Shown: one piece after another, positions 1-64,000 of the stretch
How the letters are laid out: every line of letters begins with the position of its first letter
Position numbering within the stretch: the stretch's first letter is position 1
Translations under genes and position numbers: made by a program
The notes under the pieces: model-generated
Databases searched by the model: none
What the model saw: the letters and a program-made list of their open reading frames with translations, nothing else
Told to the model about the DNA's origin: nothing
DNA from: Oscillospiraceae bacterium
GTDB lineage: Bacteria > Bacillota > Clostridia > Oscillospirales > Oscillospiraceae
Direction: 5' to 3'
Length of the DNA stretch: 64,000 bases
Assembly (NCBI GenBank): GCA_910575695.1
Contig: CAJTGJ010000006.1
Location: 62,001 to 126,000 of the forward strand

Positions 1-137
1 CGGTGGAGCGGGCCTGCGGGCTGGCCCAGCCGGGAGATGTGGTGATCATGTCCCCGGCCAGCGCATCTTTTGACCGGTTCAAAAATTTTGAAGAACGGGG
101 CAATGTGTTCAAAAATCTGGTCAATGCCCTGAAATAA
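1..137 (+). CDS. murD: UDP-N-acetylmuramoylalanine-D-glutamate ligase, C-terminal end (partial)
   Basis: This is the last 45 codons of a gene that begins before the window, read in frame from base 3. The tail has the MurD signature around SPASASFD and FKNFEERG, which belongs to the C-terminal nucleotide-fold domain of the ligase that adds D-glutamate to UDP-MurNAc-L-alanine in the cytoplasm. The stop is at 135-137. The next gene follows after a short gap, so it may share the transcript. The family call rests on a short but characteristic tail. Confidence 0.8.
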
Positions 138-159
138 CTGAAGGAGGATGAACGGAGAA

Positions 160-1191
160 GTGAAAATAGAACGGATGTTAGAACGGCTGTGCGCCGTTGG
201 CGCACCTTCCGGGTTTGAGCGTCCGGCGGTGCTGGCGGCAAAGGATATGCTGGAGCCGTTGGTGGACGAGGTCTGGATCGACCGTCTGGGCAGCCTGGTC
301 GGAGTGCGCCGTTGTGGAAAGCCGGGGGCAAAAAAGCTGCTGCTGGACGCCCACCTGGACGAGGTAGGTCTGACCGTCACCGGGATCAAAAATGGCTTCC
401 TGCATTTTCAGAGCATCGGGGTGGACGCCCGGATGCTGCCCGACCGGGAGGTGATGGTGCTCGCCGACCCGCCCATGCTGGGGGTGGTGGCCTGCCTGCC
501 GCCCCATGTGCTGTCGATGGAGGACCGGGAGAAGGCCCCGAAAACAGAGGAACTGCTGATCGACGTGGGGCTGAGCCAGGAGGAGGCGGAGCGTCAGGTG
601 CCCCTGGGCACTCCGGTGGTGTATAAGGCAAACTTCCTGCGTCTGGGGAAGCGCCAGCTGTGCAGCAAGGCCATGGATGATCGGGCCTGCTTCGTCTCCC
701 TGCTGCGGGCAGCGGAGCTGCTGAGCGGGAAAGAGCTGGACATGGACCTGTATATCATGGGCAGTACCCGGGAGGAGACAGGCGGCATGGGCGCCAAGGT
801 GGTGACCCAGGCGCTGGCGCCGGACTTCTGCGTGGCGGTGGATGTCACCCACGGCAGGACGCCGGACAGTTCCAAGGACGAGGCGTTTGTGCTGGGCGGC
901 GGTCCGGCGGTAGGCATCGGTCCAAACATGACCCGCTGGATGGTCCGCCGTATGCTGGACACAGCGGCGGCAGAGGAGATTGCCGTCCAGAAGGAAATCA
1001 TGGAGCGCAGCAGCGGCACCAACGGCTGGGGGATGCAGATCTGCAATGAGGGGGTGGCCACTGCGGTGCTGTCTATCCCGCTGAAATATATGCACACTCC
1101 GGTGGAAACGCTGAACAAAAACGATATTGAGAGCACAGCGCGGCTGCTGGCCGCGTTTGCTGCCGGATTGAGGGAGGAGGACGCACAATGA
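160..1191 (+). CDS. M42 family metallopeptidase (copy 1 of 3)
   Basis: A cytosolic dinuclear-metal aminopeptidase/glutamyl aminopeptidase-like enzyme of the M42 (FrvX/PepA-like) family. The metal-site landmarks are in order: DAHLDEVG, KAMDDR, TREETGG, AVDVTHG and MHTPVE. An upstream ATG at 148 directly abuts the AAGGAGG at 141-147, with no spacing, so I prefer the GTG at 160 (12-nt spacing); the ATG at 175 is a further option. It is the first of three tandem M42 genes and overlaps the next by 4 bases (ATGA), so they are co-translated. The substrate cannot be told from sequence; peptides are expected. Confidence 0.88.
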   Translation: MKIERMLERLCAVGAPSGFERPAVLAAKDMLEPLVDEVWIDRLGSLVGVRRCGKPGAKKLLLDAHLDEVGLTVTGIKNGFLHFQSIGVDARMLPDREVMVLADPPMLGVVACLPPHVLSMEDREKAPKTEELLIDVGLSQEEAERQVPLGTPVVYKANFLRLGKRQLCSKAMDDRACFVSLLRAAELLSGKELDMDLYIMGSTREETGGMGAKVVTQALAPDFCVAVDVTHGRTPDSSKDEAFVLGGGPAVGIGPNMTRWMVRRMLDTAAAEEIAVQKEIMERSSGTNGWGMQICNEGVATAVLSIPLKYMHTPVETLNKNDIESTARLLAAFAAGLREEDAQ

Positions 1192-2210
1192 TTGAGACAT
1201 TGAAAACCCTGTGTTCCCTGTCCGGCGTGTCCTCCTTTGAGGACGAGGTGCGCGATCACATCCGCAAGCGGGTGGAGCCGTATGCTGACAGCATCCGCAT
1301 CGACGCGCTGGGCAATCTCATCGTGTTCAAGCGGGGGGCAAAGCCCACTGGGAATAAGCTGATGCTGTGCGCCCACATGGACGAGGTGGGTCTGATCGTC
1401 AAGTCGGTGACGGAGGAGGGCTTTTTGAAATTTGGCTGTGTGGGCGGGATCGACCGGAGGATTCTGCTGGGCAAGGAGGTGGCGGTAGGGGAGAAGCGCA
1501 TCCCCGGCGTCATCGGGCTGAAAGCCATCCATCTGACCACGGCTGAGGAGCGGAAAAAGGTGCCCAAGCTCACTGATTTCTATATTGACATCGGCGCGAA
1601 AAACCGGGACAAAGCCCTGTCCCGGGTGGAGCCGGGGGACTGTGCCGTGTTTGCCAGCGACGCGGTGGAGTTTGGAAGCGGGATGCTCAAGGCCAAGGCC
1701 ATCGACGACCGGGTGGGTTGTGCCGTCATGGTAAAGCTGCTTGAGGAAGATTTGCCCATGGACTGTACCTTCGTATTCAGTGTGATGGAGGAGGTGGGCT
1801 GCCGGGGGGCGTTTGGCGCGGCCTTCTCGGTGACGCCGGAGATCGCCCTGCTGCTGGAGGGCACCACCTCCGCCGATGTTCCCACCCTGACGGAGGACAG
1901 GCAGGTCTGCTGGCCCGGAAAGGGCCCGGTGCTGGCCTGGATGGATGGGGGCGCCATTTACGACAGAGCGCTGTTTGAGCGCCTGCGGGCGCTGGCGGAG
2001 GAAAACGGCCTGCCGTGGCAGATGAAGCATTATGTGTCCGGCGGCACCGACGGTCAGGCCATTCAGCGCACCAAAGCGGGTGTGCGGGTTGGGGGGATCT
2101 CGGCGGCAGTGCGTTATCTCCACGCCCCCAACAGTGTGTGCAGTATTTCCGATGTGGAGCAGATGCTTGCCCTTGCCCGTCTGTTCATCCAGGACACGGC
2201 AAAGGGCTGA
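1188..2210 (+). CDS. M42 family metallopeptidase (copy 2 of 3)
   Basis: Second tandem M42 peptidase, 340 residues. Landmarks: CAHMDEVG, KAIDDRVG, VMEEVGCRG, and a C-terminal histidine in YLHAPN. At the position where copy 1 has an aspartate (AVDV) this copy has glutamate in LLEGTT, a variation I have seen in other clostridial M42 proteins. It starts inside the stop of copy 1 (ATGA), with GGAGGAGG just upstream. It diverges strongly from its neighbours, so the three genes are old paralogues with probably different peptide preferences rather than a recent duplication. Confidence 0.88.
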   Translation: MIETLKTLCSLSGVSSFEDEVRDHIRKRVEPYADSIRIDALGNLIVFKRGAKPTGNKLMLCAHMDEVGLIVKSVTEEGFLKFGCVGGIDRRILLGKEVAVGEKRIPGVIGLKAIHLTTAEERKKVPKLTDFYIDIGAKNRDKALSRVEPGDCAVFASDAVEFGSGMLKAKAIDDRVGCAVMVKLLEEDLPMDCTFVFSVMEEVGCRGAFGAAFSVTPEIALLLEGTTSADVPTLTEDRQVCWPGKGPVLAWMDGGAIYDRALFERLRALAEENGLPWQMKHYVSGGTDGQAIQRTKAGVRVGGISAAVRYLHAPNSVCSISDVEQMLALARLFIQDTAKG

Positions 2211-2225
2211 CAGGAGGAATTTGAA

Positions 2226-3227
2226 ATGGATATGGTGAAAACACTGGCGGATTTGACGTCCGCGTTTGGCCCTTCCGGCTGTGAACAAGAAATTTCCCAG
2301 GTGATCGAGGGGCTGGCCAAGCCCTATGTGGACGAGATTTCCCGGGACGTGATGGGCAATCTGATCTGCCGCAGGAAGGGGAGCGGCCCCAGGGTGATGT
2401 TTTCCGCCCACATGGATTCCCTTGGGCTGGTGGCCACCCACATTGACGAAAAGGGCTTTGTTCATGTAGGAGCTGTGGGCGGCGTCCACCCGGCAGAGGT
2501 GCTGTACACCCCGGTGCGCTTCCAGAATGGGGTCCGGGGCCTGGTCTGCGCCCCGGAGGACGCGGATATGTCCAAGCTGAAAGTGACAGACCTGCTCATT
2601 GACCTTGGCGCGGCGGACAGGGAGGAGACCGAGAAGCAGGTGCAGGTGGGGGACGTGGCGGTGTATGACACCGTTACCCAGGTCGCAGCCGGACGGGCGT
2701 TTTCCCCCTATATGGACGACCGGATCGGCTGTCTGGTGCTGCTCATGGCGATGGAACAGCTGGGGGGGACGGACAACGACCTGTACTTTGTGTTCTCCTC
2801 CCAGGAGGAGGTGGGGTGTCGGGGAGCGAAGACTGCTGCCTGGGCCATCGACCCGGACTACGGCATTGCGGTGGATGTGTGCGGCACCGATGACAAGCCC
2901 GGCTCCAAGCACGCGGTGAGCGCCTTGTGCGGCAAGGGTGCGGCGGTGAACGTCATGGATCACTCCGTGATCTGCCACCCGGAGATGGTGAAGAAGCTGG
3001 TGTCCCTGGCGGAGGAAAAGGGAATCCCTGTTCAGAAAAGCGTGTCCCGGCGGGGCGGCACCGACGCGGGTCCCATCCACCAGACCAGGGCAGGGGTGTA
3101 CACTGGCGGGATATCCATTCCCTGCCGCTATGTCCACACGCCCACCGAGCTGGTGGACCTGGGGGATGTGAAGGCCTGCGCTGATTTGGCGGCGGCATTT
3201 GCCATGAGCAAGCTGAATCAAGATTGA
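2226..3227 (+). CDS. M42 family metallopeptidase (copy 3 of 3)
   Basis: Third M42 peptidase, 333 residues, with a good AGGAGG-type site before ATG 2226 and a 15-base gap after copy 2. It keeps the metal-binding aspartates and glutamates in YMDDR, SQEEVGCRG and AVDVCG, and the last histidine in YVHTPTE. The first motif is SAHMDSLG, with serine where the other two copies have glutamate after the aspartate. Probable aminopeptidase; the change may alter specificity. Co-transcribed with the two upstream copies and perhaps the PLP enzyme downstream. Confidence 0.87.
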   Translation: MDMVKTLADLTSAFGPSGCEQEISQVIEGLAKPYVDEISRDVMGNLICRRKGSGPRVMFSAHMDSLGLVATHIDEKGFVHVGAVGGVHPAEVLYTPVRFQNGVRGLVCAPEDADMSKLKVTDLLIDLGAADREETEKQVQVGDVAVYDTVTQVAAGRAFSPYMDDRIGCLVLLMAMEQLGGTDNDLYFVFSSQEEVGCRGAKTAAWAIDPDYGIAVDVCGTDDKPGSKHAVSALCGKGAAVNVMDHSVICHPEMVKKLVSLAEEKGIPVQKSVSRRGGTDAGPIHQTRAGVYTGGISIPCRYVHTPTELVDLGDVKACADLAAAFAMSKLNQD

Positions 3228-3249
3228 TAAGAAAAGGCAGAATGTGTAA

Positions 3250-4503
3250 ATGGATTTAACTTTACAGATTTCAGAGCGGGTCAGCGCCCTGGCCCGGCAG
3301 GCGGAGCAGGGGCTTGGAGAGCAGTTTGCCCGTATTGACGCCATTGCCCAAGCCAATACCCAGCGGGTGCTGGCGGCGTTCCAGAAGCACCGGGTGGCGG
3401 AAAACTATTTTGCCGGTACCACCGGATACGGCTATGACGATTTGGGCCGGGATAAGCTGGACGAGATTTACGCCGATTTGTTCGGCGCCGAGGACGCGCT
3501 GGTGCGGATTCAATTTGTCAATGGCACCCACGCCATTTCCTGCGCGCTGTTCGGGGCGCTGAAGGCGGGGGATGTGCTGCTGTCCGCCGTGGGTGCGCCT
3601 TATGATACCCTGCTGGGAGTGGTGGGGGCCGCGGATAAGGGCCATGGTTCGCTGAAGGACTACGGTGTGGAGTACCGCCAGGTGGAATTGAAGGACAACG
3701 CCCCCGACCCAGTCGGGCTGGCGAAGGCGGTGCGGGACCCCCAGGTAAAGGCCGTGCTGATCCAGCGTTCCAAAGGATACGCCACCCGGGCGTCCCTGTC
3801 AGTGGGCGAGATTGGGAATCTCTGCGCTATTGTGCGGGAAAACAACCCAAACGCCGCCATTTTGGTGGATAACTGCTATGGAGAGTTCGTCGAGGAAAAA
3901 GAGCCCACCCATGTGGGGGCCGATTTGGTGGTTGGCTCTCTGATCAAAAATCCCGGCGGCGGGATCGCCCCCACCGGAGCATACATTGCCGGACGGCGGG
4001 ACCTGGTGGAGGGAGCCGCTATGCGGCTCACCTGTCCGGGCATCGGGCGGGAGTGCGGTTCCACGCTGGGCAATAACCGCCTGCTGTACCAGGGGCTGTT
4101 TATGGCCCCACATACGGTGGCCCAGGCGCTGAAAACCGCCGTATTTTCCGCCCGACTGATGGAACTGCTGGGCTATGAGACGGAGCCCAGGTCGGATGCC
4201 GTCCGCCATGACATCATTCAAATGATCCACCTGGGGAACGGGGAGGCGGTAAAACGCTTCTGCAAGGGCATCCAGTCCGGGGCCCCGGTGGATTCCTATG
4301 TCACCCCGGAGCCCTGGGATATGCCGGGGTATGATTGCCCGGTGATCATGGCGGCGGGGGCGTTTGTCCAGGGGGCGTCCATCGAGCTGTCCGCCGACGC
4401 GCCCATGCGGGAGCCGTACACAGTTTACCTCCAGGGCGGGCTGACCTACGAATCAGGCAGGACGGGAATCATGCTGGCGGCGGCGGAGCTTCTGCAGGAG
4501 TGA
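3250..4503 (+). CDS. Methionine gamma-lyase family PLP enzyme (aluminium-resistance-like)
   Basis: A 417-residue PLP-dependent enzyme of the Cys/Met-metabolism fold, the subgroup often named methionine gamma-lyase family or aluminium resistance protein. The probable Schiff-base lysine is in GSLIKNPGGG. The family typically has a conserved FVNGTHA segment, also present here. The reaction is inferred as a beta/gamma-elimination on a sulfur amino acid, in the cytoplasm, but experimental support for this subgroup is thin. It lies 22 bases after the M42 cluster with a weak ribosome site. Confidence 0.8.
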   Translation: MDLTLQISERVSALARQAEQGLGEQFARIDAIAQANTQRVLAAFQKHRVAENYFAGTTGYGYDDLGRDKLDEIYADLFGAEDALVRIQFVNGTHAISCALFGALKAGDVLLSAVGAPYDTLLGVVGAADKGHGSLKDYGVEYRQVELKDNAPDPVGLAKAVRDPQVKAVLIQRSKGYATRASLSVGEIGNLCAIVRENNPNAAILVDNCYGEFVEEKEPTHVGADLVVGSLIKNPGGGIAPTGAYIAGRRDLVEGAAMRLTCPGIGRECGSTLGNNRLLYQGLFMAPHTVAQALKTAVFSARLMELLGYETEPRSDAVRHDIIQMIHLGNGEAVKRFCKGIQSGAPVDSYVTPEPWDMPGYDCPVIMAAGAFVQGASIELSADAPMREPYTVYLQGGLTYESGRTGIMLAAAELLQE

Positions 4504-4552
4504 CATAGGCCGAGCTGTCAGATGCATACAGTAGCCTGTAGGGGGTGGCTGT

Positions 4553-7241
<2,689 letters not shown>

Positions 7242-7260
7242 AGACAAAGAAGGGAAACCA

Positions 7261-8439
7261 ATGGAGATCAAATTTGCGGGACGGATGGACGGCTTCCAGC
7301 CAGGGATTTTCAATGTGCTGGATGACAGAAAAAAGGAGCGGCTGGCGCAGGGAAAGCCGGTTTACAACCTGTCCATCGGCACGCCGGACTTTTTGCCCGA
7401 GCCCCATATTGTGGAGGCTATAGCGAAGTGCGCGTCCGACCCGAAGAATTACCGCTATTCCCTGGGGGAGGCGCCTGAGCTGACAGAGGCAGTGCGGAGC
7501 TGGTATGATTGGCGGTACGATGTGGCGCTGGAGGCGGACGAGCTGATGGCGGTGTACGGCTCCCAGGAGGGACTGGCCCACATCGGCTGGGCGCTGTGCG
7601 ATCCGGGGGATGTGGTGCTGGTGCCTGACCCCGGCTACCCGATTTTTGAGCTGGGGCCGTACTTATGCGGGGCACGGTGCGTCCACTACCCGCTGATGGA
7701 GGGAAACGGTTATCTGCCCGATTTGGAGCATTTTGATGGGGAGCTGGCGGAAAAGGCCCGGTTTATGGTGGTGTCCTATCCCGCCAATCCGCTGGGGGTG
7801 ACGGCGGGGGACGAGTTCTATACCCGATTGATTGCCTTTGCCAGGAAAAAAAATATCATCATCGTCCACGATAATGCCTATTCCGATATCATTTTTGACG
7901 GACGGGCAGGCAAGTCCTTCCTGGCCTTTGAAGGGGCAAAAGAAGTGGGGGTGGAGTTCAACTCCTTGTCCAAGACCTATAATCTAACCGGGGCCCGGAT
8001 TTCCTTTGTGGTGGGGAACCGGGAGGTGGTGGGGGCGTTCAGGCGCCTGCGCTCCCAGATCGACTACGGTATTTTCCTGCCGGTGCAGGCGGCGGCAGTG
8101 GCGGCCCTAAACGGCCCCCAGGACAGCGTAGCCCGGAATCGGGCAGAGTACCAGGCCCGGCGGGACGCTCTGTGCGGCGGACTGCGCTCCATCGGGTGGA
8201 ATGTGCCGGATAGTGAGGGCAGTATGTTCGTCTGGACCCAGGTGCCGGAGGGCTTTGACAGCTCGGTGGAATTTTGCTTTGCGTTGCTGGAGCGCACCGG
8301 GCTGCTGTGTACCCCCGGTTCCGCCTTCGGGCCGCTGGGGGAGGGGCACGTGCGGTTCGCGCTGGTACAGCCCGTTCCCGTGATGGAGGAAATCGTTTCG
8401 GCGGTTGACGCCAGCGGGATTCTGGGAGGTAGATCATGA
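7261..8439 (+). CDS. Class I/II PLP-dependent aminotransferase
   Basis: A 392-residue fold-type I aminotransferase. The N-terminal YNLSIGTPDF substrate loop, the GSQEGLAHI cofactor-phosphate segment, the NPLGV aspartate/asparagine region and the lysine in LSKTYNLTGAR are present. It resembles the group that includes LL-diaminopimelate aminotransferases and broad amino-acid aminotransferases; the precise substrate is not resolved. An AAGAAGGGAAACC stretch gives the ribosome site. The next gene overlaps its stop by four bases. Confidence 0.9.
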   Translation: MEIKFAGRMDGFQPGIFNVLDDRKKERLAQGKPVYNLSIGTPDFLPEPHIVEAIAKCASDPKNYRYSLGEAPELTEAVRSWYDWRYDVALEADELMAVYGSQEGLAHIGWALCDPGDVVLVPDPGYPIFELGPYLCGARCVHYPLMEGNGYLPDLEHFDGELAEKARFMVVSYPANPLGVTAGDEFYTRLIAFARKKNIIIVHDNAYSDIIFDGRAGKSFLAFEGAKEVGVEFNSLSKTYNLTGARISFVVGNREVVGAFRRLRSQIDYGIFLPVQAAAVAALNGPQDSVARNRAEYQARRDALCGGLRSIGWNVPDSEGSMFVWTQVPEGFDSSVEFCFALLERTGLLCTPGSAFGPLGEGHVRFALVQPVPVMEEIVSAVDASGILGGRS

Positions 8440-9185
8440 CGCGGCAGAGAAGAAAACAGCAGAGCGGGAGACGGGTATGGCTGACACTTCTTGCATTCCT
8501 TGTTTTGGCGGCATTGTCGGCAGGGGAGCTGTTTCTAAAAGGAGAGCTGTCTGTAGACAGCCTTTTGGTGGAGCTGGGATTCAAGGAACCGGCAACGATC
8601 AGCCTGGATGAGATCCCGGAATATTCCGGTAAGCCTTATGTGATCCTGCAAGACAACTGGCCGGATTTCAGCGCGGAAGATATGACGACAGAGCCCTTTG
8701 AGACCTACAGTGAGCTGGACAGACTGGGCCGGTGCGGCACAGCCTACGCCAATATCTGTCTGGATATCATGCCCACCGACTTCCGGGGGGAGATCGGGCA
8801 GGTGAAGCCTTCCGGCTGGCAGACGGTGAAGTACGACTGTGTGGACGGCGGGTATCTCTACAACCGCTGTCATTTGATCGGCTACCAGCTGGCGGGGGAG
8901 AACGCCAATAAGCACAACCTCATCACCGGCACCCGGTACATGAACGTAACGGGGATGCTGCCCTTTGAGAACATGGTGGACGATTATGTGGAGGAGACGC
9001 AGAACCATGTGCTCTACCGGGTGACGCCTATATTTGAGGGGAAAAATCTGGTGGCCAGCGGCATCCAGATGGAGGCGTTTTCCGTGGAGGACGATGGGGA
9101 GGGCGTTTGTTTTAACGTCTTTGTCTATAACGTCCAGCCTGGAGTGACCATCGACTATGCCACCGGGGACAGCTGGGAAAGCTGA
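8436..9185 (+). CDS. DNA/RNA non-specific endonuclease (DNA-entry-nuclease-like), membrane-anchored
   Basis: 249 residues with an N-terminal signal anchor (hydrophobic at about residues 10-30 after a basic start) and a beta-beta-alpha metal nuclease domain. The core is NRCHLIGYQLAGENAN and NLITGTRYMN, matching the EndA/DNA-entry nuclease branch of the Endonuclease_NS superfamily, where the histidine is the general base and the asparagine binds Mg2+. It likely acts outside the membrane on DNA for nutrient use or uptake. It overlaps the aminotransferase stop (ATGA) and ends before a shared bidirectional terminator. Confidence 0.87.
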   Translation: MTRQRRKQQSGRRVWLTLLAFLVLAALSAGELFLKGELSVDSLLVELGFKEPATISLDEIPEYSGKPYVILQDNWPDFSAEDMTTEPFETYSELDRLGRCGTAYANICLDIMPTDFRGEIGQVKPSGWQTVKYDCVDGGYLYNRCHLIGYQLAGENANKHNLITGTRYMNVTGMLPFENMVDDYVEETQNHVLYRVTPIFEGKNLVASGIQMEAFSVEDDGEGVCFNVFVYNVQPGVTIDYATGDSWES

Positions 9186-9200
9186 ATAAGGTACGAGAAA

Positions 9201-9230
9201 AGCCCGCTCCAGCCGGAGCGGGCTTCTTCT
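9201..9230. terminator. Bidirectional terminator between convergent genes
   Basis: A 10-bp perfect stem, AGCCCGCTCC (9201-9210) with GGAGCGGGCT (9215-9224), and a 4-base loop, with T-rich flanks on both strands. It separates the nuclease gene on the plus strand from the transporter gene on the minus strand. Confidence 0.9.
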
Positions 9231-9258
9231 GCGAGGATTCACGGAGAGGAGGAGGCTT

Positions 9259-10644
9259 TTAACCTGGGAAGAACATACCCCAAGCCAGGAAGCCCAGGAT
9301 GGCCACAATGCCGACAAAGATCAGTACGGTGACCAGGTAGCCCATGATGTCCTTGGCCTTCAGACCGGCGACACCCAAAGCGGGCAGGGCCCAGAACGGC
9401 TGGATCATGTTGGTCCACTGGTCGCCCCAGGCGATGGCCATGGCCGCACGGCCGGCTTCCACGCCGACGTCCGCGGAACCGGGCATGACGATGGGGCCCT
9501 GCACGGCCCACTGGCCGCCGCCGGAGGGAACGAAGAAGTTGACCACGCCAGCGGACAGGAAGGTCCACATGGGGAAGGTCACGGGGGTAGAGATGCTGAC
9601 GAAGAAATCGGAAATGATGCCGGCCAGGCACACGCCATTGGCGTTGGTGGCGGTCATCAGGCCCATGATGCCGGCGTAGAACGGGAACTGGAGCAGGATG
9701 CCCGCAGCGCTGCCGGCGGCATCGCCGATGGCGTCTACATACTTGCGCAGGTTGCCGTGGGCCAGCAGGCCCAGGAACAGGAAGATGCAGTTGACGATGT
9801 TCAGGTCGAGGCTGAAGCCCTTCTGAGTAAAGTAGTAGATGATATAGACGAAGCCCATAATGCAGGTGATGGCCCACAGGATCTTGCTGTGCTCAATCTT
9901 CTCAGCGGGGGTGTTGATCTCGTACACCCGCTCCTTTTCATCCACCAGCAGGGCGGGGTCCACGATAACGGTGTGGTTCTTATCCGGGTGCATGGCGTAG
10001 TTGACAAAGGGCATGGCCACCAGAACCACCAGGCACATGATGAGGTTCATGGGATGGAAGATGGTCTCGGCGGTGGTGGCATGGAACTCCTGAATGACTG
10101 CTCCGGCGGCATCTTTGATCTGATAGCCAGCCTCCCCGCCCAGGGCCAGGGGGATGGAGCCGGACAGGCCAGCGTGCCAGATCACGAAGCCGGAGTAGGC
10201 GGAGGCGATGAGCAGGGGGTAGTCCACATCGCGCACCCGGCGGGCCACTTCCTTGGCCAGCAGGGCGCCCACGATCAGGCCGAAGCCCCAGTTCAGCCAG
10301 GAGCAGATGGTGGACACCATGGTGGTGACCACGATGGCGCTCATCCTGTTCCTGGCCAGACCGGCGAGGGAGCTGAGGATCTGCTTACAGATTTTGGCGG
10401 AGGCGAGGGCGGAACCCAGGACCAGCACCAGAGCCATCTGCATGGAGAACGCCAGCAGGTTCCACATACCGATCGCGGTGCCGCCGCGGCCGCCCCAGGC
10501 CCAGATCATGTCGATGGGACCCTGCTGCGTCCCGATCATGGCGGCGATGAACACCACAATGGTCAGGATAATGGCGAACAGGAACGGGTCTGGCAGCCAT
10601 CGGTTCATAACCCGCACACAGCCGTTGGTAAACTTTTTGAACAT
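9259..10644 (-). CDS. atoE: Short-chain fatty acid transporter (AtoE family)
   Basis: A 461-residue multi-pass membrane protein of the AtoE family of short-chain fatty acid permeases. Hydrophobic segments run through the whole protein; family marks include FTNGCVRVMNRWLPDPF at the N-terminus, SWLNWGFGLIVGA and the FFVPSGGGQWAVQGP segment. It is expected to move butyrate, acetoacetate or similar acids across the cytoplasmic membrane, which fits a gut fermenter. Transcribed alone from a strong promoter at 10707-10735 and ended by the terminator at 9201-9230. Confidence 0.93.
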   Translation of the reverse strand: MFKKFTNGCVRVMNRWLPDPFLFAIILTIVVFIAAMIGTQQGPIDMIWAWGGRGGTAIGMWNLLAFSMQMALVLVLGSALASAKICKQILSSLAGLARNRMSAIVVTTMVSTICSWLNWGFGLIVGALLAKEVARRVRDVDYPLLIASAYSGFVIWHAGLSGSIPLALGGEAGYQIKDAAGAVIQEFHATTAETIFHPMNLIMCLVVLVAMPFVNYAMHPDKNHTVIVDPALLVDEKERVYEINTPAEKIEHSKILWAITCIMGFVYIIYYFTQKGFSLDLNIVNCIFLFLGLLAHGNLRKYVDAIGDAAGSAAGILLQFPFYAGIMGLMTATNANGVCLAGIISDFFVSISTPVTFPMWTFLSAGVVNFFVPSGGGQWAVQGPIVMPGSADVGVEAGRAAMAIAWGDQWTNMIQPFWALPALGVAGLKAKDIMGYLVTVLIFVGIVAILGFLAWGMFFPG

Positions 10645-10706
10645 AAAGCATTACCCTCTCTTTCTTCAGAAAATATACAACTGGAACCGTGAATCTCAAC
10701 GCACGT

Positions 10707-10735
10707 ATTATAGTCTCTTATTCACAGTTTGTCAA
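10707..10735 (-). promoter_or_regulatory. Consensus sigma-A promoter of the atoE-like gene
   Basis: On the minus strand TTGACA (10730-10735) and TATAAT (10707-10712) are separated by exactly 17 bases, both perfect matches to the housekeeping consensus. It lies 63 bases upstream of the transporter start codon. Confidence 0.9.
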
Positions 10736-10817
10736 TAATTTCGCAAAAAATGTCCCAGAAAATGGGGCGGTTTGCGATGCTGCGTTGTACATTACGACAG
10801 AGATTGTGCGATGGAAT

Positions 10818-10868
10818 AAAAAACTTCCTGCTTTTCAGGTATTTCTACCCGAAAAACAGGAAGTTTTT
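10818..10868 (-). terminator. Rho-independent terminator after a minus-strand remnant
   Basis: The arms AAAAAACTTCCTG (10818-10830) and CAGGAAGTTTTT (10857-10868) form a long stem with a T-run on the minus strand. It sits directly after the stop of the small minus-strand reading frame at 10876, so it was the terminator of that gene. Confidence 0.8.
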
Positions 10869-10875
10869 AGAAATC

Positions 10876-11020
10876 TTACTTATCGAAAGCCGGGTTGGTG
10901 AAGTAGACGTTCTTTTGGTCCATGCGCTCCTTAGCCAGGGCGACCGCTTCGCCAAAGCAATCGGAGTAGAATGGAAAAATGGGGCGTTCCAACCAAATTT
11001 TTTCAAACTGGGGTTGCATT
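10876..11020 (-). pseudogene. C-terminal remnant or small ORF of 47 codons
   Basis: A minus-strand frame ending in NVYFTNPAFDK and stop, followed at once by its own terminator. The possible ATG at 11018-11020 has no ribosome site, and the frame stays open only to about 11053. That codon also sits in the -35 box of the divergent operon promoter. The protein-like composition and intact terminator suggest the 3' end of a gene whose front part was lost. I do not recognise the family. It could also be a real 47-residue protein. Confidence 0.4.
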
Positions 11021-11042
11021 TTGTGATGGGCTGTGGTATAGT
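11014..11042 (+). promoter_or_regulatory. Promoter of the amidase-marR operon
   Basis: TTGCAT (11014-11019), a 17-base spacer and TATAGT (11037-11042) form a good sigma-A promoter directed at the amidase gene. The palindromic operator begins six bases after the -10 box, over the expected start of transcription. Confidence 0.75.
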
Positions 11043-11047
11043 CCCAT

Positions 11048-11068
11048 ACAGTTCACAAAGTGAACTGT
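11048..11068. promoter_or_regulatory. Perfect palindromic operator, likely MarR site
   Basis: ACAGTTCAC, AAA, GTGAACTGT is a perfect dyad with 9-base arms and a 3-base centre. It covers the expected +1 of the promoter at 11014-11042. The operon downstream encodes a MarR-family regulator, whose dimers bind inverted repeats of this size, so autoregulation by repression is the simplest reading. Confidence 0.75.
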
Positions 11069-11132
11069 TAAAAATATGTGAACGTCTGCTTGGGTGGTAA
11101 GCCATGGAGCAGCGGAAAGGAGCTACTATCCT

Positions 11133-12335
11133 ATGAACGAAAAACAGGTTTCACCCGTCAGGTCTGGTGGACTGCGCATCCTGAAAATCGTCCTGGCCGC
11201 CCTTCTGGCCTTGGTCCTGGTGTGCGTCATTGCGGTTTTTGCCGTCTGGAACAATGAATTATTTACCCTGATGTCCATCAAACAGCTCAACGGCCCGGAT
11301 GACGCCAATCAAGACGGCGCTGTGTACGAAATGACCGTGTCCGGCGGTTACTATTTTGATGAGTTCCTGGAGCAGGGCGGAGCCTCCACGGATTCCGAGC
11401 TCATCGCGTACATCACCCAGCACATCACCAAGGGCATTATTCCCATGGACATCGGAGAGAGCGACATCGGCTGTTCCTCTTTCACTGCGGCTACCCCGGA
11501 TGGGGACCGGCTCTTTGGCAGGAATTATGATTTTTCCGGCACCAATACCTGCATCGTCTACACCAACCCGGGAAACGGCCGTCACGCCTCTGTGTCCACC
11601 ATAGACCTGCAATTCATCGGCATCGACCAGGACAGCGTGCCCCAGGGCCTGATGGACAAGGTGCTGATGCTGGCCGCGCCCTACGTGCCTTTGGATGGCG
11701 TAAATGACGCGGGTCTTGCCTGCGGCATCTATATGAGCTTCCAAGGGGAGGATGCCTCGGTGCCCACGGACCAGCAGACCGATAAGCCCGACCTTACCTC
11801 CACTACCATGCTTCGGATGGTGCTGGACTATGCCAGCACGGTGGAGGAGGCGGTGGAGCTGATCTCCCAATACGACCTCCACGATTCAGCCAACAGCTCT
11901 TTCCATTATATGGTCGCTGATGCCACCGGACGCAGCGCCGTTCTGGAGTGGGTGGCCGCCACCGACAGCACTGACAGCGACGGGACCAAGCGCGAGCTGA
12001 GCGTGCTCTGGTCCGATGGTGCGTCTTGGCAGGCGGTGACCAACTATATCCTCACCCCTGGTTACTATGACGGGGAGCCGGAAAATGCCATGAATGGGTT
12101 GGACCGCTATGAGCATCTCACCGCCGCCCTGGAGGAAGCAAATGGTGTGCTGGCCGACGGGGACGCCGCCATGGAGCTGCTGTCCCAGGTGGGGCGGAGA
12201 AGCTGGAAGCCGGAAGGGAGCACCGTCACGGTCCACAGCGTGGTCTACAATTTGACGGACCGGACCGCTGTCTGGGTGGGTAATGAGCACTATGGTGAGC
12301 AGTCCTATACCTACCAGCTGGCCCCGGGAAACTGA
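11133..12335 (+). CDS. Linear amide C-N hydrolase, choloylglycine hydrolase/C45-like, membrane-anchored
   Basis: About 400 residues with an N-terminal signal anchor (VLAALLALVLVCVIAVFAVW) and an Ntn-hydrolase domain. The candidate nucleophile cysteine is in DIGCSSFTA, followed by the family's LFGRNYDF motif. Such enzymes cleave linear amides, for example bile-salt conjugates, penicillin-type amides or acyl-homoserine lactones; the substrate is unknown. ATG 11133 is chosen over the GTG at 11094 because AAAGGAG lies ten bases before it. Unusually for the family, the predicted nucleophile is not N-terminal unless the protein is processed. The MarR gene follows after 16 bases. Confidence 0.78.
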   Translation: MNEKQVSPVRSGGLRILKIVLAALLALVLVCVIAVFAVWNNELFTLMSIKQLNGPDDANQDGAVYEMTVSGGYYFDEFLEQGGASTDSELIAYITQHITKGIIPMDIGESDIGCSSFTAATPDGDRLFGRNYDFSGTNTCIVYTNPGNGRHASVSTIDLQFIGIDQDSVPQGLMDKVLMLAAPYVPLDGVNDAGLACGIYMSFQGEDASVPTDQQTDKPDLTSTTMLRMVLDYASTVEEAVELISQYDLHDSANSSFHYMVADATGRSAVLEWVAATDSTDSDGTKRELSVLWSDGASWQAVTNYILTPGYYDGEPENAMNGLDRYEHLTAALEEANGVLADGDAAMELLSQVGRRSWKPEGSTVTVHSVVYNLTDRTAVWVGNEHYGEQSYTYQLAPGN

Positions 12336-12351
12336 GGAAAGGGCAAAGCAT

Positions 12352-12792
12352 ATGTATGATGACGACATCCAAGAACGGATGCTCACAGCCTGGATCGGCA
12401 TCAACGGCTTTTTCAAGGATTCCCGGATGACCCAGGATCTGACCTACAACGAGGCGGTTGTTATGAAGCTGGTGTACGACCAGTACCGGGCGGACGGTGA
12501 TGGGCGCACCCCGGTGCAGTCGATCGTGAAGCGCACCAATATGCTGAAAAGTTTGGTTAACCGCACCGTTGATTCGCTGTGCGCCCAGGGCTATTTGGTG
12601 AAGGAGCGGGACGGGAGGGATGCCCGGATACTGTATATCCGACCGGTGTTCCAGCGGCTGAACGATTTTCTTGCCATCCACCAGCGTTCCCTGGATATGG
12701 TCCAGGCCGTTATCGACGCAATCGGCCCGGAGGACGCGGAGCAGTTTGTGCGCATCTGCGAAAAGTTCCTCCATGCGGAAATCCAGATTTGA
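12352..12792 (+). CDS. MarR family transcriptional regulator
   Basis: 146 residues. The winged-helix region runs from about residue 30 to 110, with a recognition segment near KRTNMLKSLVNRTVDSL followed by the wing (KERDGRDARILYI). The start at ATG 12352 is preceded by GAGGAAAGGG. As the second gene behind the amidase it most likely represses its own operon through the palindrome at 11048-11068, with an unknown ligand related to the amidase substrate. Terminator at 12836-12873. Confidence 0.85.
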   Translation: MYDDDIQERMLTAWIGINGFFKDSRMTQDLTYNEAVVMKLVYDQYRADGDGRTPVQSIVKRTNMLKSLVNRTVDSLCAQGYLVKERDGRDARILYIRPVFQRLNDFLAIHQRSLDMVQAVIDAIGPEDAEQFVRICEKFLHAEIQI

Positions 12793-12835
12793 CACAGAAA
12801 AGACGGGAGGCAGAGGGCCCTTTGGTTCCCGGACA

Positions 12836-12873
12836 GACGCGGCATAGCTTTTGAGCCATGCCGCGTCTTTTTT
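12836..12873 (+). terminator. Terminator of the amidase-marR operon
   Basis: GACGCGGCAT (12836-12845) pairs perfectly with ATGCCGCGTC (12858-12867), then six T bases follow on the plus strand. Confidence 0.92.
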
Positions 12874-12876
12874 CTA

Positions 12877-13168
12877 TTATTGCCGGCAATATCCCTCAGA
12901 ACAGTCCCCAGACTGTGCCTGCATATCCCGAAGCGTCAGATAAACCAGCGCAAGGAGGACGGAGGGAGGCCAGTGTGACGGAAACGACGAATACAGCGGT
13001 GCGGATCCGGTGGTTGCAGACCTTTCTTGCGAAGCCTGCCAGCCTGAGCGCGGATTCCTCCGCTTCAATGCCGCCGATAATGAAGCTTTGCATTCTGTCC
13101 AGTGTGGCGCGGCTGTCCTCCGAGCCGCAGGCCTCTCTCAGTTTTTCTAATTCATTTGTTGCGGTCAT
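12877..13168 (-). pseudogene. Small membrane protein gene with a probable frameshift
   Basis: The frame from ATG 13168 encodes MTATNELEKL and a hydrophobic start (TAVFVVSVTLAS) that breaks off into low-quality sequence. The neighbouring frame continues the hydrophobic stretch (VLLALVYLTL) and ends at 12877. Joined across a shift near 12960-12985 (in a G/A-rich stretch), they give an ORF of about 96 residues with one clean membrane helix. The family is not recognised; the small size, soluble N-terminus and single helix resemble anti-sigma-type or toxin-like small proteins. A sequencing error is possible. Confidence 0.45.
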
Positions 13169-13234
13169 TTGCCTTCTGTATATTTAAAGTGGCAAGCCTG
13201 AAAAAGGTACAAATTTTTTTTGCAGTGTGTCTCC

Positions 13235-13263
13235 TTGACAAAGGTGCTGAGGGCATATATCTT
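13235..13263 (+). promoter_or_regulatory. Promoter of the lipoprotein gene
   Basis: TTGACA (13235-13240) and TATCTT (13258-13263) with a 17-base spacer, about 100 bases before the lipoprotein start. The -35 box is perfect and the -10 box is moderate. Confidence 0.55.
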
Positions 13264-13302
13264 TTAGGTATCGGCAGAAAACAACGTGGAGCAGGAGGGA
13301 TA

Positions 13303-13365
13303 ATGTGCGGACGGCTTTGGGGACGGGTTTGCCGCGGCTGCTATGGGGTAAGGGAAGCGGCATGA
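13303..13365 (+). CDS. Possible 20-residue leader peptide
   Basis: ATG 13303, with AGGAGG just before it, opens a 20-codon frame that begins MCGRLWGRVC and ends at TGA 13363-13365. Its stop overlaps the lipoprotein start (ATG 13362), a layout that allows translational coupling. It may be chance; no homology is claimed. Confidence 0.3.
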   Translation: MCGRLWGRVCRGCYGVREAA

Positions 13366-14198
13366 GAAAGATTTTTGGAGGGATAACGAGGGTTTTATGC
13401 ACGGCACTGGCGGCGCTCCTGCTGTTGTCCGGGTGCAATCCGGACAGCGGGGCGGCGTTTCTTGAGGTGGTCTACCCGTCGGGCTATGTCAGGACAGATA
13501 CCACATGGGATGAGCTGACTCCGGTGGAGGGGACTGGCTGTCGCCTGCGGGCGCGGAAAGCGGCGGACTATGACAAGACCTATCACTATAACCTTCAGTT
13601 TCTGGATGAGACGGGGAAGCTGCTGTGGGAGCTTCCCGATGTGGGCCGTCCCACAATGCGGGGGGAGGCTGCTGAGGGCGGAGCTGCATGGATTTGCGGT
13701 GAATGGTGGGATACGGTGCATTGCAACGGCTATTTAAACGGCCATCTGTCCAAAAGCATCGTTATGCTGGTGGACATGATGGATGGAACGGTGCTGTTCC
13801 AGGCCGAAGCAGGGGAAAACGAGCTTTATCTCACGTCCAGGGGAAGCCTGTGCTATTTTTACAAAGCGGGAAAGCCCGGACGGGAGGATGCGTCCATTTA
13901 CTGCCGGGACATACAGGACTGGGAGACGAAGGAGACCATCTATACCTTTGATTATGCTGTGGAGCCGGAAATCGCCGGAAATCACGACAGCATGAGAAAG
14001 GCACGGTTTATTCTGGACGGCGGTTTCATCAAAGTGGTATGGGAATCCACGGACAGGGTTTTGACCAGCAAGGGGACGTATCAATCTGTATTTTCTGAGA
14101 AGGTAAGCTATGAGATCCCGATTCCCGAAGCGGCCCAAACCGGCGCGGTGGATATCGCGCGGACAGATTCCGAAATGCGGTTTGGACGGCAGGCATAG
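13362..14198 (+). CDS. Hypothetical lipoprotein
   Basis: 278 residues from ATG 13362, with an AAGGGAAG ribosome site. A type II signal peptide is clear: MRKIFGG, a hydrophobic core, and the lipobox LLSGC with the modified cysteine near residue 25. The mature part is rich in aromatic and acidic residues, with repeating short beta-strand patterns (TTWDEL, YHYNLQFLDE, GTVLFQAE), and might be a small beta-propeller or sandwich. No family recognised. It should sit on the outer face of the membrane. The next gene is convergent. Confidence 0.7.
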   Translation: MRKIFGGITRVLCTALAALLLLSGCNPDSGAAFLEVVYPSGYVRTDTTWDELTPVEGTGCRLRARKAADYDKTYHYNLQFLDETGKLLWELPDVGRPTMRGEAAEGGAAWICGEWWDTVHCNGYLNGHLSKSIVMLVDMMDGTVLFQAEAGENELYLTSRGSLCYFYKAGKPGREDASIYCRDIQDWETKETIYTFDYAVEPEIAGNHDSMRKARFILDGGFIKVVWESTDRVLTSKGTYQSVFSEKVSYEIPIPEAAQTGAVDIARTDSEMRFGRQA

Positions 14199-14300
14199 CG
14201 CAGTACAGTGTTATGCTTCCGCGTCCGGCAGGGGAGCCCATTATATGGGCTGTGTTTTGACTATAATGATAGAACGCTGGATGCCTCCAAAAAAAATAAC

Positions 14301-14333
14301 AGGCCCCCACAGTGCGTCACGTTGTGGGGGCCT
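14301..14333 (-). terminator. Terminator after the DUF6465 gene
   Basis: AGGCCCCCACA (14301-14311) pairs with TGTGGGGGCCT (14323-14333). On the minus strand the stem is followed by a T-run (nine A bases at 14288-14296 on the plus strand). It may also stop the convergent lipoprotein transcript. Confidence 0.85.
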
Positions 14334-14343
14334 TGCGGCGGGC

Positions 14344-14682
14344 TCAGAAGGGGATTTTGCCTTGGAATTTTTCATTGACGACATAATAGGCCATGTTTTC
14401 ATCAGGCTTGATATACAGCTTCAGCCCGGTGATGAGGGTGCGCTTTTTTTCGGCATGGAAGTCCGCTTTCGCCGCCTCGACCAGCTTGTCCAGGTCAATT
14501 TCGCTGCCCTGATACTGCACGATAAGCTCCGGCTTCAGGCTGCTGGCTTTTTCCTTTTCCGCAGCCCGGACCTTTGCCGCGGCTGCTTTTTCCTCCGGGG
14601 ACATGGCCTTTCGTCCAGCTTTCTTTTTGGGTTTTACTTCATCGCTTTTGGGCTCCAGCTCTTGTTTTGCTTTGTCGTTCAT
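14344..14682 (-). CDS. DUF6465 family protein
   Basis: 112 residues: a lysine/alanine/glutamate-rich, low-complexity N-terminal half (KKKAGRKAMSPEEKAAAAK) and a compact C-terminal domain containing ELIVQYQG, LYIKPDENMAYYVVN and a final GKIPF. This layout matches DUF6465 proteins of Clostridia, whose function is unknown; the basic tail hints at nucleic-acid contact, but that is inference. Single-gene unit with promoter 14725-14752 and terminator 14301-14333. Confidence 0.75.
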   Translation of the reverse strand: MNDKAKQELEPKSDEVKPKKKAGRKAMSPEEKAAAAKVRAAEKEKASSLKPELIVQYQGSEIDLDKLVEAAKADFHAEKKRTLITGLKLYIKPDENMAYYVVNEKFQGKIPF

Positions 14683-14724
14683 GCTTAACCTCCGTTCGTA
14701 ATTATTTTAGTGCGTACCAATTTA

Positions 14725-14752
14725 ATTATACACACCATAAATTGAAATGCAA
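14725..14752 (-). promoter_or_regulatory. Promoter of the DUF6465 gene
   Basis: On the minus strand TTGCAT (14747-14752) and TATAAT (14725-14730) are separated by 16 bases, in an A+T-rich pocket upstream of the ATG. The rest of 14753-14976 shows no gene. Confidence 0.75.
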
Positions 14753-14976
14753 CACCTAATGTCTATTTTTATGGCGATTATATGAAAATTAATTGAAAAG
14801 TATCAGGGCTGTTTCAAGCGCCGCAACGCAGACGCTCCAACGGGCTGCGGAAGGCAGCCTCTGACCATACGATAAACGCGGACAGTGTGGAGCCTGACAG
14901 CGAAAGAACTTTTTTCGCCGGCCCGCAACAATCTGCCCCGCTGATGCGTCAATACAGGTGAGAGGAGGTGTTCTGT

Positions 14977-15462
14977 ATGTCCCACGGATCCAACCGGCCG
15001 GTGGATTGGGAAGCCCTTGTCACACAAAACGAGAATCGCCTGTACCGGACCGCCCTGACGATTTTGGGCGACCCCCAGGAGGCGGAAGACGCAGTCCAGG
15101 ATGCTTTCGTCCGTTTTCTGGAGTGCAGGCCCGAAAATCTGGAAACGCCAGACGCCTGGCTGACGCGGGTGCTGGTGAATGGTTGCAAAAGCCGCCTGCG
15201 CCTGGCTTGGCGGCGGGTGGGTCCGCTGCCGGACACGCTGGCCGCCCCTGGCCCGGAGGAGCGGGAGGAACTGGAAGAATTGTTTTCCCTTCCGCCCGAG
15301 GACCGGGCGGTGATCCACCTGCACTACTATGAGGGCTGGTCCACCAACGAGATCGCCCAGATGTTGGGCCGGCAGCCGGGGACGGTGCGTTCCCGGCTCT
15401 CCCGGGCCAGGAGGAGGCTGCGGAAGCTGTTAGAAAAAGAATTGCAAGGAGGTTCTTTATGA
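14977..15462 (+). CDS. ECF-type RNA polymerase sigma factor
   Basis: 161 residues with the two domains of an extracytoplasmic-function sigma factor. Region 2 is seen in RTALTILGDPQEAEDAVQDAF (core binding and -10 recognition). Region 4 is seen in LPPEDRAVIHLHYYEGWSTNEIAQMLG, followed by the recognition helix GTVRSRLSRARRRLR. ATG 14977 has GAGAGGAGGT seven bases upstream, better than the GTG at 14968. It overlaps the next gene by four bases (ATGA), the usual sigma/anti-sigma coupling. Confidence 0.93.
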   Translation: MSHGSNRPVDWEALVTQNENRLYRTALTILGDPQEAEDAVQDAFVRFLECRPENLETPDAWLTRVLVNGCKSRLRLAWRRVGPLPDTLAAPGPEEREELEELFSLPPEDRAVIHLHYYEGWSTNEIAQMLGRQPGTVRSRLSRARRRLRKLLEKELQGGSL

Positions 15463-16946
15463 GATATTACCGATCTTATATGGACCGGCAGAAGATTTCT
15501 GCCCAAGGACATGAAAAGCTGATGAATTTGGATGTTCCACACAAAGCGCCCCGCCGTCCCTGGGCGGGATATGGAGCGCTGGCCGCCTGCGCCGTCCTGA
15601 TTGCGGGCATTGGAGTTTGGAAGCTGCTTCCCGGTTTTGTGCCGGGTCAGGAGGCCGGCCTCCTGACGGTTGCAGACACATCCGCTCCCGTCCAGACCGA
15701 AAAACCCGCCCAAATTCAACCCGATGACACCCAGCCCGTGGAACCCCTCGATGGTTTTGTAATAAACAGTCCGGTGGGGGAAAGCGCCTCAGCCTTTTAT
15801 TCCATGCCTGCCATCCATTTTTCGGATATGACCGGCTCTCCCGAGATTTCAGCTATGCGGGTCTATATCCCCGGCTCCTTTACAGTGGACCTGACCTTGG
15901 AGGACGTACAAAAAATCTTCTGGGGGCCCGAAGGGATTCCCGAGACATACCGCACCGAGACCGGGCGGCAGGACCTGCCCTGGGCGCTGTTCTGGGACGG
16001 GTACACCATCCGCGGCACCGCCTGGTATGACGGCCAGGGCCAGTTCACCGAACTGACCCTCTGGGGCAGGAAGGGTCGGGCCGGCTTCACCCTGGAACTG
16101 CGGTTAGGCAAGCTGCCGTTCTCCTGCTGCGTGGAGATGGGCCGGGAGGACGAAATTAGCGAGTTCAACGGCGTGGAGGTCACCGGCTGGAGCAAGGTCT
16201 GCGACCGGGACTGGGACGGGCATACCGACTATATCTGCGGCAGCGAGTTCATGACGGACAACGGCATCGGCGTCCGGTTTGAGAGCTGGAACAACGGCGC
16301 AGACGAACACGGCGTGGATGGGGAGGGCTGGTTTAATACCCTGTTTGTCCGTCAGGCGCTGACCAGCGGCCTGCACCTGGACCACCTGATGACAGCCGAT
16401 GATATCCCCGCGTGGCGGGACGTAATGTTCGATACTCTGGAGCAGGCCCGGCAGGAGGCGGATTTCGCCCCCTATCTGCCCACAGAGGAACCGGAAGGGT
16501 ACAGCGCTTACACCGGGAACAAGGATTTTTCCGCCCATCTCAGCTATCAGGAGGGGAATCAGAATGTTATGCTCGTCCGCTGGACCCAGGACTATGACAA
16601 TGTGGAGGTGAAGATCTATATCCCCGAGGGGACCAGTACGGCCCGCTTTGAGCCGGTGGACATCAACGTGCCTGAGAGCTATGATACCCGACTTTATGAG
16701 ATCCCGTGGTGCGACAGCGTGCCGGAGGAATACCAGCTTGATTTTTCCAGCGTCACCTTCCGGGCGGAGGATATGTCCCTGGATGCGGTAATGGCCAGGG
16801 AGACGCCCCATGACACCGGAGGTGTGAGCTTCCGCTTCAACGTCCTGTACGCCAGCGGCGTGGTGGTCAGCTATTCCTGCGATGGGATGACTGCCGAACA
16901 GGTGTGGGATCTGGTGAGCGCGGCATTGTATAGCCAAAACACTTGA
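15459..16946 (+). CDS. Putative anti-sigma factor, single-pass membrane protein
   Basis: 495 residues. A short cytoplasmic N-terminus (about 1-35), a membrane helix at about 36-54 (GYGALAACAVLIAGIGVWKLL), a proline/threonine-rich linker, and a large extracytoplasmic region of about 400 residues with two similar beta-rich halves. The cytoplasmic part is too short for a classical zinc anti-sigma domain, so the role is inferred from translational coupling to the sigma factor and from topology. The outer region would be the sensor. A second possibility is an envelope effector controlled by the sigma factor. Confidence 0.7.
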   Translation: MRYYRSYMDRQKISAQGHEKLMNLDVPHKAPRRPWAGYGALAACAVLIAGIGVWKLLPGFVPGQEAGLLTVADTSAPVQTEKPAQIQPDDTQPVEPLDGFVINSPVGESASAFYSMPAIHFSDMTGSPEISAMRVYIPGSFTVDLTLEDVQKIFWGPEGIPETYRTETGRQDLPWALFWDGYTIRGTAWYDGQGQFTELTLWGRKGRAGFTLELRLGKLPFSCCVEMGREDEISEFNGVEVTGWSKVCDRDWDGHTDYICGSEFMTDNGIGVRFESWNNGADEHGVDGEGWFNTLFVRQALTSGLHLDHLMTADDIPAWRDVMFDTLEQARQEADFAPYLPTEEPEGYSAYTGNKDFSAHLSYQEGNQNVMLVRWTQDYDNVEVKIYIPEGTSTARFEPVDINVPESYDTRLYEIPWCDSVPEEYQLDFSSVTFRAEDMSLDAVMARETPHDTGGVSFRFNVLYASGVVVSYSCDGMTAEQVWDLVSAALYSQNT

Positions 16947-17001
16947 GAATCGGTTGCCGCTTTTCAAGGTGGGCAAAGCCCGCTTGCCCGCCTCGCGGCC
17001 C

Positions 17002-17056
17002 CTGCGGCGCATTTGCGCCGCAGACTTCAAAAGAAGTGATTTACTTCTTTTGAAGT
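17002..17056. repeat. Two adjacent perfect inverted repeats
   Basis: First, CTGCGGCGCA/TGCGCCGCAG with a TT loop (17002-17023). Second, ACTTCAAAAGAAGT (17024-17037) with ACTTCTTTTGAAGT (17043-17056). Each arm of the second is itself nearly palindromic. They are not T-tailed terminators, so a dispersed REP-like element is the likelier reading. Confidence 0.6.
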
Positions 17057-17085
17057 GCGGTGGCTTTAACGAAACGGCATAAAAT

Positions 17086-17126
17086 AAACGCTCCAGGCCT
17101 GCCGCGAGGGCGGGCCTGGAGCGTTT
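17086..17126. terminator. Bidirectional terminator
   Basis: AAACGCTCCAGGCC (17086-17099) pairs perfectly with GGCCTGGAGCGTTT (17113-17126). It separates the sigma/anti-sigma operon from the convergent radical SAM genes and touches the stop codon of the latter. Confidence 0.85.
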
Positions 17127-18378
17127 ATAATTCGATGCGTTCCGGGAACGCCTCTTTGCGCATGATCCCCCACATTTTGTCGATATAGGCCAGGGTGTAG
17201 AAATTTTCGTAGTAGTGGTAATAGAACGCGCCCTTCAGGGTCATACGGTAAATCCCATCCTCCTCCGTGACAAAGCCCAGCAGTTTGGCGAGAGCCAGCT
17301 CAAGGCCGTAAGCTTTTTTCAGCGGCACGCCGAAGAAACATTCAAAGTCTCTGTCGCTGACCTGTGTGCTGTATGCGGTCCAAAAGAGGTAATACACCAT
17401 GCGCTGGCGCAGGGAAAAGCGGAGGGTGAGGGAGGTGGGAAGCAGTCCCCGGTCAATGCGGCGGCAGTATTCCTCGGTGGAAAAGGTGTTGATCTTGAAC
17501 TGGTCCCGCAAAAGGGTGGTGGCGGAACAGCCGAAGCCGAGGAAATTATCCCGGGTCATGGAGGAATACCGGGCGGTCTCTTCCTTGGAGAAGGTCCAGA
17601 TGGAATTGCGGGTACAGCCGTTTTCCAGGCAGTAGGCGGTGACGGCGTCCAGCAGGCGGCGTTTTTCATCTTTTGGCATGGGAGGAATTGGGCTGGAAGT
17701 GAAAGTGAAGTCGATGAAAGGATAGACAGCGATGTGGTTGGCCCCGCTGGAAAAGGCTGTGTCGATGTCCAGCTTCAGATCCTCAAAGGTTTGCCCGGGC
17801 AGAGCGAAGATGAAGTCCATGGAGACAGTCTGAAAGGGGACGGTGCTGAGGGAAGATGCCAGGGCGGTGCGGTCTATCAGACTGCGCCCCAGCACGGCCT
17901 GGAATTTTTCCTGGAAGGACTGTATGCCGATGCTGATGCGGGTGACGCCCGCATCCTTCAGGGTTTGCAGGAGGGAGGGGGTCACATTGTCCGGGTGGAG
18001 TTCCACGCCGATGCCCTCGGTGATGCGAAAGTGCTCCTCTATGGCCTGAATGATTTCCGCCAAGCGGCCTGCGGCGAGGGCGGGGGTCCCGCCGCCAAAA
18101 TACAGGCTGGTGACGGTCTTTTTGGTGTTAGCCTGTGTTCCTGTCAGGTGGATCTCCCGGATGAGCGCGTCGATATAGCGGTCACAGGCTTCCCTGGAAT
18201 ACACCGTTTTGCAATAGGGGCAGAAGCCGCAAATGTGCTGGCAGAAGGGGATGTGGACATACAGCCCCAGGCTTGGGCAGGATTCAAAGGGGAGGCGCTG
18301 GTCATATTCGTTTGTAAAGACAAAGGGTCTGGACGAACGGGTCAGCCACATCCTTGTCAGGCTGGTTATCACACTCAT
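17125..18378 (-). CDS. Coproporphyrinogen III oxidase-like radical SAM protein
   Basis: 417 residues of the HemN/HutW-like branch. The [4Fe-4S] motif CQHICGFC is near residue 47, after YVHIPF, a HemN-family signature; YFGGGTP, ELHPDN and SIGIQSFQ follow. A C-terminal HemN-type domain is present. Many such proteins in gut Clostridia are not true coproporphyrinogen oxidases but haem or anaerobic methyl-transfer enzymes; I do not assign the reaction. It lies eight bases after the other radical SAM gene, so the two form one operon. Confidence 0.85.
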   Translation of the reverse strand: MSVITSLTRMWLTRSSRPFVFTNEYDQRLPFESCPSLGLYVHIPFCQHICGFCPYCKTVYSREACDRYIDALIREIHLTGTQANTKKTVTSLYFGGGTPALAAGRLAEIIQAIEEHFRITEGIGVELHPDNVTPSLLQTLKDAGVTRISIGIQSFQEKFQAVLGRSLIDRTALASSLSTVPFQTVSMDFIFALPGQTFEDLKLDIDTAFSSGANHIAVYPFIDFTFTSSPIPPMPKDEKRRLLDAVTAYCLENGCTRNSIWTFSKEETARYSSMTRDNFLGFGCSATTLLRDQFKINTFSTEEYCRRIDRGLLPTSLTLRFSLRQRMVYYLFWTAYSTQVSDRDFECFFGVPLKKAYGLELALAKLLGFVTEEDGIYRMTLKGAFYYHYYENFYTLAYIDKMWGIMRKEAFPERIEL

Positions 18379-18385
18379 AAGTCAC

Positions 18386-19288
18386 CTATATATATTTCAG
18401 ATAGGTCCGCAGCATTTCCAGGATGATCTTGATATTTCCGCGGAACAAAAGCGTATATTCCGCCACAAAAAAGTAGCCGCATTGGCGGCACAGCCCCTCT
18501 ACCTCGATACATCGGCCGCAGGTGCTCACCTTGCCGTTTTCCACCACCACGCATTGGCGGCAGGGGGTGGGGAAGCTGTTGTTGATCAGATAGGGAAAGG
18601 CGCTTTTCAGGTTGAACACCGGGGCGTTTTCCCGCATCATCTCCCTGATTACCTGACAGCAGGCGGCCTTTTCCTCTCTGGACAGTGCCAATTCCCGGGT
18701 GTCGGGGTAGGGCGTGTGGAAGTTGAAGGAGACGGCGCGGATGTTTTTGGTGTCCCGGGCCATCAGGCATACGTCCCGTACAGCCCCTTTGTTGATCTGG
18801 TTGATGGCCATATAGAGGCATATGTTGTCCGAGGCGGCGTTTCTGATGTTCTCCATGATGATGTCATAGGTGTCGCCGCGGATGGCGTTGTGCCGTTCCC
18901 GGTCGCCGTCCAGGCTCAGCAGGATCAGGTCGGCTTCGGGCAGGTCAAGGGGGAACGTGCCATTGGTCACCACATTGACAATTAAAAACCCCATACGCCT
19001 GGCCTCCGCCACCAGGTCCCGCAGGTTCTTCCCGCTGTCCCGCCAGAGGAATGTCTCTCCGCCGCAGAAAAACAGGATGCGTACGCCCATGCGGTAAAGC
19101 ATCTGCATTTCATCCATGATCTGCTGATAGGGATGGATCACTGCGGTGATATTGTTGACGGAACAGTGCCTGCAGGAAAGATTGCACTTGTCCGTGAGGA
19201 TGACGGTACCGAGGATGGGATTTTTGCCTCCAAACAGGACGGTTTTGATGCCGAATCCGGCAAAGTACGCAAAGGATGACAGCTTCAT
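18386..19288 (-). CDS. Radical SAM protein with C-terminal cysteine cluster
   Basis: 300 residues. The SAM [4Fe-4S] motif is CNLSCRHC near residue 33, followed by FCGGETFLW and VVTNGT typical of the SPASM/Twitch-type radical SAM family. The C-terminal part has further cysteines (CRQCVVV, CGRCIEVEGLCRQCG), suggesting auxiliary Fe-S clusters. No precursor peptide gene is visible next to it, but a small one cannot be excluded. It is the first gene of a two-gene minus-strand operon with the HemN-like protein. Confidence 0.82.
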   Translation of the reverse strand: MKLSSFAYFAGFGIKTVLFGGKNPILGTVILTDKCNLSCRHCSVNNITAVIHPYQQIMDEMQMLYRMGVRILFFCGGETFLWRDSGKNLRDLVAEARRMGFLIVNVVTNGTFPLDLPEADLILLSLDGDRERHNAIRGDTYDIIMENIRNAASDNICLYMAINQINKGAVRDVCLMARDTKNIRAVSFNFHTPYPDTRELALSREEKAACCQVIREMMRENAPVFNLKSAFPYLINNSFPTPCRQCVVVENGKVSTCGRCIEVEGLCRQCGYFFVAEYTLLFRGNIKIILEMLRTYLKYI

Positions 19289-19517
19289 GATTCCGATGCC
19301 TCACATGTATTGAATAATTCCAGTATAGCCAGACGCGGACTGAATGTCCAGCATATGGGGACAGGTGGTCTTTTCAGCGGGATAATCGGTCAAAACCCTT
19401 TGCCTGCGTGCATAGCGGCAGGTATGTGTGAATATCTTGGATTAAAACCTCATCGCTTATGGCGAACATGGTATGAAGCAGGTTTTTTGCATTGCGAACA
19501 AAGGGTGGTGAGCGCAT

Positions 19518-19682
19518 ATGGCGGGGGCGTACCATACGGAAGCCCACGAACGGCAGTATCGTAACAGAACAATCATCGTCGAAAACGTAAGTCCGGTATA
19601 CCGCAGGGAGGAGCGGGAGGAGATCAAAAGATCCATCGAGGAGCAGCTGTACGATGTTTTCTGCAAATATATGTCAAGCTAA
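19518..19682 (+). CDS. Small protein upstream of serine recombinase
   Basis: 54 residues beginning MAGAYHTEAHERQYRN and ending YDVFCKYMSS. Basic and acidic, with a predicted helical C-terminus. A GGTGGTGAG stretch lies upstream. Small genes like this often precede large serine recombinases in clostridial integrative elements, and a directionality or accessory role is possible but unproven. The recombinase follows after 75 bases. The 19289-19517 stretch before it has no clear gene. Confidence 0.6.
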   Translation: MAGAYHTEAHERQYRNRTIIVENVSPVYRREEREEIKRSIEEQLYDVFCKYMSS

Positions 19683-19757
19683 GCCTTGCACCTGCCGGAG
19701 CTGCGCCCTTACAGGGGTTGGCAGCTCTGCTTCATTTTGCGCGGAAGGGAGCGGCCT

Positions 19758-21266
19758 GTGAGTCTGATAAATGCGATTTATACACGGCAGTCGGTGGACC
19801 GGATCGATAGCATATCCGTAGAAAGCCAGGTGGAATACTGCAAAAAGGAGGCGGCAGGGGGGAGCGTCAAGGTTTACACAGACAAAGGGTACAGCGGGAA
19901 AAATGTGGACCGGCCTGCGTTTCAGGAGCTGATGCTGGATATTCAGTCGGGGAAGGTCAGGCGCGTGATCGTGTACCGGCTGGACCGTATCAGCCGTTCT
20001 GTGCTGGACTTTGCAAATGTCGTTGATATGTTTCAAAAATATGGCGTCGATTTTGTCAGCACGATGGAGAAATTTGATACAGGGACGCCGATCGGCAAGG
20101 CGATGCTGATGATCGTGATGATCTTCGCTCAGCTGGAGAGGGAAACCATCCAGCAGCGTGTGGTGGACGCGTACCGTTCCCGCAGTAAGCGTGGGTTTTA
20201 CATGGGCGGGAAAATCCCATATGGATTCCGATTAACGGAAATCACTATGGACGGTGTACGGACCAAGATGTATGAATCAATGCCAAAAGAGGCGGAAATT
20301 GTTCAGAGGATATTTGCCATGTATGCGGAGCCGCAGACCTCGCTGGGAGATGTAGCCCGCTATCTGGCCAGCTGTGAAATCAAAAACCAGAAAGGGGATC
20401 CGTTTACACGCAGCCGAATCCGTGATATGGTCATCAATCCGTGCTATGTGAGGGCGGACTACCGCCTTTATGAATTCTTTCAAGCGCAGGGAACGGAGCT
20501 TGTTAACCGGCCGGAGGATTTTATTGGGGCAAATGGAGCGTATCTGTACTCAGGGACCGGGGGCAGGCGAAAGACCCTCTCACTGCAGGGGCAGATTCTG
20601 GTTTTGGCACCGCATGAGGGCCTGATTCAGTCGGATATTTGGATCAAATGCCGCAGTAAGTGCCTGAAAAATGCTGGAGCGGCGAGGCCGGTGAAGGCCA
20701 AGGCGACGTGGCTGGCTGGGAAGATTAAGTGTGCCGAATGTGGATACGCGCTGTCGGTGAAAATCTATCACTGTAAGACAAAGGCGGACAACCGCTATTA
20801 CCTGTGCAGCCATAAGTACAGCGGTGTGGGATGTAATTTCAGTTCGTTGGATGCAGATTTGGTAGATGAGATTGTATTTGAGGAAATGCGAAAAAAACTT
20901 GAGGAATTCGGTACCCTCACGAAGAGAAAGCGGGAGTGCGCCGGGCTGCAGGCCATCAAGATGAAGGTCCGAGTTGAGGAAATCGACCAGGACATTCGAT
21001 CTTTGCTGGACAAGATTCCATTCGCCAACGAAACGGTGATGGAGTACATCAATGACCGGGTCGCCGAATTGGACGGCAAAAAGAAGGAGCTGTGCGCTGA
21101 AGCGGAACAGCTCATGGAATGGAATGACTATAGCTTTGATGGATTGACAGGGTATTTGAATAGATGGGAGAAAGTCTCTGTGAAGGACAGGGTAACTATT
21201 GTAGATCAGTTGGTGGAAAGTGTTATTGCTTCACGGGAGAAAATCAGAATCAACTGGAAAATTTGA
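19758..21266 (+). CDS. Large serine recombinase
   Basis: 502 residues from GTG 19758 (GGAAGGGAG upstream). N-terminal resolvase domain with the nucleophile serine in YTRQSVDR, then YTDKGYSGKN, VYRLDRISRS and AQLERETIQQR. The Recombinase domain (GGKIPYGF) follows, then a zinc ribbon (CAECGYAL ... CSHKYSGVGC) and a C-terminal coiled coil. Enzymes of this type integrate and excise phages and conjugative elements. It marks one end or the core of a mobile element, probably that of the right-hand accessory region, though no att duplication is visible. Confidence 0.95.
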   Translation: MSLINAIYTRQSVDRIDSISVESQVEYCKKEAAGGSVKVYTDKGYSGKNVDRPAFQELMLDIQSGKVRRVIVYRLDRISRSVLDFANVVDMFQKYGVDFVSTMEKFDTGTPIGKAMLMIVMIFAQLERETIQQRVVDAYRSRSKRGFYMGGKIPYGFRLTEITMDGVRTKMYESMPKEAEIVQRIFAMYAEPQTSLGDVARYLASCEIKNQKGDPFTRSRIRDMVINPCYVRADYRLYEFFQAQGTELVNRPEDFIGANGAYLYSGTGGRRKTLSLQGQILVLAPHEGLIQSDIWIKCRSKCLKNAGAARPVKAKATWLAGKIKCAECGYALSVKIYHCKTKADNRYYLCSHKYSGVGCNFSSLDADLVDEIVFEEMRKKLEEFGTLTKRKRECAGLQAIKMKVRVEEIDQDIRSLLDKIPFANETVMEYINDRVAELDGKKKELCAEAEQLMEWNDYSFDGLTGYLNRWEKVSVKDRVTIVDQLVESVIASREKIRINWKI

Positions 21267-21376
21267 CGCAGTAAATGCATTCGTTCCTGATTGTAATGCT
21301 TCGCCGAAGTTAGCAATTTAAGTAAGGGCCATTCAGCCTTAGAGCCGCAAGGGATTCCGGCTTTTTTCATCGGGTA

Positions 21377-21406
21377 GGAAAATGGGGCGGACAAGCCCTG
21401 TTTTCC
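21377..21406. repeat. GGACAAGCCC hairpin repeat, copy 1
   Basis: GGAAAATGGGGC / GGACAA / GCCCTGTTTTCC forms an imperfect hairpin. A near-identical version of the first two-thirds recurs at 30284-30312. Probably a small dispersed repeat between mobile-element genes. Confidence 0.4.
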
Positions 21407-21442
21407 TCTGGTAAAGTGCTCAGGTAATGGGGTTGGACCCTA

Positions 21443-21688
21443 TCAGGCAATTCGATTCAATTGGCAGACTTTGTCGATAAATGCTTTCATGTCTTCCACA
21501 TAAGAATATGGTGCATACTCCAAATAGATTTCTGGCGAGTCCAAAATAACGATCTGGACCCCTTCAGCCCGCAGAGCCTCCAGTGTCCCTGGCAGGCATC
21601 TGGCTTCATTGGGTGTCTTACAGAGATATGCCAAGCTGCCGGGCTTATCGAAAACTTTCGCCACAATGTAAATCTTTTTATCATTCAT
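21443..21688 (-). CDS. Small hypothetical protein (DUF6718-like)
   Basis: 81 residues starting MNDKKIYIVAKVFDK with a C-terminal EYAPYSYVEDMKAFIDKV. The overall pattern (short beta-alpha protein, EY.PY..V then F.. V) resembles DUF6718, a family of unknown function found in Clostridia; this is a tentative call. The ATG is adjacent to the TGA (21689-21691) of the truncated frame upstream, so both once formed a coupled pair. Confidence 0.6.
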   Translation of the reverse strand: MNDKKIYIVAKVFDKPGSLAYLCKTPNEARCLPGTLEALRAEGVQIVILDSPEIYLEYAPYSYVEDMKAFIDKVCQLNRIA

Positions 21689-21866
21689 TCAAATCGCCTC
21701 CAATTCACGCAGCCGAGCTAAAAAATCTTGTTCTGTTCGGATGGTTCCAGCAGAATATTCTTGATATAGCGTTCTTCCCATTTCCGGAGTTTTGTACTTA
21801 TAGACATACTGATGACTCCATACATTGAAAGCATAATCTTTTCTGCAAAAACACGTCTTCCTAAAT
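21689..21866 (-). pseudogene. 5'-truncated gene fragment
   Basis: A minus-strand frame of about 57 codons, ending in FLARLRELEAI and stop, with protein-like content such as AFNVWSHQYVYKYK, but lacking a start codon with a ribosome site; it is closed upstream by TAA near 21867. It is directly coupled to the 81-residue gene. I read it as the 3' end of a gene cut by insertion or deletion. Family not recognised. From 21867 to 21951 nothing is seen. Confidence 0.5.
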
Positions 21867-21952
21867 TAGATGAAATTGTCTTTGACAGAAGTACAAATCG
21901 GCCTGATTTTTGTGCATATTGTGAATTTGCTCATTTATAGAATTAGTAAGGG

Positions 21953-21981
21953 GTGTGAACCCGTTGCGGCGCAAGGGGTTC
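21953..21981 (-). terminator. Hairpin after the region C operon
   Basis: TGAACCC-G-TTGC and GCAA-G-GGGTTCA form an almost perfect stem just after the stop of the last operon gene (21990). There is no strong T-run on the minus strand, so it may be a terminator or a stabilising hairpin. Confidence 0.45.
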
Positions 21982-21989
21982 ATGGGGAC

Positions 21990-23036
21990 TCAATCATCCA
22001 AAAGCTCCGCCAGTGGGATCGGCTCCGGTGCCCGGAAAACCTTTCGGACATGGTGGAAGTGTTCCTCCCCCAACACACCGAAAAACAAAGATTCAACCGT
22101 CGCAACATCCTGTTCATCCAGTGCGTGCAGCGCGTCGCTCAGCTCTGCCAGCAGGCCGTGCCCCTCCGGCAGGTTCGAGGGCTGGACAGGCCGGGTCCAG
22201 TCGATGACCCGCCAATCGGAAGTGAGGTCATAGTACCGGTAGCTCAGGTCCATGCACTCTAGGCAGCCGTTTTCAATATACGCCAGCCAGATGTAACGCC
22301 CGCAGGCTTCCACGACGATCACGACGCCATACCGCGGTCTCGCCATGCTCGGGACCTCCACCTGCACCAGGTCCCCGGAGCGGAAGGGGAGAGGGAAGGT
22401 CGTATGGCCCGTGTAGCAGCTGTGAATGCGTTCGGCTTCATAGCGGATGCCCAGTTCCTTGTATCCGTCCTCGCGTACAAATTCCAGATACCAGGGGTGA
22501 AATTGCGGGATGATGATCTTTCGGTCTACTAAGAAGACGTCTAAGCCCAGGGTGGCCTGCATTTTGCTGTCCACCTCGGCCCACTTCTCCACATATCCCA
22601 TATAGTCTATCCCATCGGGATACCCCAGAGGACGTTCCTGATAGGACTCCTCGTACTCCTTTAAGTAGGCCGTCAGTTCTGCATAGGTCCAAAAAACTCC
22701 GTCAACACCGCAGGGGCCGCAGTCCAGAGGGCCGTCCTTCCACCGGCGCTCCTGGAAGAGGAACACCTGCCCCGGACGCCGGCTGTGCAGCTCCTCAAAG
22801 GCCCAGTCGTACAGTTTGAGCAGGTCTGTAAGGAGCGCTTTGTCCTCCCCCCGCTCCGCCTCCCGGAGCAAAGCTGTCAAAGCGGCGTATTTGTCCACGA
22901 TGGGACGGCAGCCGCCGTCGATGATGTCCGCCTTTTCCTCAATGGTGAGAGGGCGGGCGGTGCGCATATGTTCCCTGATTTCCGGGGAGAGGACCCAGTC
23001 GTATACGTCCAGTTTGGTTTGGCCTTCATCACACAT
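21990..23036 (-). CDS. Hypothetical protein (348 aa), last gene of region C operon
   Basis: No recognised family. It has an N-terminal helical part (to about residue 85), a middle part rich in Tyr/Trp/Glu (around WTYAELTAYLKEYEESYQ), and a beta-rich C-terminal half (FRSGDLVQVEVPSMARPRYGVVIVV). No signal peptide or membrane helix. It overlaps the phosphoesterase stop by eight bases. G+C and codon use look host-like. Confidence 0.7.
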   Translation of the reverse strand: MCDEGQTKLDVYDWVLSPEIREHMRTARPLTIEEKADIIDGGCRPIVDKYAALTALLREAERGEDKALLTDLLKLYDWAFEELHSRRPGQVFLFQERRWKDGPLDCGPCGVDGVFWTYAELTAYLKEYEESYQERPLGYPDGIDYMGYVEKWAEVDSKMQATLGLDVFLVDRKIIIPQFHPWYLEFVREDGYKELGIRYEAERIHSCYTGHTTFPLPFRSGDLVQVEVPSMARPRYGVVIVVEACGRYIWLAYIENGCLECMDLSYRYYDLTSDWRVIDWTRPVQPSNLPEGHGLLAELSDALHALDEQDVATVESLFFGVLGEEHFHHVRKVFRAPEPIPLAELLDD

Positions 23037-23721
23037 AAAACTCCTCCATGGTATCTAAGCACAGGCAGCCTAACCGCCCTCCCTTGAACACGCACCCGCA
23101 GTCGATGTCGATCCAGGTCTCCCGCCGGAGGATCTTGTCCCCGCCGCCCAGGATGCGGGTGGGGGTGTGGCCGAACACCAGAATTTTGTCCGGGTAATAG
23201 GCCGTGTCCAGCTCGGGCCGGCCAAACAGGAAGTCCTCCAGTTCGTAGTCCTCCAGCGCCTTGTCCGGGGAAAAATGACCTAAACCGGAGTGCAGCAGCA
23301 CAAAATCCCTGCCCCCAGCCCTGATCTGGGCAAACAGCTCCATCTCCTGAAAATATTCCAGGATATCCTCCCGCTCCTCCTGGCTCAGCTCCTTGAGGCT
23401 CCGGATGGTGACGCCGCCCCCGTTGGCGATCCACTCGCTGAGAGCGGCGATCTGAGTTTCGTCCAGGGCGGCAAGGCTCTGGTCGGTGACCTCCTCCATC
23501 AGCCAGGGGAGGCACACGGCGGCGGTGAACTCGTGGTTGCCCAGGAGGGGGAACACGTTGGGACGGAGCATCATGTCCTGTAGAATTTTGATGCCGTCCG
23601 GTCCCCGGTCGATCACGTCCCCCAGCACATAGAGGGTATCCCTTAGGGTAAACTCAATGAGGGACAGCATCTCTTTGTACTTGTCAAAGCAGCCGTGAAT
23701 ATCAGACATTGCGTAATACAT
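23029..23721 (-). CDS. Metallophosphoesterase (calcineurin-like, PrpA/ApaH-type)
   Basis: 230 residues with the full calcineurin-like set: MSDIHG (D-x-H), LGDVIDRG (GD-x-x-D-R-G), LLGNHE (GNHE) and a late histidine in VFGHTP. Proteins of this size are Ser/Thr protein phosphatases or diadenosine-polyphosphate hydrolases. Which of these it is cannot be told; in an operon with an ADP-ribosylglycohydrolase, hydrolysis of a nucleotide product is attractive but inferred. It overlaps the downstream gene. Confidence 0.9.
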   Translation of the reverse strand: MYYAMSDIHGCFDKYKEMLSLIEFTLRDTLYVLGDVIDRGPDGIKILQDMMLRPNVFPLLGNHEFTAAVCLPWLMEEVTDQSLAALDETQIAALSEWIANGGGVTIRSLKELSQEEREDILEYFQEMELFAQIRAGGRDFVLLHSGLGHFSPDKALEDYELEDFLFGRPELDTAYYPDKILVFGHTPTRILGGGDKILRRETWIDIDCGCVFKGGRLGCLCLDTMEEFYV

Positions 23722-23749
23722 CCTACAGTCTCCTTGTCAGGAAAATCAC

Positions 23750-24178
23750 TTATCCCAGCCGGATCAGACCGCCGTCCTGGGGCTGCACCATGATCTCGCT
23801 GATACCGTCCTCCATCTCCGACTCCACATAGGCATAGACCAGACCGGAGCTGTTGATGTATTTTTGTTCACCTTTCCAGTCTGAGGATGCGGGGGACACA
23901 AACAGCAGGCTCCAGCATTCCCCGACCATAGGACTATCCGCCCAGAGGACGTGGTAGACCAGGCACTCATACTCCTGCTCGAACCGTTTCACTCGCTCAC
24001 AGATTTCATCGTCGGATGAATGAAGAAAGACCTGATCTCCGATCTGCTGGGACAGGCTGACCGATCCATCCTGTTCAAACTCCCGGACCGTCTGAGCATC
24101 CAGCTTCAAAAGCTCCATGCGGGAAATGGCCTCCCGTTTCATTTCCTCCATAGACGCCTCTTTTTTGTAAATAGACAT
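23750..24178 (-). CDS. Hypothetical protein (142 aa)
   Basis: ATG 24178 has AAGGAG ten bases upstream and is preferred over the GTG six bases earlier. The N-terminus is basic and helical (EEMKREAISRMELLKL), the C-terminal half is a probable beta-sheet domain with LVYHVLWAD and SLLFVSP. Contains no known motif. Between the FliG-like gene and the phosphoesterase, with gaps of 14 and 28 bases. Confidence 0.65.
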   Translation of the reverse strand: MSIYKKEASMEEMKREAISRMELLKLDAQTVREFEQDGSVSLSQQIGDQVFLHSSDDEICERVKRFEQEYECLVYHVLWADSPMVGECWSLLFVSPASSDWKGEQKYINSSGLVYAYVESEMEDGISEIMVQPQDGGLIRLG

Positions 24179-24192
24179 ATTCACGCTTCTCC

Positions 24193-24972
24193 TTATTTTT
24201 CTGACGATTCATAGCTTGCGGCTCTTTCCAGGACCCCCCGCTGGGCGCGTTCCACGTCTGTCTGCCGCACGAGGACACACGCGTCCATCTCGATCTCCAA
24301 TGCCTCCCGTTCTTCCGGGGAGAGGACAGATAAAACATGATCCTGTACCGCGCCGCTGGCATATTTCAAAGCAAGCGCAACGGTACGATCTCCAAAAGCA
24401 TAATGATCGTCATATGTATCCCGAAGCAGCTTTTCGCACAGCGGAAGGGAGAGCTCTGCCAATGCGTCAAACTCCGGCAGGCGGGAAGTCTTTTTGACCT
24501 CCCGTTCCCGCTTCCGAATCTCCTGGCGGATGGTTTTACGGAGCTTTTCCCGGTATTCCACGCCGAAGTATCCCCCTACAGCCAGAGCCAGCCGGTCTCC
24601 CCACTGCCGGAAGCTCCCTCCATCCTCATGCTCATGGAGAAACCTCAAGTATGCCAGGATCCCCTCGGCAATCACCACATTTTGCAGAAAGCCGGCTCCA
24701 GTGTAATCCCCGGCGATCAGATACTGAGCGAACAAGTCCTCAAGCAGCAGCTCATCATCCGTACTCACCAATTCGATGGCATCATGCAGGCAGGTGCGGA
24801 AAAAAGGATTTGGGTTCTGATCTGCATGGTCGCCCCCAATGGCCAGCACGCCATTTTTTCGGACATCCGTCCAGAAGTGGAGGATCACCGCAACTGTCTC
24901 CAGGCAGGCGTCCTTTTCCTCATCAGTGCAGCGCAGGTGCCGGGAAAGATACTCCATATTTTTGATCAGCAT
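24193..24972 (-). CDS. Soluble MotA-/FliG-C-like protein
   Basis: 259 residues from ATG 24972 (GAGGAGGG upstream); an upstream start at 25011 lacks support. The C-terminal 90 residues align by eye with the FliG C-terminal domain: a helical block, TVALALKYASG at the place of ALALKGAS, and VRQTDVERAQRGVLE at the place of VR..DVEEAQ..I. The N-terminal part (ILHFWTDVRKNGVLAI ... FFRTCLHDAIELVS) recalls the cytoplasmic part of MotA (ARKNGLLAL ... FLRKGLQLVVDG). No membrane segments, and no flagellar genes nearby. It overlaps the ADP-ribosylglycohydrolase stop by seven bases. A scaffold or torque-free adaptor is possible; function unknown. Confidence 0.6.
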   Translation of the reverse strand: MLIKNMEYLSRHLRCTDEEKDACLETVAVILHFWTDVRKNGVLAIGGDHADQNPNPFFRTCLHDAIELVSTDDELLLEDLFAQYLIAGDYTGAGFLQNVVIAEGILAYLRFLHEHEDGGSFRQWGDRLALAVGGYFGVEYREKLRKTIRQEIRKREREVKKTSRLPEFDALAELSLPLCEKLLRDTYDDHYAFGDRTVALALKYASGAVQDHVLSVLSPEEREALEIEMDACVLVRQTDVERAQRGVLERAASYESSEK

Positions 24973-25928
24973 GTTCGTCCCTCCTCGAATGACTGGGAAA
25001 AGGTCCCGCACAGGCCTTCAATCTCTTCCCGGCGGGCAATGACAGAAAGCCAATCCTCCGGTATATCATCTCCATATTTCAGCCCGGCCAGCCCTCCGGC
25101 CACAGCGCCTGTCGTGTCTGTGTCCTCCCCCAGGTTGACGGCCTCCAGCAGACAGGTGCGGAAGCTGTCGTGCCGCTCCAGACACCACAGCGCGGCTTCC
25201 AGTGTGTGGAGCACGTATCCGCCGCTGCTGATCTCTGACTTGGGCAGGGCGGGGAGGAAATCGGGTTCGATCCTCTGAAAGGTGTCCAGATGGGACGCGA
25301 ACTTCGGCTGATCGTGGTAGAACTCTTTGGCGGTCTTGATCCCGCCCCACACACTGGTTTTTCCGCAGAGCAGCTCATTAGCAGCGGCGCAGTATAGCCC
25401 GCAGGACATCAGGCTGATGGGATGGGCATGGGTGAGGGCGGAGGCGTTGTGGATGATCTGGTAGGCCTCAGCCATCCGTGGAAAGTCCGGCCCCATGGTA
25501 CGGTGGAGATACAGAGCCATAGGCAGAATGCGCATCAGCGAGCCGTTACCGTTGTCCCGTTCGCCAATGCCGCCGCATTCCAACGGGGGAGTACCGTGGG
25601 CAAACCTCGCCAGCGCCTGCTGGGTGGCGATGCCCATGTCAAAGACTTTCCCGTAGGGGGTCATGTACCCCTCGTCCGCCCAGCGCCGGAACCGTGTCAT
25701 CATGTCTGTGTAGTTCACGCCCTTCGTCAGGCTCTCCAGCAGGCACAGGGCCATGGAGGAGTCGTCCGACCAGGTTCCGGCGGGCTGGTGATGGGTTCCA
25801 TAGGCCCGCATCCCGTTTGCGGGATCGCGTTTCAGTTCCTCCCGTGAACGGAACTCCACCGGCACGCCCAGGGCGTCACCCACAACGAGGCCCAGTATCC
25901 CGTTTTTTACGGCGTCTTCAAACATCAT
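24966..25928 (-). CDS. ADP-ribosylglycohydrolase family protein
   Basis: About 320 residues of the DraG/ARH fold. Metal-site motifs: GLVVGDALGVPVEF at the start, TWSDDSSMAL (S/T-D-D), and GEDTDTTGAVAGG near the C-terminus, each matching the Mg2+-binding signature. These enzymes remove ADP-ribose from proteins, nucleic acids or small molecules. It could be an immunity or reversal partner for an ADP-ribosyltransferase, but none is seen in the window. Two starts are possible (25940 or 25928). Coupled to genes on both sides. Confidence 0.9.
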   Translation of the reverse strand: MMFEDAVKNGILGLVVGDALGVPVEFRSREELKRDPANGMRAYGTHHQPAGTWSDDSSMALCLLESLTKGVNYTDMMTRFRRWADEGYMTPYGKVFDMGIATQQALARFAHGTPPLECGGIGERDNGNGSLMRILPMALYLHRTMGPDFPRMAEAYQIIHNASALTHAHPISLMSCGLYCAAANELLCGKTSVWGGIKTAKEFYHDQPKFASHLDTFQRIEPDFLPALPKSEISSGGYVLHTLEAALWCLERHDSFRTCLLEAVNLGEDTDTTGAVAGGLAGLKYGDDIPEDWLSVIARREEIEGLCGTFSQSFEEGRTC

Positions 25929-26544
25929 GATTTTCACCATCCTTGAAATCGTTCAGCTGCGCGGTGTTCTGAATGTGGTGCGTTTCTTCCAAAACACGAA
26001 ATACAGCCAGGGACAGTTCATAGAGTTTCCTCAGATCAGTATTGTGGGGCGGCATACCGCCCAGGCCGTCAGGCAGCGGAAGCTGCTCCAGAAAGGCATC
26101 CGCCCTCTGTCTGGGTGAACATCCCAGCAGCATGGCGGTGAGACGATCCAGCAGAAGGCAGGGGAGAGCAAACTCCCGCCCGCACCTGAGATAGGCGTTT
26201 TGCAAAAACGGCAGGGTAAAGTCCCTGTCAAGGAACAAAAAGGGGCCGTCCAGTTCTTCCAACTGGCTGACTGCCTCGTCAGGGGAGAGCGCCTGTTCCA
26301 GAGCCTGGTTGATGATGCCGGTCAGTTTCTCCGCCCAGGGACTGAGCGGCTGGCGCGGACGGATCAAAATCTCCCGCTCCTCCGTGATACTGAAGTCCTC
26401 CATACAGGCCAGTCGCAGGGCAATGATATCGTCCTCCTGCCGGTTCAGCCCGCTGGTCTCCACATCCAGCAGCCACCAAAGGCCGCTCCACGCTGCGGGC
26501 TCAGTTATATTGCATACAGGGAGATGCTCACTTGTTGTTGTCAT
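25918..26544 (-). CDS. DnaQ-like 3'-5' exonuclease family protein
   Basis: 208 residues from ATG 26544, chosen because GGAGG lies nine bases upstream, while the GTG at 26574 has no site. Near the start WWLLDVETSGLNRQEDDIIAL has the ExoI D-x-E motif of the DEDD exonuclease fold, and the next strands fit it. The C-terminal ExoII/ExoIII motifs are weak (FLFLDRDFTLPFLQNAYL would supply the second aspartate), so activity is uncertain. It overlaps its neighbours. Confidence 0.7.
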   Translation of the reverse strand: MTTTSEHLPVCNITEPAAWSGLWWLLDVETSGLNRQEDDIIALRLACMEDFSITEEREILIRPRQPLSPWAEKLTGIINQALEQALSPDEAVSQLEELDGPFLFLDRDFTLPFLQNAYLRCGREFALPCLLLDRLTAMLLGCSPRQRADAFLEQLPLPDGLGGMPPHNTDLRKLYELSLAVFRVLEETHHIQNTAQLNDFKDGENHDV

Positions 26545-26563
26545 GCTTCCAGCCTCCGCAGAT

Positions 26564-27001
26564 TCATTGCTCACCCAAGTCCCAGATATCCACGCTGTGC
26601 TCCTCCCAAAAGTCCATAAAGGCGCTCATACGCGGGGAAGGGCCATTTCCCTTGCGATGGCAGTAGATCAGCACATGCCGCGATCCGGCAGGGCAGATAT
26701 CCAGGTACTCTTCCAGATATGACTGCATCGCGGGGTCTACAAACAGGACGTTCCTTCCGGCTCGTTCCGCTAAAGTCTGCGCCCTCCAAGCGGTAGCCGT
26801 AGCCCTTCCGTCGTGGGCGCTGCAGCCCAGCGAGGCAGCCGCCTGCCGGAAGGTGAGACGGCGTTCCTTATCCGCACGGGAAATGCAGAAGAACACCGCC
26901 CCGTCATACTCCCGCATTTTTTCCTCAGCAAACTGCTGAATAAGCCGTTCCGTTTCCTCCGGGGCATCGGTCTCTCGGGGCAGCTGAACAGCTTCCCACA
27001 T
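26564..27001 (-). CDS. Hypothetical protein (145 aa)
   Basis: No family recognised. There are two clear alpha/beta segments (YDGAVFFCISRAD and SRHVLIYCHRKGN) separated by helices, possibly a small Rossmann-like or nucleotide-binding fold. No signal peptide. The ATG follows GAGGTGGTAAT. It lies one base after the HTH gene and 19 bases before the preferred start of the exonuclease. Confidence 0.65.
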   Translation of the reverse strand: MWEAVQLPRETDAPEETERLIQQFAEEKMREYDGAVFFCISRADKERRLTFRQAAASLGCSAHDGRATATAWRAQTLAERAGRNVLFVDPAMQSYLEEYLDICPAGSRHVLIYCHRKGNGPSPRMSAFMDFWEEHSVDIWDLGEQ

Positions 27002-27002
27002 A

Positions 27003-27518
27003 TTACCACCTCATTCTTGGCATCGTCTCCAGCCCATAAGTGCCGGGGATCTCGTAGGACCACCGCCCCGGCTCGTCCGGCCACTCTCGGCTGTATGAGG
27101 CGCGGTAGCCCAGCTTCTCCAGCTCCTGAAAATCCCGCTGCCGGGTGCGGTCGGAGCAGTCTGGAAAAAGCTCCCGGTAGAGCTCCCGCTTGTTCATGCC
27201 GTCAGAGTCGTCCTCCTCCGCCATCCGGATCATGAGAAGGCACAGCCGCCGGATCCGTTCCAGGTATTTCCGCCGGGTCTGGTTTTCCTCCTCTGCCATG
27301 GGCCGAAGCTCCAGGCTCACCGGATAGAAGGCCTTGGCATTTCGGTCATAGCGGGTCTCCAGGACCCCCGCCCGCTCCAGCAGGCGGATGTCCCGGAGGG
27401 AGGTCTTTTCGCTGACTTCAAACTGCTGCTTCAGCTCCTGGAAGGAGACCTCCTGGCAGTTGAGGAACAGGTGGTAGACGGAGAGGATTCGGCTGGTTTT
27501 CGTCAGTTCCTCCATCAT
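27003..27518 (-). CDS. HTH transcriptional regulator (DeoR-type, no WYL domain)
   Basis: 171 residues. A winged helix is clear at residues 10-60 (LFLNCQEVSFQELKQQFEVSEKTSLRDIRLLERAGVL), as in DeoR/WYL-family regulators. The C-terminal part holds a second HTH-like segment (NKRELYRELFPDCSDRTRQRDFQELEKLGY). Both DNA-binding-like halves are on one chain with no ligand domain visible. It is the second gene of the operon, suited to regulating it from the promoter before 27932. Confidence 0.78.
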   Translation of the reverse strand: MMEELTKTSRILSVYHLFLNCQEVSFQELKQQFEVSEKTSLRDIRLLERAGVLETRYDRNAKAFYPVSLELRPMAEEENQTRRKYLERIRRLCLLMIRMAEEDDSDGMNKRELYRELFPDCSDRTRQRDFQELEKLGYRASYSREWPDEPGRWSYEIPGTYGLETMPRMRW

Positions 27519-27932
27519 GACGGCAGTGTTCCCTCCTTTTTCATTCTGTCCAAGACGTAGAAACCGTCATAACCGGACATTTGGCCTATCTCTCCTTCCA
27601 GCACTTGGGAATAGTAGGTTCCGAACACCCGGCTGGTCTTACCCCGCTCACGCAGCCAGTGCCTTCCATCGTCCGAGTCGTCGCTGCAAACCCTGACAGT
27701 CATGACCTCCGCGCCCTTCCGGCAGAGGACGCACCTTGACCTGCCCATAGCCAAGCTGGCAGGACTCGTCCACATAACTCTCACCCCGGATACCCCGAAG
27801 CTCTACCAGCGTCTTTCCCCGCAGGCCCACCACTTGATAGAAGGAGCAGCCGCCGCCGCACTCATCGTAGCTGGAATGCTTAAAGATGTCTCCAATGCGG
27901 ATGTTTTCGTTGGTCGGTCGCTTTGTGCCCAT
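27515..27932 (-). pseudogene. Frameshifted small gene, first gene of the region C operon
   Basis: The frame from ATG 27932 (MGTKRPTNENIRIGDIFKH) is protein-like to VKVRPLPEGR, then becomes junk; the neighbouring frame starts with AEVMTVRVCSDD and runs to MKKEGTLPS with stop at 27515. One extra base near 27712-27725, in a G/C run, explains both. Restored, it would be about 139 residues. No family recognised. Real inactivation or a sequencing error cannot be separated here. It overlaps the HTH gene. Confidence 0.6.
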
Positions 27933-27974
27933 ACAGTATCCCCCTTCGTTTCATGTCCGCCTGTGTTGTGAGGC

Positions 27975-27990
27975 CAGTATAGCACACGCC
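27975..27990 (-). promoter_or_regulatory. Extended -10 promoter of the region C operon
   Basis: On the minus strand TGCTATACT forms an extended -10 about 45-55 bases before ATG 27932; an upstream TTGTCA lies too far away for a normal spacing. Moderate support. Confidence 0.45.
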
Positions 27991-28036
27991 TGCCCCGCAG
28001 TATGACAAACGTCCCGACGCTTTTTCGGGAAGCGCA

Positions 28037-28056
28037 TGACCGGCCTGAGCCGGTCA
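28037..28056 (-). terminator. Hairpin between the two minus-strand units
   Basis: TGACCGGC and GCCGGTCA pair around a short centre, ten bases after the stop of the metallo-hydrolase gene. A second, weaker stem (CCCGA/TTCGGG) lies just beyond. There is no long T-run, so termination is likely but not certain. Confidence 0.45.
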
Positions 28057-28065
28057 CGCATTTGC

Positions 28066-29421
28066 TTACAGTTCGTCCAGATCCAGCGCCTGTCCGTCAT
28101 GCAGGACCTTTACCCGATCCTTCCAGAGGGTGAAGGCCAGGATGGAGGCAAATTCATCCGCCCTCTCCGTGTGCATGGGGAGGATCCACTTGGGGTCCAC
28201 GGTCTTGATGAGATTGGCGATGGTCTCCACATAGGCGTGGCCGCTGGTGTGCAGGGTTTCGTAAGGATGACCGCCGATGAAGCGCAGCAGGTCTTTGTCG
28301 GCGTGTTCCTCCTCCAGATACCCCTTCCACATGGAATAGATGATCTGTCCCTGGCCGTCTTTGTCCAGAAATTCCTCCCGCAGCTTGTCAAAGGGGCTGA
28401 CGTAGGTGTCCGGGTGGGTATTTTTCCGCGCCAGCACCACAAAGCCGTCCCGCTCCAGTTCTTCCTTTGTAATGGCTTTGCAGTACACAGGGTATTTCAT
28501 GGACTCCCTGATCTCCCGCAGTTCCGCCCACCGGCTGTCCCCTTTGCCCAGCACCCGTATCGTGGGGTGCGTTTTCGAGGCCCGGTATTCCTTGAACCCC
28601 CGCTCCTCCTGCATATCCCGCATGGCGGTGAGGAGGATGCGGGCCTGGTACAGGTCGCAGACGAAGTGCATCCCCTTGGGGGTGTTGTGGTAAAATTCCA
28701 TGATGCTGTCCAGGTTGGTGGAGGACACCAGCACAAAGTTATACTTGTGTGTCTGGAACAGCATTTCCGCCCTTTGGCCCAGATCCTCCTCCGACCTGAC
28801 CAGGGTGTCCCCAACCTCGCCGGTGCGGCTGAGCATGGTGCCCTCGGTGACCAGAAGATCCACCGGCTTAGGCACGTACTTCTGCACCATCCGTTCCATG
28901 CGCTCCACCTGCCCCGCGATGCCGTGGTTCCGGAAGTCCCCGGTGAACAGGATGGTCTTGCCTGCCGCCTGGATGCAGAACATATAGGCGTCCAGGGCTG
29001 AGTGGTCCACGTAGAGGGGCAGGACCCTGATGCCGGGAACGGGTGTCATCCATTTCCCCGGCTCATAGGTCCTCATCTGTTCCACGATGGCGCTGCCCTT
29101 TTCCGGCGCGTCCCGGTCGATGTAGGGGACCAGGATGCGCAGGATGTTCTTGGCCAGGGGGCCGATGTACATGGGAACACCCGGCGGAACTTTTTTGAAC
29201 AGGCCGTAGTGGTCGCCGTGGTAGTGGGTGAACAGAACCGCGCCGTCCTGGCGGGAGCCGAACACCTTTTGGACCATCTCACGGTCCTTCGTTTGGGCAT
29301 CTCCGTCCGTCCCCGGCAGGTTGGCCCCGAAGTCGATGAGGATGCGGTGTCCTCCGGCGCTGATCTCGGTGCAGCCGCCGCCGATCTGGTGGGTGCCGCG
29401 ATGGATGGTCAGGTCCGCCAT
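28066..29421 (-). CDS. MBL-fold metallo-hydrolase (RNase J/CPSF-like)
   Basis: 451 residues from ATG 29421. The metal motif is FTHYHGDHYG near residue 65 (H-x-H-x-D-H), then VDHSALDAYMF and FTGDFRNHG supply the further histidine and aspartate. The C-terminal half has HTSGHAYVETI and LPMHTE, as in the beta-CASP/RNase J-type subgroup of MBL nucleases. It could act on RNA or DNA ends. It is one base after the PD-(D/E)XK-like gene stop, whose TGA overlaps the ribosome site, so the two are made together. Confidence 0.85.
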   Translation of the reverse strand: MADLTIHRGTHQIGGGCTEISAGGHRILIDFGANLPGTDGDAQTKDREMVQKVFGSRQDGAVLFTHYHGDHYGLFKKVPPGVPMYIGPLAKNILRILVPYIDRDAPEKGSAIVEQMRTYEPGKWMTPVPGIRVLPLYVDHSALDAYMFCIQAAGKTILFTGDFRNHGIAGQVERMERMVQKYVPKPVDLLVTEGTMLSRTGEVGDTLVRSEEDLGQRAEMLFQTHKYNFVLVSSTNLDSIMEFYHNTPKGMHFVCDLYQARILLTAMRDMQEERGFKEYRASKTHPTIRVLGKGDSRWAELREIRESMKYPVYCKAITKEELERDGFVVLARKNTHPDTYVSPFDKLREEFLDKDGQGQIIYSMWKGYLEEEHADKDLLRFIGGHPYETLHTSGHAYVETIANLIKTVDPKWILPMHTERADEFASILAFTLWKDRVKVLHDGQALDLDEL

Positions 29422-29422
29422 A

Positions 29423-30196
29423 TCATTTCCCTGCCTTTTCCGGTAAATAGATGGCGGCAATGATGTCCGCCAGCAGCTGGGCAAGCTCGTCATTCGGATG
29501 CCGGTTCGGCAAATCCGCAACGAATTTTTTCAGGCTTCGGGGCTCTATTCCCTCATGGGTGCGTCGTCCATCCGGTGTCAGATAGATGACCTCCATTTGT
29601 TTATCCCAGAGTTTCTCCGGATAATCCACCAGCTTGCCCAGGGTATAGAGGTATTTCCGGGAACGGTATTTTTTTGATTGTGTCCATCTTTTTTCTCGAA
29701 TCAGTGCCATAGCCTGTTCAGCGCAGTGGCCGTCTTGGGACTTAACTCCGTATTTTTTCAGAATCAAGTCAAAGGCAGTGCGCAGAGTTTCATTGGTCCA
29801 ATGCTCATGCCCTCCCAGTTTCAGGTTAAAAACAGCCTTTTTATTCAGGATAGACAGCAACTGCCGGCCAATCTTATCGCCAAAGGATTTTTCCTGACTC
29901 TGACATTCTTCAAGATACTTCCCCGCCTGCTCGTCATTGTCGCTGCTGTCCGTAGTTTTTAGCTCAATGAGGTAAACCTTGTCGCCCGCAAGCACGTAGT
30001 CGATTTTTGTACCGATGCTCCCAAAGAGGTCCCCCCGTGGGATCGACATCTCCTTAGCCACAAGGGTTGTCCCCTCCACAAGCTCATGGATATATTTGGA
30101 CAGCAGTGTGTCCAGAATGACCTCCGCCTTGATGTTTGGAGTGAAGTAGTCTTTGACCACCCATTCGCGGATGACACTTTCCAATGTTTCAGACAT
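29423..30196 (-). CDS. PD-(D/E)XK nuclease-like protein
   Basis: 257 residues. A PD-(D/E)XK-like core is visible: GTKIDYVLAGDKVYLIELKTTD gives aspartate 66, then glutamate 78 and lysine 80 in the E-x-K pattern after two strands. A preceding helix carries glutamates. The rest is helical. No full-length family recognised. Being coupled to an MBL nuclease suggests a two-nuclease or substrate-clearing unit. Confidence 0.6.
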   Translation of the reverse strand: MSETLESVIREWVVKDYFTPNIKAEVILDTLLSKYIHELVEGTTLVAKEMSIPRGDLFGSIGTKIDYVLAGDKVYLIELKTTDSSDNDEQAGKYLEECQSQEKSFGDKIGRQLLSILNKKAVFNLKLGGHEHWTNETLRTAFDLILKKYGVKSQDGHCAEQAMALIREKRWTQSKKYRSRKYLYTLGKLVDYPEKLWDKQMEVIYLTPDGRRTHEGIEPRSLKKFVADLPNRHPNDELAQLLADIIAAIYLPEKAGK

Positions 30197-30283
30197 ATGA
30201 CAACCGTCCCTTCATAATTTATGGTTTCAACCAGGCGTATTGTCGGGTGCGCAAATCGGAAAGACAGATCTTTTGCGATGTGG

Positions 30284-30312
30284 GGAAAACGGGGTGGACA
30301 AGCCCCTATTTC
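30284..30312. repeat. GGACAAGCCC hairpin repeat, copy 2
   Basis: GGAAAACGGGGTGGACAAGC followed by CCCTATTTC corresponds to the element at 21377-21406. It overlaps the stop region of the gene ending at 30306. Confidence 0.4.
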
Positions 30313-31076
30313 TGGTTGTTCTGCTCGCACCACGCCGCAATCTCCCTAATCAATTCCAGCGGTAACGGCTTGCAGTAGGGGATCTGAATGGTTCCTTTGC
30401 TGGTCTTGTAGTCCGTCAATCTGTCAGCAAACGCTTCCACGGCCTCCGGGCCGGGGTACAGGCCGATGTGCTTCTTGAACGCCGCGAACTGAATCAGGTT
30501 GCGGCCCTTCCAGTAGGTGGGCATACTCCAGGAGATTTTCTCCTTGGCCTCTGGGATGCTGCCTTTGATGGCGCCATTCACCTGATGCAGATAGGGTTGG
30601 ACATACTCCGGCTGGCTGCGGATGTACTCTTCAATCGTCTCTGGTGCTTTCCCACAGTAATGGTCTTGATCTTTCCTGCGAAATGACCTGCCGCATTTGG
30701 GGCATACCCACATGGCGGGTTCCTCCTGGCTCCGCAGAATCTTTTCCATAGGTTTGCCTTTGGCAAGCTCGTCGATGAGCTTATCCAAGTACCGGATTTC
30801 TTGCATAAGAGGGTCTTCGATCTCCTCAACCCGTATGCCGCAAACAACACCTTTTATCAGCGTTCGGTTGGGATTGGGAGCGGGGGCGTTGCGGAAAAAG
30901 TCTCCGTAGCAGACTGAGGATGCAAGGGCCTTTTCCAGACCTTCCATACTGTATCCTGTCAGCCAGCAGATGACTTCATCAACCTCCGCTTGTGTGCGTC
31001 CCTTCTTAACTGCCTTATTCAAAAGAAGTCCGTAGACTTTCCCAAAATCCATTTGGAATACTTTTTCAATGCGCAT
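30306..31076 (-). CDS. DUF2200-DUF1801 fusion protein
   Basis: 256 residues with three parts. Residues 1-100 match DUF2200 ([17 protein letters not shown], then [15 protein letters not shown]). The middle has a zinc-ribbon-like [17 protein letters not shown]. Residues about 140-250 match DUF1801 (YdhG-like: [29 protein letters not shown]). Both domains are usually single proteins of unknown function; YdhG-like proteins have been linked to metal or nucleotide chemistry. Likely cytoplasmic. Confidence 0.72.
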
Positions 31077-31114
31077 ATGATTGGATGCCCTCTTTTTTCT
31101 CCATAGTGTGGCTG

Positions 31115-32407
31115 CTAAAGCAGCACTCTTGTCTTTCTTGCCAGATACAGCGGAAGATTGGTAATGTACCCATCCTTCCGGTAGCCTCGCTTGGAGAACC
31201 GGAGGGCGTATTCCGGCTGGCGTTCGGCGATATACCGCTTGAAGGAAGGGGCCGATTTATCCTCGCCGCCCTTGGCCTCAATGGGGATGATCTCTGTTCC
31301 GTACTGCACTACAAAATCGATTTCACCGTTTTTGTCGGAGTAGTAGCGGGGTTCTACCTCGAATTGGCCCCGGAGCTGCTGCAAAACGAAATTCTCGGTC
31401 AGGGGGCCTTTGAATTGATAATCGCTTTTCAACAGAATTGCGCTGTTGTCGATTCCCGCCATCTGCTTGAGCAGTCCAGTGTCAAAGACAAAGAGCTTGA
31501 ACTGATCCAGCTTGTCAAAAGCGGCAAGAGGATGTTCCATTTTGGAGACATTGTAGACCCGATTTAGCATCCCGGCGGAAACGAGCCATTCTATCGCTTC
31601 CTCGAAGTCTCTGGCACGGCCTCCTTCCCGGACAGCGCCGTACATGAACTTCTCATTGGCTTTGGCAAGCTGGGAAACGATACTGCGGAAGACCATCAGG
31701 ATACGGCCACTGTTGACCTTGCCGTTGTGTTTGGAGAAGTCGTTCTCATATATCTCGATCAGCTCGCGCTGGATCTGGACAATTTTAGTAGGGTCTTTGT
31801 ATTTTATCCAGGAGGACACGCACTCCGGCATCCCGCCAATGATGAAGTAGTTATTGCAGGCTTCCATCAGACGGCGGTGGAAAATCTCCTCAATCGGCTG
31901 CTCCTTCTGTATGCCGCAATAGAACTCATACAAAGACGGCTCCACAGCTTCCAGAAATTCATCAAAGGTAAGAGGGGAGAGGTCCAGCAGGTTCACCATG
32001 CCCACCGGGTAGGACTTTGGCTGGGCCAGCAGCGTCCCCAGGAGACTGCCGGCCGAAATGATGTGGTACTCGTTGGCCTTTTCCTTAAAGTATTTCAAGG
32101 CGTTGAGAGCGGTGGGACACTCCTGTATCTCGTCAAAAATAACCAAAGTCTCACCGGGCAGAATTTTCTTTCCGGCAATCAGGGAGAGCAATTCTATAAT
32201 CCGCTGGGGGTTCTTGTTGACCTCAAAAATAGATTTCAGTTCGTCTTCTTCATCGAAGTTGAAGTAAACGGAGTGCTCGTAGCAGCTTTGTCCGAACTCT
32301 TTCATCAGCCAGGTCTTGCCAACCTGACGTGCGCCTTTGAGTACCATAGGCTTGCGGTCTTCGCTGTGCTGCCACTTGATTAGCGCGTCTAAAGCGTTTC
32401 GCTTCAT
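31115..32407 (-). CDS. AAA ATPase with DUF4143 domain (1)
   Basis: 430 residues. Walker A is [13 protein letters not shown] near residue 25; Walker B is [11 protein letters not shown] near 98; a C-terminal DUF4143 part has [10 protein letters not shown]-like [15 protein letters not shown]. These soluble AAA_14/DUF4143 ATPases are common in anaerobes and often sit near toxin-antitoxin genes, but their role is not established. ATG at 32407 (GTG at 32410 is possible). Promoter at 32443-32471. Confidence 0.88.
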
Positions 32408-32442
32408 CACATCACCAGCCCTTCTTGTGTGAGATCAAAGAT

Positions 32443-32471
32443 AGTATAACACATTTTTCCGAGAGATACAA
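32443..32471 (-). promoter_or_regulatory. Promoter of the first DUF4143 ATPase gene
   Basis: On the minus strand TTGTAT (32466-32471), 17 bases, TATACT (32443-32448). It starts transcription about 35 bases before the start codon. Confidence 0.65.
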
Positions 32472-32478
32472 CGAGAGG

Positions 32479-32540
32479 TTTACACATTTTTCCCCGTCAA
32501 CCAGTCCTCGATTCTGATTGCGGGGATACCCTCATAAATT
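32479..32540 (-). pseudogene. 3' remnant of a third DUF4143 ATPase gene
   Basis: The minus strand encodes YEGIPAIRIEDWLTGKNV and a stop, almost the same as the C-terminus of the intact ATPase at 33411 (YEGIPAIRIEDWLAEKNV). Upstream in the same frame the similarity stops. It is the tail of a copy that was cut away. Confidence 0.75.
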
Positions 32541-32568
32541 CTACATCATCGGCATAAGCCTTCCTTTG

Positions 32569-32591
32569 AACCACTCGCCTATCGAGTGGTT
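32569..32591 (+). terminator. Orphan terminator-like hairpin
   Basis: AACCACTCG (32569-32577) pairs with CGAGTGGTT (32583-32591) and is followed by TTTTG on the plus strand, where no gene ends. Probably left from a deleted gene. Confidence 0.5.
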
Positions 32592-32604
32592 TTTGTTAGA
32601 CAAT

Positions 32605-32636
32605 AAGGTCAGCACCCGATTATGGGCGCTGACCTT
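32605..32636 (-). terminator. Terminator of the toxin-antitoxin operon
   Basis: AAGGTCAGC (32605-32613) pairs with GCTGACCTT (32628-32636), just after the Doc stop at 32644 on the minus strand, with a short T-rich tail. Confidence 0.65.
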
Positions 32637-32643
32637 ACTCATT

Positions 32644-33009
32644 TCATCTGATATGCGCCCGAATCCAGGCTAACAAATCCTGCTCATCTGCACTGCCATC
32701 GGCAATAGCGATAAACATATCCGCCAACTCACCCTTTTGCAATTCCAGATGGTAGCTGTTCCACTTCAATAGGAGTTGTGTCAGCATGGCACCGATCCGC
32801 TTATTTCCATCTATAAAGGCATGGTTAGCCGCCAATCCATATCCAAGACGGGCGATTTTTTTAATATCTGAAGGGAAAAGATCCTCTCCCGCGAAAGATT
32901 GAAGTGGCGCGGCAAGAGCTGCGCGATCTCGGAGACCGTCTATCCCACCGGTGGCCTGAATAATTCGACCGTGGATCAGAATAACGTCCTCCACCTCTAT
33001 CCAAATCAT
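32644..33009 (-). CDS. doc: Doc-type toxin of the Fic/DOC family
   Basis: 121 residues, the usual size for death-on-curing toxins. The catalytic motif is NHAFIDGNKRIGA (HxFxDGNKR), where the histidine activates the target hydroxyl and the GNKR loop binds the nucleotide phosphates. Doc enzymes phosphorylate and so inactivate EF-Tu. The start overlaps the antitoxin stop by four bases. Its partner is a RelB/DinJ-type protein, not the usual Phd. Confidence 0.88.
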   Translation of the reverse strand: MIWIEVEDVILIHGRIIQATGGIDGLRDRAALAAPLQSFAGEDLFPSDIKKIARLGYGLAANHAFIDGNKRIGAMLTQLLLKWNSYHLELQKGELADMFIAIADGSADEQDLLAWIRAHIR

Positions 33010-33257
33010 TCTGCCATCCTCTTATAATCTGACGCAAAATCAGCCAATAACTGGTCGGTATCTGCCAGCATTGACTCCTTAGACACAAGAGCATCTGGCT
33101 CTTGAATTGTTACAGCGAATGGCATTCCCTTTGCGCGTACAAAGGCATTGGCAAAAATATTGAAAGCAGTGGACGTTGTCATTCCCAGCTTGGCACAGAT
33201 AGCGGCCATCTCTGCTTTCACATCGGAATCCATGCGGAATGTCATGTTGGTATCCAT
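33006..33257 (-). CDS. RelB/DinJ family antitoxin
   Basis: 83 residues from ATG 33257; an upstream start would extend through the promoter. The N-terminus MDTNMTFRMDSDVKAEMAAI is the ribbon-helix-helix DNA-binding part of DinJ-type antitoxins, with the STAFNIFANAFV helix next; the C-terminal tail would wrap the toxin. It would repress its own promoter together with the toxin. Pairing of DinJ with Doc instead of a RelE-fold toxin is a hybrid arrangement. AGGAGG lies close to the start. Confidence 0.85.
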   Translation of the reverse strand: MDTNMTFRMDSDVKAEMAAICAKLGMTTSTAFNIFANAFVRAKGMPFAVTIQEPDALVSKESMLADTDQLLADFASDYKRMAE

Positions 33258-33279
33258 ACCATCGCCTCCTCGCACGACA

Positions 33280-33308
33280 ATTATAGTACATACTGTGTGC
33301 AAAGTCAA
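33280..33308 (-). promoter_or_regulatory. Promoter of the toxin-antitoxin operon
   Basis: TTGACT (33303-33308 on the minus strand), 17 bases, and a perfect TATAAT (33280-33285). It lies 20 bases before the antitoxin ATG, within reach of an autoregulatory antitoxin. Confidence 0.85.
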
Positions 33309-33410
33309 GTTCAATTCAGTGTTATCTATTTTATACGCGCCAGGGCATTTTGTTTGCAAGCCAAGGAAATTACGGCAGCACCACACAAAGACCGCCCGAG
33401 CACACCTGCT

Positions 33411-34586
33411 TTACACGTTTTTCTCCGCCAGCCAGTCCTCAATCCTGATTGCTGGGATACCCTCATAATTCCCTCGGAAAGAGCCTTCTTTATACAGAAC
33501 CAGCTTCGGGTAGTTGTCCCTGACATCCAAGAGTGAACCAAACTCCCGCTGGATGGTGGCCTCGTCACTGAGCAGATAGTAGACCTGGACATACAGCTTG
33601 TCACCCTGCTTCTCTCCTACGAAGTCGATTCCCTTCGTCTCGACACACCCGACACAGACCTTGCATCCCCGGCGAAGCAGTTCCAAGCTTACGATGTTTT
33701 CCAGCACGATTTCCACGTTTTGCAGGTTTGCCCCGATGACCGCCTCCCGCAACCCGTGATCTGCCACATAGTATTTCTCGTTGACTTTCAGTACCTTCTT
33801 GCCGTTGATGTCCTGGATCTTAAGACGGTACAGGAGGTAGGCTTCCTCACAGGCTTTCAGATAGTTCAGGATCGTTTCGGGAGCTACGGTGCGGTTCTCC
33901 GCCTTGAAGTATTTGGAGATGCTGGTGGCTGAAAAGCTCCTGCCTACGTTGGACAGGGCATAGGCGATGATACGCTCCAGGAGGCCAACGTCCCGGATGT
34001 TGTTACGCTTGACAATATCCTTCAGTACTACCGAGTTGAAGATGTCCTGGAGATAGTTTTTACTGATCTCCGGCTTGAAATTGATGTTGGACAGAAAGGG
34101 CATACCGCCGTATTGGATATACTGGTCGAAGGTCAAGGTAGGGTCAGCCATCTGAAACTCTGTAAAGGAAAAAGGGTATACAACAAAGGAGATATACCGC
34201 CCGGCAATATAGGTCGCCAGTTCACCAGACAGCAACCGGGAGTTGGAGCCGGTGATGTAGATGTCCGCATGGAATTTCACCCGCAGGGAGTTGACCGCAT
34301 TCTCCCAACCCTGCACTTCCTGTATCTCGTCAAAGAACAGGTAGAATTGCTCTTTGTTGTCGCCAATTTTCTCGCATACATAGTCGTGGAGAGCGTTGTA
34401 CTCGCAAAGTCGCTGGTTGCCCAAGTCCTCAAAGTTCAGGACGATCGTGTTGGGGCTGCCTATCTCGTCACGAATTTGTTCCAGCAGAACGCTTTTACCG
34501 CCGCGCCGGATACCAGTCAATACCTTGATGATGTCCTTGCCGATGAAGGGACGGATTTTTGCTAGATAGTTCTCTCGAATGACCAT
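33411..34586 (-). CDS. AAA ATPase with DUF4143 domain (2)
   Basis: 391 residues from ATG 34586 (AAAGGAG ten bases upstream); the longer frame to 34640 lacks a site. Walker A is LTGIRRGGKSVLL near residue 23; Walker B YLFFDEIQEV near 80; DUF4143 ends with the characteristic AIRIEDWL. A paralogue of the ATPase at 31115 and source of the tail at 32479. Together they flank the toxin-antitoxin pair, which fits a stabilisation or defence cassette, but this is inference. Confidence 0.88.
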   Translation of the reverse strand: MVIRENYLAKIRPFIGKDIIKVLTGIRRGGKSVLLEQIRDEIGSPNTIVLNFEDLGNQRLCEYNALHDYVCEKIGDNKEQFYLFFDEIQEVQGWENAVNSLRVKFHADIYITGSNSRLLSGELATYIAGRYISFVVYPFSFTEFQMADPTLTFDQYIQYGGMPFLSNINFKPEISKNYLQDIFNSVVLKDIVKRNNIRDVGLLERIIAYALSNVGRSFSATSISKYFKAENRTVAPETILNYLKACEEAYLLYRLKIQDINGKKVLKVNEKYYVADHGLREAVIGANLQNVEIVLENIVSLELLRRGCKVCVGCVETKGIDFVGEKQGDKLYVQVYYLLSDEATIQREFGSLLDVRDNYPKLVLYKEGSFRGNYEGIPAIRIEDWLAEKNV

Positions 34587-34681
34587 GGCTGTCAGCTCCT
34601 TTCTTATAATAGGATAACACATAGTATGTCTTTCGGCCAATTAGATTTTTGGATTATATCAGATATAACTTATAAAAGCAG

Positions 34682-34705
34682 AAGGAGTGCTAACCGGCAC
34701 TCCTT
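34682..34705 (-). terminator. Terminator after the HTH remnant
   Basis: AAGGAGTGC (34682-34690) pairs with GCACTCCTT (34697-34705), followed by a T-rich tail on the minus strand. It follows the stop of the truncated HTH frame. Confidence 0.65.
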
Positions 34706-34795
34706 CATTCGTCATCGGGAACGTACTCCGCAATATCTTCCAAGCGGCAGTCCAGCACCGCATACAGTAAAGTATGGATCCACTGATCGATGGAT
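34705..34795 (-). pseudogene. XRE-type HTH regulator, 3' remnant
   Basis: The minus frame encodes LLYAVLDCRLEDIAEYVPDDE and stop (34705-34707). That is the typical end of small Cro/C1-type regulators (LDCR.ED..EY.PD). It has no start of its own, being closed by TAA near 34795. Its terminator survives. Evidence of deletion at the border of the BREX island. Confidence 0.7.
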
Positions 34796-35261
34796 TACTG
34801 TTCCATGCTTTTTGTAGCCCTTGACAAAGAATATCTGGGCTATGGGACTTTTGGACACACGTTTTCGGCCGGACGGATTACAATCTGCTGTTGACCTTTG
34901 TTGGATTTCTTGTTTTATCGGCAACATTGGGAGCCCCCCGGCATTTTCGCAAATGTTGCAGCAGCTCGTCTCCAGGCACGAAGTCCTGGCCGGCGTTGCC
35001 GCCAGCCAGGTGATCAGTAATGTTCCAGCTGCGCTACTGTTGTCCGGGTTTACGGAAAACTTGTCCGCACTGATCATCGGCGTCAATCTTGGCGGGCTTG
35101 GGACGTTGATCGCGTCTATGGCAAGTTTGATATCCTACAAGCTCATTGCGCGGGAAGAAAGTCAGGTCAAAGGGGCGTATTTCCGGTATTTTACGGTGGC
35201 GAATGTCTGCTTTCTTGTGGTCCTGTTGGTGTTTGCACTGATTCTTGAAGCACAAATTTGA
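34796..35261 (+). pseudogene. Anion permease (ArsB/SLC13-like), C-terminal remnant with frameshift
   Basis: The plus frame encodes ASQVISNVPAALLLSGF, LIIGVNLGGLGTLIASMASL and two more hydrophobic helices, the C-terminal half of an ArsB/NhaD-SLC13 type permease. The preceding helix (DYNLLLTFVGFL) is in another frame, so there is at least one frameshift near 34900. No N-terminal half is present. Residual sequence of a decayed transporter gene. Confidence 0.7.
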
Positions 35262-35270
35262 CGAAATAGA

Positions 35271-35299
35271 TTGAAAAACAGCAGCCGCTATGGTAGTAT
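35271..35299 (+). promoter_or_regulatory. Likely promoter of the BREX operon
   Basis: TTGAAA (35271-35276), 17 bases, TAGTAT (35294-35299). It begins a leader of about 115 bases before ATG 35420, in an A+T-rich stretch with no gene. The -10 is moderate. Confidence 0.6.
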
Positions 35300-35419
35300 A
35301 TACTTAGTTTTTTATATCAACACCTGAAACGACTATTGCGAACGGCAAAAACAGATGGCGTAGTAGATGATTGGGGTTACATACAAAACTATTGAGAACA
35401 CTGGAAGAAGCTAACGAAC

Positions 35420-38400
35420 ATGGTCAGACAAATACCATTTACAAAATATGAAGCGGCTCTACTTTTAGATGCCTATCTAAAAGTACTATCTGGCGAACTA
35501 TCCCGGGTGGATTCTGTCAAAAACTGCTCTCAATTGTTGCGATTAATGGCAGTCAACGAAGGAATTGAAATTGATGAAACATACAGAAATGTGAATGGCA
35601 TTTCATTTCAAATGGCAAGTATGGAGTCCGCCTATCAAGGAAAAACAATCATGAAACCTGCAACTCAGCTATTCACAGAAACTGTTCAACTTTTTCGGGA
35701 TAATAATAAAGAATATCATAATTTGTTGAACAAGGCAAAAGATATGGCTACTGAAAAACGAGATGGTGAAGCTACGGCGCTCCAAATGTGTGAACTATGC
35801 ACGACTAACCCGGCTGAGCACCAAATGATTTTGGAGGAGACGAATCGAATGACTGGAACACCGTCCAAGTCTGTTGAGGACGCCTTCTTTATGTATGCAA
35901 AAGACAAAACCGGATTTCCACCCAAAATGCTGGTTGACTATTTGCAAAAAGCAGCTGATTACTGCCATCTCAAACAGCCTCTCTTGGGCATGACTGATGC
36001 CAAAGCTGTCCATAACGTACAGAAAAAGGTTGCCGAGGGAAAACTTTTACGGTTCCGTTTTGGAAAAAATGCGCAGGCCATTCGTAGTGTCACACAGCTC
36101 TATTATGCCTTTATCAAAAGTTATTGTGAGCCTAAGGAAGATGCCATCACTCAGACAGCTCCTCTGATGAAGGATGCTGTTGTGGAACAGGCTGCTTCTG
36201 ACGCAGTCGAACAGGCAACTGCGGAAAACGTACCCATTATTTCTGTGGAAGAGGTCGGCGCTCTTGATGAAATCGTCGAAACAGCGGAGGGCTCAGCTCT
36301 CCAGGGGGAAACAACCAGTGTACCGGCAAATGATCAGTCTCTGGTTGATTTCAGCCAGGATGGTACATATTTGTTCACCAAGCCGGTCTCTTACACCTAC
36401 AAGGGCGAGGTATACCCTGCAAAGTCCTGGAATCGGATTTATGTGGAGATTTGCGGACTTCTCTTTGCTGATTATCGCGATGCTTTTATGGGCATCATGA
36501 ACGAGGATATTCCTGGATACAACACTCTGGCTTTTGCCGATGAGCGGAATTACCGGCGTATGCGAGTGCCGAAAAGTTTTGCCCCTGGCTATTATCTTGA
36601 GTCCAACCTGGATGCCACTACCATCGTCCGCAAAATACGTGGACTACATCAGTTGTTCGGGCTTGGAGACAAGTTGAGGATCTCATATAGAAGTGAGGAC
36701 GGGGGGGGCGAAACATCAGAAAAAGCGCCAAACAAAGAATGGATTATCGTGCAGTTGAAAGCGCGGGGACTCACCTATCAGGACAAACGGAACTGGGGTG
36801 GATGTCTCTGGATTGTTGGCGATCATGGGCTGGATGCGTTTATTCAGGAATGTAGGATAAAAGGCTATAAACTGTCTTACAAAGCAGATGGCTGCAAAAC
36901 CTATCCCAATCGCCCCGTATGGTGGACGAAGGATCATCCAAAGCAGCCCATCAAAGCAACACCTGTCATTCCAACTGGCGAAGGTCAAATTTCCTTGGAC
37001 GCTTTCAAGCAGTTCCTGATCCAGGAAAAGGGCCTTGCGGATAGGACTGCTGGCAACTATTCGACCTCCATTCGGATGATTGAAGCGTATATCCAGCGCA
37101 ATCATCTGGATTTCTCACTGTTGAATGCAGACGCAACTGGTGCCCAGAAAATTTTTGACTTTCTTATGGCGCGACCGGACTTTGAACAAATCAACATCCA
37201 ACGTCACCGCCAGTTTAGTGCGGCCTTAGTTCAATTTGTCATTTTCCTTCGTCAAGACGGAAGCATAGCCCATGGAGGAGAGCAGAAGCTGACAGGGAAA
37301 AAAACAATCATTGAAACCGTCTTTGATGTCCTTCGTCAAGCAGGAAAACCTATGACAGTTTCAGAAATTTATCAGGCGATTATCCGGGACAATCTCTACC
37401 CCTTTGGCGCACAGAACCCGCAGTCGGTTGTGTATAGCAAAGTTTCGCTTGCATACAGGCAAACCGATACCCGCATCAGAGAAGGAAGAGATGTACTGAT
37501 TCGCGCAGAGAAAGACGGTCGAAGGGTATTTCAGGTCATGTCCGCCAAAGAAGCAGCTGCATTCCTTGAAAATCAGCAAAGGAAATCTGAGCTGGAGACC
37601 GCATCACCATGGGTGGAATACGAGGCCGTTCTCAAGCAGGCCTTCCCTAAGGGATTTCAAAAGGAATCTGTCTTGGACATGAAGAAACTGCGGAAACGCT
37701 GGGCGGAGATTCACGGAGAAGAGCTGAGGGACTCTAACGAAATCGTTCGCCTACAGCTGACAGCGCACTGCGTGGATACTGGCAAGCGATGGTATCTGGC
37801 GGAACTTCTGCTGTCCGATGAAGATCGGTGGACAGTTCTACAGTACATCGAACGTGTGCTCAACAGCGGAAAGCCGGTGCTCTACTATTCTTCCATCTAT
37901 GCCGCGCTGGAGCATCAGCTGGAAAGCGCGGTGCTGACGGAAGATTTGCTGGTCAGTTATCTGCTGGCGACTTGCCAGGATCGGTATATCCTCCGGGAAC
38001 ACTATTTGACCAACGACCGCCACGCGCAGGTGAATCTTCCTGAAGAAATTACGGACGTGATGCTAGCTTACGGTCGTCCCATTCATACAGATGAGCTGAA
38101 ACAGGCGCTGCATCATTTCCCGCCAAATCAGGTGGAGCGAGAGCTTCACATTCATTCGGAGTTCATCATGGATGCTTTCCACACGTACTTCCATGAATCT
38201 ATGGCGGACCTGACAGCTCAGGAGCTGGATCAGATTGCTGCATTTATCCAGGAAGAGCTGGATAATCAGGGGTATATGATTGGCGATTGGATTCAGCGAA
38301 AGCTGGTTCAGTTATATCCAGAAACTGCCGAGCGCCTCAGTTTCCTGACGCCCTTGGGGGTGCGCGGCGCAGTGGCTTATAAGCTGCGGAATCGCTTTAC

Positions 38401-39007
38401 GTTCTCAGGCCCGGTGATCACACTCAAGGGCAACACAATGAGCATGACCGACATCTTTGCCATGTTCTGTCAGCGCCATGCGCCGTTTACACTGGATGAA
38501 TTAACGGCCTTTGCCAAGGAATGCGATTCGACCATCTATATGGACACGGTTCACAGGAACTGCGCCCGTGTCAGCGAGACAGAGTTCGTTGAGACAGGAG
38601 CCGTGCGCTGGGACATTCCCCGTGTGGATGCTGCCATCGCGTTGCACTGTCCGGGAAAGTATGTATCACTGAAGAACATTCAGTATTTCGATGCGTTCCC
38701 CTACGTGGGGTACTCGTGGAATAGTTACCTGCTGGAGCAGTATGTGGCCACCGTAAGCAAGAATTTCACGCTGATGCACTCTAGCTATGCCAAGAACAAT
38801 GTCTCAGGCGCTATCGTACGCCGGGATGCAGGGCTTGATTTCTTTGACGATGTTCTGGCAGACATTCTGGCTAACGCTCCAGTGGATTTGGAGAAAGATC
38901 CATGCCTAGAGCATCTGGCCAATGCGGGCTATATCACCAGGAAGAAGCTTTCCAGCATCAACGAAATTATTACGAGAGCCAAAATGCTGCGCTCTCAGAA
39001 AGGATGA
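35420..39007 (+). CDS. BREX-associated large protein with HARE-HTH domain
   Basis: 1195 residues, no single known family over its whole length. Visible parts: an N-terminal helical domain (KYEAALLLDAYLKVL, then NVNGISFQM, to about 105); a middle domain with YPAKSWNRIYVEICGLLF (about 325-430); a phage-integrase SAM-like N-terminal domain (about 521-615: SLDAFKQFLIQEKGL ... YSTSIRMIEAYI); a HARE-HTH winged helix (about 626-707: PMTVSEIYQAIIRDNLYPF); and a long C-terminal part. HARE-HTH is known to link nucleases to DNA modification sensing, so this may be a specificity or sensing subunit. It starts the BREX-like operon. An eight-G run at 36711-36718 lies in frame near residue 431. The start has a weak ribosome site. 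Confidence 0.8.
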   Translation: MVRQIPFTKYEAALLLDAYLKVLSGELSRVDSVKNCSQLLRLMAVNEGIEIDETYRNVNGISFQMASMESAYQGKTIMKPATQLFTETVQLFRDNNKEYHNLLNKAKDMATEKRDGEATALQMCELCTTNPAEHQMILEETNRMTGTPSKSVEDAFFMYAKDKTGFPPKMLVDYLQKAADYCHLKQPLLGMTDAKAVHNVQKKVAEGKLLRFRFGKNAQAIRSVTQLYYAFIKSYCEPKEDAITQTAPLMKDAVVEQAASDAVEQATAENVPIISVEEVGALDEIVETAEGSALQGETTSVPANDQSLVDFSQDGTYLFTKPVSYTYKGEVYPAKSWNRIYVEICGLLFADYRDAFMGIMNEDIPGYNTLAFADERNYRRMRVPKSFAPGYYLESNLDATTIVRKIRGLHQLFGLGDKLRISYRSEDGGGETSEKAPNKEWIIVQLKARGLTYQDKRNWGGCLWIVGDHGLDAFIQECRIKGYKLSYKADGCKTYPNRPVWWTKDHPKQPIKATPVIPTGEGQISLDAFKQFLIQEKGLADRTAGNYSTSIRMIEAYIQRNHLDFSLLNADATGAQKIFDFLMARPDFEQINIQRHRQFSAALVQFVIFLRQDGSIAHGGEQKLTGKKTIIETVFDVLRQAGKPMTVSEIYQAIIRDNLYPFGAQNPQSVVYSKVSLAYRQTDTRIREGRDVLIRAEKDGRRVFQVMSAKEAAAFLENQQRKSELETASPWVEYEAVLKQAFPKGFQKESVLDMKKLRKRWAEIHGEELRDSNEIVRLQLTAHCVDTGKRWYLAELLLSDEDRWTVLQYIERVLNSGKPVLYYSSIYAALEHQLESAVLTEDLLVSYLLATCQDRYILREHYLTNDRHAQVNLPEEITDVMLAYGRPIHTDELKQALHHFPPNQVERELHIHSEFIMDAFHTYFHESMADLTAQELDQIAAFIQEELDNQGYMIGDWIQRKLVQLYPETAERLSFLTPLGVRGAVAYKLRNRFTFSGPVITLKGNTMSMTDIFAMFCQRHAPFTLDELTAFAKECDSTIYMDTVHRNCARVSETEFVETGAVRWDIPRVDAAIALHCPGKYVSLKNIQYFDAFPYVGYSWNSYLLEQYVATVSKNFTLMHSSYAKNNVSGAIVRRDAGLDFFDDVLADILANAPVDLEKDPCLEHLANAGYITRKKLSSINEIITRAKMLRSQKG
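36711..36718 (+). repeat. In-frame G8 homopolymer tract
   Basis: Eight G bases inside the first BREX gene encode part of a Gly-rich linker (EDGGGET). A slip by one base would truncate the protein near residue 431. In other genomes, G tracts in defence genes are phase-variable. Confidence 0.6.
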
Positions 39008-39013
39008 GTGTCT

Positions 39014-41383
39014 ATGTATTCCTACGAATGGGATGCTGAGACTGGCGGATATGTGCTGAACAGTACGCCACTGCCGTTCAGCAAAGAGCCGCGACCGGTG
39101 TACTATCGGGAGATGGATTTGCTTGGCTTTGATAAGTATTGGGATTATGAAAAAGATGACACTTATCCTTATATGTGGGCGGAGACAAATAAGTATTGGT
39201 ACCGCGGAGAATTAGTAGCGCAATTAAAAGGAGGCACTCTATTTCAGACTCCTGAATTGATACCAGATGAGAATGCAAGAAGAAACATTGTACGCTTTGT
39301 TCCTGTAGACATTGCGAAAATGGTATCGCGCAATAGCAGTATTCTTGATAGCCTTACGGCGGAGACAATCAAGAATACATATAATACATACATTGGATAC
39401 AAAGACAAAGTTGATTTGTTTTATGTGGCTTTTAGCGGAGGTAAGGACAGTGTTGTAGCCCTTGACATCGTTCAGAGAGCTATACCACATGACGATTTCT
39501 TGGTGCTGTTCGGAGATACGCAAATGGAGTTCTCTGACACTTATGATGTAATTGAGCAAACGAGAAAACAGTGCGAAGAGAAAGGTATCCGGTTCTTAGT
39601 AGCCAGATCAAAGCTTGAGCCTGGATATACGTGGGATAGAATAGGCCCTCCTGCGCAAAAGATGAGGTGGTGCTGTAGCGTTCATAAAACTGCACCACAG
39701 ATTATTCGACTACGCAAATACATGAGGAATCCTCATTTCCGTGGAATGGCAATGATGGGAGTTAGAGGCGACGAAAGCATAGCGCGCAGTAAATACGATG
39801 TCGTAAATCTCGGAACAAAGCATAAAGGTCAGTATGATTATTATCCAATCCTGCGATGGAATTCAGCAGAATTGTTTCTCTATATATATCAGCAAGGGCT
39901 AATCATTAACAGAACCTATCTTCTGGGAAATAACAGAGCTGGTTGTCTTGTTTGCCCAATGGCATCAAAAAAAGGCTCTTGGGTCAGAGAACAGCTTTAC
40001 GGCGATAGCCCAGATGCGAAGCATTCAACCAAATTCTTTAATGACCTAATCGTTAAAAAATCAGTTGCCAGTACTATGCTGCCAGCTGCACAACGTGAAT
40101 TCATGGAGTTTGAGGGCTGGAAGTCCAGACATGATGCACGAAAGCTGAGTGCGCCGGATTTGGTGTACGACGATGAAATGCTATCCGGAGTACAGATTAT
40201 TCGCATCAAGCGAATATCAACGAATTGGAGAGAGTGGATTAAGACCATCGGGGAAATAACGTATCAAGAGCCAAGAACGGTGCGTATCCATTTCGGAACT
40301 GAGTGGTTTACAGCGAGCTATGAAGAAAAAGATGAGGGACTGGAATTCCGAATCAAAACCAGCAATACAAAGGACGAAATTCTATTTATTGCAGCATTAA
40401 AGAATATCTTGCGAAAATCAGCCTATTGTATTGGCTGCCAAGTATGCGAAGCAAATTGTCCAAATGGCTTTATAAGTTTTGAGAATGGTGATGTACATAT
40501 CGATGATCGGTGTGTACATTGTCTAATGTGCCACAAGGTTTCATCTTCAAGCTGCTGGGTAGCTGAATCACACAAAATGCCAAAGGAGAAGAGTACGATG
40601 ACTACAAGTATCGATCGATATAAAACGCTTGGCGTTCAGTTTTCTTGGGTGAGGGATTACTTTGAGAAAAAGAACGATTTCTGGGATAATAATAATTTGG
40701 GAACGATGATGTTAAGCCCACTTAAAGCGTTTTTAGCTGATACCGGAGTAAGTCGAAAGGGAAAGATTACTGCTTTTGGCGAGCTTGTTGACACAATCGG
40801 CATTGATAGTGAAACTGCTTGGGCGCTAATGCTTTGTAACGCGGCCTATACTTCTGAAATTAATTGGTGGGTCAAGAATATCTCTTTCAACCGCCCCTAT
40901 ACCCCTGCGGAAATTATGGCGCTTTTGATGGATGATGTGTCCTCAGAAAAATCCCGGAAAAACGTTGTTTCCGCCATTAAAAATCTGTGTAGCAGCAATC
41001 CAATATTGGGGGACCGGATTGGCCTTGGTCATTGTAACAGCGAACAAAAGGGACGAGTAACTCATCTTCTTGATATCACTAGGACTACTTGGTCTGCTCC
41101 CGATCCCCTCGTCATCCTTTACTCCCTCTATAAGTTTGCGGAAGCCTGCGAGGGATACTATCAGTTTACCCTTACCACGCTGATAGACGATACCGTCGAA
41201 CGCAGCGGCATCAGCCCTACAGAAATTTTCGGTTTAGGCACCGAGACCATGGAAAGGCTGCTCAACGGCCTATCCATCAATCACCCGGAATTTATCAACT
41301 GCTCCTTCAAAATGGATCTGGACAGCATTACTCTGCGGCCCGGCAAGACCTCAGATGACGTGCTGGAACTTTTCAAAGCATAA
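39014..41383 (+). CDS. brxP: BrxP-like PAPS reductase / ferredoxin / DUF4007 protein
   Basis: 789 residues from ATG 39014 (GAAAGGA nine bases upstream; GTG 39008 is too close). Domain 1 is an N-type ATP-pyrophosphatase/PAPS reductase: SGGKDS at 141-146, a cysteine pair in RWCCSVHK and GCLVCPMAS. Domain 2 is an 8-Cys ferredoxin-like part (CIGCQVCEANC near 470, CVHCLMC near 500). Domain 3, from about 549 to 780, is DUF4007 (LSPLKAFLADTGVSRKGKI). This triad is related to DndC-type sulfur enzymes of DNA phosphorothioation and marks BREX type 4. The gene is 6 bases after the 1195-residue gene stop. Confidence 0.85.
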   Translation: MYSYEWDAETGGYVLNSTPLPFSKEPRPVYYREMDLLGFDKYWDYEKDDTYPYMWAETNKYWYRGELVAQLKGGTLFQTPELIPDENARRNIVRFVPVDIAKMVSRNSSILDSLTAETIKNTYNTYIGYKDKVDLFYVAFSGGKDSVVALDIVQRAIPHDDFLVLFGDTQMEFSDTYDVIEQTRKQCEEKGIRFLVARSKLEPGYTWDRIGPPAQKMRWCCSVHKTAPQIIRLRKYMRNPHFRGMAMMGVRGDESIARSKYDVVNLGTKHKGQYDYYPILRWNSAELFLYIYQQGLIINRTYLLGNNRAGCLVCPMASKKGSWVREQLYGDSPDAKHSTKFFNDLIVKKSVASTMLPAAQREFMEFEGWKSRHDARKLSAPDLVYDDEMLSGVQIIRIKRISTNWREWIKTIGEITYQEPRTVRIHFGTEWFTASYEEKDEGLEFRIKTSNTKDEILFIAALKNILRKSAYCIGCQVCEANCPNGFISFENGDVHIDDRCVHCLMCHKVSSSSCWVAESHKMPKEKSTMTTSIDRYKTLGVQFSWVRDYFEKKNDFWDNNNLGTMMLSPLKAFLADTGVSRKGKITAFGELVDTIGIDSETAWALMLCNAAYTSEINWWVKNISFNRPYTPAEIMALLMDDVSSEKSRKNVVSAIKNLCSSNPILGDRIGLGHCNSEQKGRVTHLLDITRTTWSAPDPLVILYSLYKFAEACEGYYQFTLTTLIDDTVERSGISPTEIFGLGTETMERLLNGLSINHPEFINCSFKMDLDSITLRPGKTSDDVLELFKA

Positions 41384-41400
41384 CATAGGAGGAATCGGTC

Positions 41401-44400
41401 ATGGCCGAGTTGTATAGAGACTACTTTGACATAGACCCGGAGTTTTTCCCTGCCGTCAACGCCAGCGTCATCGAACAGCACCCCAACCTCTGGGAAAAGT
41501 TCTATCCACACGAGACGTTTGTCAAACTCATGCGGGATCTGATCAGCTGCGTCGGTCGCTTGCAGAAGCTGTCCGTCTGGGTGGAGGGTGAATACGGCAC
41601 CGGGAAATCCCATGCTGTACTGACACTCAAAAAGCTGCTAGAGGCGGACGATGCCACCACGAAGGCTTATTTTGACCGTTTCCCGGAGCAGTTGGGCAAT
41701 GACCTGTATAACAAACTCTATTCTCTGAAGCACGCTGGGAACATTCTGGTGGCACACCGATATGCCTCTTCTGACATTACTAGCGAGACGGATCTACTCT
41801 TTGACGTGCAGGACAGCATTGTGGCCGCACTGCGCGAAAAGGGGTATAAGGAGGGCGACGGCGCGTTGCGGTCAGCAGCCATCCAGTGGCTGAGTGATAC
41901 GGATAACAAAGCCTACTTCAACGGCCTGATGAAGGGTACCTATGCTGCAACCTTCGCCGGAGACGATGTGGACGCCCTGATTAAAAAGTTACAAACATTT
42001 GAAGGTTTGCCGCTTTCCGAAATCATGACCAAGGTCATGAAGTTGGCCAACGAGCGTGGCATCCGTGTCCTGACGCTAACCAAAGAGGTGCTACAGGACT
42101 GGATTCGTGCGGTCATTAAGGATAATAACTTGTACGGTCTCATCTTCATATGGGATGAGTTTACGGATTTCTTTAAAAATAATCGAACACGCCTGTCCGG
42201 CCTACAGGCACTGGTGGAAATGTCCGAGGGTGACTTTTTCTATCTGATTCCTGTCACCCACAATGTAGCCAACCTGTTCCCAGCCAAGGACAAGGACTGG
42301 AATGTCATCAGTCACCGCTTTGTATTGCCCTTTTGCAACATTGAGCTGCCGGACAACATGGCCTTTCGTCTGATGGGTAAAGCTCTGGAAAAGCGCCAAG
42401 ATACGCACCTGATGGACGAATGGCAGGAAACCTCCGAGGAACTCTATGAGCGCACCAGAGACGCCCGCGCCTTAGTGAAAAAACAGGCCAAGATTCAAGA
42501 TACGGAGTTGCGCGATGTGCTTCCCTTACATCCTTATGCCGCACTGCTGCTCAAGAACATGGCCAGCTATTATGCTGGAGATGTGCGAAGCATGTTTGAC
42601 TTCCTGAAAAACGACACAGGAGATGAGATCCGTGGCTTCAAATGGTTCATTGATACCTTCGGCCCTGCGGATGACAATCCGCTACTGACAGTGGACCTGC
42701 TATGGGACTTCTTCTATGAAAAGGGCAAAGAACTGCTGGACAGGGATGTCCGCAAGGTGCTGGATAGCTTTGGTCGCGCACGCAATCTAATTGGTGATGA
42801 GCCTCGTATCCTAAAAGCGATTCTGCTCATGCAGGCCATCTATGAGAAGACAGGTTCTCAGGTGGGAACGCTCGCTCCCAGTGCGAAGAACATCGAATAT
42901 GCCTTCATGGGTTCTGACTTGGACGATGGACAACCCACAAAAATCGCGGATAGCCTCGTCAGGAAGAAAATTCTCTACAAGACGCCGGGGTCAAACCTCT
43001 ACAGTGCGCTTCTCAGTGCAGACGATGACATTCCTCCAGTGGATGTGAAATTTTCGAACCTTCTGACGGAAGGCAAGATGCAAACAGTCATTGAGCCCAA
43101 GGACGCACTGAAACTGCGTTACGACTTTACCCTGGTCGCTGACGCAAGCCGTCTGGAACAGCAGCTCAAGGGAATTATAAATCAGGGTACAGACAACCGA
43201 ATCCATGCCGTGATTGCGTTTGCCAAGAGCGGCTTGGATGCTTATGAGCTTTCCAAGGCGTTCAGCACGTATGCGCACGACGAGCACTTCCGCTCTATTG
43301 TATTTATTGACGCAACCCTTACGCCGCTGGGCGATGACCGCTTTGAGCAGATTTCTGACTCCAAGGCCAAGTATGAATATTGGCACAAGAAGAATACTGA
43401 CATGGCTGGCCAGTACAACAACGATGTGAGCAGGGTGCTGGAAGATTGGCACAAGAGTGTCAAGAAGGGTGAGTTCATTATCTACTGGGAGGACGCACTG
43501 ACTGGCAAGCGTATTCCGACATTGGAAGCGCTTTACACCGAACTGAGCACGGTCAACCGCAGGCGCTATCCTGACGGACTGGAGACGTTTGCCGCCAATG
43601 CCACCCCTACCATGTGGCAAGCGACTCAGCTGAAGAACGGCGTTGGCCTCGGTGCTGGTTCCGGCGGAACATTGGGACAGTTCAGCTGTGTTCCCAAGGA
43701 TTTGGGCGAGGCCTGGACCACGGAGCGTTATTGGGAAACACTGCCTCTGCTGACCATCTCGAAGATTAAACGTACAGTAGACAGCATGATCACTGAAGCC
43801 TTCAGAACAGGTGATCGGATCTCCATCCGAGACATCTATGAAAAGCTATATAAAGCGCCTTATGGCTTCATGCCCTGTAATCAGACAGCATTTATCCTTG
43901 GTTTCCTTCTGAAAGAATATGCTGATGGTTCTTTTTCCTCTAGCGACGGAATCAGACCGGCTAAACTGGATAACGAGAAGCTGAAGAACATCGTCTCCGA
44001 GTATATTTCCGAGCGCATGACACCTAATCCGCGTTACAAGGATAAGTACATCGTAAAGATGACGGAGGAGACTAAAGCCTTTGTAGCGGCCTCTGCTATG
44101 ATATTCGACCGCCCTGTCAACGTTTCACGGATGGAAGATATCCGGGATACGATAGTGCGTCCGGCCATGCACTCTCTGCCCTTCCCAATGTGGTGCCTGA
44201 AGCATCTGGGAGATGAACCAGCCTTCACAAGCAGCACTGAAAACGTGCATCAGCTGATAGATCTCTATACTGCTTTCGCCAACAGCGGCAGCACTGACGG
44301 GCGCTCCGACAATGACATTGCCTCTGACATTGGCAGACTTGTCATCCGCCATCCTGGGTTGGCTGAGGATTTGCGTAGCATTATGTCCGAACAGAAGGTA

Positions 44401-45585
44401 CGGGAGGGCATGAAAAACTATCTGGATGATTTTGAGAACGGTATCCTGTCCAAGCTTGGTGAACAGATCGGTGATGGTGGGCAGTATATCACCCGCTTGC
44501 AAAAGAGGTTTAGCGCCGATGCGGCAAACTGGGTCTGGTTCAAGGAAACTGCCGATCAACAGATTCGTATGCTGATTTTGGAGTACAGGATCATTCTCGC
44601 CAGCAATGCGGTGATTCTTCACAGCAACTCCTTCGGAGGCTGCATTGAGGAGTGGTGCAACGTCTGCAAAAATATCAAGATCTCCTACCTATATGCCAAA
44701 AATTACTGGGACGATCTGGGGCCGTTCATGGAGCTTCTGTATGGAATCAAGAAATCCGGCGAACTCCAGGAAAACCGCCGGGAACAGTTCCTGCAACTAA
44801 TCACAGATAAAGGCGCGAACTTCAAATCTTTCTACAATCATCAAGAAAGTGTGTTTGCCAATGCCTGCAGCTATATCCTCCAGGGCCTTGGCCAAGATTT
44901 TGTCAGTGAAATTTATAAACAGTTGCCAGGAAGTGACCTCTTCACATCCGAAAAGAGCTACTATCAACGGTGTGTGCAGGAAACGGTGAAGACCTGGAGT
45001 GAGAGGCAGGAAAGCGCAAAACTGATCAAAGCTTGGAAAGACGCGACAAAGACGGAGTCACCCCGTGCCTGGTCGCAAGCCTATCTGATGCCTGTTCTCT
45101 GCATGGTGGATGATCCCAACGAGGAAATCATAGCCAAAAAAGCTTTTGATACCATCAATGCCGTTGCTAAGAAAAAGAGAGTCGATGGACGGAGTATAGA
45201 GGACACCATGAAATTCCTGCAGTCCCATACTGTTCTGCTACAAAAGTTGGGTGACTCTGCCGTGCGTGATGATGCTTTCCGTAAGCGTATCCTGGGTCGC
45301 TATGACGTGTTGCTCCAGAACATTGAAGAAGTTAAAAGAGAGCTGGAACAGCACCTGCTGGAGCACCCGTACGACTGGTACCATCTGACCAGTTTAGAAA
45401 ATGCGCTCTGCAAGAAAGCCGAATTCGTGTATAACGGATCGGGTTATGAACTTGCGGTTCAAAAGATCGATGGGATGGATATTGCAGATGTGAAGCGCTA
45501 TTTGAAGGAGCTCATTGAGAAGAACATGACCGTTGGCATCGAGATTATACGCGAAACCCGAGGTGCTCTGCATGAAGATCAGTGA
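41401..45585 (+). CDS. brxC: BREX ATPase BrxC/PglY-like
   Basis: 1394 residues. Walker A is GEYGTGKS at 63-70 and Walker B is LIFIWDEF at 247-254, followed by a long helical region. Size, a P-loop near the N-terminus and position between the PAPS-reductase and PglZ genes identify the BrxC/PglY family, a large P-loop ATPase needed for phage exclusion in BREX. A GGAGG site precedes ATG 41401. Its stop is overlapped 14 bases by the pglZ start. No obvious damage. Confidence 0.88.
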   Translation: MAELYRDYFDIDPEFFPAVNASVIEQHPNLWEKFYPHETFVKLMRDLISCVGRLQKLSVWVEGEYGTGKSHAVLTLKKLLEADDATTKAYFDRFPEQLGNDLYNKLYSLKHAGNILVAHRYASSDITSETDLLFDVQDSIVAALREKGYKEGDGALRSAAIQWLSDTDNKAYFNGLMKGTYAATFAGDDVDALIKKLQTFEGLPLSEIMTKVMKLANERGIRVLTLTKEVLQDWIRAVIKDNNLYGLIFIWDEFTDFFKNNRTRLSGLQALVEMSEGDFFYLIPVTHNVANLFPAKDKDWNVISHRFVLPFCNIELPDNMAFRLMGKALEKRQDTHLMDEWQETSEELYERTRDARALVKKQAKIQDTELRDVLPLHPYAALLLKNMASYYAGDVRSMFDFLKNDTGDEIRGFKWFIDTFGPADDNPLLTVDLLWDFFYEKGKELLDRDVRKVLDSFGRARNLIGDEPRILKAILLMQAIYEKTGSQVGTLAPSAKNIEYAFMGSDLDDGQPTKIADSLVRKKILYKTPGSNLYSALLSADDDIPPVDVKFSNLLTEGKMQTVIEPKDALKLRYDFTLVADASRLEQQLKGIINQGTDNRIHAVIAFAKSGLDAYELSKAFSTYAHDEHFRSIVFIDATLTPLGDDRFEQISDSKAKYEYWHKKNTDMAGQYNNDVSRVLEDWHKSVKKGEFIIYWEDALTGKRIPTLEALYTELSTVNRRRYPDGLETFAANATPTMWQATQLKNGVGLGAGSGGTLGQFSCVPKDLGEAWTTERYWETLPLLTISKIKRTVDSMITEAFRTGDRISIRDIYEKLYKAPYGFMPCNQTAFILGFLLKEYADGSFSSSDGIRPAKLDNEKLKNIVSEYISERMTPNPRYKDKYIVKMTEETKAFVAASAMIFDRPVNVSRMEDIRDTIVRPAMHSLPFPMWCLKHLGDEPAFTSSTENVHQLIDLYTAFANSGSTDGRSDNDIASDIGRLVIRHPGLAEDLRSIMSEQKVREGMKNYLDDFENGILSKLGEQIGDGGQYITRLQKRFSADAANWVWFKETADQQIRMLILEYRIILASNAVILHSNSFGGCIEEWCNVCKNIKISYLYAKNYWDDLGPFMELLYGIKKSGELQENRREQFLQLITDKGANFKSFYNHQESVFANACSYILQGLGQDFVSEIYKQLPGSDLFTSEKSYYQRCVQETVKTWSERQESAKLIKAWKDATKTESPRAWSQAYLMPVLCMVDDPNEEIIAKKAFDTINAVAKKKRVDGRSIEDTMKFLQSHTVLLQKLGDSAVRDDAFRKRILGRYDVLLQNIEEVKRELEQHLLEHPYDWYHLTSLENALCKKAEFVYNGSGYELAVQKIDGMDIADVKRYLKELIEKNMTVGIEIIRETRGALHEDQ

Positions 45586-47854
45586 TATTTATGGGCGAAT
45601 AGAAAGATACCTACGCAGTAATGATACGCGGCCGAGGATTGTCAATTTCCAAGACCGCGCACCCCTCATTGCGTTCCGGGATCATTTTAACGTCGGAAAT
45701 TCTGTCTTTAAAACGCCATCTGAATACAGCAAGTTCGATGAAGATCCCATGACAGAGAATCTGTATGCGGAGATTCAATCGTTCAAAGGGAATCTGTTCC
45801 TGATTGGCTTCACATCTCAACTGAGGCTGAAAGGTCGTGATGCTCTGCATCAGTTCATTACGCAGATTGCGCATATAACGCTAAACGCCGGGAAACTGAT
45901 TCTCGTATGCTTTGGCTGTGTAGAAATGCTTCACTTCGATGATACCCGTATCCAAGGATTGGTGTATTCTGCGGATGGCGCAACCAGTACCCTTCCTCAA
46001 TTGCGCTTTGTCGGTGACGGCATTCCAATCTCCAACAGCCAAAAGGTGACAAAAGGTATTGACAAAATTGGACTGCTAGTTGAGACTGTTAATGCCGATA
46101 CCCTCGTTATACGTACAAAAAAATTTGCGCTAGATTATCCGAATTCAATGCTTCACATAGAAGAACTCGTAGATGCTTACGCCGCATTGTGTGACATTGA
46201 TCCTGCCACCGCCGGATTGGATAAATTGCTGGGTAAAGCGGAGCAGTGGACCTTTGCATTGGATGAGATTACATCCAACGGCAGCTGGAATAGCCTGGTA
46301 ACACATATGTTTGGCAGTGCTTATTCCCTTGAACTCGCTGTTGCACAGTGGGACCGCTTCACCGATGATATGCAGTGGCTGTATTTCATCGCGCTGAAAC
46401 TCTTTGGCTCACAGAAGAATTGGTGCTTAAATCAAGCTGCAGGTGCAGCTTCGTCGCCCAAGGATATGGTGCGGAAGATCTATCGCTCTATTCTGGGCGA
46501 AAACTGCCATTCCTCGATCTTCATTAAGCGGTATCGCGAAAGAAAACAACTGCTACAGCAGATGTTTGATATGGAAGATGATACTGATGTCATTGACTAT
46601 ATTCAAATGACAAAGCAACACAAAAAAGACGCGATACGCTATCTGACAAATAATACGAAGCTTGAAAAAGAAGCCATCATCGACTTGATCAGTGTTTATG
46701 CTGAGGAGTACACCCCTCAGGAACTCCGGAGCATTTTGGTGGAGGTATACCCCGACCTGGCTGCTTACCTGGAACCGTACTCTTTCCCTGGGAACGCTTG
46801 GTTGGATGCATATTTCACGGAATATCGTTATTCAAAAGTTATGAACCGGGTTTCGCCAGAGCTGAGAGAAATGGCGCAACAGCAGGCTGTCGATCATGAT
46901 TTTTTGAAACTTTTGCCCAGGATTGCTGTGGTAGACAGCATACCTAAAGGAGGAACCTTCCTTTTCTTCGTCGATGCTATGGGCGTAGAGTTTATTCCAT
47001 ATATCGTACAGAAATGTCGGAAATATGATCTGAAGTTTACTGTAACGGTATCACACTGTGAACTTCCATCGCTTACTCGATGTAACAAGGATTTCTTTGA
47101 ATCCTATCCTCCTGAGCAGAGAACGAAAGTTTCTGAACTGGATGATATCATTCATCACGGCAAAGAGAACTACGATTATCAAGTGACCAAGACACCGCTT
47201 CATTTGATTCGTGAACTGGAAATCATTGATGAGGTGCTTAGGAATGCGAGGACAAGGCTTTTGTCCGGCAATTCAACTAGGGTGCTTCTGGTTGCCGATC
47301 ATGGTGCGACCCGAATGGCTGTGATAAACGAGCACATCATCGATATTGATGTCAACTCCAAGGGAACGAACGGCGGACGAGTGTGTGAATATACTGAAGC
47401 CGTTAAATCAGTTCCCTGCGCTATCCCTGAGGGTAGCTATTACATACTTGCAAGCTATGACCGCTTTAAAGGTGGACAGCCCGCCAACGTCGAAGCACAT
47501 GGCGGAGGGACGCTAGAAGAGGTCGTCGTTCCCGTGATAACACTGTCAATGCCGACTGAAGAGATCGAAGTTCAGGTAGAGCCCAAGATTATTGAGTACA
47601 GTTTCAAGCAACAGCCCGTATTGAAGCTATTCTCAAAAACGATTCTTACAAATGTTAGTGTGCTGATCAACGGAAAATGGTACGAAGCGGATACCTCAGT
47701 GGACGGTCAGAACTTCTCGTTTACGCTGGCGGGTCTTAAGAAAGGTCAGTATACTGCTACCCTGTATGCCAATAAAAGCGAAGTTGCCGCCGAACTTACA
47801 TTTGAATTGAGAAGTAAAGCCGGTAGTTCAACGGGCAAGGCTGGCATACTATAA
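45572..47854 (+). CDS. pglZ: PglZ alkaline-phosphatase-superfamily protein
   Basis: 760 residues from ATG 45572 (GAGGTG six bases upstream); an earlier start at 45533 lies within brxC. The PglZ domain has LFFVDAMGVEFIP near 467 and VADHGATRMAV near 575, supplying the metal-binding aspartates and histidine of the alkaline-phosphatase fold. A beta-sandwich-like C-terminus follows. PglZ is the hallmark protein of BREX, working with BrxC. Confidence 0.92.
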   Translation: MKISDIYGRIERYLRSNDTRPRIVNFQDRAPLIAFRDHFNVGNSVFKTPSEYSKFDEDPMTENLYAEIQSFKGNLFLIGFTSQLRLKGRDALHQFITQIAHITLNAGKLILVCFGCVEMLHFDDTRIQGLVYSADGATSTLPQLRFVGDGIPISNSQKVTKGIDKIGLLVETVNADTLVIRTKKFALDYPNSMLHIEELVDAYAALCDIDPATAGLDKLLGKAEQWTFALDEITSNGSWNSLVTHMFGSAYSLELAVAQWDRFTDDMQWLYFIALKLFGSQKNWCLNQAAGAASSPKDMVRKIYRSILGENCHSSIFIKRYRERKQLLQQMFDMEDDTDVIDYIQMTKQHKKDAIRYLTNNTKLEKEAIIDLISVYAEEYTPQELRSILVEVYPDLAAYLEPYSFPGNAWLDAYFTEYRYSKVMNRVSPELREMAQQQAVDHDFLKLLPRIAVVDSIPKGGTFLFFVDAMGVEFIPYIVQKCRKYDLKFTVTVSHCELPSLTRCNKDFFESYPPEQRTKVSELDDIIHHGKENYDYQVTKTPLHLIRELEIIDEVLRNARTRLLSGNSTRVLLVADHGATRMAVINEHIIDIDVNSKGTNGGRVCEYTEAVKSVPCAIPEGSYYILASYDRFKGGQPANVEAHGGGTLEEVVVPVITLSMPTEEIEVQVEPKIIEYSFKQQPVLKLFSKTILTNVSVLINGKWYEADTSVDGQNFSFTLAGLKKGQYTATLYANKSEVAAELTFELRSKAGSSTGKAGIL

Positions 47855-47865
47855 GGAGCAATCAC

Positions 47866-49308
47866 ATGGAAGAAAAACTGCGTGAAGTATTTGAGGAAAT
47901 GGCGGTCTATAAGGACTTAAAGACAAGCAATTTTCTGAAAACACTGGGGTTACCCTCGTTCCTTCGCGATTGGCTGCTGAGGAAATTTGAAGATGACGAG
48001 GGGCAATTCGATATTGCAGAACTGCAGGAATTTGTCCGTACGTATTTTCCGCGTCAGGATGAATGGACAAAAATCAAAGATCAAATCATGTTCGAAAATG
48101 AACGCGTAAGTATTCTGACAAAAATCATTGTTAGCATTGAAATTAAAACGCAGGCGGTTACATTTGAGTTACCTGCTTTTGGACTTACTCCCAAGGAAAC
48201 TATTATTGAGTCTGACGTTTGGAATGATGTCAAAGACGAACTGGTCAACAGCAAGGAAACTTGGGGTGTTGTCGAACTGGGATACAGAATGCCAATGCCC
48301 GAAATGCATCAGCAGGGGAAAATCAAGCTAACCAATTTTACAAGTTTTTGTCCGTATACGGTTGATCTTGATTTCTACAAAGAAGCCCGAGCGGAGTTTA
48401 CCACAGAAGAGTGGATTCGGCTTCTCCTTGGCGCTATTGACTACAACGCTGACGGATACAAAAGCGAAACAGAAAAATTGGCTACCCTGACACGGCTTCT
48501 TCCTTTTGTTGAAAAGCGATTGAATTTGATTGAACTTGCACCAAAGGGCACAGGGAAATCCTATCTGTTTGGGCAGATCAGCCGATTTGGCTGGCTTTCG
48601 AACGGAGGTACGATGTCCAGGGCCAAGATGTTTTATGACATGAGCAAACGAGCACCAGGTCTTGTCAGCTGCAACGATTATGTTGCCATTGATGAAATCC
48701 AGGCTACCGAGTTCCCAAATCCTCTTGAAATGCGTTCTTCGCTGCAGGGATATCTTGAAAACAATGGCACCTTTACTGTGGGTACATACAGCGGAACTGG
48801 TGAGGCTGGACTTATTCTTCTGGGGAATATTGATCAAGAAATCATGGACGAATATCAGTTTATGTTCGGAGACCTTCCTGGTATTTTTAGAATCGACGGA
48901 GCGTTGCTTGACAGGTTCCACGGATTCATCAAAGGGTGGGATATACCGCAGGTAAATGACGGGATGAAAATTTGCGGTTGGGCACTGAATTCGGAATATT
49001 TCTGCACGATTATGCATCTTCTCCGCGAAGATATCAGCTATCGGGCTATTGTTGATCAATTGCTCGAGGTGCCAGATGATGCTTATACAAGAGATACTGA
49101 GGCAGTAAAGCGCATTGCAACTGCCTATTTGAAGCTCTTGTTCCCGCAAGTTAAAACAGTAGAGGATGTGAATCCAAAGGAGTTTAAACGTTATTGTCTG
49201 ACACCTGCATGCAAGATGAGAAGAATTATCCGTATGCAAATCAGTATGTTCGACAGTTCGTACAACAGCGAGCTGCCACAATTCACAATAAGGGAAGTTG
49301 CAAAATGA
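47866..49308 (+). CDS. brxL: BrxL-like AAA ATPase, short form without Lon protease domain
   Basis: 480 residues. The N-terminal part and AAA core match BrxL (LIELAPKGTGKSYLFGQISR with Walker A near 224; VAIDEIQA Walker B near 273; LLGNIDQ sensor). Canonical BrxL is about 200 residues longer, ending in a Lon-type Ser/Lys protease domain, which is absent here: the ORF ends at TGA 49306-49308 and the next gene begins at once. BrxL forms rings on DNA and acts in phage exclusion. A short form suggests the ATPase alone is needed or the protease was lost. Confidence 0.85.
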   Translation: MEEKLREVFEEMAVYKDLKTSNFLKTLGLPSFLRDWLLRKFEDDEGQFDIAELQEFVRTYFPRQDEWTKIKDQIMFENERVSILTKIIVSIEIKTQAVTFELPAFGLTPKETIIESDVWNDVKDELVNSKETWGVVELGYRMPMPEMHQQGKIKLTNFTSFCPYTVDLDFYKEARAEFTTEEWIRLLLGAIDYNADGYKSETEKLATLTRLLPFVEKRLNLIELAPKGTGKSYLFGQISRFGWLSNGGTMSRAKMFYDMSKRAPGLVSCNDYVAIDEIQATEFPNPLEMRSSLQGYLENNGTFTVGTYSGTGEAGLILLGNIDQEIMDEYQFMFGDLPGIFRIDGALLDRFHGFIKGWDIPQVNDGMKICGWALNSEYFCTIMHLLREDISYRAIVDQLLEVPDDAYTRDTEAVKRIATAYLKLLFPQVKTVEDVNPKEFKRYCLTPACKMRRIIRMQISMFDSSYNSELPQFTIREVAK

Positions 49309-49502
49309 AGTATATCTGTATCGCATGCGGCAAAGAAATAACTGAGAAAGATACGATTGGTATTAACAAAAAGCTTCTTGGGAATAAGGTTAAAAGCCTC
49401 TATTGCATGCCATGTCTCGCGGATTACCTTGGAACCACTGTAGAAGATCTGAATGAAAAGATTGAAGAATTCAAGGAGGAAGGCTGTAAGCTGTTTTCAT
49501 GA
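49305..49502 (+). CDS. Small Cys-rich zinc-ribbon-like protein of the BREX operon
   Basis: 65 residues, with CIACGKE near the start and CMPCLADYL in the middle, giving two CxxC knuckles about 26 residues apart, then an acidic helix and a final cysteine (EEGCKLF). The ATG overlaps the brxL stop (ATGA) and its own stop overlaps the desulfurase start (ATGA). No family recognised. Its place suggests a sulfur- or metal-handling adaptor between BrxL and the desulfurase, or a DNA-binding partner. Confidence 0.7.
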   Translation: MKYICIACGKEITEKDTIGINKKLLGNKVKSLYCMPCLADYLGTTVEDLNEKIEEFKEEGCKLFS

Positions 49503-50635
49503 GCAAAATGATGATTTACGCAGACCATGCTGCAACTACGGCAATGAGTTCAGTCGCTTATGAAGCCATGTTACCGTGGCTCCAGAACAAATATGGCAAC
49601 CCATCTACTCTCTACAGCTTTGCCCGGGAACCGCGCAAGGCTGTTGCTTCAGCACGAGAAACAATAGCGGCTTGCATTGGAGCGAGGCCAGAGGAAATTT
49701 ATTTTACTTCTGGTGGTACTGAAGCAGATAACTGGGCATTGATTGGTACGGCATTCTGGGAACCTGATCGATGCGGCCATATCATCACAAGCAGCATTGA
49801 GCACCATGCAATTTTGCATACGTGCGACTTCCTAAAGCGTATAGGCTATGATATTGATTTGCTGCCTGTCAATCAGCATGGTTTAATCTTGGCTGAAACG
49901 TTGGAAAAGCATCTGCGAGGTGAAACACTGCTTGTATCTATCATGCTGGCAAACAACGAAATCGGTACAATTGAGCCTATCAAGGAACTGGCCGAAATTG
50001 CTCACCGGCATGGCAGCTTGTTCCATACAGATGCAGTACAAGCTGTCGGTCACATTCCGATTGATGTCAAAGATCTTGGCATCGATATGCTCTCAGCCTC
50101 CGCTCATAAATTCAATGGGCCCAAAGGAATTGGCTTTCTATACGTTCGTGATGGGGTGATGATTGAACCTCTTCTCCATGGTGGTGCGCAGGAAGGCGGT
50201 CGGAGAGCTGGGACCGAGAACGTCGCCGGAATTGTAGGTATGGCTACAGCGTTCCAAGAGCATATTGAGCATTTGGAACAAGAAACTACCTATGTGCAGA
50301 ATCTTGCTGACTTGCTACTAAAGGGGCTGCGGAATACGGGCCTGAACTTTATTGTGAATGGTGACGATAATCGAATTCCTGGAAGCCTAAGCCTTTCTTT
50401 TAGAGATGCAGATGGAGAAATGCTTTTACACCGACTGGATTTGATGGGAACAGCAGTGGCCACAGGGTCTGCATGTGACTCAAAGAGCACTGCTCTCTCC
50501 CATGTCATTAGGGCGATTGGTGTACCTGACGCATATGCACATGGAACGATTCGGATTACGCTTGGCATGGATAACAGCATCGAACAGGTCTCCGTTCTGG
50601 TTGAGCAGATAAGTCGTATACTCGATAATAGATAA
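49499..50635 (+). CDS. Cysteine desulfurase (IscS/NifS/DndA-like)
   Basis: 378 residues of fold-type I PLP enzyme. The PLP lysine is in SASAHKFNGPKG near residue 203; the catalytic cysteine is in ATGSACDSKS near 325, with the short loop of group I desulfurases; AGTENVAGI is typical. It makes an enzyme persulfide from L-cysteine. As the last coupled gene of the BREX-like operon with brxP, it likely supplies sulfur to the PAPS-reductase-like enzyme, as DndA does for DndC. No other sulfur-acceptor scaffold such as IscU is in the operon. Confidence 0.92.
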   Translation: MSKMMIYADHAATTAMSSVAYEAMLPWLQNKYGNPSTLYSFAREPRKAVASARETIAACIGARPEEIYFTSGGTEADNWALIGTAFWEPDRCGHIITSSIEHHAILHTCDFLKRIGYDIDLLPVNQHGLILAETLEKHLRGETLLVSIMLANNEIGTIEPIKELAEIAHRHGSLFHTDAVQAVGHIPIDVKDLGIDMLSASAHKFNGPKGIGFLYVRDGVMIEPLLHGGAQEGGRRAGTENVAGIVGMATAFQEHIEHLEQETTYVQNLADLLLKGLRNTGLNFIVNGDDNRIPGSLSLSFRDADGEMLLHRLDLMGTAVATGSACDSKSTALSHVIRAIGVPDAYAHGTIRITLGMDNSIEQVSVLVEQISRILDNR

Positions 50636-50741
50636 CGTTGATAACACATTTAGAGTCTTTGCAAATATTTTACACCCCAGACATTCTTTCTATCCCAATG
50701 GGGATTTATGTTGCTACAAAGATGGAGCATCTCATATAGAG

Positions 50742-50785
50742 ATAAGGTTCTTGCCGGTGCTGTATCCGGCAAGAACCTTATTTTT
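50742..50785 (+). terminator. Terminator of the BREX operon
   Basis: A 16-bp perfect stem, ATAAGGTTCTTGCCGG (50742-50757) with CCGGCAAGAACCTTAT (50766-50781), then TTTTTG. Very strong. Confidence 0.95.
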
Positions 50786-50816
50786 GTATCAAAATTGATG
50801 TTTACAATTAAAATAT

Positions 50817-51137
50817 CTAAACTGTTTCAATCAAACAATCAAGAATTGCTTCAATCTTATGCTGCTTCTCCAAGTCCAGCCCTCCCAGCTTCTCTGCTAG
50901 AGGCGTCCATCGAATAGCTGTGTCCGATGCGATGTACGCCGCCAGGATGGAATCAGCACTAGTCCCAAGGGCATTACAAATATCAATCAAAGTAGGTAGC
51001 GCAGGTATCAGCAGCCCACGCTCAATCCTTGAGATCGAGTTGGAAGCAACGTCCGTCATCTCCGCAAGCTGCTCCTGGGTCAGTCCACGTTCCTTGCGTA
51101 TGCGCTGTATCGCCTGTCCACCCTGCTTAAAGTCCAT
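50817..51137 (-). CDS. XRE-family HTH regulator
   Basis: 106 residues. An N-terminal Cro/C1-type HTH is clear: IQRIRKERGLTQEQLAEMTDVASNSISRIERG. A short helical C-terminus (LDLEKQHKIEAILDCLIE) may dimerise. Divergent from the SLOG gene and convergent with the BREX operon. It may regulate its own unit, the SLOG gene or BREX; no operator is obvious. Confidence 0.88.
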   Translation of the reverse strand: MDFKQGGQAIQRIRKERGLTQEQLAEMTDVASNSISRIERGLLIPALPTLIDICNALGTSADSILAAYIASDTAIRWTPLAEKLGGLDLEKQHKIEAILDCLIETV

Positions 51138-51206
51138 TGCTATCCCCCTACACGATGTTTTCTCTTGTATTATGAGCGAATTAGACGTGTTAAATCCAGA
51201 ACCCTA

Positions 51207-51235
51207 TGGACAAAACTCGACGTATAGAGTATAAT
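51207..51235 (+). promoter_or_regulatory. Promoter of the SLOG gene
   Basis: TGGACA (51207-51212), 17 bases, and a perfect TATAAT (51230-51235), 31 bases before the ATG at 51267. Confidence 0.75.
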
Positions 51236-51266
51236 TAGATGTAACTCTTTGCGGAGGTGAAGTCCT

Positions 51267-51797
51267 ATGCTGGAGAACTCCTGCGCCTTCACCGGACATC
51301 GTCCACACAAGCTCCCGTGGCGGTATAACGAAGCTGATAGCCGTTGCCTGGCTCTGAAAGCAGCATTGTCGGAGCAGATCACACGATTAGTTGATGCTGG
51401 GGTAACAGACTTCTACAGTGGTGGTGCGGATGGAGTAGACTGCTGGGCCGCGCTGATTATCCTGGAGCTACGCAAAAAGAACCCTGCGCTGCGGCTCCAT
51501 ATGTGTCTCCCCCATGAAGGACAGGCAGACAAGTGGAATGATTCAGCGCAGGAGCGGTATCGTTCGATTTTGAAGCAAGCCGATTCAATAGTGTATGTGA
51601 GCCGTGCGTATTACGATGGCTGTATGCTTGACCGGAACCATCGGTTGGTGGAATCTGCCGGTTCGCTGTTGGCTGTTTACAATGGAGAGCGGCGTGGTGG
51701 TACAGCGGCAACCATTCGATACGCTCGGAAACTAGGACGAAAAATCGTGATCCTTGACCCCGTATCCTTTGAATCCCGTGTGGAGCAGGCCGTATAA
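51267..51797 (+). CDS. SLOG family protein (DUF1273-like)
   Basis: 176 residues of the SLOG/YpsA type, with CAFTGHRPHKLPW at the start and DFYSGGADGVDCWAA in the nucleotide-binding loop, and VYVSRAYYDGCMLDRN. SLOG proteins are Rossmann-like, and are predicted to bind nucleotide or ADP-ribose-type ligands and often occur in phage-conflict loci. A CGGAGGTGA site is seven bases upstream. Next to BREX it could be an accessory sensor, but it has its own promoter. Confidence 0.85.
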   Translation: MLENSCAFTGHRPHKLPWRYNEADSRCLALKAALSEQITRLVDAGVTDFYSGGADGVDCWAALIILELRKKNPALRLHMCLPHEGQADKWNDSAQERYRSILKQADSIVYVSRAYYDGCMLDRNHRLVESAGSLLAVYNGERRGGTAATIRYARKLGRKIVILDPVSFESRVEQAV

Positions 51798-51897
51798 GCA
51801 ATGATGGCAAATATATATTCTCTCTGCAGCGAAGGCATCAGGGTGAAAAAGAATCCCAATAAGATGTTACGCAATAAAATTTAGGAGGAAAATAGAA

Positions 51898-53598
51898 ATG
51901 TTCTGTCACAAGTGCGGTGCGCAGCTGGTCGAGGGAGCGGCCTTCTGCCCCAAGTGCGGTACGAAGGCCGTACATACGGATGACGATCAACAGCCCATGA
52001 ATACCGCCACACCCATTGTCGAGCTACAACAGGCCGATGCAGAGGTCCCGCCGATTGCAGAGAACACCAAACGTACCCCCAAAGCAAGCGACGGCCTGCG
52101 TAAAGTTGCAATCATTGGCCGTGTCCTCATGTGGGGGGCGTTGCTGCTACTGTTCTTGCATCTTCCCATTAGCCCAGCTATCCTTGTCGCTGGAGTAGCA
52201 ATCGGCATCATCTTATCGGCCATTGGAGCCAAACGTCCCTTGGGCCTGTCCAAGATCATTGAATTGGTAGTTGCTGTGATCTTGTTAGTCGTAGTCGGAT
52301 TTTCCACTTTATCATCAGACGGGACAGGCGATAAGTATGTTCAACTGGTCAAAAGTGGCACACTCGACGGATACCCGCAGATGACTGTAGGTGAGGCATT
52401 TGATGGTTTCCTGAGTGATCCCAAATGGGAGTCGGGCCTGTCAGATGACAATGTTCGATTCGTCAATGTTAAAGGTGGGGCGCTCTATTTTGGTGAAGAA
52501 GCAGAGCTTGCAGTACAGTTTATCATTGTAGATGAGAAGGAAGGCTCATTCCAGTACAACGCCTGTGAAGTTGACGGTACTCCGCAAAACAATCTTGTCT
52601 TCTGGGGCCTCCTTGAAACCATCTATGGTGATTCAGCATCCGGTGGCGATTCTTCATCAAAGGGATTAGATTCCCGGGACGAGCCTGACTTCATATCGGA
52701 CAAGATAACGATTGGTGAAGCACAGTCCTATGATAACGAGTTTGGGAATATTGAAGTGACCCTGAACTACGCTGCCTTTACAGACAAACTTGACAATACA
52801 TTGCTGGAAGGCTACATTTACCCTGATGAGGGCAATGTTTTCCTGTGGGCTGATATTACAGTGAAAAACATTGGTACAGAGAACGGTGATCTAATTACAG
52901 CTTGGAATACAGTTGTCTATGATGGCACATATGAGTTCCGAAGCCATAGCACAGTTGGTGATCCTTTAATAAGTATTGCTCCTTTAACTGCACCTACAGA
53001 GGGAGCTATCATATTTGAGGTTCCAAGCAGCATAATGGAATCAGATAAATCCTTGGTTCTCAATATCAATGATGGTGGTGGTAAGGTCGTGCTTTCCTAT
53101 GTTATCAGACCTGGGAATGGCACAAGTGGAGACGACATCCCCTCTGTATTACCCGAAGGAAGTATAGCCAACGATCTAACCTTTAGAGGAACTTCCCTCA
53201 CTGACTGGATTGGTGGCCCAGCGGATACTGCGTATGATGTATTTGGCTGGCCTGATTACGGGACTATAATTGATGAGAGCCTATATAATGGCGGGGAATA
53301 CTTTGGATATAATGTAGGGCTTGATGGTGGAATCTCATTCATAATCGACTATCAAAGCGATAGAATTGGCTGGATTACAGGAGCTGCCGAAGCGATTGAA
53401 GTCAATGGTGTCACGCTAGATATGACCCGTGCAAAGCTGATTGACCTGCTCGGTACGCCTGAAAGTGAAGAGACAGTATCTGATGAACTGGAAGGAACCG
53501 AATACTATGCTATGCGATATGTCATTAACAGACTTCCTGTTGAGATTACGTTACCTGACGTAAATAGCGTTGCGACTTCCATAATGATTTCACAGTAG
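51898..53598 (+). CDS. Zinc-ribbon membrane protein of unknown function
   Basis: 566 residues. It begins with a double zinc knuckle (FCHKCGAQL and FCPKCGTKA), then a linker, two to three membrane helices at about 80-145 (VLMWGALLLLFLHLPISPAI and IIELVVAVILLVVVGF), and a large extracytoplasmic part with two beta-rich domains: one with DEGNVFLWADITVKNIGTENG (DUF4352-like) and a last one with GGPADTAYDVFGWPDYG. Probably an envelope sensor. RBS AGGAGG before ATG 51898. Confidence 0.72.
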   Translation: MFCHKCGAQLVEGAAFCPKCGTKAVHTDDDQQPMNTATPIVELQQADAEVPPIAENTKRTPKASDGLRKVAIIGRVLMWGALLLLFLHLPISPAILVAGVAIGIILSAIGAKRPLGLSKIIELVVAVILLVVVGFSTLSSDGTGDKYVQLVKSGTLDGYPQMTVGEAFDGFLSDPKWESGLSDDNVRFVNVKGGALYFGEEAELAVQFIIVDEKEGSFQYNACEVDGTPQNNLVFWGLLETIYGDSASGGDSSSKGLDSRDEPDFISDKITIGEAQSYDNEFGNIEVTLNYAAFTDKLDNTLLEGYIYPDEGNVFLWADITVKNIGTENGDLITAWNTVVYDGTYEFRSHSTVGDPLISIAPLTAPTEGAIIFEVPSSIMESDKSLVLNINDGGGKVVLSYVIRPGNGTSGDDIPSVLPEGSIANDLTFRGTSLTDWIGGPADTAYDVFGWPDYGTIIDESLYNGGEYFGYNVGLDGGISFIIDYQSDRIGWITGAAEAIEVNGVTLDMTRAKLIDLLGTPESEETVSDELEGTEYYAMRYVINRLPVEITLPDVNSVATSIMISQ

Positions 53599-53604
53599 AG
53601 TCTC

Positions 53605-53787
53605 TGGTATCTCGAATTACTGGAGGTCAGCTCCAAGAAGTACATCGTCCCGCAGAGCAAAGCGCACCTGGAGATGATCCGAAATCAGCTCATGGCCTGT
53701 CACAAGGCTATCATGGCTGTGAAGATCACAAGTCCCAATGACCGCCCGCTGCTGGACATCAAGTATCCCAAAGGGTACGAAGGATGA
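53605..53787 (+). pseudogene. 3' remnant of an unrecognised gene
   Basis: An open plus frame encoding SKKYIVPQSKAHLEMIRNQL and ending PLLDIKYPKGYEG, stop at 53785-53787. No start with a ribosome site. It reads as a real protein tail cut at its front, directly after the stop of the membrane protein gene. Family not recognised. Confidence 0.45.
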
Positions 53788-53842
53788 TCTGTCGGGTTTC
53801 AAGAGGGTGGCTTCGGCTGCCCTCTTGTCATTTGTATACAAT

Positions 53843-54049
53843 ATGAATTGGGAGGCATTGAACTTGAAACTGAATGATTTGTTCCACCAGATAAAGCCCC
53901 CTTGCGATAAGTGTCCCTACAAGTTGGGGCTGGTACATACGGTAGTCAATCCCTGTCCTCAGTGCAAAGCGAACGGCTACCAGACGTTTGAGAGATTCCA
54001 GAAGCAAGCGTTGGGAGATAGCTCGACCTCTGAGCATGGGAAAAGGTAA
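53843..54049 (+). CDS. Small Cys-rich protein
   Basis: 68 residues from ATG 53843. Cysteines in CDKCPYKLG and CPQCKANGYQ form a likely zinc-binding pair about 20 residues apart. Short proteins like this are common in conjugative element cargo. The longer upstream frame starting at 53738 covers the remnant and is unlikely. Terminator at 54075-54103. Confidence 0.55.
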   Translation: MNWEALNLKLNDLFHQIKPPCDKCPYKLGLVHTVVNPCPQCKANGYQTFERFQKQALGDSSTSEHGKR

Positions 54050-54074
54050 AGCTGTAGAATTGGATACATGGATC

Positions 54075-54107
54075 ACAAGGACGCCTGTGTTGGGTGTCCT
54101 TGTTTTC
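54075..54107 (+). terminator. Terminator after the Cys-rich gene
   Basis: ACAAGGAC (54075-54082) pairs with GTCCTTGT (54096-54103), then TTTTC. Confidence 0.75.
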
Positions 54108-54175
54108 ATCGTATGGTGTTCGCCCTCAACGATATATTCTATCAATGACATCAATAGGAAATGGAGTGATCTGCA

Positions 54176-54304
54176 TTGTCCAAGAAAAAGATTCTCAAAG
54201 CAATCCTGCTCGCCCTCTCTGTCCTGCTGACGGCGGCACAGAGCACAGATGGAAAGGAGGAACCTGCGAAGTTCAACGATGACCCTGACACATACTCGGA
54301 GTAG
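54176..54304 (+). CDS. Small secreted or membrane peptide
   Basis: TTG 54176 with GGAGTGAT nine bases upstream opens a frame of 42 residues. It begins with a signal-like stretch (SKKKILKAILLALSVLLTAA) and ends in a polar acidic tail (FNDDPDTYSE). Too short to classify; a lone signal peptide or small membrane protein. It ends at the terminator that follows. Confidence 0.5.
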   Translation: MSKKKILKAILLALSVLLTAAQSTDGKEEPAKFNDDPDTYSE

Positions 54305-54336
54305 AGGGCTTCCCGTGTGGGAGGCCCTCTATTTCT
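54303..54336 (+). terminator. Terminator before the DUF932 gene
   Basis: AGAGGGC (54303-54309) pairs with GCCCTCT (54324-54330), followed by ATTTCT. Confidence 0.65.
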
Positions 54337-54390
54337 CTGTCCGGCATGGGCTGAGTGCAGCCCACTAAATCAAATCTAGGAGGTACAATT

Positions 54391-55326
54391 ATGCCCGCTA
54401 ATGTTGAAACTATGTTCTGTGTCCGCGAAAAGCCCTGGCACGGCCTGGGTACTGAGGTGCAGGAGGCCCCTACCTCCGCTGACGCTCTGATCTACGCTGG
54501 CCTGGATTGGGAGGTCATCCAGAAGAACGTCTACTCCGAGGATGGCTCCTTGATCGCAGGGTACAAAGTGAACACCCGCAGCACCGACAGCGCCGCCCTG
54601 GGTATCGTCAGTGACCGCTACAAGGTCGTGCAGAACAGCGATGCCTTCCAGTTCACCGATGACCTGCTGGGGGCTGGCGTGACCTACGAGACTGCCGGTG
54701 CTTTGCAGGGTGGCCGCAAGGTTTGGATGCTGGCCCGGATGCCCCATCGCTACATCATTGCCGGGGACGAGATCGCGCCCTATCTGGTGGTGATGAACTC
54801 CCACGACGGCAGCAGCGGTATCAAGGTCGCCATGACCCCCATCAGAGTTGTGTGTCAGAATACCCTCAACCTGGCTCTGGACAGTGCCAAGCGTATCTGG
54901 ACGACCAAGCACACCGAGAATGTCATGCTCCGTGTCCACGAGGCTGAAGAGACTCTGGGCCTTGCCGAGAGGTACATGAGTGAGCTGGGCCGTGGCATTG
55001 ATACCCTGTCCAGAATCAGGCTGACCGATAAGAAGGTCATGGACTTCATGAATGAGTTCTTCCCCGTCACCCTGGATATGCCCGATGTGCAGCGCAAGAA
55101 CAATCTTCGTCTGCTGGAGGACATGAAGCGGCGGTATTGGGATGCTCCCGACCTGTCTAACGTGGGGAAGAACGGCTATCGGTTCGTCAACGCTATCAGC
55201 GACTTTGCTACCCATGCTGACCCCATCCGCAAGACCAAGAACTACAACGAGAACCTGTTCCTGCGCACCGTCGAGGGCAACCCCATGATCGACAAGGCGT
55301 ACAAGCTGGCACTGGCGGCGGCGTGA
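54391..55326 (+). CDS. DUF932 domain protein
   Basis: 311 residues. The pattern PWHGLGTEV near the start and TPIRVVCQNTLNLAL in the middle are typical of DUF932/phage-plasmid-like proteins, common in mobile elements and often near DNA metabolism genes. The function is unknown. AGGAGG is eight bases before ATG 54391. A strong terminator follows, so it is its own unit. Confidence 0.88.
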   Translation: MPANVETMFCVREKPWHGLGTEVQEAPTSADALIYAGLDWEVIQKNVYSEDGSLIAGYKVNTRSTDSAALGIVSDRYKVVQNSDAFQFTDDLLGAGVTYETAGALQGGRKVWMLARMPHRYIIAGDEIAPYLVVMNSHDGSSGIKVAMTPIRVVCQNTLNLALDSAKRIWTTKHTENVMLRVHEAEETLGLAERYMSELGRGIDTLSRIRLTDKKVMDFMNEFFPVTLDMPDVQRKNNLRLLEDMKRRYWDAPDLSNVGKNGYRFVNAISDFATHADPIRKTKNYNENLFLRTVEGNPMIDKAYKLALAAA

Positions 55327-55341
55327 TGTTCAATGGCAAAT

Positions 55342-55373
55342 AGGGAGCGCATGGCTGTATAGCTGTGCGCTCC
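55342..55373 (+). terminator. Terminator of the DUF932 gene
   Basis: GGGAGCGCA and TGCGCTCC pair around an imperfect inner stem, followed by TTATTCTATTT. Confidence 0.75.
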
Positions 55374-55405
55374 TTATTCTATTTCAATGAAAGTGAGGTT
55401 ATCAT

Positions 55406-56350
55406 ATGCCTGCAAAAGTATTGGTATCCACCGAGAATATGCCCTATGAAGAATGGCTGGAGTATCGGAAGCAGGGTATCGGCGGTTCTGACGCTTCTGT
55501 AGTCTGCGGTATCAACCGCTACAAGTCCCCTGTGGAGCTGTGGCTGGATAAGACAGGTCAGCTCCCGCCCCAGGAGGCCGGGGAAGCTGCCTACTGGGGG
55601 ACGCAGCTTGAACCCTTCGTTCGGGCCGAGTTCTCCAAGCGCACCGGGATCGAGGTCTGCCACAAGAGTGAACTGCTCCAGAGTGAGGAGCACCCCTTCA
55701 TGCTGGCGAACCTGGATGGTATCTGTGAAGTCCCGGATGTTGGCACTTGTATCTTCGAGGCCAAGACCGCCTCCGCTTACAAGGCTGGCGAGTGGGAAGA
55801 TACCATCCCAGACGAGTATATGCTTCAGGTGCAGCACTACATGGCCGTCACTGGCTATGCCGGAACCTACATTGCCGTCCTGATCGGCGGAAACACATTC
55901 AAATGGCGGTTCGTGGAGCGTGACGAGGAATTGATTTCTATGCTCATCGAGCTGGAAGCGGCGTTCTGGAACCATGTGCAGGACTGTACGCCCCCGCCGC
56001 TGGATGGCTCTGATGCCTGTGCCAAGTTCCTGTCTGACCGCTTCCGTGACAGCATCCCCAAGTCCCACATCACCCTGCCGGATACCGCCGCTGATCTGCT
56101 GGCCCAGTACGATGAAGCCTGTGAGGAATTGGAAATCGTCACCGAACGGAAGCAGAAGGCTGAGAATCTGCTGAAGGAGATGATGGGAGAGAACGAAATT
56201 GGGACAGCAGGGGACAGGATCGTGACCTGGAAAAGCGTATCCCAGGAGCGGCTTGACAGCAAGACCTTGAAGGCCGAGCATCCCGCCCTCTGCAAGAAGT
56301 ACACCAGCAAGTCATCCTACCGCCGCTTCACCATCAAGGCGGCAAGCTGA
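55406..56350 (+). CDS. YqaJ-family exonuclease
   Basis: 314 residues of the lambda-exonuclease/YqaJ viral recombinase family, a PD-(D/E)XK nuclease. WLEYRKQGIGGSDAS near 13, LDGICEV, the aspartate, and FEAKTA give the D ... E-x-K core. A helical tail follows. Such nucleases resect double-strand ends and pair with a strand-annealing protein, a role the next gene may fill. GTGAGG precedes the ATG. Confidence 0.9.
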   Translation: MPAKVLVSTENMPYEEWLEYRKQGIGGSDASVVCGINRYKSPVELWLDKTGQLPPQEAGEAAYWGTQLEPFVRAEFSKRTGIEVCHKSELLQSEEHPFMLANLDGICEVPDVGTCIFEAKTASAYKAGEWEDTIPDEYMLQVQHYMAVTGYAGTYIAVLIGGNTFKWRFVERDEELISMLIELEAAFWNHVQDCTPPPLDGSDACAKFLSDRFRDSIPKSHITLPDTAADLLAQYDEACEELEIVTERKQKAENLLKEMMGENEIGTAGDRIVTWKSVSQERLDSKTLKAEHPALCKKYTSKSSYRRFTIKAAS

Positions 56351-56363
56351 ATGGAGGTCAATC

Positions 56364-57152
56364 ATGGATAACACAAGACTCAAAGGCCGTATGAGCGGCA
56401 AGGTGCAGGAGTTGCAGCAGCCCGCTGGAAATCAGGCTATCGCCGTTACCGCTGCGCCGGAAACTTCTCTGGCCCCGGTAGATTCTGCCTATCTGGCCCT
56501 GACCAACAACGCCCTTGACATCATCCGTGCCAACTTGAAGAGCCAGCCGTTGACGCTGGATCTCTTCGACATCGTGAAGTCGCCCTCCGGCGGCTCCACC
56601 GTGTTTGAGGTTCCGGGGTTGGCGGGGAACGAGGCCGCAATGGAGCTGTCTGGTATCATTCTGGACTACACCACGCCCAGGGCATATTGGGATACGCCCG
56701 ATCCGGTGGAGGGTACGCCGCCTGTCTGCATGAGCCAGAACAGCATTATCTCCCACGATGGGAAAGCCTGCGCGCACTGTCCCTACAATGACTTCGGTTC
56801 CAAGGACGGGGACAGCAACGCCAAGGCGTGTAAAGAATCCGTGCTCCTGTTCCTTCTGCGGCCCAACAGCATTATTCCTCTGCTGGTGCGTGTCCCCGTG
56901 ACTAGCAAAGGACGGTTCCTGAAATACTCCACTCGGCTGTTGAGTACCCTGACGCCGATCAGCAGCGTGGTCACAAAGATCACCTTGGAGAAAGCCACCA
57001 GCAAGCAGGGTAAGCCCTACGCCCTGTTCAACTTCCAGACGGTCAGCACTCTCAGCCCGGAGGAAGCGGCCCAGGCAAAGGCGTTCGGGCAGCAGTTCAT
57101 GGAGATCGTGAACGCTGCTCAAATGGTGCCGGAGCTGGCCCAGGCCAGCTAA
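56364..57152 (+). CDS. Hypothetical protein downstream of YqaJ, candidate recombination partner
   Basis: 262 residues, no confident family. It contains CAHCPYNDFG with a later cysteine (NAKACKES) that may bind metal, and predicted beta strands around RFLKYSTRLLSTLTPI. The place of the annealing protein in other YqaJ operons and the 13-base gap suggest it works with the nuclease. It lacks clear RecT/Redbeta motifs. ATG 56364 follows GGAGG. Confidence 0.6.
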   Translation: MDNTRLKGRMSGKVQELQQPAGNQAIAVTAAPETSLAPVDSAYLALTNNALDIIRANLKSQPLTLDLFDIVKSPSGGSTVFEVPGLAGNEAAMELSGIILDYTTPRAYWDTPDPVEGTPPVCMSQNSIISHDGKACAHCPYNDFGSKDGDSNAKACKESVLLFLLRPNSIIPLLVRVPVTSKGRFLKYSTRLLSTLTPISSVVTKITLEKATSKQGKPYALFNFQTVSTLSPEEAAQAKAFGQQFMEIVNAAQMVPELAQAS

Positions 57153-57170
57153 GATAAGATGCGCTACGAT

Positions 57171-57206
57171 GGCCCGGTGTCCCTGCCTTGCGGCAGGGAT
57201 GCCGGG
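57171..57206 (+). terminator. Stem-loop before the 180-residue protein gene
   Basis: GCCCGG-TG-TCCCTGCC, a TTGC loop, then GGCAGGGA-TG-CCGGGC form a strong, slightly bulged hairpin with a moderate T-rich tail. It may be an attenuator within the transcript. Confidence 0.6.
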
Positions 57207-57230
57207 CTATTTACTTTTGGAGGAATCACT

Positions 57231-57773
57231 ATGAACTATAGCGAACTGAAACGGGTCTTCCGGGAGCTGAAAGCTACCTCTCCCAGGGATGATCTGACGG
57301 CGCACATCATCTTCACGGAGGACAGCTTTGCCACACAGTATCCGTTGTTGAGCCGTACCTATCGTTTCAACAGCGACAACAAAGGGTTCCGTCCTCGTAT
57401 GTTCAGCAACTCTATCTTTGCCTACTGCCTGGATAAGACCTCCGATCAGGGTGTCCGGCTGGACTGGTACATGGCTGAGGAAGGGAATCCTGGCGGCTGG
57501 AAGGTAGAGGACTGCTACATCCTAGAGCAGATGCTGGATGTGGCAGCTATTCCCAACCTGACCAGCACAGAGCAGGGTGACGGGACTGTCTGCTACTTCT
57601 TCGGTGACACCTGTATCCGGGTCCATGAATCCTACGAGGATGGAAAGGTTCACCTAGAGCCTGTGCGAGGGGATCAGACCGCTTGCGGTGAGTGGGTAGA
57701 GCTGCCTGTTGACCGAGTACATGGCTACTGTACCCTGTTGGAGCGGCATTTGAACAAGGAGGCCAGAGCATGA
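57231..57773 (+). CDS. Hypothetical mobile-element protein (180 aa)
   Basis: ATG 57231 is chosen because GGAGGAATC precedes it. Polar, mixed alpha/beta, no membrane segment or known motif. The stop overlaps the next gene by ATGA, opening a chain of coupled small genes. Confidence 0.65.
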   Translation: MNYSELKRVFRELKATSPRDDLTAHIIFTEDSFATQYPLLSRTYRFNSDNKGFRPRMFSNSIFAYCLDKTSDQGVRLDWYMAEEGNPGGWKVEDCYILEQMLDVAAIPNLTSTEQGDGTVCYFFGDTCIRVHESYEDGKVHLEPVRGDQTACGEWVELPVDRVHGYCTLLERHLNKEARA

Positions 57774-57976
57774 GCAGGAAAGCACATCACTTCAAGGCTA
57801 AGAAGTTCTGTGATTCTGGTGCCTGCGACTGCTGCCAGTACATTGGAGAGGGTGATTTCCTGTGTGATAAGCACATGGAAATCGTAGTCTTTGGCTGGGA
57901 GCCGACTGAGAACTATCTGATGTGTCAGGACCGAAAGAAAGCTGTTGGAGGTGACGCAGATGGAAAAGAAACTTAA
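57770..57976 (+). CDS. Small Cys-rich hypothetical protein (68 aa)
   Basis: Six cysteines in short order (FCDSGACDCC then FLCDKH), a probable metal site. Basic N-terminus (KAHHFKAKK). Overlaps its neighbours on both sides, so co-translated. No family recognised. Confidence 0.6.
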   Translation: MSRKAHHFKAKKFCDSGACDCCQYIGEGDFLCDKHMEIVVFGWEPTENYLMCQDRKKAVGGDADGKET

Positions 57977-58184
57977 AATTCAACGGGTCAGTTCAGAGTT
58001 TCTTGGACGGGTCATAGAGCATCGTGTACCCTTGGGGCTGTTTCTGGCCAAGGAAGGAGGTCTATGGGTGGCTGTGGACAACCGGGATGGAGATGCCTGG
58101 ACAGAGGACTTTCGCTGGAAACATCACGCCGTCCGCTGGCTTCGGGATGAGGGGAGTTCTGTGTATGCGCATTTTGGTAGTTGA
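57960..58184 (+). CDS. Hypothetical protein (74 aa)
   Basis: ATG 57960 has GGAGGTG five bases upstream. It starts MEKKLKIQRVSSEF and ends with YAHFGS; a small soluble protein with a Trp-rich middle. It overlaps the genes on both sides. Confidence 0.6.
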   Translation: MEKKLKIQRVSSEFLGRVIEHRVPLGLFLAKEGGLWVAVDNRDGDAWTEDFRWKHHAVRWLRDEGSSVYAHFGS

Positions 58185-58407
58185 ACCTGAGCACAGACCA
58201 GAGCTGAGGAAGATCGATGACTCTCTGACCGTCATGCAGAACATCGTGGGTGGGGTGATCCAGCCGATGTATCTCGATGATTCTGTTGTTTTGGTCTGTC
58301 ATGAGGAGGGAAAGTTCATGAACCTGCAGGCCAATCGAGCCTTGCGGGATAAGGATGGCAGGATTGTCTGTAACCAGATGGAGTCAGATCGCGAGGTGAG
58401 GGAATGA
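58165..58407 (+). CDS. DUF3846 domain protein
   Basis: 80 residues from ATG 58165 (MRILVVEPEHRPEL), with the DUF3846 pattern of a first strand, IDDSLTVMQNIVGG, VVLVCHEEGKFMNL and ANRALRDKDGRI. A small protein common in phages and conjugative elements, of unknown function. ATG overlaps the previous gene by 20 bases. Confidence 0.82.
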   Translation: MRILVVEPEHRPELRKIDDSLTVMQNIVGGVIQPMYLDDSVVLVCHEEGKFMNLQANRALRDKDGRIVCNQMESDREVRE

Positions 58408-58475
58408 CTTCCGATAGCTTCTTCGAGGGGAAAACTGTGGCGGTCACTGGCAAGAGGAAGGTGAGCAGGGCATGA
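58404..58475 (+). pseudogene. BRCT-domain N-terminal stub
   Basis: A 23-codon frame, coupled by ATGA to both neighbours, encoding SFFEGKTVAVTGK. That is the first strand of a BRCT domain as in LigA-like element proteins. The rest of the domain is missing, replaced by the next start at 58472. It may be the remnant of a deleted BRCT gene kept as a coupling peptide. Confidence 0.55.
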
Positions 58476-58843
58476 GAGATACAGACGCACTTGAACTGAG
58501 TTGGTGCGAGGTATATAGCGTCGTGACGGAGGAAGTCGAGACGATCCTGGGAGTTCGTATCCAGTGCAGGATTAACGTGGTAGCAAGTTCCTTTTGGGAT
58601 GTGACGTTTATCAACTACCGACTGCCTCTCCCAAAGCTCTGTCAACTGCTGCAAGAAACTCAAGCCACCTCAGAGGACTGGGAGGACGCTCTACCTGACG
58701 AGGGAGAGATAGATGTCAACGGGATCGGGATCGTGCTGGCTGAGAAATTGATTTCCCGGCACCTGAAGCTCACCTGGGAGCACCATCTGATCACCGAGGA
58801 CAGTTTGTGGCTGGTCGGGGTGACCAAGAATGAAGATCAATGA
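58472..58843 (+). CDS. Hypothetical protein (123 aa)
   Basis: Starts MRDTDALELSWCEV, beta-rich, acidic. ATG overlaps the BRCT stub stop. No family recognised. An unusual 120-nt hairpin follows directly. Confidence 0.55.
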   Translation: MRDTDALELSWCEVYSVVTEEVETILGVRIQCRINVVASSFWDVTFINYRLPLPKLCQLLQETQATSEDWEDALPDEGEIDVNGIGIVLAEKLISRHLKLTWEHHLITEDSLWLVGVTKNEDQ

Positions 58844-58848
58844 TTCCA

Positions 58849-58968
58849 TGCGGGAGCGGCCGGTCAGAGAAGTTTTCGCTAACCGGCAGCAGCAAATGTG
58901 TAGTATAGGGATTCACTGCGGAGAAACGCTGCGGTTCGCGAAAAGTTATCTGACTTGCCGCTCCCGCA
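58849..58968. repeat. 120-nt long imperfect hairpin
   Basis: The outer arms GCGGGAGCGGC (58850-58860) and GCCGCTCCCGC (58957-58967) are perfect. After a 2x2 loop, GTCAGAGAAGTTTTCGC (58863-58879) pairs with GCGAAAAGTTATCTGAC (58938-58954), 15 of 17. A third helix (AACCGG-CAGC with GCTGCGGTT) goes on inward. It covers most of the gap between two genes. It could be a structured RNA, a folded single-stranded DNA site or a mobile palindrome; a short ORF within is not convincing. Confidence 0.75.
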
Positions 58969-59006
58969 GCATTTCTCCTGCATTTAATCATCTTTGGAGG
59001 TAGAAA

Positions 59007-59219
59007 ATGAAAGTCCAAGCATACATCTACAGTCTGAAAGACATGAAAAGTGACCGCAATGTGTTGGGCGAGGCCGAGATCATCCGCAAGATCGGCGACA
59101 ACCTGTATCTGGCTGAGTACAACGGTGTTCGGTGTACGGCGATTTTCAACCCGTTCGTCAGCAGGTACTTTGTCGATGACCTGTACGGAATCGTGGATGC
59201 CAGAAAGTACGCTGATTGA
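59007..59219 (+). CDS. Hypothetical protein (70 aa)
   Basis: Small soluble protein beginning MKVQAYIYSLKDMK, TGGAGGTAG before the ATG. The C-terminal part (RYFVDDLYGIVDARKY) is a common ending of small element proteins. Function unknown. Confidence 0.62.
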   Translation: MKVQAYIYSLKDMKSDRNVLGEAEIIRKIGDNLYLAEYNGVRCTAIFNPFVSRYFVDDLYGIVDARKYAD

Positions 59220-59236
59220 AAAAGGAGAGTGAAAAA

Positions 59237-59490
59237 GTGCAAAAGCAACAGACAAAACCTGATAGCACCAGTGTCGAGCGGGTCACCGAACTGGTTTCAA
59301 TGCTCAACCACTATCGTCATGAATACTACAACCTCACAAAGCCCAGCGTGTCCGATGCAGTTTACGACAGGCTCTTTGACGAGCTGGCAGCGTTGGAGCA
59401 GAAAACGGGGATCATCCTCAGCAACTCCCCCACACAGACCGTAGGCTATGCTCCTGTGAGTATGCTGCGGAAGGTCAGGCACAACATTCC
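59237..59490 (+). pseudogene. N-terminal fragment of an element-borne NAD-dependent DNA ligase
   Basis: From GTG 59237 (AAAGGAG nine bases upstream) the frame encodes LVSMLNHYRHEYYN, SVSDAVYDRLFDELAALE and NSPTQTVGYAP, the Ia domain and start of the adenylation domain of a LigA. At about 59488 the match stops (after KVRHNIPL) and the frame runs into unrelated sequence. The active-site lysine and all later domains are missing. Distinct from the chromosomal ligase at 5 kb. Confidence 0.75.
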
Positions 59491-59697
59491 GCTGCCACGG
59501 CTGCGGAACTCAACGAGTGGTTCGATGCGCAGATCGTAGAGGAGCGTCACTTCTGCCGCCTCTATGACCGGGTAAGGATGGTTCATATCTTTGGCTGTCG
59601 TTATATGTGGCTCAAACCGGAGGAACGGTGGACAGATGATCCGCAAAGCAGCTTTCCGAGTCCATCGCTGCTTTCCAGAGAAGAACCTTGGAACTGA
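59490..59697 (+). pseudogene. 3' fragment of a second gene fused to the ligase remnant
   Basis: In a different frame from the ligase stub, a protein-like stretch (TAAELNEWFDAQIVEERHF ... YMWLKPEERWTDDP) ends at TGA 59695-59697. No start. The junction with the ligase remnant marks a deletion. Family not recognised. Confidence 0.45.
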
Positions 59698-59712
59698 ATG
59701 GGGGATGTAAGC

Positions 59713-60153
59713 ATGATCGAGTTCATAGAGAAGGAGCGATACTACAACGATTCGGCTTTTACGGGGCAATGCTGGATGTACCCCACGTTCATGGTGAAAG
59801 GCGGTATTGAGTATTTCATGTGGAACCGTCGGGAGCTAGATGATAGTTGGAAGATAAAGGAGAGGGAGGGCCAGAAAGCGGAGCTGCTTGCCAATGATGG
59901 ATCGCATTTTCATTTCCATGGCATCTACGCAAACCCGTTCGAGATGCTGGCCGAGATAGAGCGTCGAGGACACACGTTCACCGAGCCGGATAATCTCTTT
60001 GTCGATTGCCGTGAAACAGGTGGTTTTGTGGACTTCCACGGGAACCGAAACGAAGTATCGGCGGCTTTCCATTACCGAATCTATGATAAGGCTCTGGTAG
60101 AGAGAATTCGCACGGCTGTTGCACCAATCATCGAAAGGAGCAGGAAAAGATAA
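59713..60153 (+). CDS. Hypothetical mobile-element protein (146 aa)
   Basis: ATG 59713 is preferred (GGGGGATG upstream) to 59698. Contains HFHFHGIY and a helical tail. No family recognised. Followed after 2 bases by the next gene. Confidence 0.6.
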   Translation: MIEFIEKERYYNDSAFTGQCWMYPTFMVKGGIEYFMWNRRELDDSWKIKEREGQKAELLANDGSHFHFHGIYANPFEMLAEIERRGHTFTEPDNLFVDCRETGGFVDFHGNRNEVSAAFHYRIYDKALVERIRTAVAPIIERSRKR

Positions 60154-60155
60154 AC

Positions 60156-60698
60156 GTGGATACCTATAGAATACCGCTTGTTTGGCAGATGTACGGTCAC
60201 TGTGACGTTGACGCTAACTCACTGGAAGATGCGATTGAAATTGCGCTGGGGCCTGACACTCCGCTACCCGATGGTTTCTATGTTGAGGACTCTGTTGCTG
60301 TCGATTATGAAGTTCTTGAATTGGATCAGGATAAGAAGAGCAACGTACTGACAAAGAAGGAGTTGAAGTTACAGCTCCAGCAGGGCCATACGCTCAATGA
60401 CATGTTGGCCTTTGGTCCCGGCCAGGAGTGCGAGATCTTCAAGGCCGACAGATTCTATCCTGGGGATGTGGTTATCTATGTTCCTGATGTAGCCCTGAAC
60501 CATATTCCTCTTGACCGCCCGATTACAGACCCGAACGAATTAGAAGAAGTTTTGGACCAATGCTACACGGGCCAGGATTTCATTGATGAGTGCCATGGTG
60601 ATGCTGAGAAAGCCGAGCACCTGTTTTGGTACTGCGACTGGCAGCACCCTTCCTCTGCGGTGGACGAGCTGGACGATGATGAGGAGGACACACAATGA
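60156..60698 (+). CDS. Hypothetical protein (180 aa), acidic
   Basis: GTG start at 60156, with GGAGCAGG upstream. It starts MDTYRIPLVWQMYGHCDV; the N-terminal half resembles short beta-strand repeats seen in element proteins, the tail is very acidic (DELDDDEEDTQ). Stop overlaps the following 25-residue frame. Confidence 0.6.
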   Translation: MDTYRIPLVWQMYGHCDVDANSLEDAIEIALGPDTPLPDGFYVEDSVAVDYEVLELDQDKKSNVLTKKELKLQLQQGHTLNDMLAFGPGQECEIFKADRFYPGDVVIYVPDVALNHIPLDRPITDPNELEEVLDQCYTGQDFIDECHGDAEKAEHLFWYCDWQHPSSAVDELDDDEEDTQ

Positions 60699-60772
60699 AG
60701 TATACGTTGATTGATGAAAACAGGCAGTATGCTCTTGTCTTAACGAGAAACATATCCCCTGGAGCAGAATGA
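60695..60772 (+). CDS. Coupled 25-residue peptide
   Basis: A short frame (MKYTLIDENRQYALVLTR) joined by ATGA to the genes before and after. The beginning looks like the start of a longer protein that has been cut. Likely a remnant retained for coupling. Confidence 0.4.
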   Translation: MKYTLIDENRQYALVLTRNISPGAE

Positions 60773-61020
60773 GCGAGATCGCCACGGTTCTGAAGGATGG
60801 GCTGATTGAGGATGGCGAAGAAGAAGCCTATCGCTACATGGCCGATGTTGCCGAACTGTCGAATACCGAGGCTGAATACTTTGGGCTGGATATGGAGCAG
60901 TACAGAGCGGCCACAGGAGAAGATGCCGATAGTCCCACGGCCCCGTCCATCACGGGTAGCGATTATAGTCCTGCCCATCCTTGGGATGCACCCGGAATGA
61001 GTGCGTCCGATTTCATTTAG
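60769..61020 (+). CDS. Hypothetical acidic protein (83 aa)
   Basis: MSEIATVLKDGLIEDGEEEA start, a helical acidic first half and a proline/serine-rich second half ending SASDFI. Coupled to the previous frame. Possibly a partner-binding protein; not recognised. Confidence 0.55.
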   Translation: MSEIATVLKDGLIEDGEEEAYRYMADVAELSNTEAEYFGLDMEQYRAATGEDADSPTAPSITGSDYSPAHPWDAPGMSASDFI

Positions 61021-61134
61021 GCGCCCCATTAGGGTTTGCCCAAACGGCACTACGAAAAAGCGTCCCATTAGAGTTTGTTTTCGAGTTTTGGTACACTACA
61101 GACTTGAAACCGATCCTAATGGGACTTTTTCGCG
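61021..61134 (+). repeat. Direct and inverted repeats before the resolvase remnant
   Basis: GCGCCCCATTAGGGTTTG (61021-61038) and GCGTCCCATTAGAGTTTG (61060-61077) are direct repeats with 16 of 18 matches. CGAAAAAG-CG-TCCCATTAG (from 61053) pairs with CCTAATGGGACTTTTTCG (61115-61132) around a loop of about 40 bases; the T-run could serve as a terminator. Confidence 0.6.
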
Positions 61135-61159
61135 CATTTACCTTCTAAGGAGACTGGAT

Positions 61160-61326
61160 ATGAAGATAGGCTACATTAGGGTGAGCACCCAGGAGCAGAA
61201 CATTATCCGTCAGGAAGTCTTAATGGAATCTCTGGGGTGGATAAAGTCTACATCAACCGCATGAGTGGCAAGAACACCAACCGTTTTGGATGGCATTCCG
61301 GTGTAGGTCTGAATCTCTCGATATAA
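61160..61326 (+). pseudogene. Truncated, frameshifted serine resolvase
   Basis: ATG 61160 with AAGGAGA upstream opens MKIGYIRVSTQEQN ... MESLG, the start of a small serine resolvase (the S in RVSTQ is the nucleophile). A missing G near 61238 shifts the frame; the next frame continues VDKVYINRMSGKNTNR and then turns into unrelated sequence, stop at 61324-61326. Only about the first 45 residues remain. Confidence 0.8.
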
Positions 61327-61351
61327 TTTTTTCTTTTTTTCAATTTTATCC

Positions 61352-61381
61352 TTGACAATTCCTGCTGCAATGATTTATACT
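61352..61381 (+). promoter_or_regulatory. Strong promoter upstream of the coupling-protein gene
   Basis: TTGACA (61352-61357), 18 bases, TATACT (61376-61381). It is nearly 690 bases before the next confident start codon. The 61382-62064 stretch has no convincing gene: frames on both strands look random. It has several small hairpins, for example AACTTCCGA-caat-TTCGGAAGTT near 61745-61768 and CAGCCAAG/CTTGGCTG near 61436-61476. Confidence 0.6.
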
Positions 61382-62064
61382 TAAGATAAACCCGTCTGAT
61401 CAGCGGGTAGCCTGTTTCCTTTGAGTCGCACTTCTCCCAGCCAAGCGGTTGGGGCCAATTAACAAAACTTGGCTGAAAAGCGGTCAGGCACTGGCCTGGC
61501 TAGCCACCGTAATTCCTTCCAGCGTTGCGGCTGGGGCAAAAGGTCGAATTTTTCGTAGGGTGGCGTATGCGAAAATGTGAAGTGTTCTCTGAAAAATCCG
61601 AGATGAAAATCTATGTGGGGGGCAAAGGATTCAGGCAATAATTGAATACTGACGTGTTGTTTTCTCAGCACCTAAAGTCCCGCAGGTACTTAGAGAGGTA
61701 TCTGTCATTAAGAAGGACCATGGAGGCTTTGAGATCATCACTAGCAACTTCCGACAATTTCGGAAGTTTGTTTGTGATGTCTCAAAGTCTCCTTTTTTGT
61801 TGCTTTGAAACGCTGTGCAGTATTCAGAATCAGCGAGGATTGAGAGGGAACTCCATTGGCACTCAGACCAAGTGCCCCTACCAACATCCGAGGAACTGCC
61901 ATTTCCCCCGGAGTGCCACGTTCCTGGGTTTTGGGGCAAAGCGGTAATAAGCTTTTTCTTCACTTTGGAGACAGACTTGGAAACAGACTAGGCTTAAACC
62001 CGCTCTGGCTGCCGTAATCCCGCACCCTGTCACCTTGAAAATTTAATTGTAGGAGGAAATTAGC

Positions 62065-63798
62065 ATGAAAGACGAGTTCACAGAAGCCGCCATTGGTGAG
62101 GATGCCCACGTCACCACTGTTTCGCTGTATGCCGAGCATCTTCGGCGGACAAAAGAAAAGGCTGAGAAAAAGAAATCGGTGCGGAAGTCAAAGAAGAAAA
62201 AGAAGAAAAAGAAGAAAAATCTTCCGATACCGATGGAGCGGTGTGAGGAAGCGGAAGAATGCCTGTCCTTTGGACACGAAATTATTTCTTCTCCCGAAAC
62301 CTCGCTTCTTTCCCAAAATCAAAGGGTCAGTGAGCGTATACGTTGTGCCCAGGGGAGGGTAATTCCGGAGCATTTTCGGCTCAGATTGGATGCAGATTCC
62401 GGTGTTTTTTTCGGGTTAGATCGTGACCATGGGTACTATGTCGGAAAAAGCTCGACAATGGATGGTCATATCTGTGTCATTGGGGAAAGCGGTCGGGGCA
62501 AAACGGAAAGCATTGTAAAACCGACCATACTGACCTACCAGAACGGAAGCACCATTGTTTTCGACTTCAAGGACAACTTGCATAAGCACTGGATATCAAC
62601 AGCTAGATCGTTAGGCAAACGAAGCGTTGTTTTCTGGCCCGATGGTCCAGTCGGATGCAGCTGCCATTACGATCCCCTGGAACCCATGCGGCGAAACAAT
62701 TCGGCCAACATCGTTGCAGCGACAACTGACTTGGCTTACGCTCTCATTCCGTTACCAGATGGAACCAAAGAGCCTATTTGGATCGAGACAGCGCAAAATT
62801 ATCTAATTGGTGTAATTATTTATTACTACTTTCTGGATATGAACTTCCCCGAAATCATGATGTTGATACTCAATACGCCAGTAACAGAGATGATTAAAAA
62901 TATCATGCAGGATGACGTTGAAGAAGCTACTCTTGCAAAGATTTTTATCAACAAGCTGACTGACGTTGACCCGAAGATTGTCAGCAACATTGGCATGGAA
63001 CTCAATCGGCTCGCGTTCTTTGTGGCCGATCAAAACCTTATGGATCTACTTACGCCAACAGAGAACGATGATTTGCTGGACTGGGAGGCAATAAGCAAGT
63101 CAGTAGAACCAATTGACGTGTTTATCAGCGTGCCGGAGTCTAAGCTAGACTATTACAAGCCTATTCTCCGGCTGATGGCCAACCAGCTGATTCGGACATT
63201 GGAGCAACGCCCTCAGCGAACCTTTAGCAGCGGCACGGAACTTCCGCCTATTTTAGTTTTGATGGACGAATTTTCCAGGCTTGGCAAATTCCCCGCAATA
63301 ACGAGTGGGCTGATGACATTGAGAAGCGCTGGCGTGACATTCGCCATTTTTATCCAGAGCATTGCCAGCCTGGATGAGATTTACGGCCATACCACAGCTC
63401 GCGTCATCTTGGATAACTGCACCTTTAAGGTGATCCTGGGCGCGTCCGATGTTGAGAGCCAGCAGCACTGCTCCAACCTGGTCGGTTCTGTGGCAACCCC
63501 TCAAGGCAGCATCAGCGAGAATTTTAATCTGTTTACTGATCAGGTAACCGGATATAGCCGAAATATCTGCACTACCCGCGAACCCATCATCTACCCGCAT
63601 GAGTTTGGCTCAATGTCCGATATGGTAGTCGTCTCTCCAAATGGCTATTTCCGCATCGACAAAATTCCCTATTATTCGCGTAAAGAGCTTTTTACTCAGC
63701 TTGCCCTGCTCCCGAGATACAAAAGGTATATGGAAGAATATGACCGCACCCATGCTATTTCGGCGCTTCCTGAAAGGAGTAGCCATGAGGAGTCTTGA
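62065..63798 (+). CDS. VirD4/TraG-type conjugative coupling protein
   Basis: 577 residues. Walker A is GESGRGKTES near residue 142; Walker B region LVLMDEFSRLGK near 396; FAIFIQSIASLDEIYG and ILGASDVESQQHC match the TraG/VirD4 C-terminal signature. It couples the relaxase-DNA complex to a type IV secretion channel. No clear N-terminal membrane helices are seen, which is shorter than classical VirD4 and fits the TcpA/VirD4-like soluble type. A lysine-rich tract of nine Lys in a row near residue 46-54 comes from AAG/AAA repeats. GGAGGAAAT precedes the ATG. Confidence 0.9.
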   Translation: MKDEFTEAAIGEDAHVTTVSLYAEHLRRTKEKAEKKKSVRKSKKKKKKKKKNLPIPMERCEEAEECLSFGHEIISSPETSLLSQNQRVSERIRCAQGRVIPEHFRLRLDADSGVFFGLDRDHGYYVGKSSTMDGHICVIGESGRGKTESIVKPTILTYQNGSTIVFDFKDNLHKHWISTARSLGKRSVVFWPDGPVGCSCHYDPLEPMRRNNSANIVAATTDLAYALIPLPDGTKEPIWIETAQNYLIGVIIYYYFLDMNFPEIMMLILNTPVTEMIKNIMQDDVEEATLAKIFINKLTDVDPKIVSNIGMELNRLAFFVADQNLMDLLTPTENDDLLDWEAISKSVEPIDVFISVPESKLDYYKPILRLMANQLIRTLEQRPQRTFSSGTELPPILVLMDEFSRLGKFPAITSGLMTLRSAGVTFAIFIQSIASLDEIYGHTTARVILDNCTFKVILGASDVESQQHCSNLVGSVATPQGSISENFNLFTDQVTGYSRNICTTREPIIYPHEFGSMSDMVVVSPNGYFRIDKIPYYSRKELFTQLALLPRYKRYMEEYDRTHAISALPERSSHEES

Positions 63799-64000
63799 GG
63801 AACACTGCAAAGCTGCAAAAGAAAAAGCCAAGCAGCAACAGCGCAAACGGCGCATGGAGGTGCGGAAAACCGCACGGCGGGAGCAGGCAATCAATGATGG
63901 TCGATGCTTTGAGATCGGCAGAATCGTCTGTGAGCGTTTCCCTGAACTGCGGAAATATCAGCCGAAGTACGGGGATGCTACATCAGACAAAATCCATGAT
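63785..64000 (+). CDS. Conjugation-region protein, N-terminal part (partial)
   Basis: 72 codons from ATG 63785, which overlaps the coupling-protein stop by 14 bases; runs off the window. Very basic and helical at the start (KAAKEKAKQQQRKRRMEVRKTARREQ), like relaxase-accessory or DNA-binding proteins of conjugative elements. Not identified. Confidence 0.6.
   Translation, partial: MRSLEEHCKAAKEKAKQQQRKRRMEVRKTARREQAINDGRCFEIGRIVCERFPELRKYQPKYGDATSDKIHD

Follow-up and report, generated by a model that had tools for sequence, protein, structure and literature searches.

A BREX type 4 operon of probable phosphorothioate class with an additional first gene in an Oscillospiraceae bacterium

In the 64,000 nucleotides of Oscillospiraceae DNA analysed here (the window; contig CAJTGJ010000006.1), seven plus-strand genes lying head to tail at 35420-50635 form a phage-defence operon, BREX type 4, in the order Q1 - brxP - brxC - pglZ - brxL - zinc-ribbon gene - cysteine desulfurase, followed by a hairpin terminator. 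Taken as a whole, the locus is probably best explained as a BREX type 4 system of the phosphorothioate class, and its less-known part is the first gene, which we label Q1. The gene list of the original prediction, consisting of a PAPS-reductase protein, a BrxC-like ATPase, PglZ, BrxL, a Cys-rich 65-aa protein and a desulfurase, stands except that it missed Q1; likewise, a gene does start at 35420, where the unit had been said to begin, but the start is the ATG of Q1 and not that of the PAPS-reductase gene. The same gene order was found in loci of many genera and is thus more than chance.

Q1 (1195 aa; 35420..39007, + strand) starts with ATG, and its stop codon abuts the GTG start of brxP (39007 / 39008), which extends over 39008..41383 (+) and whose product has family matches in Pfam, PADLOC and NCBIfam. 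The gene of the BrxC/PglY-like ATPase (1394 aa; 41401..45585, +) is followed by pglZ (45572..47854, +), the frame of which is open from a TTG at 45533, overlapping brxC, although the ATG at 45572, giving a protein of 760 aa, is the likelier start. BrxL (47866..49308, +) is a short form of 480 aa with BrxL_N and ATPase domains, matched in three family libraries. The last two genes encode a zinc-ribbon-like protein of 65 aa with five Cys (49305..49502, +), for which zinc binding is predicted, and a cysteine desulfurase of the NifS/DndA/SspA type by its family matches (378 aa, with Lys204 and Cys326; 49499..50635, +). The ATGA overlaps earlier noted among the last three genes can both be read directly from the sequence, at 49305-49308 between brxL and the zinc-ribbon gene and at 49499-49502 between the zinc-ribbon gene and the desulfurase gene. 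The 16-bp terminator thought to close the unit is also real (50742..50785, +). Its perfect stem, with arms at 50742-50757 and 50766-50781, carries an 8-nt loop and is followed by a T run, and the stretch folded alone gives a 24-bp hairpin of -36.5 kcal/mol (z -10) that pairs part of the T run and that 0 of 200 shuffles equalled; a consensus terminator scan did not have the hairpin at 50742-50781 among its listed sites. Upstream of Q1 there is a weak promoter-like site at 35271..35299 (+; 9/12 consensus, with TG before the second hexamer), and the 19 promoter-like sites in this region are no excess over the shuffle mean of 24.3.

The assignment to BREX type 4 made in the original prediction is borne out by all four core proteins. 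BrxP matches PADLOC PDLC02510 at 781 bits over residues 3-789, and BrxC/PglY matches PADLOC PDLC02485 at 786 bits over residues 1-1384 (the NCBIfam BREX_BrxC model gives 33.6 bits, with a cut-off of 400). PglZ scores 369.6 bits with the NCBIfam model BREX_PglZ_4 (NF033445), where the cut-off is 140, and 251 bits with PADLOC PglZ, while BrxL scores 395.2 bits with TIGR02688 (cut-off 329.3) and 685 bits with PADLOC. As befits type 4, which is without the PglX methylase, no methylase family match was found at E 0.001 among the seven operon proteins. The operon has likenesses to the Dnd system (DndA-E), in that the desulfurase scores 453 bits as DndA in PADLOC and BrxP has a weak DndC match. However, that match amounts to 18.9 bits with TIGR03183, whose cut-off is 290.4, the desulfurase reaches 335.6 bits with the DndA model TIGR03235, whose curated cut-off is 480, and no DndD or DndE occurs among the seven proteins, so that membership in Dnd was rejected. 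The same holds for the Ssp system (SspABCD-SspE): parts of BrxP resemble SspD and SspB, BrxC has weak matches to SspC models and the PADLOC SspA model gives the desulfurase 452 bits, but in place of separate SspB, SspC and SspD with SspE, the SspB-like and SspD-like parts are fused in BrxP, PglZ and BrxL are present and no SspE occurs among the seven proteins. SspB-like and SspD/BrxP-like genes do lie on another contig of the same genome, and a chemical phosphorothioate test of host DNA would therefore be confounded.

BrxP itself consists of a PAPS-reductase domain (residues 140-318), a ferredoxin-like Cys region (about 470-516, with Fer4 matches below cut-off) and a C-terminal SspB/DUF4007-like domain (about 530-791), the last with an HH-suite probability of 96.9 and E 1.4e-10 against four DUF4007/SspB proteins. 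The SGGKDS motif and 12 Cys are identical in 78/78 sequences, taken from the window and from those loci of L058-L136, 77 in number, that have an ORF >700 aa. These Cys are arranged as CC..CxxC plus the ferredoxin-like region, and the CC..CxxC is probably akin to the APS reductase cluster motif.

Yuan 2024 is said to be the primary report on phosphorothioate by type 4 BREX. In its passages on type 4 BREX, PMC12839542 treats these systems as phosphorothioate systems, and gives a desulfurase in 255 of 457 taxa as well as a small zinc-finger gene. Section 34 of that paper has the zinc finger often co-occurring with the desulfurase, views the sulfur in such systems as passing from the desulfurase to the PAPS-reductase-like sulfur-transfer protein, and also proposes a housekeeping supply for loci without a desulfurase. 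In two other papers, brxPCZL are counted among the phosphorothioate synthesis gene families and antiviral activity of type 4 BREX is stated (PMC11931770), and phosphorothioate by type 4 BREX is agreed upon (PMC12707154); the passages of PMC10853773 that were covered do not mention BREX. Since phosphorothioate and a desulfurase were thus already linked with type 4 BREX in print, the headline of the original prediction, a sulfur modification fed by the desulfurase, keeps its chemistry, which is the accepted one, and loses its novelty to a 2026 paper. With the type 4 BREX of those passages the present operon shares the four core genes, a BrxP-DUF4007-like fusion with which our domain assignment is consistent, the desulfurase and the small zinc-ribbon gene. 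It differs by the additional upstream gene Q1, which is not named in sections 34 and 35 of PMC12839542 or in the other passages of that paper that were covered, and by the zinc-ribbon gene, which there often accompanies the desulfurase, whereas here it lies behind brxL with or without one.

A BrxP scan of genome contigs with four query sequences gave 194 relatives, and as the best 80 of the 194 were kept, the counts below hold for near relatives only. Q1 could be evaluated in the 75 of the 80 loci with >1500 nt upstream of brxP, and the downstream genes in the 60 in which brxL is followed by 1300 nt or more. Near-duplicates occur among the 80, and L057 shares 99.2% identity with the window over 34862-51382. 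In L057 the match ends at window position 34862, ~560 nt short of Q1. To the left of this end, blastn at 1e-20 matched none of the 5.8 kb to the window, suggesting a mobile island; the sequence covered does not reach the island's right end. Co-variation was assessed with the window and 45 loci having all parts, after four near-duplicates (L078, L083, L097 and L121) were dropped by hand and L057 was left out; host kinship alone lifts all the distance correlations given here.

A desulfurase gene in the same position in other type 4 loci had been named as the check on the proposed sulfur supply, and its absence from all of them as the sign against it; the gene follows brxL in 52 of the 60 evaluable loci, with the same count by profile, so the absence is not what is seen. 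Lys204 and Cys326 are identical in 46/46 sequences. In the other eight loci (L068, L110, L114, L115, L120, L127, L133 and L135) no desulfurase was found in the 1.9-2.2 kb after brxL, and large ORFs there belonged to other families in all seven cases tested. Together with further aminotransferase-V matches in the window's own genome and the low distance correlations of the desulfurase, both given below, this leaves the sulfur self-sufficiency of the original prediction unsupported. We infer that the desulfurase commonly serves as supplier but can be replaced, and is not one of the fixed core parts. It might go further than that: the gene could be dispensable and loosely held, with the sulfur coming from housekeeping desulfurases, a reading that comes close to being probable and by which section 34 of PMC12839542 explains the loci without a desulfurase. 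Besides those eight loci, the window's own genome has five other strong aminotransferase-V matches, and the distance correlations of the desulfurase with the other genes are the lowest of all (0.45-0.57; 45 loci and the window). The locus L058 points the same way, since within 84.6% DNA identity to the window over 36882-49755, and with BrxL and the zinc-ribbon protein 90-100% identical to those of the window, its desulfurase gene has diverged to ~50-68% identity per 100 nt from 49601 on (44-80% per 50 residues of the protein after the first 50). Against dispensability stands the constant position in 52 of 60 loci, as does the correlation of the desulfurase with BrxL, which is 0.45, whereas none of 999 permutations went above 0.29. 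Moreover, the correlations of BrxP with the other genes are also low (0.49-0.65 in the same sample), so that the gap is small and the desulfurase cannot be called an outsider for a low value alone.

It is also possible, though we lean against it, that the desulfurase serves chiefly to assemble the iron-sulfur clusters in BrxP, and that the DNA sulfur does not come directly from it. NifS builds iron-sulfur clusters, and it is the NifS model that gives this protein its best NCBIfam score (474 bits, short of the cut-off of 531). The 12 invariant Cys of BrxP with their CC..CxxC and ferredoxin-like arrangement fit such a role, as does a DndA paper which, in the words of its title, has DndA able to assemble DndC as an iron-sulfur protein. 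The two roles are, however, mutually compatible, and the donor role is the one assigned in section 34 of PMC12839542.

Q1 is the more regular part. By BLAST it was found in 74 of the 75 evaluable loci, in 71 of them within 150 nt upstream of brxP, and a profile of its C-terminal part matches upstream of brxP in 75/75, with 72 matches within 150 nt and those in L073, L089 and L100 0.7-1.9 kb upstream. Most of these matches are not independent, as 57 of the 75 loci supplied the profile, but the 18 loci outside it also match, including the weak L117, L123, L133 and L135. The Q1 protein has a helical N-terminal domain (about 1-240), a low-confidence middle, a winged-helix, HARE-HTH-like domain at about 627-720 and a conserved C-terminal part at about 734-1195, best modelled at 935-1195. 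Its sole Pfam match, to HARE-HTH, is below the curated cut-off, PADLOC and NCBIfam gave no match at 0.001, and Foldseek found none for the Q1 model at E 0.001 or better; the winged-helix fold of DNA-binding type is predicted from a fold comparison mainly of residues 625-719. The Q1 ORFs of the different loci measure about 500-1490 aa; their C-terminal part is constant and their N-terminus varies, and in L058 the first 150 residues are only 24-36% identical per 50 residues. Relatives of the Q1 C-terminus adjoin predicted defence genes of the PDC-M33 and PbeA types. Sigma70_r4-like stretches occur in Q1 relatives.

Nevertheless, Q1 is not required in all type 4 systems. Among 11 genomes with BrxP at 1e-60, five are without Q1, one of which (G449) is not judgeable. 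According to PADLOC, G156 (L240) has an Ssp-type locus, and G380 (L241) has an Ssp-like appearance by gene sizes only. The locus of G212 (L238) is cut by a contig end and shows no Q1 in the 3.4 kb upstream of brxP. That of G474 (L239) has the order brxP-brxC-pglZ-brxL with no match to Q1, the zinc-ribbon gene or the desulfurase, 1.6 kb upstream of brxP being covered, and the same order and the same lack of matches were found on a Methanosphaera plasmid (L237), where BrxP is 29% identical. In L052 (BrxP 32%), zinc-ribbon and desulfurase genes are present with no match to the Q1 C-terminus, and the upstream ORF has about the first 100 residues in common with Q1. The median length of BrxC, taken over 68 of the 80 loci, is 1400 aa, as compared to 1138 in L239 and 1189 in L237, so that Q1 is perhaps the marker of a single type 4 branch; the equally long BrxC of L052 (1398), which is without the Q1 C-terminus, counts against this.

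The distance correlations of the Q1 C-terminus with BrxC and PglZ are 0.95 and 0.93, respectively (45 loci and the window). Considering this co-variation along with the predicted fold and the neighbours of its relatives, the most likely role of Q1 lies in DNA binding or in sensing the invader, in cooperation with BrxC and PglZ. A bolder and quite tentative proposal would be that Q1 is an unrecognised standard part of the main type 4 branch, where the C-terminus docks to BrxC/PglZ and an exchangeable N-terminus sets which DNA or invader is recognised. The position of Q1 as first gene, its winged-helix fold and the Sigma70_r4-like stretches of its relatives could instead be taken to mean that it is the operon's transcription regulator only, but this seems unlikely, because the range of ORF lengths, the variable N-terminus and the co-variation with BrxC and PglZ would better suit a part of the machine.

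The zinc-ribbon gene was found in 60/60 evaluable loci, including the eight without a desulfurase. Its product has C5, C8, C34 and C37 and a further C61 near the C-terminus; C5, C8, C34 and C61 are identical in 58/58 rows and C37 in at least 90%. The structure model has a pLDDT of 91.6, and no match was found at 0.001 in Pfam, PADLOC or NCBIfam, the best at a loose limit being Zn_ribbon_2 at 19.3 bits (cut-off 22.5). With a zinc-ribbon profile, 21 of 391 genomes matched at 1e-5, in 22 places, and 16 of these were examined, namely all but a fragment at a contig edge (G204) and the places in five genomes that have BrxP close by. Of the 16, L176 is itself a BREX type 4 locus and the other 15 are non-BREX. 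In 10 of the 15, the zinc-ribbon relative lies within 154 nt behind a gene of one BLAST cluster, with six overlapping; a gene of this cluster is nearby in two more (L175, L178) and absent from the surroundings in three (L180, L182, L183). The Pfam GH27 alpha-galactosidase family was matched by all eight cluster members that were tested, of which one belongs to L178 and seven are among the ten direct neighbours. Its presence in desulfurase-less loci and the relatives behind alpha-galactosidase genes imply that the zinc-ribbon gene is not a dedicated desulfurase partner. It is accordingly very improbable that the protein carries sulfur from the desulfurase to BrxP through its fifth cysteine, for while C61 is invariant besides the four zinc-type Cys and the window has the two genes coupled, the zinc-ribbon gene is kept in all eight loci lacking a desulfurase, and relatives with the same GCxLF-type end sit directly behind the GH27-cluster genes in those 10 of 15 non-BREX loci.

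Putting these parts together, it can be envisioned that the desulfurase, judging by its family and conserved Lys and Cys, draws sulfur from cysteine and acts as the replaceable source. BrxP, in sequence a PAPS-reductase-like ATP-pyrophosphatase fused to a Cys region of iron-sulfur type and a DNA domain like that of SspB, would act with BrxC, and the two would put the sulfur into the DNA backbone, as others report for type 4 BREX. PglZ and BrxL may serve restriction, as in other BREX, with Q1 as the putative DNA-binding or invader-sensing partner of BrxC and PglZ, and the zinc-ribbon protein would be a constant accessory, perhaps, as a guess, a small adaptor binding nucleic acid or protein.

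Among those near relatives that allowed a judgement, Q1 (75/75) and the zinc-ribbon gene (60/60) are thus more regular parts than the desulfurase (52/60), and a reconstruction of this type 4 branch that relied solely on the four-gene definition brxPCZL would omit both. If the bolder proposal for Q1 is true, the phosphorothioate BREX would have in it a specificity or sensor subunit that can be swapped and that is akin to components of other predicted defence systems.

On the minus strand close upstream of the operon, two AAA_14/DUF4143 ATPase genes (window 31115-32410 and 33411-34640) accompany a RelB-type antitoxin gene (33006-33386), while close downstream there is a Cro/C1-type HTH gene on the minus strand (50817-51137) and a YpsA/SLOG-family gene on the plus strand (51267-51797). 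At two type 4 loci lacking the desulfurase, the position where it would otherwise lie, 3' of the zinc-ribbon gene, is occupied by a Schlafen/AlbA_2 gene (L120, 20614-22188) and an HNH-domain gene (L133, 20723-21997), respectively. On a Methanosphaera plasmid (L237), the first gene past brxL is a DUF262 gene (22207-23928), which is assigned by PADLOC to HEC-05 with 649 bits and also gives a weak match to SspE.

One further locus (L242, on contig C19 of genome G327) is a type 4 BREX remnant, where brxP has a TAG inside the gene, the frame of Q1, the first gene of the operon, is open upstream of it, and brxC, pglZ and brxL each had no match in the 20 kb examined.

Parts of the operon also have relatives in other settings. 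Large proteins with the conserved C-terminal region of Q1 are encoded at four loci (L215, L224, L229 and L230) adjoining genes of PDC-M33, a PADLOC candidate system. Relatives of the 65-residue zinc-ribbon protein are encoded immediately 3' of a GH27-type alpha-galactosidase gene at ten loci (L171-L174, L177, L179, L181 and L184-L186), all in genomes from the same class, and at 6 of the 10 the two genes overlap by a few bases.

In the organism's own genome, whose assembly has a contamination rating of 6%, the 3.8-kb contig C137 (loci L232 and L137) carries an SspB-like gene and an SspD/BrxP-like gene. From these two genes, therefore, it may be that the genome encodes a second phosphorothioate system.
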